A stretch of DNA of 64,000 nt from Gossypium raimondii (taxonomy: Eukaryota > Streptophyta > Magnoliopsida > Malvales > Malvaceae), in contig NC_068566.1 in NCBI RefSeq assembly GCF_025698545.1, positions 6,989,362-7,053,361 of the forward strand. Reading direction: 5' to 3'. Position numbers and translations under genes: made by a program. Under the pieces are notes generated by a model. The model was not told the DNA's origin. It ran no database searches and worked only from the letters and a program-made list of their open reading frames with translations. This document shows positions 1-64,000 of this stretch, piece after piece; positions within the stretch are counted from its first letter, which is position 1; the number at the start of each line of letters is the position of its first letter.

Positions 1-448
1 CGGCCATATTGCAAAATAAACTACCCAACAGACTGAAAGATCCTGGGAGTTTTATTATTCTTTGTTTAATTGGTAGTTTGAATATTTATAATCCTTAGCT
101 GATCTAGGGGCTAGTATTAATGTCATGCCCAATAAAATGTTTCAACAACTAGGTCTTGGGAAACCCAAACAAACTAGGATGGGTATTCAATTAGCAGATC
201 GAACCATTAGATTTCCTAGGGTTATTATTGAAGATGTACTTGTAAAAATTGATAAATTCATATTCCCAGTTGATTTTATTGTTTCAGACATGGATGAGGA
301 TAGTGACGTACCTTTGATTCTAGGTCGGCCATTTTTAGCAACTGCTAGGACAATTATTAATGTTGGTACAAGTGAAATAATACTTCGTGTAGGTGACGAA
401 ATGAATACTCTCCAAGCTCTTGATTCTGTTAGAACATCTAATGATTGA
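1..448 (+). pseudogene. Athila-like Ty3/gypsy retropepsin remnant
   Basis: This is the aspartic protease part of a Ty3/gypsy polyprotein. The reading frame at 1-60 resembles the usual 'LKDPGSF' lead-in. The stretch at 90-130 encodes an ADLGAS-type active site followed by INVMP, but a frameshift separates it from the lead-in. From 125 the frame is open for 107 codons and contains the flap region and the C-terminal LILGRPFLATA signature (residues 64-74 of that ORF), then a stop at 446. In the family the protease is followed by RT, RNase H and integrase. Here the sequence passes within about 240 bases to the end of the integrase, so most of pol is deleted. The 5' part of the element lies left of the window. 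The protease assignment is firm; the Athila/Tat lineage is inferred from the DLGAS and LGRPFLATA wording. Confidence 0.85.
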
Positions 449-683
449 GATGATTTTACAAGTTCTGTTAATGTGAGTAACCATGTGGCTCAACCTTCTT
501 TGCAGGAAACCCCTTGAAAAAATGTAATAGAGCCACGTTTTTAGTCCATGCGACAAAAATAGAATGATTTATGATGAACGAATGTTACAAATCGATGAAC
601 TAGATGAATGGTGAACACATGTCAAGGAGAAATCAAGAATACACGATAAAGAGCCAAAACAATGCCATAATGAGCATCTAAAC

Positions 684-950
684 GTGATGAACCAATTTAA
701 GGTTAGGGAAAAGGTACTGCCACATAAAACGGATCCACGAATTGCCACTTCAGAGCTTGATGCAAACGGATCAAACCCTTTTACTGTATTGAACATCTTT
801 CCCTACGGTACAGTCAAGGTAAATCATTCTAAATTTGACACATTTAAGGTAAATAGTACTCGACTTAAGCCTTATTTTAATAATAGAATTAATAGCGAGA
901 AGAGGAGCTTCGGCTCCACGAACCACATTGACTGCACGTGCATAAGGTAA
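684..950 (+). pseudogene. Athila-like integrase C-terminal tail
   Basis: The 88-codon frame begins MNQFKVREKVL and ends shortly after RLKPYF. The order FKVREKVL, a degraded SRWSGPF-like segment (here NGSNPFTVLNIF), PYGTVKV, TFKVNSTRLKPYF is the normal C-terminal tail of Tat/Athila integrases, just before the pol stop. The zinc-binding and DDE core domains that should precede it are absent. Region 449-683 has no recognisable domain and marks the deletion scar between protease and integrase tail. This copy cannot encode an active integrase. Family knowledge supports the assignment; the internal deletion is seen directly. Confidence 0.8.
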
Positions 951-1065
951 GTCGAGCTTAGACTTTAAATAAACACTTCTCGGGAGACAACCCTAGTGTT
1001 AACATTGCTAACTCTTTTAATTTTATTTCATGTTATTTTAAAACTAATTAATTTAAAAAAAATTG

Positions 1066-1570
1066 ACCACACAGCCTGGACACACGGGCATATCCCAGAC
1101 AGTGTGCACAATAAGGGGTTCAACAGTGAGTTACATGACCTAGCGACATGGCCATGTGACCCACACGGCCTGAACACACGGGCATGTCCTTGGCCGTGTG
1201 GATCTTGGGATTATTTTAAAAAAATCGAAGGTTACACGGCCTAAATTAGTCCACACGAGCGTGTCCTAGGCCGTGTGAGTGTTGGAGATAATTTTTTCTA
1301 TTTTATTTGAAGTCAGTGAGTTACATGGGCAAGAGAGATGGCCGTGTGCGGGACACGACCGAGCCATACCAGCATGTGGGCCCTCACACAGGTGTGGGAG
1401 AAATGAAGGAGATCACACACGACCATGCGACACGGCCATGTATGCCACACAGCCTGGACACACGGGCGTGTCCCAGGTCGTGTGAAAACTAGGCTCGTAT
1501 TCTAAACACACACGGGCTAAAAAGGAACCACTCAAGTGAGTGACACGACCGTGTGGCCCAACACGGGCCT
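1066..1570. repeat. CACGGCC/GGCCGTGTG-rich spacer repeat
   Basis: About 500 bases in which imperfect copies of cacacgg-cc and gg-ccgtgtg alternate every 20-50 bases, with 'acacgggc(a/g)tgtcc' as a recurrent core. It lies between the integrase tail and the second gene of the Athila-like element, where this group has a long non-coding spacer. The same motif recurs in unrelated LTRs of this window (52.19-52.39 and 61.25-61.56 kb). ORFs crossing it are repeat-driven and not believed. Confidence 0.7.
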
Positions 1571-2685
1571 CACATAACTGTGTCGCCTTTTTAACCCCAA
1601 ACCCTAATCCCTTTCCTTTTCCTTTATCTTTTTCCCACCCTCAATATCCTAGCCGTTGTCAACCTTCCCTTGCAACTCCGGCCAATTCCAAACGTCATTT
1701 CTCCTCGCCAGATCAATCGCCACTCCCTCGCACCACCACCTTCACGCCCTCTCTTTATTTTCTCCTTTCTTCCTCCCTTCCTCATCTCGTGAGCCACACA
1801 CGACCCATTTTCTCCTTCCCTCATCGAGCATCTGCGCCCGTCCCCTCCACTCTTCCCCTCACCACCTCGACCCCTACGCCCTCCAATCACCGACCAAACC
1901 AACCCACTTTTGAGCCAAAGCCCTTCCTCGTCGCCCATTTTCCATCCTCCCTTCCCCTTCATCTCGTGCCCTTCCCTTATAACCCTTTCCTCTTCTTCGC
2001 ACCGTGCGCAGTCCCCCAGCACCAATTACCGTCCCTCAACTCCGACCACTAACCACCGTCATCTCCACTATTTGGCCCTTAATCTTTGTATTTTCATTTA
2101 TTTATTTACTTTTATTTATTATACTTATTACTATTTTTAATATTATTATTCTTCATGTTATTCTTTTGTTCTTAGTACCATTAGTTTTAGTTTTATTTTA
2201 ATTATTATTGTCATATTTATTTTTTTGTTATTACTTTATTATTCTTATTATTCTGGTTTTTATTACTAACTTTAGTTTTCATTGTCATTAGGTTTCATTT
2301 ATTATTTTAATATTATTTCTTTTCCATATTAATTTATTTTTTTATTAATATTAATATTATTATTATTATTATTATCGTTCGTATTAGCTTTCGTTTCGTC
2401 CTATCTATTTTCGTTCCATGCCTGTATTATTCTTCGTGCTTTAGTATGCCTATTTGATAACTTTAGTCCTTAGTTTTAGCATGCTTGGGTATTAGTACAT
2501 ATGATTTTAGGAATGGATTATCCATCTAGGCCACTTTTATTTTTTATATTCGTCACATTAAGATAATTAGAGTCGTAATTTTTTATTATTTTCACATTTA
2601 TTCGTAGGCCTCTCTATTTGTTTAATTGGTGATATTTCTATTCTTGTTTTACTGATATTAGATTATTCTATCTTTCAAGTACACC
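1571..2685 (+). other. Pyrimidine-rich then T-rich retroelement spacer
   Basis: 1571-2060 is strongly C/T-rich on + and opens a Pro/Ser-rich frame that looks like composition bias. 2060-2660 is T-rich with a short (ATT)n tract. No domain is recognisable. It is read as the untranslated leader of the following ATHILA ORF1-like gene. Confidence 0.5.
2356..2375. repeat. (ATT)n microsatellite
   Basis: About 20 bases of uninterrupted ATT/TTA triplets in the T-rich spacer, a candidate length-polymorphic marker. Confidence 0.8.
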
Positions 2686-3747
2686 ATGACGAACACTAGA
2701 GGCAAGTCCAAAGTCGTCGTTCCCGCTTCAAAAAAGCGGAAGACTTTGGGCGCACCCTTCTCTTCAGGTGCTTCCGCCGATACCCGCCATCCATTCATAT
2801 GATTTTCACCGGGTCCCCAGGAGGACTTATATCAGCTTCTTTGACTGCGACCACTTGAGTTAGGCCGTTGTATTGATTGGGCCGCTTTAGAGCAGGTCCA
2901 GTTAGCAGATAGTGTGAGCGCCATCATTGCCACAGCTTCGTGGGACTGATTTTTCTTTATCGTCGAGCCCACATACATGGAGCTGACTTTAGAGTTCTGT
3001 TCTACATTTACTCTACAGTAGGTGATGAAGACTCATGATGAGCCAAGCACCATCACTTTCAGACTCGGTAGAATGGCACAACATATGAGTATCCCAGAGT
3101 TTAGCGCGACCTTAGGACTTTACACTGAAGAGTTCATGAGTGTTGAGAACTTTCTATGCCTACATCGGCACATCCACTACTCGTCATCTCTTTGTTTGGT
3201 AGATCTCACGGGGAGTACGAGACCTTATGACGAAAGTCGTTCGAAGGCGACTTCTCTCCCTCCAGCCTTACGGTATATTCATGCCCTCTTGGCTCACACA
3301 TTGACCGGTAGGAAAGAGAGCACCGGAGTCGTCAGTACCACCGACACACCGAAGCAGTCCTTCTCGATTACACTCATCAGCCAGATGTCCCCACAAGGAA
3401 TATCGAGTATTACCCATATGAGGATGATCGAGCGAATTCGTGGAGTGGATCCTCCTCAATACTGATTATCTCTTTCTGACTCTTAGGATGATCCCAAGGA
3501 CTTCACTGATGATATCCCTTTCCATCACGAGGACCCACTTCATCTTCCACATTTGAGTCACAGTCCTGTTTCTTCTGCCACTACCTTAGAGGACCTCTCC
3601 GAGTGGTTCCCTCGCTTTGAGCAGTATTGCTTTTAGAAGTTCGACAGTATTGACGCGACATTGCAGTAGATCTGTCAGCACCTCTGTATATCCTCGTCAG
3701 CACAGGCAACTTATGACACCACCGCCTCTAACGATGAGGACCATTGA
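2686..3747 (+). pseudogene. ATHILA ORF1-like retroelement gene, decayed
   Basis: The start is set at an ATG followed by a basic, Ser/Lys-rich stretch (MTNTRGKSK, then KKRK). The pieces after it match the plan of the plant ATHILA ORF-1 family: a leucine-rich helix with RCIDWAALEQVQLAD, then EPTYMELTLEF and, in the 147-codon frame from 3022, a segment containing TFRLGRMAQHMSIPEFSATLGLY. A stop near 2802, a stop after ASWD near 2948, one before 3022 and another at 3463-3465 break the frame. The last recognisable frame closes at 3747. The protein's molecular role is unknown. Its position downstream of pol is as seen in several Athila/Tat relatives. The family call rests on wording such as LTLEF and is moderately sure. 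Confidence 0.65.
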
Positions 3748-4130
3748 GTTTATTTATTTTCTTTTTAGTGTTCTTTCTATTTTTCTTTTATGTTTATGTT
3801 TATTGTTATTTTTAGTTCTTTTTATTGTTATTTCCCTAAACTTATTTTGTTTCTTATCTTTTGAACTATATTTTTATCTTTATGGTTGTTTTTAATCGAG
3901 TAAGTAACCTTTTAATCTTATTCACTATTTGTGTTTATTTTCTTATTAGTTTGCTCAAAATTATGCACTACATCTAGATTTGTCTACAATTCGCTTTTCA
4001 CCATTTTGGCAATTTCATCCAATATTCATGTCGGTTTTTGTTTTCTTCCTTTCTTATGTTATTCCTTATCTTGTGATTATATTTGTTTGTACATTAAGGA
4101 CCATGTACATCTTAATCTAGGGAGGTTATT
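3748..4130 (+). other. 3' untranslated region with candidate polypurine tract
   Basis: T-rich sequence with no credible gene. The run AGGGAGG at 4119-4125 is a plausible polypurine tract priming plus-strand DNA, just upstream of where the 3' LTR should begin. The tract assignment is inference. Confidence 0.4.
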
Positions 4131-4977
4131 TATATGATTATTAGAAAAATCCCTGAATTATGTCTTGTATTTAAGTAATTTTCTCATACTTCCATTAAAA
4201 AGATTTTTTTGTCGATTTGGAATTTTTGTTGATGTGTTTTAGATTAATTTGTCGATAATTGTGTATTGGTTGATTTAAACTTTAATACATGAGATAATCA
4301 AGCATGATAAGTTATTTTTAAAAATTAAAATTTTTTGGTTGTTTCCTAAATTGAAGTATTATTTTGAAGTTTGAGATTTACAAGTTTGACATCAAAAATC
4401 ATGATTTTTTTGAGATTTTGAGCCTTTAGAGCATACATTTTTCTTGCTCATTTTATTATTGGTTATGAGTGTGTCAACCTGATTTGTTATTCTAGAACTT
4501 GCTTCGGTTATACATGTCGAGACCACACATTTGATTTGATTTATTGGGATGATAAATGCACTTAGGTTTTAACCCACTTATCCTATAAAAAACCTACCTT
4601 TTAATTAAACCTTAGTGAACCTCGTTGAGCCTAACACACGATTTCTTTATTTACCCATTAATGTTATCCCATAACTCATCTCTTCATTGAGACTTTTTCC
4701 CGTTTTATTGACTCTCTTTTTATCGAGATTTGATTTCGTTAGTTGCTTAACTATGCTATTTTGTTTAATTTGCTAAATTATTTTTGATTGTTCTAGATAA
4801 ATAAATAAAAAAATCAAAAAATAATAATATTGATTATTATTTAGTTCTATGTTGGTTGAGCTTGAACAGTTAAATTCATATTTTGAGAAGAAGCTCATTT
4901 TTATTCTTGAATAGTTCTCGATTGATGTAATTGTTTTTAACCCAGCACTTGTTTATTTTTTCTAGTTTGGTAATTTA

Positions 4978-7770
4978 TGTAATAGTCCAATTTTCAATGG
5001 TGTCAGAAACAGTGGTTTGAGACCACCAAATCTGGTGAGTAAGCTCATAAATTTTATTATTTAATATTTACGAGTCAAATATGGTTTTAAAGAGATTCTT
5101 GAATTAATAACTTATGTCTTGTAATAAATTATTAGGTTCAAGTGATAAAACCTAGTTCAAGTGGTTTTAGAAAATGAGGTAACACGACCTCGTTTCTATA
5201 AAATGAGCCGTAAATATTTTTATAAATATTTACGGAGTGTCTTTAAGGTGGTATTAAAGTTTCGTTAGAAAATTTTAACGTTTTAGTAGTTAATCAATTA
5301 AAAAGAACTAAATTGAAAAAGGTGCGAAATTTTGAATTATAGGAAATAATTGATTAAATAGCTTGATAAATAAATAAGGGAGGACTTAAGGAGCAATAAG
5401 CCAAAAGTAAAGGAATGAGGCTACACAAGCAGAGAAATAAATAAAAACAAAGTGAATCAAGGGCAAAATTGTAAATTTCATGAAATTAAAATTAAATAAA
5501 ATGGATTCTAAAGTTTTCTAGGCCATTCTTCTTCATAATTAAATAAAGTGAATCATGGGAAAGAGATTTTAAGCTGGTTTTGCATATTTTTACTGCATGT
5601 GAGTCTAGTTCTTGCATTTTTCTTGTAATTTTATATTTTTAAGATTGTTACAATTAAGTTCAATTAAACCTTACCTTTGTTTTTGATTTTGTTAAAGATT
5701 TTGGATGTTTTCATTGATGAATATATATGATTCTTGATGTTAAATGATGAATTTGAGATATTAGTTGTTAATTAAAAGTATTTTATTAAGTGATTTTGAT
5801 GAATTTCTCGATTAGGGACTAAATTGTTGAAATGGTAAAAATAAAAGAGTTTGTTGTGAATTTATTGCAAAAATGGGTTGTATTGAATGTCATGAATATT
5901 TTGATAGCTTTATTTTTGTTAAAATGGTTAATTTGCATGTTTTGAGTTAAGGGACTAAATTGAATAAAAGTAAAATTTTAGGGATAATTTTGTAAAAATT
6001 TCAAAAATAACCAAATTGCAGGAAATGAATTTTTTTATTGTCTAAATTAATAAATTGAATGAAATTATTAATTTAGATCAAGATCGGGTGGAAAATCGAG
6101 GAAAATGGAAAATTACCAAAATACCCCTGAATCTTGGTATTTCTACAATTTAGCCAGGTAAGTTCGTGTAACTAAATTGTGTGTATATTTATATGATTGA
6201 ATTGAATGTTGCACATATGACTTGTGTAATTTCTATATGTATGAAATTGACTACATATTCAACAAAGCTTGATAAATGTTAAATCCCGTTTGAATAATGA
6301 AATTCGATAGATACAGGATTTCTCGTATTGGATATGGTCATGCCTATGTTACGGACACACCATAGTTCGAAAGAGCGTCCTGGTATAAGCCATCTCGAGC
6401 TTCCTGTTATATGGTTCCTGCGAGCATCCCGATCGGTATTAATCCTGCATGTGTTGTAGATATACCACAGCTCTTTGTGAGCGTCCTTTTATATGATCAA
6501 TATTGATCCTGTATGTATTGCAGACATACCACAGCTCTTTATGAGCGTCCCGATATATGGCACTTCATGAGCTACCCGTTATGGCTCGCTTGAACTTCCT
6601 GATATATGGTTATTCGGAGCTTCCTGATAATAGCTATTCGGAGTTACCCGTTAAGCTCACATGAGCTTTCTGCTAAACTTTTATGAGTTTCCTGTTATAG
6701 CCCGGATAAGCTTCCTGTTACATGGCTCACATGAGCTTCCTATTATATGGCTCGAGAGAGTGCTTTCTGATTATGTGCTCTAATGAGTACCCCTGAATAT
6801 GAATTGATGGATTTTAGATTCATACACTTCATGTGTACTACCTTTGTATCCATCGATATTTTAAATGATTCAATTGGAAAAGTTCTGATATGAGATAACA
6901 TGAGTTCGAAATGAACTATTACCGATATATACCGAAATACATGGAAATGATATTTAATTGATACATTGAAACATGACATGGAAAATACATGTATATGAAA
7001 CTTCCGATAATTATGTATATTCATGATTATGAACTCTTGGAATAAATATACACGAAATTCATGAAAATGATGATACATGAAATATTGATATAATGAAATG
7101 AATGATTTATGTTTATGAAGAAACGACAAGAGAATGATATGTATCATGACATGTAAATATGTGATATCTTTGATATGTTGATACAAGAAAATTATGTATG
7201 TTGAGACGAGTAATAAACTCAAGTGTGACATGTCGAGAAAATAAGTTTATCAATGTTGAATTTATATGTAATATGTGCAAGTACGCTAACAAGTGTTGTT
7301 GCTTGATGCTTAGGCAAGTGTCAACATATTGGTTGAATGGTAATATGATTATTTATAAGATGCATTAAATTGGTAAGTATTTAAGTGAAAATATGCTAGT
7401 GCTCATGAAAAAGTGGTAAGGTTTAAACTATGCAATTTCTTATGAAATAACTTATCATGTGATCAATTCGAAAAAGGCTTTGGTTAAATGCACTAGCTTG
7501 TGACCATGGTTGAATGATATGTTTATGACTTGTGTGTCATGAATATGGAATAAGTGTGGAAAGTAAATAAATGCAAATGAAAATAAAGAAATTTGGAAGA
7601 GTTAAAGTTATATAAAATCCTACTAAGCTTGGGATAATATGTATAAGTGATACTGTGGATTTATTCACCTTGTGAATTGATGAATATAGCTTCATGAGTT
7701 TTGTGGTATCAACTCGAAAATGGATCTCCATCGGAATCAACTCGAAAATGGATCTCCATCAAGATCGAAG
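4978..7770 (+). mobile_element. Nested Ty3/gypsy LTR, 3' end unresolved
   Basis: It starts TGTAATAGTCC, followed by ggtgtcagaaacagtgg, the same opening as LTRs at 47032 and (reverse) 56769. Sequence near 7260-7560 aligns by eye to 54.8-55.1 kb of another copy. No gag or pol is present, so it is a solo or fragmentary LTR. The family's usual end (GGGGTGTTACA) is missing, and a short direct repeat of 'atcaactcgaaaatggatctccatc' lies at 7707-7762 where the element fades into the host LTR. No target-site duplication was found. Confidence 0.6.
6340..6760. repeat. Degenerate short tandem repeats inside the LTR
   Basis: Roughly 25-60-base units built on 'gagcttcctg(t/a)tatatgg(c/t)t' and 'ccacagctctttgtgagcgtcc' recur more than ten times with drift. 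No coding frame is believable. Similar repeat-rich zones occur in the other LTRs of this family in the window. Confidence 0.65.
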
Positions 7771-8650
7771 ATCTCTTTTTAATTTCTTTCAAAGTTTTAT
7801 TGAGTTTCTTTATGTCTTGTGGTTATTTTAACTTGGAGATGTTTCTATTCAGAATTATAAACTAAATTCCCTAGATACCTAGGGAGGATGAATTTTATTA
7901 TTTGATTTCTGATTGACATGATAAATACTTGATTCTTTTTTTCAATTATGTATGCTTATTTCTTGTTTTAATATTCCCGAAATATTAATTCATGTTTAAT
8001 ATGCTTATTTTAGTGGAGTAAAAGTCTCTGTTTAATAGTAGATCTAGCATAATTGAGTGGAGTTGCATGCAATCCTAGAAATAGGACGACATAAATCTAC
8101 CGGATTAGAGTCAAATCTAATAGAGGAGTTCCATAGATCGAGTTAATGCGACAATATGGGTTTTAATTAGAAAGAGATTTCAATTAATCAACCTAGAATC
8201 AGTTGTTCTTACTCTCGAAAGAGATATTAACATAATTTAGGGATTTCTACGGATCAAGACACAATTGAATAAATCATTTAATTCAGATTCATAATAATAG
8301 GTGAAGTCTAGGTGAATTCTTTCCTTGGTATTGTCTATCTCATTAGTTAATATTTGATTATTTCCTTGATTCATTCTCTATTGCGTTCATAGTTAGATTA
8401 GTTTAATAAATTTTAGATTAAAACACATCACCCCAATTTGTCGGCTAGATAATAAGAAGATGTTAATTACTAGTACTTTTAGTCCTCGTGGATACGATAT
8501 TCCCTACTCACCATAGCTATACTATTGTTCGATAGGTGCGCTTTCCTTTGTCGTATTTATAGTTAGTTTAGTGACCATTATTAGCTTTTCGACATACATG
8601 AAGTAATAAAAAGGATGTATAGACATTGACAAACTGCAAACTTCTTGCAG

Positions 8651-8856
8651 GATTTTGATATGGCTGGCTAAAGAAGAACAACTAAAAGAAAGTTCCCAAT
8701 CCGGAGTCCAGTATCTCATCGTCGAAATGTCACATAAGCTATCTTCTATTTTTTGTTTTCCGGGTATATTCTTTTTCAGCCGTTACTGACATTGATAGTA
8801 GAGGCATACATGCCATGGAAGAGTTATTCATAAGCCTTGAGAAGAGAGATGTTAAG
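8651..8856 (+). pseudogene. Sulfate transporter (SULTR-type) STAS-domain exon fragment
   Basis: Two adjoining exons can be read. Exon 8651-8733 follows a TTGCAG acceptor and encodes ILIWLAKEEQL through GVQYLIVEMS. Exon 8780-8856 follows TTTTTCAG and encodes PVTDIDSRGIHAMEEL through KRDVKV, ending at a GTAACA donor. Joined they give the central STAS fold (LIVEMSPVTDID, then GIHAMEEL) of a plant SULTR sulfate/proton cotransporter. In a functional gene this cytosolic domain follows about twelve membrane helices; none is present here. The exon 1 donor reads ATAAGC instead of GTAAGC, which would abolish splicing, and the usual TSG reads SRG. The upstream exons end at the Athila LTR and the last exon is displaced by a DNA transposon. 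It is a broken gene, most like SULTR3 members. Confidence 0.75.
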
Positions 8857-8868
8857 GTAACATAAATT

Positions 8869-9909
8869 CAGTGGCTGAGCCACGTTGAGGCCCAAGGGGG
8901 CCATGGCCCCCCCAAAGTTTAATTTTTTTCAATTTAGCCCTTTATAAATTTACACTATAGCCCTCCCAAAAAAATAAGTAGGCTCCCCAAGGTTTAAGAT
9001 TTTTGTAATTTTCCCCTTTGTATATATATTATAGCCCTCCTAAATATATAAGTAGGCCCCTCCAATATTTTTATAAGATTAAAAATAATATTAAAAAAAT
9101 TATTCTTGATAAAAATAAAGAGAAAATCTTCTTGAAGAAGCTAAATTACTCATGATGACTTTTGAATGATATTTTTGTTAAATAATAATAAATTAATATT
9201 TATTTAATAATTTACTTAACATAATAATATTTTATAAGTAATATAATAGTATATATATGAAAAGAAAAGAAAAGATGAAGAGACTTTTATCATCTTTCTT
9301 CTTCATATTGGTGCTTAACAAGAAAAGAAGGAAAAAATTTCTTTATCATTTTTCTCCAAATTTGAAGTCTAAGGTATGTTTTCCTTCAAACTTTTCATAG
9401 ATTTTGAATATTTGAAACTTGTTTTACATATATGTACCAATAGTTTTTTGTTTTATTAAGTATATTAAAAGTTGCCATTAAAGGATATTGATGGAACTTG
9501 GAAGCTTATAAAATTAATGGAAATATGTATGTTTTTGGATAGAAAATGATTAGGAGACAGATTCTAACTTGTTAGAAGTGTAAAAATGAAACAAAAATAG
9601 TTAGATAATGTTATAGTAAGTTTTGGCCACAGTGAACGGGAGGAAGAAAACTTTGGTCACTTTATTTAAAATTATATCAAACGATAGCTTGTGAAGTAAT
9701 GATCATTCCTATGAAAATAGAATAAAAAATAGTTGACCGAGTCAAATAGTAGCTATTTCATCTTAATTGTTGGAATACTACTTCTTTTGAATATATTTTT
9801 ATATGTTTAAATCGATCGTCATGTTGGAATATTGCTTCTTTTGAATCGATTGTTTGTATGTTTAAATTGACTGTTACATAGTACTTCTAATTTCCTGGTT
9901 CCGCCACTA
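8869..9909. mobile_element. Non-autonomous DNA transposon with short TIRs
   Basis: The left end reads CAGTGGCTGAGCCA and the right end, on the complement, TAGTGGCGGAACCAGG, an imperfect inverted repeat of about 15 bases. The subterminal part carries the 'ggggccatggcccccc' motif and reiterated 'tatagccctcc(c/t)aaa' typical of high-copy plant elements with AGTGGCGGAGCCAG ends. There is no transposase ORF. No clear target-site duplication was found, so the superfamily is left open. It sits in what would be the last intron of the sulfate transporter fragment. Confidence 0.6.
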
Positions 9910-11938
9910 CCAAAGCCAATCCCAGGAAACAATGAAGCTTCATAGGATCTTTTTGTCTAGGACATTTATTTTCTTTAAGTTAAGAGTTATTATTATTTTT
10001 AATTTCATGAATGATTTATTTTATGATTCTTCACATGTAATTATCTTATTGGGTTATTTAAGTAATAAATTACATCTCATCAAAATATTTCACATCATTC
10101 CGTTAATTTTTTAACGGTACTTTCATCAAATTTGTTAAAAAAGCGACTTGAAAATAAAAACAACAAAATGGATGGCCAAAAAGGATGAAAAATACAATTA
10201 AAATCATTTTGACAAAATATGTAAACGTTAATGACCAAATTTATCATTAAACATTTATTTTTAATCATATCTATTATCAAATAAAAACATTACTTTTAAA
10301 CATCCCTATAATTTAATCTTTGCAATAAATTTTATTTATTTATTTATTACTTCAAGAATTATGTGCACTTTTATACTTCAGCTCGGATGCATTTTTCTAT
10401 AATTGAAGTCAGAGTATTCTTAAATTTTGTGAGTACACATTGTTTTTCTCTTGCAATTTTAAGTATACGATATCTGGTATTTCATAATGAAAGGGTATAA
10501 ATTTTAAAAAAATCATTTTATATATTCTTTTAAGAATCAAAATGAATTTTACTTCAAAAAGAATCAAAATGATTTTTAAATATAAAAATATTAAAATTTG
10601 AATAATATAAAGAATGAAGACAATCTAATAAAGGACGAGGCTTTAAAATGGGTTTAAATAAAATTTAATATTCGTTTTATATGAGTTGGGCTTTGAGTAA
10701 ATCTTTTTTACCGAGACGGTCTAGCTCAAATTTTATGTTATAAAAGAAATTATATTAGTTATATATATTAAATAATAATTATATGTATTTAAATTTATAT
10801 TAAATCACTAATTCAATAACAATCAAATTTATTACCCCAAATCTAAAAAAAATTACCCAACTAAATAACCCAACCAAAATATAAAATTTTAAAATTATAT
10901 TTAATACAATAAAATATTTATTATATTTATTTTTAATATAATAAAACATTTACTATATTTATAGTAGTGTTTTTAATATAAATATTTTTAATATATTTTT
11001 AATGTATTAGAAAACTTTTATTTTAACCTTTTTAGTGTATCTAGTGCATTATATATATATTTTTAAAAATTTAAATAAAATTAATTTAAAAGCAGAATAT
11101 GAGCAACCGGATTGGGCTCAAATTTATCTTTCTTAAATTAAACTAGGCTTGGATAAAAGTAAAATCATTTTTTAGGCTAAACTAAACTTAAACTTAAAAA
11201 TTAATCTAAATGTCATAGTTGAAAATGTAAAATCCGCTCATAAATTGTAAAAGTTATGATTAAATTTATATTGGAAAATAGATATAGGAGAGCCAAATCC
11301 ATATATGTTGTTGCTAGGTGCTGCTTTAGTGGATGTTTGATTCCAACTGTATACTGAAATACTGAATTTAAATTTAATAAAATTTGATTTGATTTAGGAA
11401 AATATATATATATAAAATATTTAAAAATCCTAAACCCATAAAATGAATGAATAAATTAAACGGAGTTCCTTAGATAGAATAAATTGAAATTTTGATTAAA
11501 TCAACTTCATTGATTTATATCAATTCGATTTCTGAGATTAATTTATTGAATGGATATCTTATTTGTGTGAATATGGTAATAACTGCGGATTTAAAGTTTT
11601 TTAGTTGAAGTTAATTTTTGAATTTAATAATTATTCTTGCATTAAGGCTTAAAATAGGTAAGGAGTTTAAACTTTTTATTTTGTCTAAGTTAGTCCTTAG
11701 ACTTGACAATTATTCCCACATTAAGGTTTGAATTTTAGAATTTTCAAAAAAAATATCAGAGATTAACTTGGACTAAAAAAAATTCAAACCCCAATGTGGA
11801 ACAATGAAAAAAAATTCAAGTTCCAATGTGAGAATAAATGCTAAATTTATGGGCTAAATTAAAAAGAAAAAAAGAACAATTGCCAAATTGAACCCTTGAA
11901 TGTTAATTTTGAAACAATGTTAACTAAAATCCTTTTGT

Positions 11939-11979
<41 letters not shown>

Positions 11980-12272
11980 AAGGAAACTAACTTTCAGGTT
12001 TGATTTTCTTAAAAATGACCTAAATAACTTCAACTAAGTTCATAATGGGCTGTGGCCAAAAAATTATGATGGGCTTATAGTAACGGATAGGCCTTGCATA
12101 GCAAATGGCATATAAGTCCATGATGTTTGACTCCACCAAAATCGAATTTTAATTTTCTTTTTACAAAAATCGAATCTTTCTTTTAACTTCATTCTTCAAT
12201 TGAATTTATACTGTGGTAAAGGAATCTTGGAAACAAAACGAAGAAGAAGAAACAGAGCGAAAGAAAGAGAAG
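9910..12272. other. AT-rich intergenic region upstream of BOLA2
   Basis: 9911-9955 may hold a remnant of the last sulfate transporter exon (gccaatcc... then aagcttcat), but this is weak. 10.6-11.3 kb contains short direct phrases of degraded repeat DNA (gggctttgagtaaat, ggattgggctcaaatttat). No gene is supported. The part just before 12273 is the BOLA2 promoter and 5' UTR; I see no specific element I would name. Confidence 0.5.
11944..11974. repeat. (GA)n microsatellite upstream of BOLA2
   Basis: An uninterrupted AG/GA dinucleotide run of about 31 bases, roughly 300 bases before the BOLA2 start codon. In plants such tracts can bind BPC-type GAGA factors; whether this one does is unknown. Confidence 0.85.
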
Positions 12273-14484
12273 ATGGGAGTGACGAAGGAACAAGTTGAGT
12301 CTTCATTGACTTCAAAATTGAAGCCTTCTCATCTGGTAACCCTCCTTTCATTTCTTCCTTATATTTCATTCACCTTTATATCTATAATTTATTCCTATCT
12401 AAGTTGTAAATTTCTAGAAAAAAAATCTAAAGCGGGTTGTAGGTTTTAATTTTTTTATCCTCCCTAATCATGTTTCCACAAATAAGTAAACCCATGAATA
12501 TGCTTTTGCTTGTTGCTTTTCTGCTTTCAAAGGAACAATTTTTATGAAAAATTGATTAAAAATCTGTTTTTTTTTTGGGGGGGGGGATTTGCATGATGTT
12601 ACTTAGAATGTAGAACAATTATATTTTAGTCAAATATCAATTTAAGTTAAAATAAGTTGTGCTACATTCACGGGGATATCGGGTACAACTTCAATTTTTG
12701 TGGAATCATTGTGGGAACTCTTGTTATGAATTGATGATTAGTTCAGAGCCATGCTGTTTTTGATGAATTTTACTGAGATACTTTTTTCACTCTTTAAATT
12801 TTTTGTTGGTTCACTTAAGAGTGAAGTTGGTTGAATGAGAAAGAAGCATTTATTTCAAGCTATTGAGGTGGAAAGATTTCTCAGTTTCCATCCTTTTGGA
12901 ATGATTGGGGCACATTTAAGTTTTTAACTTAGATGCTATGTGTAGTTTGAGCACAAGGCAACTCAAGCCATAATTTGCAGATTTTCCGGGTCACAAGCTC
13001 ATTCTTCATATGTATCCATTGTTGTACCTTCGTACGTTTATACAGAAAGATATTGTGTCGAAAATTGTTTCGGAATTATTCTTAATTTTACAGCTTGTTG
13101 GATCCAGGTTTTTAGTGATTTCGAGAATAGTACCCTACCATATTGGCTTTGGTTCACTTGAGAAGAGAAAATTAAACTAATTTTCCTTTTTGTTTGGAGA
13201 AAGCTTGACAGTGTTATTTTGTTAAACTGGGTCTCAATATTCAAGGTTCATGTTTACATATGCTGGTCGACATTAGTGAGGAGTATGATGCCTTTCTAGT
13301 TTCTTGTCGATATATCTCTTACGTACGATTGTCTGAGTTTTTATGGGAAATAAACTTTTCTTGTTGCCTCGTATGACTAGGAAGGACTGTAAGATCACTG
13401 ATTTGCAATTCTTTCATTGGCTGTGCTTGCATTGCTTGAATATGGTAGTGATACTTCTTCGTTTATTTGAAAGCATTCAATAAGAAGCAGAACTAAATGT
13501 GCTGCAAGCTTTTTTGAAATTCTGTATCCTTTTGGCTAGGTTCCAATTTCCAAATGATTATGATCAAGATCAACTTGAAGATGTTTATTGTTGATTTTCC
13601 AAATAGGTTTAAGCACCAATGGGCTTTTTGGCTGTAAAAAATGGTGTTTTCTAGTCATCACCCCATTTATTGTTGTACAGTCCTCTTTGAAGTGTCATCA
13701 TCATCTTCTTCTTTTGTGATTTATGAGGGACGTCTTCCATAAGCTCATATTTCCTTATTTCCACTGGGGTAGAATGTAGTGCCATATACGCAAATGATTT
13801 TGAACCCATAACATAATCCTTCATCCTATTCATATGGCTGAAATGAGGATGCGGCATGAAGGTTGTTGGTATCTAATGACAATAGTAGCCTTTTTACGTA
13901 TTAATATAGATGAAGTACAAGGTTACAAGTTCAAAACATGATTCTTTGCCTGGTGGGGTCCCTTTGGCTCTGTTGTTCGTAGTTCCTTGATAAATTTCCT
14001 GATCAGCTTTGTGTATTGCTAGAATAATTGGGAACGACTCCTGACTTTAATTTTTAGAAAATTTGCTTTCATATGCATTGTATTTATTATTTGGACTGGC
14101 GAAACCCTTAAGATTTACTTCCCATTTTGATACATGTTTATCTAATACTATATTCTCACAAAACTAATTTTTACATTTCTGTGTTACAGGAAGTAATCGA
14201 TACATCTGGAGGGTGAGCTTTATTCTATTTAAGTTACTAATACATTCTCATTTTTTGGGAAATTTACAAAGAGGTTTGAATGTATCAGGTGCGGTGCAAG
14301 TTTTGTTATTGAGATTGTATCAGAGCAATTTGAAGGGAAGAGGCTCCTGGAAAGGCACCGAATTGTGAATGCTGCTCTCGAGGAGGAGATGAAGCAAATC
14401 CATGCCCTGTCCATAAAGAAAGCTCTGACCCCGGAGCAGTGGAAACAACAGCAAGAGGCTGAAAAATCTAAACCAGATGCTTAG
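12273..14484 (+). CDS. BOLA2: BolA-like protein 2 (BOLA2)
   Basis: A small cytosolic/nuclear BolA-family protein that partners monothiol glutaredoxins in iron-sulfur cluster handling and redox signalling. Three exons splice at GT/AG borders: 12273-12335, 14190-14212 and 14289-14484, giving 93 residues. Exon 1 encodes MGVTKEQVESSLTSKLKPSHL. Exon 2 is a 23-nt microexon encoding EVIDTSGG. Exon 3 supplies CGASFVIEIVSEQFEGKRLL, then the BolA signature RHRIVNAAL and the C-terminal helix. RHRIVNAAL carries the conserved histidine that binds the shared cluster with a glutaredoxin. The residue after SGG is cysteine (GGCG), typical of the BOLA2 class. Length and order match plant BOLA2. The frame is open upstream to a GTG near 12213, but the first ATG in a good context is 12273. 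Intron 1 is 1,854 bases, intron 2 only 76. No targeting peptide is seen. Confidence 0.95.
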
Positions 14485-14934
14485 AGAGACACTCAAAACT
14501 ATAATTTAGACATTTAAATAAGAGAGTTCATGAGCACTCAGCTGGAATACTAAACCATCATTTCACCTTGAGCATACATTTTAGAACCATACTTTGTAAT
14601 TACTGATTGCTTACCCACGGGGGCGTTTGGGATGCATGCAAAACTACAAATTCACATGATAAAAATATGGAAATCCAATGATCATATATTCAATTCAATG
14701 ATGAAGGCATATTGATGTTAATATATGTAGCAAGAAAAGATAATGCATGACTCCGTATTTTGCATGTGCATTTTGAAGTTAGGTTACTTCTGTAGTGCCA
14801 TATTGACAGATATATCATTTTTGCTCTGTTACTGTTATATGCCAATATATTATATGCTTATATGTAAATGTAGATTTTAGTTTTAATACTCAAATTTCTC
14901 AATCCCTAAATAAATGGCATAAATATGATAAAAT
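14485..14934 (+). other. BOLA2 3' UTR and downstream spacer
   Basis: AT-rich sequence following the BOLA2 stop codon. No polyadenylation signal could be assigned with certainty and no other gene is visible. Confidence 0.5.
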
Positions 14935-15650
14935 ATTTAGTTTTAATCAGTCAAAGGTTACCAAGTGGGAATTGAAATCATGGTAAATCGATTTGAAGCA
15001 TCCACTCGTTTTAGTTTTTATCCATGACTTGTGGAGGATTCATCCTTCATCCCCGAAGTAAAGAATAAGTTCTGCTCTCATAGTTGGCATTTATTTATTC
15101 ATTGCATAACTTCATATCAACATGATTCAGGATAACTCTTAAAGCTTTCACTACATTTTTTTTAAAATTTTTTAATCAATTACCAATTAAAAGTCGAGAG
15201 TCTAGAGATTATTCAGTGATGTGTTTTGAAATTGAGGAAGAGAGCTATGAACCCGTTATGAATGCCTTAAAACGGATGCCATTCCCAATAGAACGGCAAT
15301 TGTCAAGGGCAGCTTCATTCTAACAAATCTACTTCATGATTGAGAACGCAAAACTTGAAAGTCACAAATAAAGAGAGCAAATCCGAACTAGCAAACAAGG
15401 AATTCAATGGAAAGCAACTAGTTGCAAAAAGTGGTTTGTTTCTTGGTAATTCTTTTAAAAACTCTGGAAGTAGGTTTATCTGCATAAACAAGCATTTGCT
15501 GAAACTACAAGGTCATTTAGTGACTGAATGGACCAATGCATTGGCTTTGGACTATAGCAAGTAAACAGGTCTCAATCAGGTTTTTTCTTCTGTTCCATTA
15601 GAATTTAAGAAACCCTGTTTCTGCTACTTTAACTACACCACCCATCACAG
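14935..15650. repeat. Truncated unit of the U5-gene duplication array
   Basis: This stretch aligns by eye to the DNA upstream of the U5 genes at 16.6-17.2 kb and 18.1-19.1 kb (shared phrases: tggaggatt, atccccgaagtaa, ttctgctctcatag, tgaagaga-gctaagaacc, ttgattgtaac-aaa). At 14961-14971 it keeps a decayed USE (complement TTCCCACTTGG), but the U5 RNA that should lie to its left is absent. It is read as a fifth duplication unit that has lost its snRNA gene. Confidence 0.6.
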
Positions 15651-16432
15651 AAAACTTTGGCAAATTAGAAATGGGTAGCGCAAACGCAGGCCCTAACTGC
15701 CACAAATTATGACGTAGGCTCTCCCACTTGGGGAAACCTTATGCAGGTGCAACAGTGCAATGAAAGCCACCAACCTAGGCCTTGAAAGTTCTCTGAGGTA
15801 ACTTTGACAGCATGTAAGTCAGCCTGCTCAACGTCCATATGTTCCACGGATCCTATCACAATCCTACAATCTTAACCTCCATAACGCTTAAGGAGAAGAA
15901 ATACAAGTAGTATATCACCTCTTGAATCTCGTAATACCCCCCACCATTCCCTGCATTTCCAAACATTTCAACTCAAGGTACATTCACAATAAACAAAAAT
16001 CAACATAGAAGGATGCCACCTAGAAACTGAATTCCCTATCCTATGCATGAGACCTACCTTGCATGTCTTGGATTATGAACTAAAATTCCATCCATCCAAG
16101 CTAAACTCGACAAGGTCCTAGTCTATCCATTTCTCTTTCAAGATTAGCCTTCACCAGGCAACAACTAGCCCAATCTCCCCAAAGCAGAAGAAAGTATGAA
16201 AACTTGCAGAGTGGTCTCAACAATATGATATACCCAATGACAGAGACGATTTTGGATTACCAACCTCAAAAATCTAATATTGAAGCTGTGGTGAAGATAC
16301 TAAAAAAGTTTTACTCTAATGGGACTTATATAAAGTGATTGTATTACACAATTTGGTTATTACATCACTGATTGAGTTTCATCACTGAATTGACTGACAA
16401 GTCGTACAAAAGATTTGGAACTAGAATTGGTA
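15651..16432. other. Spacer between duplication units
   Basis: No gene, RNA or mobile element is recognised. Some phrases (gatgccacctagaaactg, ccacccatcacag) are unique in the window. Confidence 0.4.
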
Positions 16433-16562
16433 TGGGGGCATTCAACAAGAAGTACCCTTCCAAAAATTAGCGTATGCCGCTTAGGGTGGCGAGCACACGG
16501 TATTCTTTAGTAAAAGGCGAAAGAATAGTTCGCTCTGTGCTCACCACACGGCTCCGTGAGTT
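16433..16562 (-). ncRNA. U5 spliceosomal snRNA, copy 1
   Basis: U5 snRNA aligns the exons in the spliceosome through its invariant loop I. On the minus strand the RNA has a long stem-loop closed by pairing of 16536-16547 with 16486-16497. An inner 8-bp stem (16520-16527 with 16501-16508) presents an 11-nt loop CGCCTTTTACT (16509-16519), the U5 loop I. Downstream is the Sm site AATTTTTGG (about 16460-16468) and a 3' hairpin ending in ATGCCCCC. Length is about 130 nt; both ends are estimates, the 5' end from TATA spacing. The 3' hairpin is weaker than in copy 2 (GGGTAC against ATGCCC). A TATA box and a one-mismatch USE lie upstream. Expression cannot be judged. Confidence 0.9.
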
Positions 16563-17921
16563 TGAAGCTCTGCTGCAAGTTGCTTTTATAAGCATAAGGT
16601 GATGCTGCTACCTGCTTTTCCAGAGCCATGTGGGACTTCACTTTATGGTAATTTAATTTGAAGCCTTCACTCTTTTTAAGTTTTATCCATTTGTATTGTA
16701 GATTTGCTATCAAATCAAGCTTTTAAGTTTATCATCCCCAAAGTAAGAATAAACTCTGCTCTCATACTTAGCACCACGTGATTCATGATGTTAGATATTG
16801 GAACTCTAAACAGAGTTGAGAATAGAGATTATTCAGTGATTTCTTTTGAAACTGAATAATAGAGCTAAGAACCTGTAACTGAATGCTAGCTTTAAGTGAA
16901 ATTTTCTGCAAGCTAGAGGGAAATTTAGCAGTAACCATTTCTTTTCTCTAAAACAGAAGGTGTCCGAAAATAGAATGACTAATGGGGATTAATTTCAAAC
17001 TGTTTGGGACAATATGGTGGAAAACTAGATTGGAAGCAATGTCTAGAGTAGCTTGATTGTAACAAAATAACTTCATAGGTTGAGGAAGTAGGTTTATCAG
17101 ATTAACAAACATTGCTAAAACCACAAGGTCAGTGAGTGGAAGCACCAATCAATGGCCATTAGGTTTAGATTTCCTAGTTGTATATCAAGTAAACAGCCAG
17201 ATTTCACAGTTCAGGCTTTATCTTTCATTTCATTGAAGAGGGATCCATTGCTTCTATTTTGTCATGCCCATCTCATTGGTGAGCACTCTCAGCCTCTTAA
17301 GCAAACTAGATATAAGCTCAAATCAGAATTTGAAAAGAATTCAGTGTCACTTAGAAAGGTCTGGCTACCACCCCTCTTGATATTGAAGCACTGGTGAAAT
17401 TACAATCTTGGGCTCAAAGAGAACAAAGCTGGGATTGAGAGATTTCTTCACTTTGGGAAAACATTTCCAGGTGATTGATGTTCAAAAGGTATACGAACTA
17501 GAACAAAGCTGGGATTGAGAGATTTCACCACTATGGTTTTTGGTTACATTTCTTCGCTAATTTGAAGAAGAAACTAGTAAAATATCCATCTATTCATATT
17601 ACTGAACTAGAACACAGTTGCTTGCATTTGGTCATGGGAAAATCGAAAGCAAAGCAGTCAACGTGATCAAGTTCAATGGCAAAAGATTTAAACTGCTAAA
17701 TTGGAAGCTGACAACTGAAGCTTATTCCAAGAATCCATCCAAACAAGTTAAAGCTCCAATCGATTTCCAGCATTTTCCTTCGACAATGTGTTCGACAAAC
17801 TTATTAAGCGTGATACAGAACTGAAGGTGGAAATACCAAATCTTTAATACAAAGAATTCCCAACATTGGTTATTCCTACGGAATAGGGAAGTGTAGAAAA
17901 GCTTAAGAACTTGTATCGGAA
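16563..17921. repeat. Duplication unit flank of U5 copy 1
   Basis: 16640-17400 is the upstream flank shared with the other U5 units (ctttatggtaatttaatttgaag, ctgctctcata-ttagca, aagctagaggg-aaatttagcagtaacca). 17400-17921 holds a local direct repeat 'gaacaaagctgggattgagagattt' (17420-17446 and 17502-17526). No protein gene is supported; several ORFs here are shadows. Confidence 0.55.
16583..16636 (-). promoter_or_regulatory. Pol II snRNA promoter of U5 copy 1 (TATA + USE)
   Basis: On the minus strand, GTCCCACATGG (16626-16636) matches the plant USE RTCCCACATCG with one mismatch, and TTATAAAAG (16583-16591) is the TATA box. About 34 bases separate them. Plant Pol II snRNA genes use this longer spacing; Pol III U6-type genes use about ten bases less. 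Confidence 0.85.
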
Positions 17922-18052
17922 TGGGGGCATCCAACAAAGAATGCCCTTCCAAAAATTGGCGTATGCCGCTTAAAGTGACGAGCACACGGTATTCTTTAGT
18001 AAAAGGCGAAAGAATAGTTCGCTCTGTGCTCATCACACGGCTCCGTGAGTTA
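17922..18052 (-). ncRNA. U5 spliceosomal snRNA, copy 2
   Basis: Same architecture as copy 1, with the best-formed 3' end of the four: GGGCAT and ATGCCC can pair perfectly after the Sm site AATTTTTGG. In the long stem the pair that is G-C in copy 1 is A-T here (17978 with 18033), a compensatory change that keeps the helix. Loop I and both inner stem arms are unchanged. The USE has one mismatch. The 5' end is inferred from TATA spacing. Of the four, this copy has the most intact RNA fold. Confidence 0.92.
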
Positions 18053-18071
18053 AAAACTTTGCTACAAGTTG

Positions 18072-18124
18072 CCTTATAAACATAAGGTGAAGCTGCTACT
18101 TGCTTTTCCATGGCAATGTGGGAC
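18072..18124 (-). promoter_or_regulatory. Pol II snRNA promoter of U5 copy 2
   Basis: Minus-strand USE GTCCCACATTG (18114-18124, one mismatch) and TATA box TTTATAAGG (18072-18080), with about 33 bases between them, the Pol II spacing. Confidence 0.85.
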
Positions 18125-19649
18125 TTGACTTTATGGTAGTTTGGTTTGAGTCGCGCTCTTTTTTTGTCCACTCAAATGTTGAATTACTGTTAACCCAAGC
18201 TTTTAATTTCTTGGAGGATTAGAACTTGTCATCCCAAAGTAATATGAAAAAATGCTGCTCTCAGAGTTAGCACGACGTGGTTCATGATATTAGATATTGG
18301 AAGTCCCAAATTTTTCTCTTCATTTTTATTTGTTTATGATTATTCAGTGATTTCTTTTGAAATTGAAGAGAGCTTAAGAACCTCGAACGAATGCTTTCCA
18401 AGTAAAATTTTTGCAGGCTAGAGGAATTAGCAGTAACCATCTGTTGAAAATTGACCAACCATGCTGCTGTGATAATTTTTGTTGAAGAGCATGCAGCTTG
18501 TAAACATGCTGCAGCTGGTATGCTTGCGGCAATAGCAAGTTTTTTGTTTAGGTACATTGTAATTAATCTTAGTTGAAAATGAACAAGCTGATGACAGCTT
18601 GATATGTTTAGGTGAATGATGTGTTTAGTTGGCTTGTTTAGTGTACAAGCAATGTTTCACAACTTACTAGGCTGAGTAGTTGTGTTTGGTGGAGAAAATT
18701 GTCTATAAAAGACATGTATTGTTTTATTAATGGTAATGAAAAATCAATGAAAATCAGTTTTTCATTCCTTGCTGCACGTTTGTGAGCAAGTAAAATATTT
18801 TTTGCATCTTGCTACTTTGTTCTAAGTCCTGTTTTCTTCTTTAGCTGCTGTAAAACGCCAACACCTTCTCTTTACTTTAAATCGGCTGTTGTCCCCAAAT
18901 AAAATGACAAATGGCAATCAATATCAATCGGTTTGGGATAACAATACATCATGGAAAACCTGATTGGATGCAATGTCTAGGGTAGTTTGATTGTAACAAA
19001 ACAACATAGTGAATGCAAACTTGAACATTTACAAATAAATACAGCAAGTCCAATCTAGACCACTAATAGATAGTAGCAAACATGGAAGTTAATCGACTGC
19101 AACTAGTTGCAAATAGTGGTTGGTTTCTTTGGAAATTCATTTAAAACTGGTGGATGCAGTTCATCAAAATTAACAAAAAATTGCTAAAACTACAAGGTCA
19201 GTGTACTGGTGGAAGGACCAATCAACGGTTTTTTTTATCTAGTTTTTCTATAGGAGGCAATGCTTCCCTGAGTATTCAAGTTTTAAGCATCTTTCTAAAC
19301 CATGAAGTAAAAAAAGACTGAGAATGTTTATGTAGGACGCAGAACTTCTGCATTCAAAAACACTTTTATTGCTTGGCTTTGCTGTACTTGATAGACTTCC
19401 AACTAGAAGCAACTTCATGCATGGCACTGTCAAGACCACTGAATGAATGTGCACCATGCAGCACTGAAGAGGAAACTACAGATCCATTTATTATATTTTA
19501 AACGTCAATTCTCGAAACAGGTTTAGGATATGGTTCTTCAAGTATGTGAAGCTTGTCCTCAAGCTATGTGCTTATCTGTGGGATTTGGCAGGAGAGGGAT
19601 GGAAGATTGGGTAGAAGTATGGAGTTTTTCAGGGTGGTCACTGTCGCTG
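18125..19649. repeat. Duplication unit flank of U5 copy 2
   Basis: Aligns by eye along most of its length to 37322-38870 upstream of U5 copy 4. Shared landmarks are ggtttgggataacaatacat (about 18930 and 37740) and ccatgcagcactgaagaggaaact (about 19460 and 38670). 18470-18850 is not shared and may be a separate insertion. No protein gene is supported. A copia element interrupts the unit at 19650. Confidence 0.6.
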
Positions 19650-20169
19650 TGTTGGTGCAAAGAGGCAGCAGCAGACTGTTTTGGTCTTGCTTGGATAGCA
19701 AGCCTCGAGCCTTGCTAAAGAAACAAACTCAGAAACAAAGCAGAAAATGAAACTAGCTAGTGAAGAACAAGAAGGAGAGAGAGAGATTGAATGAAAGTGA
19801 GCTGATATTTTTCATTAACCCACCAACAAGGCATTAAGCCATTACATACATTAGTCAACAAGTAAAACAAACAAGTAATCACCTAATCAATTACCTAACA
19901 CCACTAATTTGCATTGAAACTTACAAGATTAGCTTGTACAACTTGCATTGCTGATTTTTCAATCAATCAATACCAAAACATTTACCTACTTAGTTCAACA
20001 TGAACTAAATTACAAAATAATCAAAAAGCAACCAAAAACACCAAGTGGATAGGCAACATTAAGCTTCAGGCTTTAGTTTCTGCAGGCCAAGGCTCGAATG
20101 CCTGCAACGTATTCTTCTGCATGGCCACCTTTGCATGGGAAGCTGGTTGCATGGGAACTAACTTTAACA
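19650..20169 (-). repeat. 3' LTR of the copia element
   Basis: 520 bases, starting TGTTGGTGC and ending TAACA on +. Differs from the partner LTR at three sites (near 19717, 19742 and 20086). Confidence 0.95.
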
Positions 20170-23100
20170 CTCCTCCTTAGTTTCTATGCTGGTTACGCCT
20201 AGCTTCCCTTTTAATTTTATAAACCTTGACACATTGAGTGCCTTGGTAAAAATGTCTGCAATTTTCTCCTCCGAATTGCAATGAACCAGCTCGATTTCAT
20301 GAGCTTGTTCCATCTCCCTTATAACATGTAATTTAATATTGAAGTGCTTGGTTCTGCCATGGAAGATGGGATTCTTTGCAATTGCAACAGCAGATTTGTT
20401 GTCACAGTAAATCTCTGTTGCTTCTTCTTGGTTTTGGTTTAAATCAGCCAAGATTTTTCTAAGCCATATGGCTTGATTCACAGCAGATGCAAAGAAGAAA
20501 CATATTCAAACCTGCATTGTTGATTGTGCCACCGGACTTTGTTTCTTAGAACTCCAAAAAAACATGCACGAGCCAAGACTAAATGAGTATCCGGATGTGC
20601 TCCTCATATCATCACTCGATCCACCCAATCACTATCGACATATCCTACTAACTTCATGTTTTCAACCCTTTTGAACATTACACCATGATTGATGGTGCCT
20701 TTGATGTACCTCAGCACCCTTTTTGTTGCTTGAAAGTGCAGATCTTTGCAGCAATTCGTGTATCTGGATAGCACACTAACTGCAAACATAATGTCGGACC
20801 TTGTTGCGATCAAATACAATAGACTACCAATGAGACTCTTGTACATAGTCTCACAAACCGTTCACCGTTTCATACCTTGATAGCTTCATTCCAACAGCCA
20901 TTGGTGTGCTTGTTGGCTTGCAATTCTTCATTGAGAACTTGTTTAAGACCTTCATAGCAAAAGAACTCTGGCTGAGAAAGATTCCAGTTGCATTTTGTCT
21001 TACTTCCATTCCTAGAAAGTAATTCATTCTGCCTAGATCAGACATCTCGAACATTTTCATCATTTTCTTCTTGAAATCATGCAGCATATTTTTGTCTCCT
21101 CCAGTTACTAACAAATCATCAACATAGAGTGACAAGATAAGCTGAGTCTCAGCTTGATTTTTCTTCACATACAAAGTTGGTTCACTGGCACTTCTCTCGA
21201 ATTCCAAACTGAGCAAGTAGGAATCGATTCGAGCATACCAGGCTCGAGGAGTTTGTTTCAGCCCATACAAGGCCTTTTTTAACCTGTAGACCATGTGTTC
21301 TTTACCAGTGACTACAAACCCTTGAGGCTGCTCAATGTAGATCTCTTCTTCTAGGAAGCCATTGAGGAATGCAGACTTCACATCCAGTTGATGAATGGTC
21401 CACTGATTTTGAGCAGCCAAAGCAACTATCATTCTGACAGTGTCAAGTCTGGCTACTGGTGCAAAGGTCTCCAAGTAGTCCAAACCATACCTTTGGCTAA
21501 AACCTTTAACAACAAGCCTGGCTTTCAGCTTGTTAAGACTGCCATCTGCATTTTGTTTAGCTCGATAGACCCACTTCACTCCAATGGCCTTCTTTCCAGT
21601 AGGCTTATCAACCAACTCCCATGTTTGGTTCTTCTGTATCATGTTGATTTCATCAACCATAGCCTGCTTCCAGCCTTCATCAGACTCGGCCTCTTCAAAA
21701 CTGGTTGGTTCTGCTATAGCAATCTGTGCTCTTTCATAAATTTCATCCAAGGGCCTTGTTCCTCTCACAGGCACATCATCAACATCCATTTCAGGACCAA
21801 GGTGCTCGAATTCAGCTTGATTAGGTACCAGGTCCTCTGAAACTGCCTCTGGTTCATTCTTTTCCCAATTCCAGCATGCCTTTTCATCAAAGACAACATC
21901 TCTGCTTACCTGAACTTTGCATGTCAAGGGAATCCAGAACCCTATAGCCCTTTTTGTCTGAGCTATAGCCCACTAGGATACCTGGTTGAGCCCTTTTTGA
22001 GAGCTTGTCCCTCTTTGCTGCTGGTATTTGTGCATAGCACAGGCAACCAAACACCTTTAGGTGTGCCAATGAAGGTTTGAAGCCAAACCATGCCTCAAAA
22101 GGTGTCTTGTGTGCAAGGGCGTTGGTGAGAAGCCTATTTTGCAGATAAACGGCAGTGTTTACTGCCTCAGCCCACATGGTCTTGGGCAGTTTCTTCTCAA
22201 ACAGGAGACATCTGGCCATATCCATCAGACTTCTGTTCTTCCTTTCAGATACCCCATTCTGCTGAGGTGTGTAGACATTTGTAAGCTGGTGTTTGATGCC
22301 AGCATCATTGCAAATGGCCTGGAACTGAGTTGAAGTGTACTCAGTGCCATTGTCTGACCTTATCGATTTCATCTTGCAGCCTGTTTCTGTTTCTACAGCA
22401 GTTTTAAACTTCACAAACACTTGAGCTACCTCAGACTTGTGTTTCAAGAAGAAAGTCCAGCAAAACCTTGTTAAATCATCAATGAAGAGGATGAAATACC
22501 TGTTTTTGCTGAGTGATTCAGTCCTCATAGGTCCACATACATCAGAGTGCACCAGCTGCAATCTTTCAGTGGCTCTCCATGCTGAGTTTGTTGGGAATGG
22601 CAGTCTTGCCTGTTTTCCCATCTGGCACACTTCACACACATCATCATGCTCCACTGAGCTGGTGAAGTTCTCTGCTAAGCCTTCTTTGGCCATTTGAGCC
22701 AATGATCTGAAGTTGGCATGCCCGAGCCTTTGATGCCAGAGCTTGGAATCATCTGTAGAGGCTGTGTATGCTGACATTGAGTCATTTGACCAATGGACCT
22801 CAAAGCATTTATCAGTCATTGTGACTGTCATAAGGCTTGATCCACTTGGATCAGCTATGTGGCAGTGTTTGTCCTTGAACACAACAGAATAGCCTTTCTC
22901 AAGTAGTTGAGCAATGCTAAGAAGATTTCTGTCAATCTCAGGTACCAGCAGGACATTTGAAATGACTTTGTTGCCTGTAGGAGTACATATCAAGCACTTC
23001 TCCTCTTCCTTGACTTTTATAAACCGACCATTTCCAACCTTAACCTTAGTTTCTGACTTCATCCAAGGTTTTGAACAAAGATGCATCTGGTGACATGTGG

Positions 23101-24112
23101 TTGGTGCAACCAGCGTCCATAGCCACCCTTTTGAGCATTTCTTCTCGTGACTAAGCAAGAAACAAAGAAAGACCTGCTCTTCTTGGTCATTACTGTCCTC
23201 AGCTACTCGAGCTTCAACCTTTAGTTGTTGAAATTGGCTCTGCCTTGGCTTGGTTTTGTTTTTGTAAACCCTCTCAACATGGCCTTTCTTCTTGCAGTGT
23301 TGACATACTGCATCTGGCCTAAACCAGCATCTATCTTCTGGATGTCCAGATCTTCTACAATATCTGCAGGGTTGATCATTACTCCTTGCAGCATCAGGCT
23401 TAGGCCTGCTTTTCCAACGCTTTTTGCCTCTTGGAGCATTGGTGCTCGAGGCCTCTCTTGTCTTGGCTTGAAATGCACCTTCCTGGTGGTCTTCAGCTCT
23501 GCTAGCTCTCCTTTGTTCCTGAGCATAGAAGGTGTTGATTAGCTCAGTCAAAGAGATGCTAGTAAGGTCTCTTGAGTCCTCTAGGAAGGATATCTTTGCC
23601 TCATATCTCTCAGGCAAAGTGGAGAGGACTTTCTCCACTATTCTTGCCTCATCAAAGTGCTCACCAAGGAGCCTTATGCTGTTAACCACTGCCATGATTC
23701 TATCTGCATACTGCTTCACTGTTTCTTCTTCCCTCATCTTCAGATTCTCGAAATCCCTTCTTAAATTCAACAGCTGCTGTTGCCTTGTCCTTTCAGTGCC
23801 TTGAAACTCCTCCTTAAGCTTATCCCATGCCTGTTTTGGAGTCTCACATGCCATAATTCTGGTGAAGATGACATCTGACACACAGTTCTGGATGCAAGAC
23901 ATGGCTTTGTGCCTTTTGGTCCTTTCATCGGCATGTTGCCTGATCTGAGCTACTGTGAGATTGGCCCTCAGTGGTGCTGGCTCAGCATCTGTGTTGACAA
24001 CTTCCCACAGATCAAAAGCCTACAGGTAAGTCTTCATCTTTACCAGCCATATGTGGAAGCCTTCCCCATTGAAGACTGGTGGGGCTGCTGGTGAAAATCC
24101 TGAAGAAGCCAT
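20170..24112 (-). pseudogene. Copia gag-pol polyprotein, interrupted
   Basis: The start is the ATG at 24110-24112 (MASSGFSPAAPPVFNGEG, typical copia gag N-terminus). An in-frame TAG at 24020-24022 interrupts it. The frame resumes and runs open to 21887: UBN2-type gag, a CCHC knuckle CRYCRRSGHPEDRC, and a second knuckle whose last Cys is Tyr. Next come a protease zone whose catalytic D-A-G-C motif is readable only in another frame (about 23050-23130), LWHQRLGHANF pre-integrase, and the integrase core with HSDVCGPM, SDNGTEY and QQNGVSERKNR. A frameshift near 21900 moves to the RT frame (20851-21927, with LDVKSAFLNG and SLYVDDLL). Further shifts near 20848 and 20500-20600 separate RT from RNase H (IYCDNKSAVAIAKNP). 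At least four lesions make it non-autonomous. Confidence 0.93.
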
Positions 24113-24168
24113 CAGGTTCCTTGATTTGAAGCAACAGGTCCACTAAGACAAAGGCTCTAGATACCAAT

Positions 24169-24688
24169 TGTTGGTGCAAAGAGGCAGCAGCAGACTGTTT
24201 TGGTCTTGCTTGGATAGCAAGCCTCGAGCCTTGCTGAAGAAACAAACTCAGAAACAAAGCAAAAAATGAAACTAGCTAGTGAAGAACAAGAAGGAGAGAG
24301 AGAGATTGAATGAAAGTGAGCTGATATTTTTCATTAACCCACCAACAAGGCATTAAGCCATTACATACATTAGTCAACAAGTAAAACAAACAAGTAATCA
24401 CCTAATCAATTACCTAACACCACTAATTTGCATTGAAACTTACAAGATTAGCTTGTACAACTTGCATTGCTGATTTTTCAATCAATCAATACCAAAACAT
24501 TTACCTACTTAGTTCAACATGAACTAAATTACAAAATAATCAAAAAGCAACCAAAAACACCAAGTGGATAGGCAACATTAAGCTTCAGGCTTTAGTTTCT
24601 GCAGACCAAGGCTCGAATGCCTGCAACGTATTCTTCTGCATGGCCACCTTTGCATGGGAAGCTGGTTGCATGGGAACTAACTTTAACA
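24169..24688 (-). repeat. 5' LTR of the copia element
   Basis: 520 bases, identical in length to its partner. The primer binding site lies immediately inside it at 24153-24166. Confidence 0.95.
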
Positions 24689-25024
24689 CGCTGGCAGGGC
24701 GTAGACAAAGGGATGATAGATAGCAATTTTCTTTTTATGTTTATTTCCTCTTTACAATAACAGAAACTAATAAATAACATGGTGAAGATTTTGAAGATAA
24801 AGATTTGAAGTTTATTGCATCTATGTAAACATTCCAAGAATTAATAGAGGGATTATAGGAGTACTCAAAAGAAATATGATATTTGAAGTTGCTAGAAACT
24901 CGAGATCCTGCTTTGAATCTAGAGTTGTATACCCAACAATTACGAGTTCGCTCTGTGCCATTTTCAAGACTCTCAGCAAGGCATTTTGTTAATTGAAACC
25001 CGTGAAGAAAACCTTAGATTGTAT

Positions 25025-25153
25025 TGGGGGCACTCAACAAAGAATGCCTTTACAAAAATTGGCGTATGCCTCGTAAAGTGGCGAGCACACGGTATTCTTT
25101 AGTAAAAGGCGAAAGAATAGTTCGCTCTGTGCTCACCACACGGCTCCGAAAGT
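25025..25153 (-). ncRNA. U5 spliceosomal snRNA, copy 3
   Basis: Loop I, its inner stem and the 12-position outer stem match copy 1, including the G-C version of the covarying pair (25081 with 25136). The Sm site reads AATTTTTGTAAAGG, diverging just after the U-run. The 3' hairpin is weaker (GGCAT with GTGCC). The lead-in before GAGCCGTG is altered, and the single-stranded link AAGCGGC reads ACGAGGC. The upstream USE has a consensus ACATCG end. It may be active or drifting; its flanks are more diverged than those of copies 2 and 4. Confidence 0.85.
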
Positions 25154-25176
25154 TTGATGCCAAGCTACGAATTGCT

Positions 25177-25227
25177 CTATAAACATTAGGAGAAGCTGCT
25201 ACTTGCTTTCCAGCTGCGATGTGGGAA
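25177..25227 (-). promoter_or_regulatory. Pol II snRNA promoter of U5 copy 3
   Basis: Minus-strand USE TTCCCACATCG (25217-25227; one mismatch at the first base) and TATA box TTTATAG (25177-25183), 33 bases apart. Confidence 0.82.
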
Positions 25228-27309
25228 TTGATCACTAAGCAATTTCCAACAAAAAAGTTGGGACTTGGGAGTCTAGAGATTATCGAGTGTTTTCTTTTTT
25301 GAAACTGAAGAAGAAAGCTAAGAACCTGTAACGAATGCTTTAAAAGTGACATTCTAAAGGGAAAATTAGCAGTAACCATCTCTTTAATTATTATATTTCT
25401 CTAAAGGTTCCCTAAAAGTATTCAGTGAATTTTAAGGATTGTAACATATGAAGAAAAGAAAATTGTGGTAACTTAGTAACTGCACATCCAGAAAATAGTA
25501 ACCGGTCGAGTGGTGGGAAGAAATGATAAGTATGGTTTGTTTTATTAAGATTTAATGGGTTACTAATTCTTTTTTATGTAAATTTGGTTTGGTGGTAATT
25601 TTCTCTGGTGATATTAATTTAGTATAAAGTTTTAATGTTATTATAAACACAACCACAATAAAAATATAAAATTACTATCAACAAGTGGTTCGGTGTAATG
25701 GTAAAACACATTGCAATCTTAAGGAGTACTGTAGGTTTGAATCGTGGAGACATATTGTTGGGAGGGGCAATCACGAACCATAAACATAAATCGTAAAATG
25801 GACATGCATAATATCAAATATATATAATTACTTAATACCAACATATATAAGATTAATTTACACATTAACCATATCGAATATATCGATTACCTTCTTAAAG
25901 TTCATTTAGGCGGAATGAAAAATTATTATTTGGTTGATGAAATGTGATATTATCATCATGATATTATCATACCGGTATGTACAAATCCAATCTTAAATTG
26001 ATATATAACATAAGTTCCATTTCGATCAAAATTTCGATGCATTATGACCAATCCAATGTGTTTCAACTCATTTTGATTAATAATGAATTGTACCTATATG
26101 TATCGACTGTCTTGATTGATACAAAATTTACCGTTTAATTTCTTTCATAATCGATTTAAACTTAAAATATAATTATTAAATTAAATTGTTAAACTTAATT
26201 AATAATTTTAAAATTTATATGGGATGACATTTATATATAATATATAAAAATATAAAATAAAACGGTAATAAAATGAATAAAGAAAACACGATACATCACT
26301 TGATACATACTTAGGAATGAAGCTACTCGACAAATAATAACAAAAAAAAAACTGGGAAAATATGCAAAAATCTATGCTTATAGAATGACCACATGTTGGG
26401 TACCTGGATTTAACCAAACTAATGCATGCAAATCTAAAATCGGTGAGTTGACAGCAAAAACTATTAAAGTCCAATTTAGAATATAATTTCTAGTGTAAGA
26501 AGATCTGATTGATCGGATACTGTTTCAGGTTAATTCATTAGAAACAGTGTAAACCAATAGACAAACTGCTATTAATATATAAAAGAAAAAAATTGTAACC
26601 CCTCCAGACGTAGTGTACAAAATAAATATTGTAGCAATCCCCACAACATGGATACAAACAAGTTGATACACAGGAACTAAAGCAAACTCCAATATGATGA
26701 AAACAGCATAAATGGTTATGTTACTCTACGGATTCTTTTCATTGGTAATGAAAAAGTAGTACTGAATGACAGAATGGAGCTAGCCATTACACTATTACTG
26801 TTGGGTTTTTAGCAAAGGAAGAGAGCAAAACAGATAAAATTAGCAATCCAATTTGAGTTGCTATTTTTCACCACATTTTTTCAATTTAAATTATACAATA
26901 TATATTAGTTTATTCATGACATAACTAATCCCACTAATACAATTTTGAAAACATAAAAATTTAATTTGTGCACAAACTGATTTGTATCAATCAGTACCTA
27001 AACATATCATAAATCTACCAACTAAAAATGGTTTACACGTAATATAACATGTGCAACATGCACCAAAAATATATCCATGCAACCCACGGATCTTCAATCC
27101 GCCAATAGCTTCACAATTCACCATACAGTGCACAGCTTGGGCATCGGCGAGCTTATTCTTACTTGTTGCATATGAAGAGTCCACCAATATTTTTTACTTT
27201 CAGACTTTCTATCGAATGACTTAAAAGTCTGAACTGTTCGCCAAATGTACTCGTCACTACATGGTTGACCATCTCGCAACAATTACTTTATATTGTCTAA
27301 GGAGCATTC
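25228..27309. other. AT-rich intergenic region with a short U5-unit flank
   Basis: 25228-25400 is the U5 unit flank (gtgggaattgatcactaag, agaacctgtaacgaatgcttt). 25.5-27.3 kb is unique AT-rich DNA. It holds a candidate tRNA-derived SINE at 25.68 kb and otherwise nothing I can assign; the ORFs at 26.2 and 27.0 kb show no known domain. Confidence 0.45.
25683..25800 (+). mobile_element. Candidate tRNA-derived SINE head
   Basis: Box A GGTGTAATGG (25692-25701) matches the Pol III consensus RRYNNARYGG exactly. Box B GGTTTGAATCG (25733-25743) is close to GGTTCGANNCC. The boxes lie 31 bases apart, as in tRNA-derived SINEs. The 3' end and target-site duplication were not found, so the extent is a guess. 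Confidence 0.4.
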
Positions 27310-28431
27310 TTGATGAATTTGAGATCTAATCCTTCACTCTTTGCAAATCAATGCATGGTCTAATACCCTAAAGTTAGTTAAGAAGCTCCCTATTTTCAAA
27401 AGTTACTAAAGTATATCTGGCGTCCATAATCATACTACATTTTTATCATCAACATAGATCTCTGTAGCGCAAGTACAAATTAATATTTATTTATGTTAAA
27501 GTTTGGCAGCATCTTTTGTTAATAAAAATCAAAGGTGGCATCATGGCATGTAAGTTTCCAGTATGATATCAAACACCATTAGTAAAACCATAAACTGAAA
27601 TAACACTGATTTGTTTATTTTATTAAAACCCAGTAACTGTAGGAAGGATATTCCCTAAAATTAGTGACATGGTGAAAAAGCGAAAGCATGAAAAGTTTCC
27701 ACAAAGTCTAGGCACTTGGACAAGTTAGAAAACCTCAAACAACCCATGACAGAACTACAAGGAACTCCATAGACAAGAGTTGTATATGTTTTTCCCCTTA
27801 AAGTTAACTCAAAGATAGAGTTGAAGTGAATGGAATATAAGATGTTTGGAGGCAAGCTAGGATTAAATGGTACAAAATACTTTATTTTTCATCATATCTC
27901 ATAAATGTAATCGATAAGAAAGTTTTATAATGTAAGATTGCAAATACTATGACCTTTCTTTTAAACACAGAAAAAACTTGTCAAGGTGCCTGCAAAGTGT
28001 TCTAAATACGCAAACCACTTAGAGGCTATGAGCAATATCAATCATCCAGTGTTCTGTAACACATTACTGAGTTAACCATTCCAGTTTCATTTCCAAAACT
28101 AAACTAATTTGAATGATGTTGCCAAAAGTAACATCAACGAGAAACCAACATTTCTCTTATAATCTCAGACTTCATCCGACAAGCCAAGTATGAAAGCATT
28201 AGTAATAAGGACAAGTGAAAGCTATCACATGATTAACAACAATATCAATGTAATTAAATCTAGATATAACATCATGATTCTGATAGGTGTAAACAATATA
28301 AAACATTTGCAAATAAGAAGAATTCATTTTCTAGCTCTTTTCCACATAAAAACCAAGTTGAATATGGGGGAGTAATTCTTGGAACTCAAATTGCACATAA
28401 AATTTAAAAGCAGTCTAACTAAAACAGAAAG
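27310..28431. repeat. Duplicated ISY1-downstream block, copy A
   Basis: Aligns by eye to 38870-40030, the DNA 3' of ISY1 (shared: ctagtgacatggtgaaaa, gcatgaaaa-gttcccac, aaaaacttgttaa, caacaatatcaatgtaa). It ends exactly where a copia LTR begins at 28432. A second copy starts at 30777. Confidence 0.75.
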
Positions 28432-30776
28432 TGTTGAAATATGTGAAACCCATATATTTTGGGATATATTTTAAATTTCTTTAGGTAGATAAGTCTTAGA
28501 ATAAATCATTTGAGATATTCTAGGATTATTTTATTTTATCTTTTAGTAGTTTATTAGAATAAGAAAATTATTTTTCCAATTAGGTTATGACTCTTTTCTC
28601 TATTTAAATTCAGTTCTTTAGTTAATAAAATACAGAACAATTTTATTAAATACTCTCTTGAAAACTTTCATGGCAACTGAGTTAGGTTAAATCTACAATA
28701 ATATCATGGTTAAAACAACTTTCACTGGAGATAAGAGATTCAACAATCAAATAGAGGTAGAAAGTTCTACCGTTGAAACAACTATCGAGAGTACAATGAC
28801 TCAAGGGACAGAGGCATCTCACCTCTCTTTTCAACTAACATCTCACAAGTTGAATGGCAAGAATTATCTATAATGGTCGCAGTCCGTAAAGTTAGCAATT
28901 GACGGGCGCAACAAGCTAGGTTATTTAACTAGAGAAGTCAAGTAACTACAGGTGGGCGATCCAAAGATGAGCAAGTTGAGGTCAAAAAATTCTATGATAA
29001 TTGCGTGGCTTATTACTTCCATGGAAGCATCCATAGGTAAACCTTTTTTTTTCTCTCGACTGTTAAAGATGTTTGGGACGCTGTAAAAGACACCTATTCA
29101 GATTTAGAAAACGCTTCACAGATTTTTGAGTTAAAAATAAAACTCAGGAAAGCTAGACTAGATGAAAAGGAAGTTACTTTTTGTTATAATGGGATGATGT
29201 CTCTTTGGCAAGAATTGGATCAATGTTGTAATGATGAATAGGAGTGTCCCGGAGATGGTGTAAAAGCTATGAAAAAAGAAGAGAATGAACGAGCTTATTT
29301 ATTTCTGACGGGTTTAAATAAAGAATTTGATGAAGTGAGATCTCGGATCTTAGGAAAAAACTGTTTCCAAGACCCCGTGAGATTTTTTCTAAGGTTAGAA
29401 GAGAGGAGACAAGGAGAAAAGTAATGTTAAGGCTAGGATTTGAAGCTAATGATGATAATTCTGCTCTTGTAATTGTTAAAAATAATGATGATAGTGAAAA
29501 AAGAAAAAACCTAGGTGCGATCACTGCAAAAAATATTAGCACACTCGAGAAACATGTTGGAAGCTTCATAGAAAATCGACGAATGGAAAAAAGAAGAGTG
29601 GCAATGGTCGTGGTTCACAATCAGGGGATAGCAGAGCTTTCCAAACAACTAATGAAAATTATGAGGGCCAAAGTTCTCTAGAAGGATCTCTATTCACTAA
29701 GGAACAATTAAAGCATTTACACAAGCTTTTTCAATCACCACAGTTTCGAATGAATTCTTCTGTTCCTAACTCATCCAATAATCCTTCTTCCTCTTTTGCC
29801 TAATCAGGTACTGATTGTTTTTTTTTTTAGTGTCAAGCATTGTAAAACAAATACGTGGATCGTTGATTGGAGCTAGTGATCATGACTAGTAGTCATTTTA
29901 TTTTCTCAACTTACACATATTGTGTAGGAAACAAAAAGATCAAAGTAGCAGATGGGTCATTCTCAACAATAGCCGGGAAAAGCACTATTAAAATTTCGCC
30001 TTCATTGGTTTTACATGATGTTTTACATGTGCCAAATCTAGCTTGTAATCTCGTTTCCGTCAATAAATTATCTCAATCATCGAATTTTCATGTTATATTT
30101 AACTCATCTATGTGTAAATTTCAAGACATGGTCTCAGGGAGGATGATTGGCAATACTAAAGAATCTGGTGGAATTTACTTTCTTGATGATGACCATTTAA
30201 GTCAACCAACAACTACTTTATGTTTAAATTCTGTTTCTAGTTTTGATAAGGTTATGATTTGGCATTATAGGCTTGGACATCCTAATTTTTACTATTTAAG
30301 ATATTTTTTATCTAATCTCTTTAAAAATAAAAGTCCTTCTTTATATCACAATGAATATGTGAATTAACTAAACATCATCAGTTATTCTTTCCACCTAAAA
30401 AATATAAAGCTTCTAAACCTTTTTCATTAATTCATAGTGATGTTTGGAGACCTTCGAGAGTCTTAACTTTTTCAGGAAAACGTTGGTTTGTCACATTTAT
30501 TGATGATCATACTCGCATTTTTTGAGTGTTTTTATTAAAAGATAAGTCTGAAGTTAAAAATGTGTTTCAATCTTTTTTTGCTATGGTGAAAATACAATTT
30601 GGTGTGAGAATAGAAGTATTTTGGAGTGACAATGGTTGGGGAATTTTTTAGTGACCAATTAGGTGTTTTATTAACCAAATATGGAATAGTCCAACCAACA
30701 TCTTTGGAAGTAACTAGAGCCTTGATGTTCACTAGTCAGGTACCTCGTTATCTTTGGGGCAAAGCCTTGTCTTGGT
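28432..30776 (+). mobile_element. Truncated Ty1/copia element (family shared with 32079-36189)
   Basis: A 5' LTR (28432-28670, TGTTGAAATATG to ACTTTCA) is followed by a decayed primer site, gag, protease and part of integrase on +. Homology stops near 30768 in the integrase core, and ISY1-downstream DNA begins at 30777. RT, RNase H and the 3' LTR are missing. The empty site is seen in the second block copy near 31570 (aaccaaaaca-aaaatgtt). Confidence 0.85.
28706..30775 (+). pseudogene. Copia gag-protease-integrase fragment
   Basis: Starts with MVKTTFTGDKR. Gag motifs include LNGKNYL, then a stop (TAA) before WSQSV, DVWDAVKDTYSDLENASQ and LFLTGLNKEFDEVR-like text. Stops and shifts are frequent. 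The frame at 29867-30366 carries the protease flank (SHFIFSTYTY, KVADGSFSTIAGKS) and pre-integrase WHYRLGHPNFYYL. Integrase text (FVTFIDDHTRI, SEVKNVFQSFFAMVK) continues to LWGKAL. Compared with the relative at 32.1-36.2 kb it retains gag, which that copy has lost. Confidence 0.8.
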
Positions 30777-31614
30777 GAAAACCCAGTAACTGTAGGAAGG
30801 ATAGTGACGTGGTGAAAAGCTAAAGCATGAAAAGTTTCCACAAAGTCTAGGCACTTGGAAAAGTTAGAAAACCTCAAACAACTTATGATATAACTACAAG
30901 GAACTCCATAGAAAAGAGTTATATATGCTTTTTCCCTTAGAGTTAACTCAAAGATAGAGTTGAAGTGAATGGAATATAAGATGTTTGGAGGCCAGTTAGG
31001 ATTAAATGGTACAAAATACTTTATTTTTCATCATATCTCATGTATGTAATCAATAAGAAAACTTTATAATGTAATATTGAAAATACTATGACCTTTCTTT
31101 CAAACACAGAAAAAACTTGTTAAGGTGCCTACAAAGTGTTCTAAATATGCAAACCAGTCAGAGGCTATGAGCAATATCAGACATCTAGTGCTCTGTAACA
31201 CATTACTGAGTTAACAATTCCAGTTTCATTTCCAAAACTAAAATAATCTGAATGATGTTGCCAAAAGTAGCATCAACGAGAAACCAACATTTCTCTTATA
31301 ATCTCAGACTTCATCCGACAAGCCAAGTATGAAAGCATTAGTAATAAGGACAAGTGAAAGCTATCGCATGATTAACAACAGTATCAATGTAATTAAATCC
31401 GGATATAACATCATGATTCTGATAGGTGTAAACAATATAAAAATTTGCAAATAAGAAGAATTCATTTTCTAGCTCTTTTCCACATAAAAACCAAGTTGCA
31501 TATGGAAGAGTAATTCTTGGAACTCAAATTGCACATAAAATCTAAAAGCAGTCTAACCAAAACAAAAATGTTATATAAATTGAAATTATCCAATTCTTTA
31601 TTAAAAGATGCAAC
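30777..31614. repeat. Duplicated ISY1-downstream block, copy B
   Basis: Begins at aaaacccagtaactgtagg, matching 27624, and continues past the copia insertion point of copy A without interruption into an ISY1 C-terminal fragment. The junction with the copia has a few bases of filler (cttggtg) between the two homologies. Confidence 0.8.
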
Positions 31615-31893
31615 ATTACCAGCATCTATTCCACCGATGAATATTAAGCATGTCCTCGTCTTCACTCTGCTCCTCCAACAACCCTTCACTCCCATACTTA
31701 CTTAAAAGCTCCATCTTCTTCCTTTCCACAACCATCCTCTCATTCTCTTTCTCATGAGATAATAGCACGTGCATGACAAATTCCCTCTCCTTATCTTTCT
31801 TCTCTTTCTCCTTCCTCTCCCTCCTATCCTTCTCTTCCACCACATCATCTTTTTCCTTAAACAACACTTTCTCACTGAAACATCATCAGTGGA
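31615..31893 (-). pseudogene. ISY1 C-terminal pseudogene fragment
   Basis: The minus-strand frame encodes a close match to the last third of ISY1: a VEE/RRERKEKEKKDKEREF charged helix, then ERMVVERKKMELLSKYGSEG and a C-terminus ending MLNIHR, where the stop is replaced by WNRCW. It differs from the intact gene (40093-40992) at many residues (VLLSHEKENE for VPLPDEKEIE) and begins near the MLF/VLF residue at about 205 of 299. No N-terminal part is present. It marks the edge of a duplicated block and has no evident function. Confidence 0.85.
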
Positions 31894-32078
31894 CACAGTT
31901 TAGGTATCAGTCTATTGACATAAATTCTCTTGTTAAACTTAGCTTTTCAACATTTTATTTCACATATGGTCTTTTTTTTTTACTTTGAAATAGATGTAAC
32001 CATCTCTTTACTTTGAAACTGTTGCTGTCCCCAAATAAAATGACACATGGCAATCAATAATATCAATTGGTTTGGGAT
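31894..32078. repeat. U5-unit fragment split by a copia insertion
   Basis: 31990-32078 matches the U5 unit flank (ctgtccccaaataaaatgac, ggtttgggat). The matching continuation (aaaatacatcatggaaaa) lies at 36195 beyond the copia. Confidence 0.65.
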
Positions 32079-35000
32079 TGAACGTTTCAAAGAGAGCATT
32101 TAATAAAACTATTCTATCTTTTATTAACTAAACAATTGAATTTAAATAGAGAAAGATTCATAACCTAATTGGAAAAATAATTTCCTTATTTTAATAAACT
32201 ACTAAAAGATAAGGAAAATAATTAGATTATTCTGATAGACTACTAAAAGATAAAATAAAATATTCCTAGAATATTTCAAATAATTTATTCTAAGATTTAT
32301 CTACCTAAATAACTTTATAATATATCCCAAAATATATGAGTTTCATATATTTCAATACCCTCCCTCAAGTTGGTGCATAAATATCAATTATGCTCAACTT
32401 GCTTACAAGAAAATCAAAGCTTGTCTTAGAGAACCCTTTGGTGAGTATGTCAGCAATCTATTATTTTGAAGGAACAAACAGCATGCACACTTGGCCTTCT
32501 TCAATCTTCTCCTTGATAAAGTGTCTATTAATCTTAACATGTTTAGTTTTGTCATACTAGACTAGGTTGTGAGCAATACTAATGACAACTTTGCTATCAA
32601 AGTACAACTTCATTAGTGAACTTATTGGTTTCCTCAACTCTTCCATAATTCTTTTTAACCACATCATTTCACAAATTCCTTGAGCTATTGATCTAAACTC
32701 AGCCTCTGAACTATTTCTTGCTACAACATTTTGTTTTTTGCTTCGCCAAGTCACAAGGTTTCCCGAAACAAATGCACAATATCCTGATGTAGATCTTCTA
32801 TTTGTTATTGAGCCTGCCTAGTCTGCATTTGTATAAGTTTCAATTCCTTTTTGTTCAGATTTCTTGAAGAATAAACCATTTCTAGGTGAACTCTTCAAGT
32901 ATCTCAGAATCCAAAACATTGTTTCTTCGTGTTCCTCCATTGGAGAGTGCATAAATTGACTCACTAAGCTCACTGCAAAAGCTATGTATGGCCTTGTATG
33001 TGATAAGTAAATTAACTTACCGACTAATCTTTGGTACTACCCTTTATCAACTAATCGACCTTTTTTTTTTCTAAATTTTACATTTGGATCAATTGGTGCG
33101 TCAGTTGGGCGGCAACCACTCATCCCAACCTATTTTAAAAGATCAATCACATATTTTTTCTGAGAGACCACAATACCCTTCTTTGATCGAGCAACTTCCA
33201 TTCCAAGAAAGTATTTCAAGGGACCCAAGTCTTTGATCTCAAACTCCAATACTAGATGCTCATTGAGACACCTTATTTCATCCACTTCATCTCTTATAAG
33301 AATGATATCATCGACATAAACTATAATAACTGCTATTCTACCTCTTTGTGAGTGTCGATAGAACATTGTGTGAGCAGCTTGCCCTTGTGAGTAACCTTAT
33401 TTTTTAACAACTTGAGTGAACCGTTCAAACCAAGCTCGAAGAGACTGCTTTAGACCATACAAAGATTTCCTGAGATTATATACTCAAGTTCCAAATTTTT
33501 CTTCAAAACCTAGAAGAGGATCCATGTAAACTTCTTCTTCAAGTTTCTCATTTAGGAAAGCATTCTTCACATCTAGCTACTGTAAGGACCAATCAAGATT
33601 AACAGCAATTGATAAAAGAACTCTAATAGAATTTAATTTGGCTACTAGAGTAAATGTTTCAAGATAATCTATCCCGTATGTTTGAATGTACCCTTTAGCC
33701 ACTAGTCGGGCTTTGTATCTATCTAAAGATCCATCCAGTTTGAATTTGGTTGTGAACACCCATTTTCAGCCCACAGTTTTTTCTCTACAAGTAATTCCAT
33801 TATTTCCCATGTACCTATTTTTCAAGAGCGTACATCTCCTCTAAAATAGCCTCCTTCTATTCAGGAACATGTAAAGCACCTTTCACATCTTTGGGTATTT
33901 TCACAGTATCGAAACATGAAAGAAAGGCTGGAAATATCGAAGACAAGGCTTTATAGGACACAAATTTAGACATGGGATACTTGACAACATTTCTAACACA
34001 TTTTCTTTTAACAATTAGAATATCTAAACCAGAAAATTCATTAGTTGGATTATGAGCTTTACCTGGACTTTTGACAAGATCTTGTGGGTCAAATTCTTGG
34101 TGATGAATCTGGTGGATTCCACTTTCTTGATTTTGATTTCTTCTTGAGTAAACAATTAAGTCCTTTGTTTGTTCTTTATTCTTATGATCAAACTCTACAC
34201 CTTCATACTCATTTTCATTAACAACATTAACATCATTAATTTCTGTGTTAATCATAAATTCACCTTCCCCATTATTAGAATCCCTATGTTGTATATTCTT
34301 AGTGTTTTCTTGATCAATTATAGAATCTTCCTTACTATAATTCCTTCCTTGAAGATTAGAATCAAAGTAAGTTGCATTTCAACAAATATGACATCCATGG
34401 CAACAATAATCTTCCTATCAATTGGATCATAACATTTGTAACCCTTTTTATTAGAAGCATAGCAAACAAAGACACATTTTTTTGCTCTAGGATCTAGTTT
34501 ACCTTGGCTATGAAGATGAACAAAAACACTACACCCAAAAACTCGGAGGGATAAATCTGTGATCAATTTAGAGTTAGGAAAGTTATCTTTAAAAGACGGA
34601 AAGAAGTTCTATAGTTTAGAGTTTTACTAGGCATTCTATTAATAATATATGTAGTTGTTAACAAGGCTTAGCCCCAAAGATAATGTGGTACCTGACTAGT
34701 GAACATCAAGGCTTTAATTACTTCCAAAAGATGTCGATTTTTTCTTTCTGCAACCCTATTTTGTTGTGGTGTATTTGTACAAGAGCTTTGGTGGACTATA
34801 CAATGTTTGGTTAAGAAAACACCTAATTGGTCACTAAAAATTTCCCCATCATTGTCACTCCGAAGTACTTCTATTCTCACACCAAATTGTGTTTTCACCA
34901 TAGCATAAAAAGACTGAAACACATTTTTAACTTCAGACTTATCTTTTAATAAAAACACCCAACAAATGCGAGTATGATCATCAATAAATGTGACAAACCA

Positions 35001-36189
35001 GTGTTTTCCTGAAAAGTTGAGACTCTTGAAGGTCCCCAAACATCACTATGAATTAACGAAAAAGGTTTGGAAGCTTTATATTTTTGAGGTGGGAAGAATG
35101 ACCAATGATGTTTAGCCAATTCACAAAATTCACAGTGATATGAAGAAGAACTTTTATTTTTAAATAGATTAGTTAACAAATATCTTAAATAGTAAAAATT
35201 AGGATATTCAAGCCTATAATGCCAAATCATAACCTTATCCAAACTAGAAGCAGAATTTAAACATAAAGTAGTTGTTGGTTGACTTAGATGGTCGTCGTCA
35301 AGAAAGTAAATTCCACTAGATTCTTTAGCATTGCCAATCATCCTCCCTGAGACTATGTCCAGAAATTTACACATAAAGGAGTCAAATAAACATGACAATT
35401 CGAGGACTGGGATAATTTACTGACGGATATGAGATTACAAGCTAGATTTGGCACATGGAAAACATCATGTAAAACCAAGGAAGGCGAAATTTTAACAGTA
35501 CCTTTCCCGGCTATTGCCGAGAATGACCCATCTGCTACTTTGATCTTTTTATTTCTTGCACAAGGTGTGTAAGTTGAAAAAAGAAAATGACTACTATTCA
35601 TGTGATCACTAGCTCCAGAATCAACGACCCACGTGTTTGTTTTACAAGGCTTGACATTGAAAAAAACAGAAAAATCAGTACCTGATTGGGCAAAGGAGGA
35701 AGAAGGATTATTGGATGAGTTAGGAATAGAAGAATTCATCCGAAATTGTGGTGATTGAAAAAGCTTGTGTAGATGCTCTAATTGTTCCTTAGTGAATGGA
35801 GACTCTTCTAGAGAACTTTTGCCCTCATAATTTTCATTAGTTGTTTCAATGGTAAAACTTTCTTCCTCTATTTGATTGCTGGATCTCTTATCTCCAGTGA
35901 AGGCTATTTTAACCATGATGCTACTAGAGATTTAACCTAGCTCAGATACCATGAAAGTTTTTAATAGAGCATTTAATAAAATTGTTCTCTCTTTTATCAA
36001 CTAAACAATTGAATTTAAATAGAGAAAATAGTCATAACCTAATTGGAAAAATAATTCCCTTATTCTAATAGACTACTAAAAGATAAAATAAAGTATTCCT
36101 AGAATATCTCAAATGATTTATTCTAAGATTTATCTACCTAAATAACTTTGAAATATATCAAAAATATATGGTTTCACATATTTCAAATA
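32079..36189 (-). mobile_element. Ty1/copia element with TSD GGGAT
   Basis: LTRs at 32079-32357 and 35952-36189 flank a 4.1-kb element. GGGAT repeats exactly at 32074-32078 and 36190-36194, and the empty site is seen in other U5 units (ggtttgggataacaatacatc). The primer site TGGTATCTGAGC (35940-35951 on -) resembles initiator tRNA-Met, and the polypurine tract is at about 32358-32366. The LTRs differ by many substitutions, and the 3' LTR carries a roughly 40-base internal duplication, so it is older than the 19.65-kb copia. Gag is largely deleted. Confidence 0.92.
32380..35916 (-). pseudogene. Copia polyprotein lacking gag, decayed
   Basis: The first frame (35353-35916) begins MVKIAFTGDKRSSNQ, then jumps within about 20 codons to text that lies after gag in the sister copy (SSLEESPFTKEQLEHLHKLF), so gag is deleted. 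The protease active site WVVDSGASDHM is intact. Then come pre-integrase WHYRLEYPNFYYL (LGH changed to LEY), integrase FVTFIDDHTRICWVF with SDNDGE and PQQNRVAERKNR, RT pieces KARLVAKGY and IIVYVDDII, and RNase H (RNSSEAEFRSIAQG, LYFDSK). At least five frame breaks separate these. Integrase and RT are each damaged at motifs. It is non-autonomous. Confidence 0.88.
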
Positions 36190-37108
36190 GGGATAAAATA
36201 CATCATGGAAAATAAAGAATGGATGCAATGTCTGGGGTAGCTTAATTGTAACAAAACAACATAATGAATGCAAAACTTGAACATCACAAATAAATACAGC
36301 AAACCCAATCTAACCTTAAAACAAATAATATAACCTTATTGTCTTTCATAATTTGGTTTTCCATCACACTGGTTGAGTTTATAACTGAATTAAGTGACTG
36401 AACTGCAAATATTGACATTTGTAGGTTTTGTGATAGAAAACCACGCTTGTAACTTGTTTCTTCTGTTTAACTACGGTCTACGGGTGTATTTGGTCATTGT
36501 CACTAGCTCGCTCCCGCTGAACCTCTTTTTGCTTTTAATATCCCACTGAACCCCTTCAATTCTATGGCATTGGGATATACGATGAAATTCTATAGCATTT
36601 TTCCACCAGACATATATTCGTCTACACCCTCACCCGATTCCGAGACTGTCTTTTAGCGGACTAATGCTCTATTTATCTCTCCTAACTTCAAATTTAATCT
36701 GTTATATGTGAGGAACTATGTTTGATGAATGTGTTCGGGAAAAATTATATAATCTTTTGCTAGCTATATTAAATCCTGGCTGGAAAATCTCGTCTCCTTT
36801 CTTATTAATACTCAGGCACATTATAGTTTATTCACTCACCCAACACTTCCTAGACCTTTCTTTCCCGATCAAAACTTGACAGTGGCATTATGGCAGAGAA
36901 TATAAAAAATGGTTGCTCCTTCAATTGGCTTTTAACACTCTAGATATGAGGAATTATAGACGAGGGCAGGGACATCAGAAAGTACACTTTGGATATCAGT
37001 TTGTTGACTTAATTTCGCTTGTTATCTTAAAAACTTCTCAGCATTATATATAAATTTCCCGTTCTTACCAAAACATATGTTCCTAGAACATAAAAAATCC
37101 TTTGGTAC
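36190..37108. other. Intergenic DNA left of U5 copy 4
   Basis: 36195-36320 continues the split U5-unit fragment. 36970-37060 resembles 31880-31970. No gene is seen. Confidence 0.45.
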
Positions 37109-37121
37109 TTATACTGGAATG
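37109..37121 (-). terminator. snRNA 3' box of U5 copy 4
   Basis: On the minus strand CATTCCAGTATAA fits the plant Pol II snRNA 3'-end signal CA(N)3-10AGTNNAA, immediately after the RNA's 3' hairpin. The other copies have only degenerate matches. Confidence 0.6.
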
Positions 37122-37249
37122 GGGGCATCCAACAAGTAATACCCCTCCAAAAATTGGCGTATGCCGCTTATAGTGACGAGCACACGGTATTCTTTAGTAA
37201 AAGGCGAAAGAATAGTTCGCTCTGTTCTCATCACACGGCTTTGTGAATT
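37120..37249 (-). ncRNA. U5 spliceosomal snRNA, copy 4
   Basis: Loop I and the inner stem are identical to the other copies, and the covarying outer pair is A-T (37176 with 37231), as in copy 2. The 3' hairpin is strong (GGGGTAT with ATGCCCC). Unlike the others, one outer-stem base is changed (37226 T, where the rest have G), creating a mismatch, and the 5' lead reads CAAAGCC for CGGAGCC. Its promoter is the best of the four, with a perfect USE and a 3' box. ISY1 lies 2.8 kb to the right on the same strand. Confidence 0.88.
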
Positions 37250-37269
37250 TTTCACCATTTACAAGTTGC

Positions 37270-37321
37270 TTTATAAATAGGAGGAGAAGCTGCTGCTTGC
37301 TTTTCCGGTGCGATGTGGGAC
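37270..37321 (-). promoter_or_regulatory. Pol II snRNA promoter of U5 copy 4
   Basis: A perfect minus-strand USE GTCCCACATCG (37311-37321) and TATA box ATTTATAA (37271-37278), with 32 bases between them. Confidence 0.9.
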
Positions 37322-38869
37322 TTGACTTTATGGCAGTTTGATTTTTTTTATCACTCTTTTTAATGTTTCTTTATCCACTGTAATGCTGATTTATAATTAA
37401 ACCAAGCTTTTAAATTTTTGGGAGGATTTTAACCTATTATCCTAAAGTAAAATATGAATACATTCTGCTCTCACAGTTAGCACGACTGCTACTAGACATG
37501 GGAAGTCTCAAAATTTTCACTATATTTGTATTTTTTTTAATCATTTTCCAATAGACAGCTGAAAGTCTAGATTTTGTTCAATGATTACTTTTGAAAACGA
37601 AGAGAGCTAAGAACCTGGAACGAATGCTTTAAGCGCACTTTTCTGCAGGCTAGTGGGAAAAATTAACAGTAACCAGTTCTTTACTTTAATACTGCTGATG
37701 TCCCCAAAATAGAATGACAAATGGCAATCAATATCCATCTGTTTGGGATAACAATACATCATGGAAAACCAGACTGGGTACAACATCTAGGGTAGCTTGA
37801 TTGTTACAAAACAAACTTCATAGATTGAGAATGCAGAACCTGCACGTCAGGAATGAATAGAGCAAACCCAATCTAATCCACTAATAAATAGTAGCTAACA
37901 CTGAAGTTAATCGCAAGTAGTAGTTTGTTTCTTTGGATATTCATTTAAAACTGGTGGATGTAATTCACCACGAACAACAAAAAATTGCTAAAAGTACAAA
38001 GTCAGTGGAAGGACCAATGATTCAGTGCATTAGTTTTAGATGTTTATCGAGTAAACAGATCTCTACAAATCGAACTCACAGTTCAGATTTTATCTTTTGT
38101 TTCATTATATAATTAAGTGGATCCTTTGCTATTGTGCTTCCCACATCTCTTTGAAAGTGGTCAAATGAGTACTAAATCAATGGTTTTAACCTTTAATCAC
38201 CAATCTTCCAAACATGTAGCAAGTCATAAGCATGAAGCAACTAATAAAAGTATCCTGTTGGTAAACCATTTTGGTATCGCTGCAGCAGTAGCAACTCAAC
38301 TTGTATAAACCGGGTGTTGTCGCGTATGAATGTCGAAAACCAACTACTTATTCTGTCATTGACGTTGACTGATAAATTGCTAGTAAGATCGGGAGGCAAA
38401 AAAGGAACTTGTAGGATGGAGTTCAGCTTGTTAAATGAGATATCTCCATCTTTGCTTGGACGTTTTATTGAAGAAGCGTTTTTGAAGACCAAAGTGAAAG
38501 AAGCGTTTTATTGCTTGGACGTTTTTAGAAGCAGTTGTGTTGAGGTTAGGAAAATTATAAGACCTAAACACTTTCATTGCTTGGCTTGCTGTACTTGATG
38601 GACTTTTCAATTAGAAGCGAACTTCATGCATAGCATGGGCTGCCAAGTAACCAGTGAACGTCCCCCATGCAGCACTGAAGAGGAAACTAGAGATCAATTT
38701 ATTATTATTATTTTTTAAAATGCCAATTCTCAAACAGGTTTGGAATATGTTTCTTCAAGCATGTGAAGTTTGCTTTCAAATTGAACAATGGCAAGATGCA
38801 ATGGCCTGGGCAATTCGCAGTTCAAAAGAAATTTTTGTATGCAAGCGTTCTTGAATGCGCTTGTCCATG
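37322..38869. repeat. Duplication unit flank of U5 copy 4
   Basis: Counterpart of 18125-19649. 38050-38560 is only partly shared. No protein gene is supported. Confidence 0.6.
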
Positions 38870-40092
38870 GAAGTTTGAGATCTAGTCCTTCACTCTTGGC
38901 AAATCGCAAATCAATCGAAGAACCCTAAAACCCCAATACCTGAAGTTAGTTAATATCTGTCATGTCAAAGGGATACTAAAGTATGTTTAGCATCTATGTC
39001 TTGGACATAAATTTACACATGTTTATCATCATCACAGATCTCTATAGTGCAAGTACAATTAATATTTAATGTAACAGTTGGTGGCATCTTTTGTTAATAA
39101 AGATCACAGGTGGCATGTCAATTTCCAGAAGATATCAAACACCATTACTAAAAGTAATGGCACAAACCGAATGCTACCACAAACCCTAAAACCCTAAATG
39201 CTACCACAAACTGAAATGGCGCTTATTATTTACACTATTAAAATGATCAATTCATTTCAGGGTAACTGTAAAAGGGAAATAACCTAAAACTAGTGACATG
39301 GTGAAAAGTAAAAGCATGAAAAAGTTCCCACCAAGTCTAGGCACTTAAACAAATTAGAATACCTTAAACAACCATTGAAAGAACAGCAAGGGTGCATAAT
39401 TTTTCATAACAAGTTGAACTCCAAAAATAGAGTTGAAGTGAATGGAATATAACATGTTAGGAGGCTGGTTAGGGTTAAATGGTGCAGACTTGTCTTTAAA
39501 GTTCATCATAGCTCATGTATGTCATCCATCCAAAAACTTTATTTGTTAGATTAAAAATACTATGGCCTCCCTTGTAGACTCAGAAAAAACTTGTTAAAGT
39601 GCCTGCAAAATGTTCTAAATATGCAAAAGACTAACGGCAGTATCAGTCATCCGATGTTGAGTAGCACTTCACTAAGTTAACAATTCCGGTTTTATTTCAA
39701 AACTAAACTAGTAAGATGCTGACTGCTCGAAAAAGCATCAGGGGAAAACCAACATTTTTTCTTATAATCTCAAGCATCACCCAACAAGTGAGGTATGAAA
39801 GCACCAGCAACAAGGACAAATGAAAGCTATCACAAGATTAACAACAATATCAATGTAACCAAATCCAGATACAAAACCATGACTCTAATAGGTGTAAACA
39901 ACATCTCAAGTTGCAAATATAAAGAATTTTCCTGCTCTTTTCCACATAAAAACCAAGTTGCATATGGGAGAGTAATTCTTGAAACTCAATTTTCACATAA
40001 AATCTAAAAGCAATCTAACCAAAACAGAAAGGTCATATAATTCGATATCAACGAAGTCCAAATTAAAAGATACAACATTACCAGCATCTATT
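38870..40092. repeat. ISY1 downstream region, source-like copy of the duplicated block
   Basis: The intact counterpart of blocks A and B: it lies directly 3' of the complete ISY1 gene and contains its 3' UTR. No other gene is visible. Confidence 0.65.
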
Positions 40093-40992
40093 CTACCGAT
40101 GGATATTAAGCATGTCCTTGGCTTCACTCTGCTCCTCCAACAGCCCTTCACTCGCATACTTACTTAAAAGCTCCATCTTCTTCCTTTCAACAACCATCCT
40201 CTCAATCTCCTTCTCATCAGGCAATGGCACGTGCACGACAAATTCCCTCTCCTTATCCTTCCTCTCTTTCTCCTCCCTCTCCCTCCTCTCCTCCTCCACC
40301 ACATCCTCCTCTTCCTCAAACAAAACCTCTCTCGCAGCAGCTCCCACGCTAACCACCTCCTTCGCCCCTCTCCTTGCCTCTCTTCTAATCTCCTCCACTC
40401 TCCGCCACTCTTCCTCGGCTTCAGCCCTCATCTTTGCCTCAGCTGGCCCCTCCACTCTAGCTAAAACTCCATCCTCTTCATCCCTATACCCATAATAACT
40501 CGCATCAATCCTCTTATAAATATCATATCTAGTTCTCCTCTTTCGCAACTCCGGCGGCTTCTCAAACAACTCCCTAACTCCCGGCAACTTCTTCGCGGCT
40601 CCGAAATACCGATACCCAGGGCCACGGCCGCTGGGGTTTGGAACATCCACTATATTCCCTTCTAAATCTGTCATTTTAGGGGCGTGTTTGGCGTAATTCG
40701 GGCCGCCAAGTTCAACGATGCGCCGTTCCCAGTGTGACTTCTCTCGTATAAGCTTATTGATCTCGTCGTTAAGGTCGCGGAGTCGATGTTCTCCGAGGCC
40801 TTCATTCTGAATCTCAGCGACCTTGCGGCCAATCTCTCGCATGATTTGTTGACGCCATTTGTCGGCCTCAGCAAGGTCACGGCACTCAGAGGCGAGGAAA
40901 GGGCGGCGTTCTTTGGGCTTCTTTTTTTCCTCGGCTTTTAGGGCTATGAATCGATTGAGCATCGACTGGGCTTTCTCTTCGTTTCGAGCCAT
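40093..40992 (-). CDS. ISY1: Pre-mRNA-splicing factor ISY1
   Basis: ISY1 belongs to the Prp19/NineTeen complex part of the catalytic spliceosome and helps position the 5' splice site and branch helix in the first step. The single-exon frame encodes 299 residues. MARNEEKAQSMLNRF and ERRPFLASECRDL (residues about 28-40) are hallmark N-terminal sequences. They are followed by KWRRQI-type text (KWRQQIMREIGRKVAEIQN), GLGEHRLRDLNDEINKL, WERRIVELGGPNY, and RYFGAAKKLPGVRELFEKPP near 130-150. YYGYRDEEDGVL is next, then a long Glu/Arg coiled-coil and the conserved end VERKKMELLSKYASEGL. Length matches plant orthologues. The ATG is the only reasonable start and gives the family N-terminus. A broken C-terminal copy lies at 31.6-31.9 kb. 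Confidence 0.96.
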   Translation of the reverse strand: MARNEEKAQSMLNRFIALKAEEKKKPKERRPFLASECRDLAEADKWRQQIMREIGRKVAEIQNEGLGEHRLRDLNDEINKLIREKSHWERRIVELGGPNYAKHAPKMTDLEGNIVDVPNPSGRGPGYRYFGAAKKLPGVRELFEKPPELRKRRTRYDIYKRIDASYYGYRDEEDGVLARVEGPAEAKMRAEAEEEWRRVEEIRREARRGAKEVVSVGAAAREVLFEEEEDVVEEERREREEKERKDKEREFVVHVPLPDEKEIERMVVERKKMELLSKYASEGLLEEQSEAKDMLNIHR

Positions 40993-43637
40993 ATTGTGAT
41001 TGAGGGTTTCGGAACCAAGAGCTAGCTTTTGAGAAAGTTTAGCAAATGAGAGTCAGAAAAGCTTTAACCGCTTAATCTCCAAATAAATAACTCAGTGCAG
41101 ACAGAAAAAGGAACAATGTAAAAATTGCTAATTAAGTTCCTCGGTATTCTCGGCAACCAAACAGAGGTTAAAGTAACAATAGTTACATGAAAAAATAAGA
41201 AATAAATTTACCATTAAATGTGCACAACAGATTAGAAAAAAACTGAAAAAGTATGAAGGCAAGGCCAATATTTCTCTAGACCTTATCATTGAAATGGCTC
41301 CATTTACCAAAAGAAAATCAAATTTAATGAAAAACAAAGGATTTTGAAATTCACCTGCCCTGAAACGTGAGCTGAAAGTGAGACGTCTTAAAACTTGAAA
41401 CGTTTCAGAAAGAAATGGCAAGTCTGCTCGCTCGATCCGTATTAAAATTATAAAGCCTCCAGCGGGTGTGTGGTGGGTTGGTAGTGACTGCCTGACTGGT
41501 GAACGATGATGGTGGTGGCCGGTGGATGTTGGAGTGGAGAAGGAAAAGTTATTTTGTTAGGGATTTAGAAATTAGCTGTTAGGGATTAGAAATTGGGGGA
41601 GTCGGCTGAAGAGGAAAAGGAAAGAAGCGGTAGACAGGCATGTGATTCGGGCCGGGCTTAGGATAAAAAAGCTTTATCTGAGGATCGGTTTATTTAAAAA
41701 ATGGATTATTTATTTATTTATTAAAATTTACCTTTTAGAATTATATTTTTGTTCAAATTTTTTTATTTTTCAGATAAATTTTCGGATTTAAACAGATCAT
41801 TTGAATCATGATTAAGTCTAATTATAACTAAAACTCTAGAAGAATTAAAATTGAAACATGATAAACCAGCCAAAAAGAGTGAAGGAAAGAGAGACCTCCG
41901 AATCGAGATTTGTAACTTGGTTATGATTTTGATAGTTCGTGCAAGGTGCATCTCTGATACTTCTATTTTTTAAAAGAATTTTATCTCTCCACTTTAGAAA
42001 TTAATCTCTATATTTCATTGGTAAATCCAAAAACTGATAAGTTCATCCAATCTTTTGCTAATGTTACTAATCTTTATTAATTCCTTGAATTTTTAAGACT
42101 AAGTCAACATTTTACGTCAAAGTTTAACTATGTTATCTAATTGAATTATTTTAAGTTTCTGTAAAATAAAATTCTGACAAATTAAAAAAGAAGAAATTCT
42201 CAATTTTATAAATTGAAAAAGGAAAAGTTATAATTAAACTTTTTTTTCTTTAACAATTTTTTTCCCTTAATAGTGATCCAACCCCAGTCTTAATAATCAA
42301 GCTCTTAAGTGAGAATCATGATCCCCTTGCAGAACAAAATTCTAAGCTTCTACACGAGAAGAGACTAAATAAAATTTAAGACACCCTTAGTAGGAGGGAC
42401 TAGATAAAATTCAAGACATCCCTAGTATGATTAATACGGTAAAAGAAAAACAGGCGTCAATAATTCAAGCTATCAGATTATTATAGCAAGCAAGTCCTCA
42501 AAGAGGAAATAATAATCGTAAGTTGCTGCCTATGCTTGGATCACAACACATCATGCTAGTTTCAACGTTAAACCGGAAAATATGACATTGCTCAATTTCA
42601 ATGTTGAATACTTCTTGTTTTGAGACTCATTGCCATCAGAGAAAATCACACTACATTGCAGCCATAATTGATCATCAGTTTCACGAGTGAAGTTTGTCCC
42701 TTGCCTACTGCAGCCACAAAAGATCTAGTTAGAAAAACATTCATTATAACAAAGGAGGCATAGAAATTGGCAGGTTGTTGATACAGGTTCCTAGCAATTA
42801 ATATAGTAAATATACTTTCAAGATACCTACATCATATACTCGCCAGACCAATTCCTACTACACCAAAATATACCCTGCTCATGTTCATTTTTACGGGTAA
42901 TAAGTATATGTGCAATACTTGGATTGTTAACTGTCGAGCAAATTTTTACAATAAAAATAGATGTCTAATCCACACAGGCACACATGCAATGCGCGCCCAC
43001 ATACACAGGATGACATTCGAATATATCACAAATTGGAAGTCAGATTGAACAAGAAGATGCCAATACTACAAAAACTTAGACATGCCAAATGGCAAACGTG
43101 ACCAATAACAGGAAGCACCAATTGGAACTCAGCCAGAGCAAGAAACAATTTATTTATAACATAACTTGATCAAAAATATTGTTGTAATTGAGCATCGAAG
43201 GCTTAGTATCCAACACAGTCGAAACCTATGTTTTAAACAAAACTATGAAGTAGTCTTTGAATGGTAGCAAGTAAAACCGTCAATCAATGCCATATGAATT
43301 CTATCCTATGGTTCTACCTTCAATGAATCAATTTCAAGTCCAGAGATTAGTGAATGATAGTGCAATAAAAAAAGCACGTTATTTGTTTAAGTAAGATTGA
43401 AAGTGTTGCATAACTGATATAATCAAACCAACAAAACTCACTCACTCATATTTGGATTTTAAGTCCTAATTGGTTTAAATTCAACTCCCAGCCCCCCCCC
43501 CCCCCAAAAGAAGAGTTCCATATACATTCACTTCAAGTTGAATTTTTAATAAGAAAAAAAACAGCATTACTTAAAACACTTAACGATTCATCAATAACCT
43601 AATGAAGAAAAAGGTTAAAATACCTTCCACCTCGCCT
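40993..43637. other. ISY1 5' region and spacer to the mL40-like gene
   Basis: 40993-41450 is the probable ISY1 5' UTR/promoter. 41.65-42.5 kb is AT-rich. 42.5-43.6 kb may contain the 3' UTR of the mL40-like gene. No further gene is supported. Confidence 0.45.
43492..43505. repeat. Poly(C) tract
   Basis: A run of 14 C. Such runs are prone to length change and to sequencing or assembly error. Confidence 0.8.
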
Positions 43638-44378
43638 TCACCTAAGCTTCTGCTTGGTGGAACTTTTCTTAGCCGCTTCCTTAACCTTCTCAATATACCC
43701 TTCAATAGGTGGAGTCAAAGACGCCATCAATCGATTTGCCGGAAACGGGGTCAAATCTGGTATCATAGCCGCCTCCTTAAGTTTCTCCGGCAACGCTTCA
43801 ATTGCCTCCTTTTTCATTCTCAACAAATTAGTCTCAGCAGCCTGCCTTGCCCTATGCTTCCTCATCAAAACCCTACTATACTCCTTGGCCAATCTCCGGC
43901 CATCCTCCACCGTCAGCTCATATTTGGGTATCTTATCAGCATCGACAAGGCCCAATGTAATCAAATCCAGCCCCGGAGTTCCCATAATCATAGGCTCGTC
44001 AGGGACTCCCATTGCCTTTCTTCCTCCCTTCTTCAAAATCTCCATTTCCCGTTGCCGCTCCTTGCTTATTAATCCCAATTTTTCCCGTTCGGCTTCGCGG
44101 GCTCGCTCTTTCGGTGAGAGGTGACGGACCGGCGTGGGTGCATTGAGGCATTGGTCGTAGAGTTTTTGCTTCTCGTCGGGGATTCTGCCGCCTTTGGGGA
44201 GGGAATCGTCGAGAGAAGCGCCGCCTTTTCCTTTTTTAGTGGAGATTTTGGAGCGTTTCAAAGGTTGGCCGGCTTTGAGTTTGGATTTGCCTTTGGCGGT
44301 TCCACTGACGGTGCAGCGTTGGAGGAATTGGTGAGTCAGAGTTGTTAGAGGTTTGGGGTTTTTGGCGATTCGGATCAT
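43638..44378 (-). CDS. Mitochondrial large-ribosomal-subunit mL40-like protein
   Basis: The single-exon frame encodes 246 residues. The first 50 are basic, Ser/Thr-rich and nearly acid-free (MIRIAKNPKPLTTLTHQFL), as expected of a mitochondrial presequence. The body has DEKQKLYDQCLNAPTPVRHLS, a charged helix of repeated ER/KER pairs, then DEPMIMGTPGLDLITLGLVD, DGRRLAKEYSRVLMRKHRARQAAE and an Ala/Lys tail. This is the plant family often labelled 'copper ion binding', which I recall as a mitoribosomal mL40 component. The family match is good; the exact subunit name is from memory and less sure. It would act in mitochondrial translation. It shares strand with ISY1 but is 2.6 kb away and separately transcribed. 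Confidence 0.75.
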   Translation of the reverse strand: MIRIAKNPKPLTTLTHQFLQRCTVSGTAKGKSKLKAGQPLKRSKISTKKGKGGASLDDSLPKGGRIPDEKQKLYDQCLNAPTPVRHLSPKERAREAEREKLGLISKERQREMEILKKGGRKAMGVPDEPMIMGTPGLDLITLGLVDADKIPKYELTVEDGRRLAKEYSRVLMRKHRARQAAETNLLRMKKEAIEALPEKLKEAAMIPDLTPFPANRLMASLTPPIEGYIEKVKEAAKKSSTKQKLR

Positions 44379-44735
44379 TGTGTTTCCGGTAGGTTTAAGG
44401 GTTCTAACAAAGAACCTAATGAAGGGATAGAAATAGAGAAGGTGAACACACCGCCCGGGCCCTTAGTTCTTTTGGATGGACTGTCTTTATTTATAATTAG
44501 TGTAAAAATAAATTATCAATGAAATTGAATATTGGAACGATATTAAGCGTGAGATAAAAAAAATGTTAAATGCACTATATTAAAAATAAACCCCAGGGCC
44601 TTAATTTTTCATTTTTTCTCATTTATCATTTTAAGTTTACCTAATTTTATTTTTTCTGTTTTAATGAGTTAGCATTGTAGTGAAACTTGTTTGTGTTGTG
44701 ATTTCCATGTAAAAAATGTTAGAATCCAAAATAAT
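44379..44735. other. Promoter-side region of the mL40-like gene
   Basis: Short 5' UTR then AT-rich DNA; nothing specific is seen. Confidence 0.4.
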
Positions 44736-44940
44736 GGTAAATTACACCAACAATCACTTAACTTTGGGGTAACTGATAAAACAGTCACTCGGGTTTCAAT
44801 TTAGTACTCAACTTTCGAAAAATAACAAAATAATCCTTTTAACCATTTTCTGTTACAGACATAACGAAAAAGTGACATGGTAGATGACGGATTCCTTGTT
44901 GTCTTTAACCATCCGGCTGGCTGGTTAGCAGCAATTTAAG
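44736..44940. mobile_element. Candidate left terminal repeat of the MULE
   Basis: The sequence ggtaaattacacc, then aatcacttaactttgggg, has the style of long terminal inverted repeats of plant Mutator-like elements. The opposite end would lie beyond the window, so the inverted repeat could not be confirmed. Confidence 0.35.
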
Positions 44941-45038
44941 TAGCCTTTAGCACCAATTTAGGGTTTAGGCAGCAAAAGAAGAAAAAGAGACAAAGAAGAA
45001 AAGAAGAAGAAGAAAAAGGAGAAAAGAAAAAAATAGAG

Positions 45039-45197
45039 ATGCCAACTGTGATTTCGGTGTGCTATTGTGGAAACCCAGCCAAATTAAACACGTCTTGGTC
45101 CAATGACAACCCAGGTATGAGGTTTTTTAGTGTAAGAAGTTTGGGAGTGGGTTTCGAAAACCATGTCGTTTTTTCACCTAGTTTGATCCACCATTGA
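45039..45197 (+). CDS. Short GRF-type zinc-finger ORF (fragment)
   Basis: The ATG opens a 52-codon frame whose first half, VCYCGNPAKLNTSWSNDNPGMRFF, is the start of a GRF zinc finger: CxC, then the T-S-W...N-P-G-R-x-F-F core. The expected downstream Cys residues are missing and the frame drifts into unrelated sequence, so it is either exon 1 of a spliced gene or a broken copy. 45650-45730 (WINAHMLEEIKQMKKK-like text) may be a second exon, since GRF proteins in plants often end in a coiled coil and a membrane helix. It sits between the probable MULE end and the MULE transposase, on the opposite strand. Confidence 0.55.
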   Translation: MPTVISVCYCGNPAKLNTSWSNDNPGMRFFSVRSLGVGFENHVVFSPSLIHH

Positions 45198-46243
45198 CAC
45201 CATATTCATGATTGTGTTGTTGGGTCTTTTGAAAAAGGTGAGGACATTAGAGGATGCAAGGAGGAGGGAGAGAAAAACATGGGTTTTGGTGCTTGTATTT
45301 GTAATATTGTTGTTGTTTTTTAAACCTTAAACCAATTTATGTGATAGTTGGTGTTCTTGTTGTTGTTAGCACTGCAAACCAGCTTATGTGGCTGTTGGTA
45401 TACTTTTTTGTTATTCATTCATGGTGAGTGGAAACTAAGGGTCCTAAATGTAATGGTCTATAAAGGGTAGAAATTTGCTTACAGACTTGAAAGTTGCAAG
45501 ACTAATTGTAATGGGAGAGTATTTGGATATTGTAATGGTCCGGTATTCTTACACATTTGTATTTCATTTCATTTCATTTCATTTCATTTCATTTCATTTT
45601 CTAAATGTTTAATCTTATTTTAAGACTTGAAAGTGTATTTGGTTATTGTTTGGCAGCTTCTTATATTGCATGGATCAATGCTCATATGTTAGAAGAGATA
45701 AAACAGATGAAAAAAAAAAACAAAAACACATTGGTGAGCATTAAACTTCTTTCATATATTAAGGCCAAACTATTTACAAAAGGAATGACAAACTATTGCC
45801 AAATTTGCCTACAATTCAATACAATTGAACAAATTTGAAGTTTACAAAAAATTTCACTGACTATATGCCTAAGTTTAGATAACTGTAGAAATCATAGGCA
45901 AATTTACAAAAAAAAATAATTTGCCTAAGATAAGAAATCAGTAGTAGGTATAGGCAAATTTACATAAGTTCAAAAAGTTTACAAAAAAAAATTTATTCAC
46001 AATGTCATCATTGGTCTGTCACAAGTGACTCTTGAGTAGAAGGCATCCATCTAACAGTGGTTGGTTTCCTTTGAATGGAAGCTTTTCTCTTGGGGTAACA
46101 TCTTGTTGGTGAGTTGGGGTAGTTTGTCATTGAGTTGAGGCAACCTCCTGCTGAGTTAGGGTAGTCTCTTGCTGATTTGGGGTAGCCTATTACTAAGTTA
46201 GGGCAACCACTTGGTTGTGGGCACCAATTTTGTGTCTTTTAAC
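45198..46243. other. Spacer between GRF ORF and MULE transposase
   Basis: Contains the (ATTTC)n repeat and, at 46.0-46.24 kb, sequence that may encode the extreme transposase C-terminus on the minus strand (repeats of ttggggtag). No independent gene is seen. Confidence 0.4.
45561..45600. repeat. (ATTTC)n microsatellite
   Basis: Eight tandem ATTTC units, the last ending in T. Confidence 0.9.
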
Positions 46244-47031
46244 CTATAGGAACAAGTGAAATCCATCAAACAAATTAAATTTATAAGTAAAATAATAAAG
46301 CAAAGACAAATGACTTATTGGAATGTTTTGGCCAACATCCCATTTGCAACTCCTCTTATTGTGGCATATTTTGTTGCATTTATTGCACCTCATTTCCACC
46401 CCTCTCTTGGTCAGCCTTTCTATTGTTTGTGGTTCATCAAGTTCTTTCCTTCTCACCTTAGTAGGTTTGCTAGGTGGCTTTTTTAGTGTAGGAGGTAGTA
46501 TTGGCAGCATGTTTGGCACAAACGCCCATTGTTTAGGACCCCTTACTGGCTTTATGAAGTTGGAGTAAATGGCAAGTTGGGTTTGCTTGGTGTACCAGGT
46601 TTGTACATAAGTTTCTAGGAACTCATCTTTTAGATGAATAACAACCACTGCATACATGCAAAAGATGCCAGTAAGATCCCAATTCCTGTAGGAGCAGGAA
46701 TTCTTAACTAAGTCCACCATACGCTGACTGCCTGGACCACATTCAACCTGATACCTATCCCCATTAGCATGTGATGGAACAAACTAAAACACAGTCACTA
46801 AAACAAAACAACATTTGATCAACCTTACCAACAATCATACACAAGGCATAAATATATTAAAAAATGGCATAATAGAGGCATACATGTATTGGTCCAATAG
46901 CATGTGATCAACCCCACCATCAATTATACACAAGGCAGAATAAAGGCATCAATATATTACAAAGGGTAAATTCACCTCAATGAATCTTTGATATTGACAT
47001 CCAGCTTTTTCTTGATCTTTGGACACAATAT
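46244..47031 (-). pseudogene. MULE transposase, C-terminal segment
   Basis: Last part of a MuDR-type transposase, read right to left. At 47031 the frame resumes the text CPKIKKKLDVN after the LTR insertion. The 46244-46720 frame carries SWIM-like remnants (NSCSYRNWDLTGIFC), YSNFIKPVRGPKQW, then a zinc knuckle CNKCNKICHNKRSC near its end. Transposase C-termini of plant MULEs have this SWIM plus CCHC arrangement. The region between 46720 and 46960 is intron-like or decayed. It belongs to one gene with 50945-51924 and 56770-57266. Confidence 0.85.
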
Positions 47032-48470
47032 TGTAACAGCCTATTTTCTAGTGGTGTCAAAAAATGTGGTTTCGAGACCACAGTTCTTACGTGATAGTCC
47101 ATAAATATTAATTTAATAGTTATAAATTCATTAATGTCATATTAAATTTTTGTTGGGAAATTTTATCGTTTAGTTAGTTAATTATTTAAAAAGGACTAAA
47201 CCGTAAAAAAGTGCAAAAATTAAGAGATATTAGTGATTTGGTTTAAATTGTCTTTATGGAATGATTGAATGGTTCTAAATGGCAATTAATCCATTTTAGT
47301 TTTAGTGGACGGTAATAGTTTAATAAACTAAGATTTTCTTAAGAAATTATTATTAAAAAAGTAATGTTAAAGTAATGAAATATATTAGATAAAACAAAAG
47401 AAAAGTGGAATTGGTCATTGTCTTCTTCTTTCTTTATTTTGCCGAAACACCATTTTTGGAAGACTTAGGAGCTTCGGTTTGTGCTATTCTTGGATGCATA
47501 TGTAAGTGTATTTTAGTTTATTTTTTCATGATTTGTATGTTTTTGAGTTAGTTGAAATGGTATTTATCTAGTATAGGGACTAATTTATGAAATTGATTAA
47601 GTTTAGAAAAATGTCCATTGATGTTATTGAAGTTTATTGATATCTATGTTTTTGGTTGAAGTTAAATGATGAATTTTAGCTATTTTGTAAAGTAAATTAG
47701 AGTGATTTTTAAGATTAGGGATAAAATAAATAGAATGTTAAAATTATTAGGCTTTTTTGAGAAATTTTAGCATGAGTAGGGGATCGTTTGGAGTGGTTAA
47801 AATTCGGTTCTATGGGAAAAAAAGGGGTTAATTTTAGAAATAATCATGTTTTGGTCTTTGGGGACCAAATTGTGTAAAATGTAAAGCTTGGGGCTAATGT
47901 GTAAATATTGTAAATAAGAAATTAAATGTATTAAATTGAATAGAATGTGAAATTGAGGCTAATAATTGAAATACATTATATTATAGATCAAGATCAAACT
48001 GATAATCGAGGAAAGGGAAAGGTTGTTGATTAGTCATTGAATGTTTGTTGTTTGTACGGTTAAAGTTTAGTATAATTTAATTATTAAAGTGCTTGTGGAT
48101 TAAAAAATATTAATTGACTTGAAATTATTGAATTGTGATAAGTGAATTGATTTGGGAAAGAAATTGTATTAAATGTTGTTAAATGATAAATATGTGAGCC
48201 GATGAACGTAGGATAGGATACAACTGGCATGCCAATAGGTTATATCGCGCGCTGTATGGGATTGGTTGATGTTGAGATGATGATTATGATTTCATTCATG
48301 TTTACTGAATATACTAGAGTTTAGCTTTTGTTGTGAACTATCGTGTTATATTACAGTATTTCAGGGACGGATGTAAAGCCTACGGGTTTGGCACTTGGTG
48401 CCGAGGTGTGTTTCGGAGGGATGTTAGCGTATGGCCTTGGCACTTAGTGCCTAAGTGTGTTCTTAGTTGG

Positions 48471-49695
48471 TGATGGGCATCGAAACCAACAAATATAAAT
48501 TCTTACACTCTAACTTAATTAAATAGTAGTATAGAGTAATAGGGTCGATCCCACAGGGATTGGATTACTAATTTTTCTATTTTCGTGACCAAATTTCTGA
48601 GTCTAGGCAGTTGTCGTGCCTTCAACCTGTGTGTGCAAAACTGTAAAATAAATGAAAGGGGGAATTTAGTTGATAGAGAAAATAAAATAAACAAAAATAT
48701 AATAAAATAAAATAAAAAACATTTTTGAGATTGCAAATAAAATTAAGTGAATTAAATTAAATCGGGGAACTAAATATATTAAAACTTAGCCTCAGCCTCA
48801 GTATCCAAACTTGAACCGATCCTTAAAAAATGGTTTTTCCCTTCCAACCGATAAGTTGGTTATAGCGGTTGAGGACGCCTTAACTGCCAACTTTTTCTCT
48901 TATAGTCAGTTCTGGTACGACTTGCAAATCGACCCTTGTCGAATTTTTAACCATGTAGCTCGTGCCCGTAATTTAAGATTTTACAGCCTTATGATCTAGA
49001 AAGCCTAACTCGAATTAACGACCTCAACCTCGTAGGTCGTTTAAATCTGATCACTATCTCCCTTGACGGAATCCAACTAGCTTTTTCTAATTGGACACAC
49101 CAATTTGTTCGCGAGAATTCGAATACAGCACGGCCGACTCGGCTTCCCAACTGTACACCAAACAACTCCAGCCCAACGCATGCTTTTTGAGTTGAAATCA
49201 AATCAACTTTAAGGGACGAATTTGTACTATCCCATATACTGGAGAGATAGCGAGTACCGAATTGAAAAGTTTTTAGTGTGGGTTCATATCTCACGATTAT
49301 ATTGTCAGAGCAATAACCAAACTAAAGCTAAAACGGACTTAGCTAAGCATGAAGATAATCATGCTAGTTGGTGTATGAAAATGATCTTTAATGGAATTGG
49401 TGGAAGGTGGAAAGGGAGAGGGGCTTAAGAAAAAAATTACTCAAAATGTTGAAATGGAAAAAATGAATAGTAGTATGGAAAAAATGTCCGATCTTTATCC
49501 AGCCAACCACTAAATCTTCAATCCTTCAAGTTGGCCCTCCTTTTTTCTTTTCGTTCCAATTTAGCCCTTTTTTATGATTTTGAATTTCGACACACCAATT
49601 TCATTCCTGATAAGAAAAAATCAAGTTTTGTAGCATCTTATTCGATAATTAGCCAAAAATAAATACATTAAAAACACAAATTTATCTTACTATCA
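48471..49695 (-). mobile_element. Nested solo LTR, TSD GTTGG
   Basis: 1,225 bases starting TGATGGGCATCG and ending CTTACTATCA, with a perfect GTTGG duplication (48466-48470 and 49696-49700). The 'gggtcgatcccacaggga' phrase near its left end is, on the minus strand, typical of the 3' end of Athila/Tat-type LTRs, so it is read as reversed. Confidence 0.9.
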
Positions 49696-50489
49696 GTTGG
49701 TTAGCTCATTTGAGTGATTTGGTATGTTTGGCTGGTTAACCAAGTATCCAAATCCATTACAACGTTCATCGGGTATAGTTAATGCTATGACATATTTGAT
49801 TGAATTGATTCACTCATATACAAGTTTATGATTCACCTGTGATTTGGTTATGAATGGTAAGATTATGATTTATGAGATTTCTATATTATGTATTGATTAA
49901 GTTTATTCGGTAAGTTAATTGTTTAATCCGTGGAACTTACTAAGCTTAAGTAAGCTTACTTGTGTTTCTTTTATTTTTATTGCTTTCTTGTAGATTTGTT
50001 TTTGAGGCTTCAGGCGATTAGATCGACTTCAAGAATCACACTATCCAGAAGTCTACCAATAGTTTTTTTTAATGTTCGTTTTAGGTTATATGACATGTAA
50101 TAGGTGAATTGAATTTATGGTAGTAAGTGTGAAGTTAATAGTTGGATGATGCTTGTCTGTGATGGATTTTGAGCACATGTAAATATGTTTTGATTTGGTA
50201 TATGTGTTAGTTGGAAATTGTTTGGTATTTTAGTATAAGACTTATTGAATGTGTGAATATTTGCATGGTAAATTAAGAATTGAAAAGAGTGGTGTTTTGG
50301 TATGAAATGATAAAGGGGTTTGAGTACTTTAAATATGTAATTATTTTTGTTTTGAAAAACGTTATTTTAGTTTGGATATTGAATTGTGGTGTCAATGAGG
50401 ACACATTGGTTAGTCTTGTAGGTGTTTGAATAGGTGAATTTTGGCATGAATTGAACTTTTGAAGATGATATTTTACCATTTTAGAAACA

Positions 50490-50715
50490 AGTATCGATAC
50501 TTTGGCATTTGGTATCGATATATTGACCATATGAACATTTTTAGAACAAATAGAATGCCAAAATGGTATTGATTTTTATTTGAGTATCGATACGTTTTCA
50601 TAAACTATCGATACCCTAACATAAATATCGATACTATTGTTTTGTAAATAAAATAATATTCAATTTTGGTATCTATTTTCAAAAAGGTATCGTTCAATAT
50701 CGATGCCAACTATGG
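50490..50715. repeat. TATCGATA palindrome cluster
   Basis: Five exact TATCGATA cores (about 50493, 50514, 50585, 50606 and 50626) and two or three degenerate ones lie within 225 bases, near the 3' end of the outer solo LTR. Confidence 0.8.
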
Positions 50716-50944
50716 ATTTTCAATATTTTCATTAAAACTTTAGAAATTTTGTAAACCTATCATATTTTATGCTTGGATTTTACAATTAGGTACTTTTAGA
50801 GTTTTAAGCTTATTATGTTTGATTATTTAGAATATCAATTAACAATAAGTAATTATTGTTTAGTAAATGAATATTGGTTGTGGAATGTTACTGTAGCATC
50901 TATTTACTCTGATCCGATGACCGGGCCGAGTAAGGGGTGTTACA

Positions 50945-51924
50945 AAGATTCCTTTACTTTTCTCAGATTCTTCTTTCTTCTTGACAATAAGCAACATAAC
51001 CTTGGTCCTAATTGTTTCCATCATGGTTAAAATAGGTTTCCTCTTGCTTCCAATATCACCTACTAGTAAACAACATAAAGGATTAGTGAACTGCATGTCA
51101 TTAATGATTAGTAAGTAACATAAAAAAATAGGGGTTTACCTTGTTAAAGCATTTAGAAAGATTATTCACCAACATGTAAGACTACCTCCTAATTGAGAAC
51201 TGGGACCTTGATCAGTGAGTAGGGTTCTTTTCCTTCAACTAATCATAAGCATGCTGATTGGTATTCTTCAGTTTAGCCATGACATCCTCAAAATCCCTTA
51301 GAGTGCTTGCTCTAACAGCTTTCCAAAGAAAATCTTTCAATTCCTTTGTTCAGAAACTAGCTTTCTTGAAATTGGCATGTAGGTGTTTAACACAGTGTCT
51401 TATTTCTGCATTAGGAAACAACATATATATTGATTCTAAAAGTCCCTACAAATAGAACAAAATTAGTTTAATTCCTTTTACATACCATAAACCCTAAATA
51501 GAAACAACATAAAATAAAGTAGACAAATTGAGTTTTACCTTTTGTTTCTCAGACATGAAAGATATCTGGTATGAGCTCACAATTTCCAAGTCTAATGTGA
51601 GCAACTCTAAGAACCAGAGCCATGATGCTTGGTTTTCACTTTCGACTGCAGCATATGCAATAGGACAGATGACATTATTTGCATCTATCCCAATAGCTTC
51701 CAGTAGATATCCACCAAAGTAGCCCTTCAAGAAACATTCATCTAAACCTATTATCCTCCTACAACCAACCCTATAGCCATCTTTGCATGCCTGTAGACAG
51801 ACATACATCCTTTGAAACAACCTGTTATCCAGAAAACAAATTGTTGTTGTTCCCACATTTTGGGTCCTAACCTCCAACAAATACTCATAAATCATCTCAT
51901 ATTGAGCCTTATGAGCTCCTTCAA
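50945..51924 (-). pseudogene. MULE transposase, catalytic-domain segment
   Basis: The frame 51494-51895 begins inside the transposase: EYLLEVRTQNVGTT, then RRIIGLDECFLKGYFGGYLLEAIGIDANN, which holds the first catalytic Asp (GLDECFLKG), then PIAYAAVESENQASWLWFL. The second catalytic position reads SEKQK where the family has SD-(R/K)-Q-K-G, so Asp is replaced by Glu. A 93-base GT/AG intron (51446-51538) is well formed and joins KQK to GLLES. The rest (to 50945) has ARxKPILTM-like text (KRKPILTMMETIRTK). Broken by LTRs at both ends. Confidence 0.9.
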
Positions 51925-53549
51925 TGTAACACCCCTAACCTATATCCGTCGCCGAAATAGGGTTACAGAGCATTACTGAATAAACATAACCTAACTCATT
52001 CATTTCTAAACATTTCAATAAACATAGCACAATATAATTTTATACATGCATATTGCCCCTAATTCAAGCCTTTGAAGCCTTAAAATTACTTTAGAAATGA
52101 TTTGGGACTAAATCGATAACATTTGAAAAATTGAGGAAAAAGTTAGAAAATTTAACTCTGAGGGTCACACTACTGTGTGGCGTGTCAGATGTGACTCACA
52201 ATTTGAGACACACACTGTCTCGGTCAGTACAACTTTTGAAATAGGGCCACAGCCGTGTGTCCCTATTCGTGTCCTCACCCGTGTAACTAACTGACTTGCA
52301 CCTTAATCATTCAACATGTGACACACGACCATGTCACCAAGCCGTGTGTCTCACACGGCCGAGTCACACCCCCGTATCTCTGGTCGTGTGGACCTAAATT
52401 GTACCTTAAACAACAAGTTTACCATTTCAAGCTTACTTGGGCCTTAAGCAATTCAAATACCAAGCATTTAACCTATTCAAAATACGATTAAACATACTCA
52501 AAACTTGCCAAAAACAATCATCCTAAGTGCCTAACCAATGTGCCCTAATTGATACCACATTTTATATCATCAAGATACATCAATCATGCATCATCCAAAT
52601 CAAAGTTTAAAGTATGCCAAAATCACTCAATTTAGCCTAACATAAAGCTACTTAAGACATCAAGCTTTAAGTTTCATACACATATCAAGCCTTTGGTCAA
52701 AACACACACTAACATTTAGTTTCGAATATAAAAATATACTTATAACTTAATTTACATCATACTCACAAAACAACTAAAAACCAAAGACATCATAGGTACA
52801 TGCCATTACAAAATTAAACATAACCACACTTAAGATCGGGATTGTTGTTGAATGCTGAGTTGGCGATCATAAGAGAGTACCTAACCTGCACACGGAAAAC
52901 AAAACCACACGCTGAGTAAACCTCAGTGATATTTCTATAATTCGTACATTTTAAAACATAATATGATACATGAATGCTCAAATTGAATTATATCACCATA
53001 CTACCATCTAAACATACAATTACAAGATATCACCATTTCAATTTCATGAATTTTATCACATTATTTCATGCTATACCCAATTTTCACAAGCATTCACACC
53101 ACTTGCTGTATAAATTGTTTTGCATAGATCAATCAACAATTTACTTATATTATGGCACAAACCAATCCACTTAAGCAAACTTCACTTATTCGAATAACCA
53201 CAAGTATATTTAAAACATTTGAATTTATTTCACAACTTTAATAATTTAACTCAAGAATATATCATGTCTTCTAATGAATAAATGTATATACATAAGTAAA
53301 TATAATATTCTTTAGTAATACCTATAACCACCCTTCTTAGATGATTCATAAAACCTTACTGTATAGTGCAGTTGATACACAACACCCGGTGCCTAGCGGA
53401 TAACTGTGAAAGAGTTTGCCCCCAGTGCTAGTCGGATAAATAGACGAATGTCTGCCTAACACTAGTAAGATAAATTGATGAAGTTGCACCCAGCGCTAGT
53501 CAGATAAATCGACAAAATAATTAGTGAGCCCAGCTCTAGTCAGATAAGT

Positions 53550-53703
53550 TGCTATGTGCTGATTCCACCGGGTACCATTGATTATAAAGGTGGTTGCTAT
53601 GTGCTGACTCCACCAGAAATCATTGAAAATAAAGGTGGTTGCTATGTGCTGATTCCACCGAATATAATTGATTATAAGAGTGGTTCTATGTGCTGATCCA
53701 CCG
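53550..53703. repeat. 45-base tandem repeat in LTR
   Basis: Three and a third units of ttgctatgtgctgattccacc followed by a variable 24-base tail. A looser repeat (ccagcgctagtcagataaat) precedes it from 53380. Confidence 0.85.
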
Positions 53704-53869
53704 TGTAACGGTTATTATTCCGAAGTGATCATCAGGAAATTAGCTAAGTGAAAATACATGTGATCACGTAACGATTAAGTGTAATCGAATAAGACCATGT
53801 GATGAACAATGTGTTCGATATTTAATCGACCCTTTGGTACAATGAAATGAAGTAATGAAATTATGAAAG

Positions 53870-55581
53870 AGTAAATTTAACAACAAAACAGTTTAGGACA
53901 GCAACAGTTGTGTGACTTTGAAAAATCACTAAAAATAGTGGAAATTGAATTAGAAGCTGAATGAGACGTGGAATTAAAGATGAATGAGTCTATTTTCTTA
54001 TATGTTGAGATATTTGAATTTGAGTGAGAAAGGGTCAGAATGATTTTGGAATCCCCTGTTCTAAATTTGGAAAATTTTTAAAAATTGTAAAAAAATAATT
54101 ATGGCCTGAACTTTATATTTTTAGAATCCTGAATGAGTCCATTTTCAAAAGAAACAAACTAGAACATTATCTGAATTTTGTACAATGAGATATTTAATTT
54201 TTAGTGAAGAGGGGTCAGAACTGTCGAATAGTGAAACAAGGGAAACTTTAAAGAATAAATTGTACTTATTGGTTAAGCCAAAAATTTTGAAAATTTTATG
54301 ATAATAATATATGTGAGTCTAGTTTTGGGTAAAATTAACAAATCTTAATTTGGAGCTCTTTAGCTCGAGATATAAATAAATCATTGACTCTGACTCTGAC
54401 AGTCAGCTTGAATTTACATATGGGAAAATAGTGAAAGTATGTATAATGTTGTTTAAGTGTGTTATACACATTAAGGATGAGGAATGGAGAGAAGATGGAG
54501 GAAAAAATTGGGAAATATATGAATGATTTGTGTATAATTGGTAATAGCTCGATTATAATTGATAAACAATGAAATAGAAATGACGCATATATTTGTGCAT
54601 TATTGGTCATGGTTTAAGCTCATGTGGGAAAATAAAGTTTCATAGCGTGTGTGTATGGTATATTTGGTATATGATTTGGAATGAAGTAATGTCATGAATG
54701 GGTATTGAGTTAACACATGTTAGTAAGTTGATACATGAATAAATATTGTGCTCATCCATGCTTATAATGCTTATGTTATATGTTTATTTGGCTGCCATAT
54801 TTGGTATACATGCTTAGGCTTTGGCCAAGTTGTGGCGGGATTATGCCACGTTAAATCTATGAGTTATGCATCGAAATAGTAAGTGCCTAAATGGAAATAT
54901 GCTTGTGATCATGAAAGGGGAGGTAAGGTTTAAATTATGTAATCTCTAGTGAAATGGTTTATCATGTGGTTAGTTCCAAAAAGAATTATGTTTCAATACA
55001 CTAGCTTGCAACTATGGTTGAATGATATGTTTATGTCTTGTGTGATAAGCATAGGAAACGGGTGTGGAAAGGTAATGAAATAATAAGTTTATGCTTGAAG
55101 TGTAAAATGACGAAAAAAGAGGATGATGAGTTGAATTGATGTTGTTATTTAAGCTAAAATGATATTTTCATTGCAAAATTGAGAATTTCATAAATGTCTT
55201 AATGAATGGTATAATCGATAAACATTGAGTTAAATGGTAAATACGTTTTAGTATTGATCTTAATGATATTGAATTGTAAGTGAATTAAAAGGAAATTGCT
55301 AGTGATATGATTTGAATTGTAAGCATGAGAAATTGTGAAATGAATGAAAAGGAAATGAAGCATTGAATTGCATGAGTATGTATCGGGTCTAGTAGGCCCT
55401 ATTTATTATGAATATAATATTTTGAGGATATATAGTGAAGAATTATAAAAGTATGTTAATAATTTGAAAATTTTAATTTAGATGAAATTTTATAACTCGG
55501 TTCAATACGTTTACAAGTGTATGTGTTCTAGTAATGCCTCGTACCATATTCCGATGTCGAATACGAGTAAGGGGTGTTACA
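53870..55581 (+). mobile_element. 5'-truncated LTR nested in opposite orientation
   Basis: It ends with GTAAGGGGTGTTACA at 55581, the standard LTR terminus. The interior (acagcaacagttgtgtgactttg, tgaatgagtctattttctta) matches in sense the complement of 59.7-59.96 kb. The 5' boundary is approximate, about 1 kb of the LTR's 5' part is missing, and no target duplication was found. Confidence 0.65.
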
Positions 55582-56769
55582 CTTTACTTTTTCCACGATT
55601 CTAGTCCGATCGGTTTGTTTCTTGATCAACAACAACAACTAATAGAATAATTTAATTTATTCAAATCCTTAGAACATTCCTACTTAAACAACTACTTTAT
55701 AAATCATAATTTACACATTTGCACTCAACTTTTGTTATAAGCATAACTTAGTCCCTATTACAAACCACTTAATTAGCATTTGTAAATCAAACTCCCTAGC
55801 TAATCAATCTATAATAATTCATATGTAGTCCTACAATCTTGTATTTCATAGTTTAATACCATGCTATTTTTACAATTCAACATTTTAATCTTTGGAACTA
55901 ATACTAGCTAAAATCATTTAACCAAAAAAATGTTTGTTTAATTACCAATATTAGTATCCAACAAATAACACCAAAAATTAGTTTCCTACAATGGCACTCT
56001 TCACAAACTTCACTAATTCTTAAAATTCCAACATTGGTAAGTAAATTCATGATCCTTAGGTTCCAAAAATGTAAAATACAAGTAAAAAGGATCAAAGCAT
56101 ACAAACTAATTTGAGCTTCAAACTAAGCAACCATGGCCGAATATCCTTCTCCCCTTACCCTCACGACATGCAAAGAAATAAAGCTTCCCCATTTTTCTTT
56201 TCTTTCCTTCCACTAAGTTATTTGTTTCCTTTATTTTATTTTATTTTTATTTTCTAACCTCGTACACTAACTTAAATTTTTAATATATATTAAACTTAAA
56301 CATAAATCATTACCGGTCACTTACTACCCATTTATATATATTGGTCTATTTATTATACAAGTCCCTAAAACAATTCCTATATTATAATTTAATATAAATC
56401 ACTACTTTTATCACTTATGCAATTTAGTATTTATACCTAAATTAAACACTAATTTAATGGAATTACTTACCCGAAATTCAATTCGCTCCTGATATAACAC
56501 CGTAAATATTTAATAAAAATATTTACAGGTCCTGTTTACGAAAACGAGGTATCGATACCTCAAATTTCAAAACCACTAACTTTAGAACTGATACACTTGT
56601 ACCTTTTCTAACTTTCCAATTAACCAAAATTATTAGACCAAGCTTCAGTTTAGTACTGTAATACTCTTGTAAATATTAATAAATAATTCTTTTTTTTACT
56701 GACTTTATCATCGAAAAACAGAATTTTAAAACAACTGTTTCTGACACTATCGACTTTCGGGTCGTTACA

Positions 56770-57266
56770 TTCAATTAATTCCAATGCCCTAAGTTTAGGC
56801 CTCCTACATTTGGTTAGTGAGACAAGGAAAAGGAAATCTCTTTTGATATCTTGTTGCAATAATGTCAAATTTATAATGTTGACCTATCTAAGATAAGGTT
56901 ACATTCTTATTTTTATAGACTTTAGAACAAGTATGCTTAGGGTTTGAACCCCTAATTTGCCAAGTTTGGTTAGTAGGGTCATTAGGGTTTAGTTTAGAGG
57001 TCCATATGTACCAAGAACATTTTGAACTGCAGACTGCCTTTAACCTCTTTGGATCATTTTTTGAGAACTTAATAAAATAACTATTCAACCTATCATACTT
57101 CTATCTTTGAACTTAAATAACATTCCAACCTCAAGTTTAGGATTACTCATGTCATTTTCTGGGTTGTACTCAGGCCAATTTTGGCCATCTAAGTCAAATT
57201 CATGTACACTATTTAACCTCCCAAAATCATCACTATCAGACAGTTCCTCTATTTCTATATCATTCA
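56770..57266 (-). pseudogene. MULE transposase, N-terminal segment
   Basis: It starts next to the LTR at 57267 with NDIEIEELSDSDDF and a MuDR N-terminal domain: LEVGMLFKFKDR, a frameshift, FSKNDPKRLKAVCSSKCSWYIW, then KHTCSKVYKNKNVT, the Cys/His DNA-binding fold of plant Mutator transposases. A TAG follows VTLS, then decayed text KRFPF and finally RRPKLRALELIE, which continues in frame at 51924 on removing the LTR. The true start codon is beyond the window-side LTR, so the protein's beginning is unseen. Confidence 0.85.
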
Positions 57267-58076
57267 TGTAATGCCCTGAAATTTCAAGTATTTGATTTGT
57301 TGGATTTAGTCAATAAATAAGTATATGATTCAATGGTTTTGAGCCTTTCAAGACTTTGTGCTAGCTTGTGGGTTTATTTATTTTTGCTTCATACGTGGGT
57401 GGTTCATTTAGTAGAAGTGGGGTCAAGTTGGGATTTTGTTTAGTGGGAGGTGGTTAGAAGTGGGATGTTATTTTGATCCTAATATCCCTCGCCTTTATTC
57501 CATTTTTGTTTCTCATGTTTTTTTTTCCTTCTTTACTGTTGTAGTTATGTTGACTTCTTTTCCCTCAAAATTTCCTTTTTTGATTTTCATTTTGGGATTT
57601 TATCTTGTGCCATGCCAAGACTGCTCATAACCTTTACAATTTAATTCTTATTATGTTATTTTTCTTCAGTGGTGGTTTCATAGTGTAAGGTAAGGTTTAA
57701 GTTCTTGTAACACTCCTAACCTATATCTGTAAGCCATTCTTTGATTCAGTAAGAAATGGTAAGAGACTTATGTGATTGAATTGAAAGATTTATAGATTAT
57801 TATTGATATTGATCTGAAGGAAGTGTGTTTATTGATTATATTGTATTTGACAGGGAAAAATGTATGATTTATTTACAATTTAATTTATTATATTAAGTTC
57901 AGTAAGATCAATGTTTAACCTATTGAACTTACTAAGCTTCATTAAGCTCACTCGTGTTGTTTAATGTTTTTGTAGATTAATGTGTAATCGGGAGATCGGG
58001 TCAACACATCAAGCTACACTATCCAATTTAATCTGGTAGTTTTTGCAATGTAAATTTTGGTTTGTATGGCATGTAT

Positions 58077-60978
58077 TGTAAAACCCCCTACTCGTATTCG
58101 TCGCCGAAATAGAGTATGAGGCATTACCAGATTTTACCGAATAATTTTTTTAAAACTCAATATAACCCCTTCATAAATATCTAATCTTCCCTGCAAATCT
58201 TAAACAGAGACCAATCCGACATAACCAATCCATTTCAATATATTTTCAAGATAGATTTATCGTATTCATAAGATAATCTCATCACATACCAAAACCAAAA
58301 TTTGTTAGCCATACCAATGCCTAACTATACATTCATTTCACATTAACATCTACTTTACTAGCTTATACATGCCATTAATTTCCAAAATAAAGTTTCTTTA
58401 TATACTGAGATCTTGAGGTTGATAGTGTGATGCGTCTCCGACCAAATCCAACCTCCGAGCTCTTAACACTACAAAATAGGGGAAAATGAAACAGGGTAAG
58501 CACCTTGTGCTTAGTAAGCTCATGTAACAAGAATTATACTTACCTAATATTTTCAATACAATGCAATAAACATTTATACACCCATTCCATACATTTTTCC
58601 CTATCATGCACAAACTCAACATTCAAATTAGTCCAATAATTTCCATGTATCAATAATTTATACCATGATTGATGAGCTCATCAATTCCATGATTTCCATT
58701 TCCTTGTATTTTTTTTCCATATTTATCCCATTGAATTTCTCGAAATTTCGATGGATTTTCAGGGGTACATCTAAGTGTACAAATCCAGGTCCGCCAATTC
58801 ATATTCATGTGCGCACATTTCCATTTCAGAGAGCACACTCCATGAACCTCATCCTTACAATGGATTACCACCCAAAGCTAAATCCTCAGCGACAATTACC
58901 CTAATGAGCTTGGATCCGAATTACGGTCCGGCTAAATTCAGACCCTAATTGGATTACTCGTCCGGCTAAATCCATTTTCCACATATTCTTGGGAGGCTAT
59001 ATCGAATAGGATCACCCGTCCGGGCTAGATCCTTTTTACCGTCAATTCCTTTTCAGAGATCCATCGAATTTTCCTTTTATTCAACTAGGATTTATTTTCT
59101 CTTTTCATCAAGAATATCAATACTTCATCAATTATCACACAATAAGCATCCAACTCATATTCACATCAATAACAAACATTTTAAGCATTTAAGAATATAA
59201 TTCAAGTTACACGAACTTACCTCGACACTTGTTCGTAACCAAAAATCTACTAATCCCGAACTTTTTCTTGCCTTGATCTTGCTTCGTATTTGAATTTTCT
59301 GGATCTAAATAAATAAATTTAATCATTAATCTAATATTTTTCATGTTCATATGTAACATTCTCTATAATTCCATTATTATTTATAGTGCATTCAAAGCTG
59401 TCTCACTGAGTCACAGTCACTAAATTATTTATATCTTGAGCTACGGAACTCCAAATTAAGATCCGCTAATTTTCCAAAAAACTATACTCACATATCTTAT
59501 TACCATAAAATTTTCATAATTTTTGGTTTAGCCAATAAGTACAGTTTATTCTTTAAAGTTTCCCTTGTTTCACTGTTTGACAGTTCCGACCTCTCTTCAC
59601 TAAAAATTAATTATCTCATTGTACAGAATTGGGATGATGTTTCCATTTGTTTCTACTGAAAATAGGATCATTTAGGATTCTAACCATATAAATTATAACT
59701 CATAATCATTTTTTACAATATTTAATGATTTTCCAAAGTCAGAAGAGGGGAACCCGAATTCATTCTGACTTTGTCTCATAAAATATATTATATCTCATGA
59801 TTTACAATTCCATTGCTTACACCGTTTCTTTTATAAGAAACTAGACTCAATAAGATTTAATTTCATATTTTATTCATTCTCTAATTCTATCTCTACAATT
59901 TTTGGTGATTTTTCAAAGTTAGAGTACTGCTGCTGTCCAAAACTGTTTTAGTGTATGATGTTAATTACCATTTTTCCCTAAACTTTCAATAAATGATAAT
60001 TTCATCCCTGCTTAATTAACCTCTCAATTGAGCTGATTTTTCTCAATTAACACTTTATCCCATCACTTTAAACTACTTTATAAGCTTTGGAAATCAGAAT
60101 TTTAGCACTAGATTTTAATTCCAAACTTTTTCACAATTAAGTCCTACAAATCAATTTCTATTGAAATTACCTAATAAAATCATCTCATAAACAAATTAAA
60201 GCTTCAATTTCATCCTATTTCATCATAAAATTCCAGCACATATTCATAGCAACTTTCAAATTCATTCATAAAATCAAAAACTAATGAATTTAGTAATAGG
60301 ACCTAGTTGTAAAAGTCTTAGAAACATAAAAATTACAAGAAAAAGGCAAGGATTAACTCACTTGGTGCAAAAATAATGAAAAACCAGCTTGAAGAAACCC
60401 TTAGGATGCTTTTGGCTGATGGGAATGCAGAAAAATAAAGAGGAATCTAGATAATTCCACTTTAGTCCTAACTTTTAAAGCAAATTTTGCAATATTCCAA
60501 TTTTACCCTTAATTCTTCAATTCTCCTGATTTTTCTCAGCGTATGGCACTCAAAATATCTCCTTTTGGGGTTATTTTCAATTTATGTCCCTCTTCATTTA
60601 ACAATTGAGCTATTTAACCCTTCTAGTAACTTTTACACATTTTTCGATTTACACCTGTTCACTTAATTGACTACCCAAACATTAAAATTTTCTAACGAAA
60701 TTTTAATACCATATTACTAACACTTCATAAATATTTATAAAAATATTTTTGACTCAGTTTTATGAGATTGAGGTCTTGATACCTTATTTTTACCCAATTT
60801 CTTCAATAATTTCTTTTTCTAACTAACTACTAAATCGGTAAAATTTTTCTATCGATATTTTCATACGATTTTCCTATCATATAAATATTCATGAAAAATA
60901 TTAAAATAAATTTCTCTTTAAATCGGATTTGTGGTTACGAAACCACTATTCCGATAACCTTGAATTTGAGCCATTACA
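58077..60978 (-). mobile_element. Nested solo LTR, TSD TGTAT
   Basis: On + it begins TGTAAAACCCCC and ends GAGCCATTACA. Perfect TGTAT duplications lie at 58072-58076 and 60979-60983. It is reversed relative to its host LTR and has no internal coding domain. Confidence 0.93.
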
Positions 60979-61254
60979 TGTATAGTGTTGGTTTTGCAAT
61001 GAAATAGTTTGAATTGTGGTTGTGAATCTTAAATGTATGTATGTATGTAATTAGTAGTAGAATTTGATAAATTAATGAAATGAGTTAAATAGTTAAGTAT
61101 AAGTAATTGAAATAGTTGTGATGCTATGTCATGTTGAGAACATGTTTTAGCTTGTATTGATTGATTGGTTGGGATATATAGGTGTATGTGAATATTGAGT
61201 GCAAGTTAATGTCAAAATTGGTGAGAAAAATGGCCTTAAAATGGCCTATTTTCG

Positions 61255-61560
61255 TCCACACGAGCAGAGACACGGACGTGTGTCTCAGCCATGTGTGACA
61301 CACAGCCTAGCACTTGGGCGTGTGGTTTGGCCGTGTGTCCCCTGCACCTTAAAATTTCAAAACAGAATGCCCAGGTTTTTACACACGGCTTAGCACACGG
61401 CCGTGTGGCTGGCCATGTGACCCAAGTCAGAGAGTTACACGGGTAAAGACACGGGCTGAGACATGGCCGTATGTCTCGCATCGAATACCCACACGGCCTA
61501 GAACACGGGCGTGTCATTTGGCTGTGTGAACCACATGGCCTAGCCACACGGGCGTGTGTT
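61255..61560. repeat. CACGG/CCGTG repeat zone in LTR
   Basis: Alternating cacacgg and ccgtgtg/cgtgtg motifs (for example agcacacggccgtgtggc near 61390), the same theme as at 1066-1570 in a different element lineage. Confidence 0.7.
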
Positions 61561-61807
61561 CCCTACATCGAGGAAAAATTTATGAATTTCACAAAAATTT
61601 CTCTAAGTTCTCGATTTAATCCTGATTTGTTTCTAATGCCTATTTTGGGTCTCAAGGGCCCATTTAAAGGGATTATATGAAAGAATTTGTATGATTTCAG
61701 ATAAAAATAGTAAATGTCATGAATTAGTTGTAATTATTCTGTAAACTCTGGAAATGCTTCGTAACCCTGTTTCGACTACGAATATGGGTTAGGGGTGTTA
61801 CATTTAT

Positions 61808-61819
61808 TGGTATCAGAGC
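61808..61819 (+). promoter_or_regulatory. Primer binding site (initiator tRNA-Met)
   Basis: TGGTATCAGAGC is complementary to the 3' end of plant initiator tRNA-Met, the usual primer of Ty3/gypsy reverse transcription. Confidence 0.92.
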
Positions 61820-61946
61820 TTTGATTTAGCCGATTCTCGAAATGTATGTAGTGCGTAAAGTGTCTAGAAATACATGCCATATAAATATGTGATAGTGTGA
61901 TGTGTATGATCCAATCTAACCCTTGTTTTTCTTATAGATTGGAAAG

Positions 61947-64000
61947 ATGTCAGATAGATTTGAAAATGCTGAACATGATGAGGCTAACAGTAGAGTACAG
62001 TCATCTAAACATGGGACAAGTAGTAATGTCCCAATTCCTCCGACTCAAGAACAAGAACTTAAAAACATGTTCTTTGGATTTATGAATCAATGGTTTAATG
62101 AATTTATGCAAGAAAGAAATCAGGCTAAACAACTTCCTCCCCCTACTATACCACTTGTAGAGCCTCCAGTTGCACCTCTACCTCCCCTGGTAACTGAATC
62201 AAGTAAACGTACTCCGATAAAAAACTCAAAAAGTTTGGGGCCCTAGAATTTCAGGGTAGGTCAGATGATGATCTAGTCAAAGCTGAATATTGGTTTCAGA
62301 ATACAGTGAGAGTTTTTGAAGAAATGGCTTGTTCCCCAGATGATTATTTGAAATGTGTTGTTTCCTTACTAAAAGAGGAAGCATATAATTGGTGGATGGC
62401 TATAGTGGCCATAGTGCTGAAAGAGAAAATCACTTGGGAATTCTTTTAGAGTGAATTTAAAAAGAAACATGTCAGCAAGAGGTATTTAGACAAAAAGAAG
62501 AAGGAATCCCGTGATTTACGATAAGGTAATCAATCGATAGTCGAGTATGAAAGGGAATTTGTATACCTTGGTAGATATTCTCGAGAAATTATACCAACCG
62601 AAGAAGATGTGTATTCAATTTGAGGAAGGATTGAATGATGAAATCAGAATGATGATTGAGGGTACAGAAATACGAGAATTTTTTGTTCTGTCAGATCGTG
62701 CTCAGAAAATGGAAGAGGTATATAACCGAAAAATGCAGAGAGACAAAAGGAATAAAGAATCTTATAAAAGAAGCTCCTCCAAGTCATTTCCAACCATTTC
62801 AGCTAAAAATTCTAGAGATGAATTTAGTCGAGCCACTCCAATCCTGGAACGATCAAATAAGAATAAGGCGACTCAACAAGATTAAGGGATGACTATTAGA
62901 CATACAGTTAGTGTGGTTACTGTGCAAAATGTTCCTAATCCCAAATGTAAATATTATGGGAAAAATCACTTTGGTGAATGTAAATGCAAGGCAGGAGCTT
63001 GTTATAATGTGGCGTCACCGATCATTTTATTCGAGATTGCCCTCAATTACAAAGAGAGGAAGAAGAGTTGAAAGAGAAACAGATGGCCACTTCCCAAAGA
63101 AGTAAATGTTTAGGCCAAAATAGTGCCGCTAGGACTGCTCGTTCAAGTATGAAAGATTCTGCGGCCCGGTCAGAGACTAGGGCACCTACTCGTACTTATG
63201 CTATCTGAAAGAAGGAGGAAGCTACGGCTCCGGACATAATAGCTGGTACATTCAATCTTTTTGATGCTATTGTGTATGCATTGATTGACCCTGGGTCCAA
63301 ACATTCTTATATTTGCACTGCATTAGTAATAGAAAAGAAAATGCCTGTTGAGTCTACTGATTATGTATTCATGTCACTAATCTATTAGGCCAAAGTGTGA
63401 TAGTTAATTTAGTGTGTCAAAATTTTCCCCTAAAAGTAAAAGACTGTGAATTTCTCGTTGATTTAATGTTGCTACCCTTTCTAGAATTTGAAGTTATTTT
63501 GGGACTAGATTGGTTAACGAAGCATGATGCTGTAGTGAATTGTTAAGAGAAACAAATTAATTTGAAATGTGGACAGGAGAAGTAATTTCAGTTGATTCTG
63601 AGAATTTGAATGATATTGTTAAAATTATTTTAACTTTTTCTGCTCAGAGATTGTTGCGTAAAGGTAATGAGGCATTTTTAGCCTACATTCTTGATACTCA
63701 GGATTTTGAATCAAAGCTAGAATAGTTACCAGTTGTTAACGAGTTTGCTAATGTGTTTCTTGAGGAATTACTGGGTTTACCACCTAATCGTGAAGTTGAG
63801 TTTGTAATTGATGTAATCCCAAGAACAACTCCTATATCAGTGAGACCATATCGTATGACACCGGTTGAGTTAAAAGAGTTAAAGACACAGTTGCAAGAGT
63901 TATTAGACAAAGGGTTCATCAGGCCAAGTATGTCTCCTTGGGGTGCACCTGTCTTATTTGTGAAAAAGAAAGACGATTCTTTGAGACTGTGTATAGACTC
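61947..64000 (+). pseudogene. Ty3/gypsy gag-pol (chromovirus-type), decayed, runs off the window
   Basis: The ATG at 61947 opens a 99-codon gag leader (MSDRFENAEHDEA). A frameshift near 62240 leads to the retrotransposon gag core (LEFQGRSDDDLVKAEYWF, LKEEAYNWWM), with a TAG near 62447 and a TAA near 62522. The next frame (62547-62885) carries QFEEGLNDEIRMMIEG. The knuckle CKYYGKNHFGEC has Tyr for one Cys, and a second knuckle is shifted (CGVTDHFIRDC). Then comes the protease with ALIDPGSKHSYI, a frame break, LGLDWLTKHDAVV, and the beginning of RT ([55 protein letters not shown]), where the window stops. Motifs fit Tekay/Del chromoviruses; the chromodomain would lie beyond the end. At least five lesions make it non-functional. 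Confidence 0.88.

What the first reader, a model, noticed from the sequence alone, without database searches (positions are those of the whole stretch)
16433..37321. Array of four U5 snRNA genes with Pol II USE/TATA promoters
Four minus-strand copies share a long stem-loop with the U5 loop I CGCCTTTTACT, an Sm site and a 3' hairpin. Each has a plant USE 32-35 bases from a TATA box, the Pol II spacing. Gene predictors tend to miss these and call false ORFs instead. The array arose by segmental duplication, and a fifth unit at 14.9 kb kept only a decayed USE.
Basis: partly seen in the sequence, partly recalled or inferred. Interest (0 to 1): 0.8.

Follow-up and report, generated by a model that had tools for sequence, protein, structure and literature searches.

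The report
Four U5 snRNA genes near ISY1
This stretch of a plant genome carries four duplicated copies of an ordinary splicing RNA gene (U5) with standard plant promoters; the finding is correct but of a well-known kind.

Summary
Rfam's U5 model hits exactly four places, minus strand, at 88-95 bits against a cut-off of 40. The only four USE sites with at most one mismatch in the window start 81-83 nt upstream of these bodies, and the USE-TATA gap is 35 nt in all four, the plant Pol II type. Shared flanks and decayed units support duplication of a unit lying downstream of the splicing-factor gene ISY1. The 14.9-kb remnant is real and has no U5 body. Additions: g3 looks the weakest copy; a U1 pseudogene lies at 15.7 kb; a sixth unit is split by an LTR element; one ISY1 3'-end fragment and one flank-only copy exist. 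The genome holds at least 29 U5 loci, 18 of them spread over 452 kb on another chromosome. The window copies and three C11 copies form one subgroup, all seven with the 35-nt gap. Multicopy and partly clustered U5 genes with USE and TATA are described in Arabidopsis (PMC545797, passages). Ordinary: a new member of a known kind. Expression could not be tested.

The parts
16437..16553 (-). U5 snRNA gene g1
   Evidence: RF00020 92.5 bits
16626..16636 (-). USE of g1, GTCCCACATGG (1 mismatch)
16583..16590 (-). TATA box of g1 (TATAAAAG)
17925..18042 (-). U5 snRNA gene g2
   Evidence: RF00020 95.0 bits
18114..18124 (-). USE of g2, GTCCCACATTG (1 mismatch)
18071..18078 (-). TATA box of g2
25028..25145 (-). 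U5 snRNA gene g3, the copy with most departures
   Evidence: RF00020 88.5 bits; changed Sm site, one broken basal pair, TATAGA, no 3' box
25217..25227 (-). USE of g3, TTCCCACATCG (1 mismatch)
25174..25181 (-). TATA-like box of g3
37123..37240 (-). U5 snRNA gene g4, nearest to ISY1; one mismatched stem pair
   Evidence: RF00020 88.2 bits; pair 15:60
37311..37321 (-). USE of g4, GTCCCACATCG (perfect)
37268..37275 (-). TATA box of g4
37109..37121 (-). 3' box of g4, CATTCCAGTATAA, exact match to CA(N)3-10AGTNNAA
   Evidence: an exact match falls in 2.7% of random 50-mers of the window
14960..15573 (-). decayed unit: USE region 14960-15012 and flank 15134-15573, no U5 body
15670..15805 (-). U1 snRNA pseudogene
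   Evidence: RF00003 52.8 bits, cut-off 69.5, E 2.6e-10; degenerate 5' end; no USE-like site with fewer than 5 mismatches in 150 nt upstream
31996..36313 (-). sixth unit, flank only: 36190-36313 and 31996-32078, split by an LTR element (about 32079-36189)
   Evidence: unit pieces; 5-base repeat GGGAT at both ends of the insert
30778..31882 (-). ISY1 3'-end fragment and downstream flank
   Evidence: blastn; tblastn 31634-31882
27318..28435 (-). copy of the flank downstream of ISY1 (no ISY1 codons)
40093..40992 (-). ISY1 gene, intact, no intron in the coding frame
   Evidence: PF06246 E 3e-93; the one uninterrupted full-length match of 7 in the genome
19650..24688 (-). copia-type LTR retrotransposon between g2 and g3
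   Evidence: LTRs 518 of 521 identical; target duplication CGCTG; Pfam gag, integrase and RVT_2

Best explanation
An array of four plant U5 snRNA genes of the Pol II type, made by repeated duplication of a unit that lies downstream of ISY1. Shown: RNA structure, promoter elements and their spacing, shared flanks, decayed units. Inferred from established plant snRNA biology: USE and TATA direct Pol II transcription, the transcript is processed near the 3' box, binds Sm proteins and enters the U5 snRNP, whose loop I contacts exon ends. g1, g2 and g4 are probably active; g3 may be weak or decaying. The copies most likely add dosage and turn over by birth and death.
For: Four U5 model hits at twice the cut-off. 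The only 4 USEs with up to 1 mismatch, each at the same place, gap 35 nt. Bodies hold runs of 4 and 5 T, which by general knowledge would stop Pol III. Bodies are 88-95% identical while promoters are 78-86%; body better conserved in 6 of 6 pairs, Fisher p below 0.05 in 4 of 6. In 20 of the 29 genome copies 98.3% of stem cells pair and 17 cells carry changes on both sides, shuffled mean 5.0, 0 of 500 shuffles as high. Unit flanks are collinear.
Against: No expression data. The 3' box is exact only at g4 and absent at g3. g3 has an Sm change and a broken basal pair, g4 a stem mismatch. Three of four USEs have one mismatch. The four copies alone give no covariation beyond shuffles. In one search two of five measures did not exceed shuffles clearly (pairs changed on both sides 48 of 500; pair types 484 of 500).
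Confidence: 0.9

Rival explanations
1. The window copies are mostly silent relics; the U5 supply comes from other loci such as C11 or C10.
For: At least 25 other U5 loci exist, some with a perfect USE. g3 shows several departures. Decayed units lie in the same array.
Against: Loop I, stem and USE-TATA spacing are kept in 4 of 4 while flanks diverge. g2 has the second-highest U5 score of the 29.
Confidence: 0.08
2. The genes are transcribed by Pol III, since USE and TATA serve both polymerases in plants.
For: The two elements are shared by plant Pol II and Pol III snRNA genes (PMC9845283, passages).
Against: The 35-nt gap fits the wider Pol II spacing described there. All four bodies contain T4 and T5 runs.
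Confidence: 0.01
3. The copies are an assembly artefact of one gene.
For: None found.
Against: Bodies differ at 6-14 positions pairwise, flanks by 14-22% in the promoter, and different elements lie between them.
Confidence: 0.01

Closest known systems
Arabidopsis U5 snRNA genes (PMC545797, passages read)
   Same: Multicopy U5 genes (14 there, at least 29 here), each with USE and TATA there; a tandem U5 duplication is reported.
   Different: More loci here, a local array of four plus remnants, and a loose group of 18 on C10; some copies here lack a recognisable USE or intact loop I.
Arabidopsis U1-U4 and U2-U5 clusters (PMC545797, passages)
   Same: Different snRNA genes lying close together on one chromosome.
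   Different: Here the neighbour of U5 is a U1 pseudogene. U2 and U4 linkage was not tested because the searches did not complete.
Linked U3-U5 genes of Euglena gracilis (PMC2784804, title and abstract start in the listing)
   Same: Multicopy U5 in genomic linkage groups.
   Different: Another lineage and another partner RNA.

Membership tests
U5 snRNA (RF00020) | Covariance score over the curated cut-off | tested here: met
   4 of 4 at 88.2-95.0 bits, cut-off 40
U5 snRNA (RF00020) | Invariant loop I | tested here: met
   CGCCTTTTACT exact in 4 of 4
U5 snRNA (RF00020) | Sm site followed by a 3' hairpin | tested here: met
   AATTTTTGG in 3 of 4; g3 AATTTTTGT; hairpin predicted, 92.9% of cells paired
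Plant Pol II snRNA gene | USE RTCCCACATCG | tested here: met
   1 perfect, 3 with one mismatch
Plant Pol II snRNA gene | TATA box with the wider Pol II gap | tested here: met
   35 nt in 4 of 4; rule from PMC9845283, passages; g3 reads TATAGA
Plant Pol II snRNA gene | 3' box CA(N)3-10AGTNNAA | tested here: inconclusive
   Exact in g4; looser form in g1 and g2; none in g3. Consensus from PMC5079582, passage. 11 of 29 genome copies exact
Plant Pol II snRNA gene | Transcription by Pol II | not testable with these tools
   No RNA data
U1 snRNA (RF00003), the 15.7-kb element | Score over the cut-off and intact 5' end | tested here: not met
   52.8 bits against 69.5, degenerate 5' end; filed as a pseudogene

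The most novel reading that the evidence does not exclude
The genome keeps two U5 subfamilies with different promoter geometry: a 35-nt USE-TATA gap in the four window copies and three C11 copies, and mostly a 33-nt gap in the C10 group and C4. They could be separately regulated U5 isotypes rather than mere dosage copies.
Probability: 0.1. Interest if true: 0.45.

Novelty: new member of a known kind. Interest (0 to 1): 0.2.

Why it matters
It is a clean snRNA array, useful for annotation and for following birth and death of snRNA genes: a related single copy on C11, decayed units and a young retrotransposon give relative dates. It does not change the picture of U5 biology.

Tried and rejected
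A U5 body at the 14.9-kb remnant: rejected, local score 15 against a shuffle mean of 16.6. A functional U1 at 15.7 kb: rejected. U5 relics in three other gaps: two scored below the shuffle mean; 31400-31996 scored 25 against a mean of 17.6 with 2 of 200 shuffles as high, not followed up. Covariation from the four copies alone: uninformative; redone with 20 of 29 copies, the nine left out being those at 73.4 bits and below. ISY1 beside other U5 loci: tblastn against 30 kb at each of two C11 sites and 20 kb at C3:2.43 Mb, C2:6.32 Mb and C4 gave nothing; the 7 genome-wide ISY1 matches are all on C2. In one search the mitochondrial ribosomal protein query was cut out of frame, so its absence says nothing. 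tRNA scan empty. ISY1 in viral contigs: none. U2 and U4 linkage and a DNA search for more U5 copies did not complete. An earlier count said 19 U5 hits on C10; the recount is 18.

Full report
What was checked. The bodies carry the exact loop I, the long stem and a 3' hairpin, and an Sm site. They fold better than dinucleotide shuffles, z -3.4 (g1), -5.8 (g2), -5.2 (g3) and -2.7 (g4); g4 has one mismatched stem pair.

Promoters. The USE with at most one mismatch occurs four times in the window, starting 81-83 nt upstream of each U5 body (0.67 expected, 0 of 100 shuffles with four). At two mismatches the pattern is not special: 19 matches against 12.1 expected. The USE-TATA gap is 35 nt in all four. 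A review says that plant Pol II snRNA genes have these elements four helical turns apart and Pol III ones one turn closer (PMC9845283, passages). All four bodies contain T4 and T5 runs, which by general knowledge would end a Pol III transcript. The plant 3' box, CA(N)3-10AGTNNAA (PMC5079582, passage), is exact at g4 only; g1 and g2 have a looser form; g3 has none.

How good are the copies. Bodies are 88-95% identical and promoters (-1 to -85) 78-86%, with Fisher p below 0.05 in 4 of 6 pairs. g3 has a changed first USE base, TATAGA, an Sm site ending in GT, one broken basal pair and no 3' box. I read g3 as weak or decaying; this is inference.

Origin. Compared with the g4 unit, pieces of the same unit lie in order at g1, g2, g3, at the 15-kb remnant and at a further site that a later LTR element split. 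The duplicated sequence reaches back to the ISY1 3' end: one copy at 30.8-31.9 kb includes ISY1 codons, one at 27.3-28.4 kb only flank. These two are 92.5% identical to each other over 811 bp, so they share a later duplication. g4 lies about 2.9 kb downstream of the ISY1 stop on the same strand. A copia element sits between g2 and g3; its LTRs differ at 3 of 521 positions. On the far side lies a BolA-type exon on the plus strand.

Genome context. The window lies in a 750.8-Mb assembly of 281 contigs. ISY1 is 98% identical to proteins of Hibiscus sabdariffa and Gossypium stocksii, so I infer a member of the Malvaceae; the species is not established. The U5 search scored 46 of 87,681 candidates and found 29 loci over the cut-off, a lower bound: 4 here, 18 on C10 within 452 kb, 3 on C11, 2 on C3, 1 more on C2, 1 on C4. 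Of these 29, 24 have a USE with at most two mismatches and 23 the exact loop I. In a FastTree tree of about 240 nt per locus, the four window copies and three C11 copies group together (1.0); the four window copies plus C11:824497 (0.94); g4 with C11:824497 (0.94); the 18 C10 loci (0.90). C11:824497 also shares the g4 flanks (81% over 571 bp, 74% over 465 bp, and 60 bp of the ISY1 flank at 95%), without ISY1 beside it. A simple reading is that several units existed before the C2-C11 duplication; the supports are moderate.

Spacing groups. All 7 loci of the window group have a 35-nt gap. Of the other 22, four have no TATA string in the range scanned. Of the remaining 18, 12 can be read as 33 (two of them with a second TATA), and six as 31, 32 or 36; four of those six have no recognisable USE, so their figure means little. 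This grouping is the basis of the novel case; it may be mere descent.

Structure across copies. In 20 of 29 copies (the nine lowest scores left out) 98.3% of stem cells pair (shuffled mean 95.8), and 17 cells carry changes on both sides (shuffled mean 5.0, 0 of 500 as high; slid versions 0-2). Two measures do not stand out: pairs with such a change (4; 48 of 500 shuffles as high) and further pair types (15; 484 of 500). The tool warns that shared descent inflates the shuffle comparison.

U1 relic. A sub-threshold U1 match at 15670-15805 (52.8 bits, cut-off 69.5) has a degenerate 5' end and no USE. In the genome 28 U1 matches were listed, 25 of them over the cut-off at 91-147 bits, and this one is 27th.

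What is known. In Arabidopsis 14 U5 genes, all with USE and TATA, a tandem U5 duplication, one U2-U5 and seven U1-U4 clusters are described (PMC545797, passages). My searches listed no title on this locus; the library lacks most subscription papers and I read passages of three papers only, so this is no proof of absence. The nearness to ISY1, a splicing-factor gene, is most simply an accident of position: ISY1 is not beside the other U5 sites examined.

Noticed in passing
   Followed up: yes
G000 C10:56633790-57085869 (L016-L029): 18 U5 loci over 452 kb on both strands, several with broken loop I or no recognisable USE.
   Followed up: partly
G000 C9:32.65-32.68 Mb, C3:61.92-61.94 Mb, C184: Groups of U1 loci (5, 6 to 7 and 4 rows of the listing) apart from the U5 groups.
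   Followed up: no
14233-14481 (+): BolA-family exon (PF01722, E 2.6e-17) on the far side of the array; a possible first exon near 12.2 kb was seen by eye only.
   Followed up: partly
43638-44378 (-): ORF with a sub-cut-off match to mitochondrial ribosomal protein L28 (PF09812, 21.8 bits, cut-off 28.4).
   Followed up: no
G000 C2:41207974-41238770: Several broken ISY1 pseudogene pieces far from the window on the same contig.
   Followed up: no
27-36 kb: Fragments of a second copia-type family in both orientations among the duplicated flanks.
   Followed up: partly
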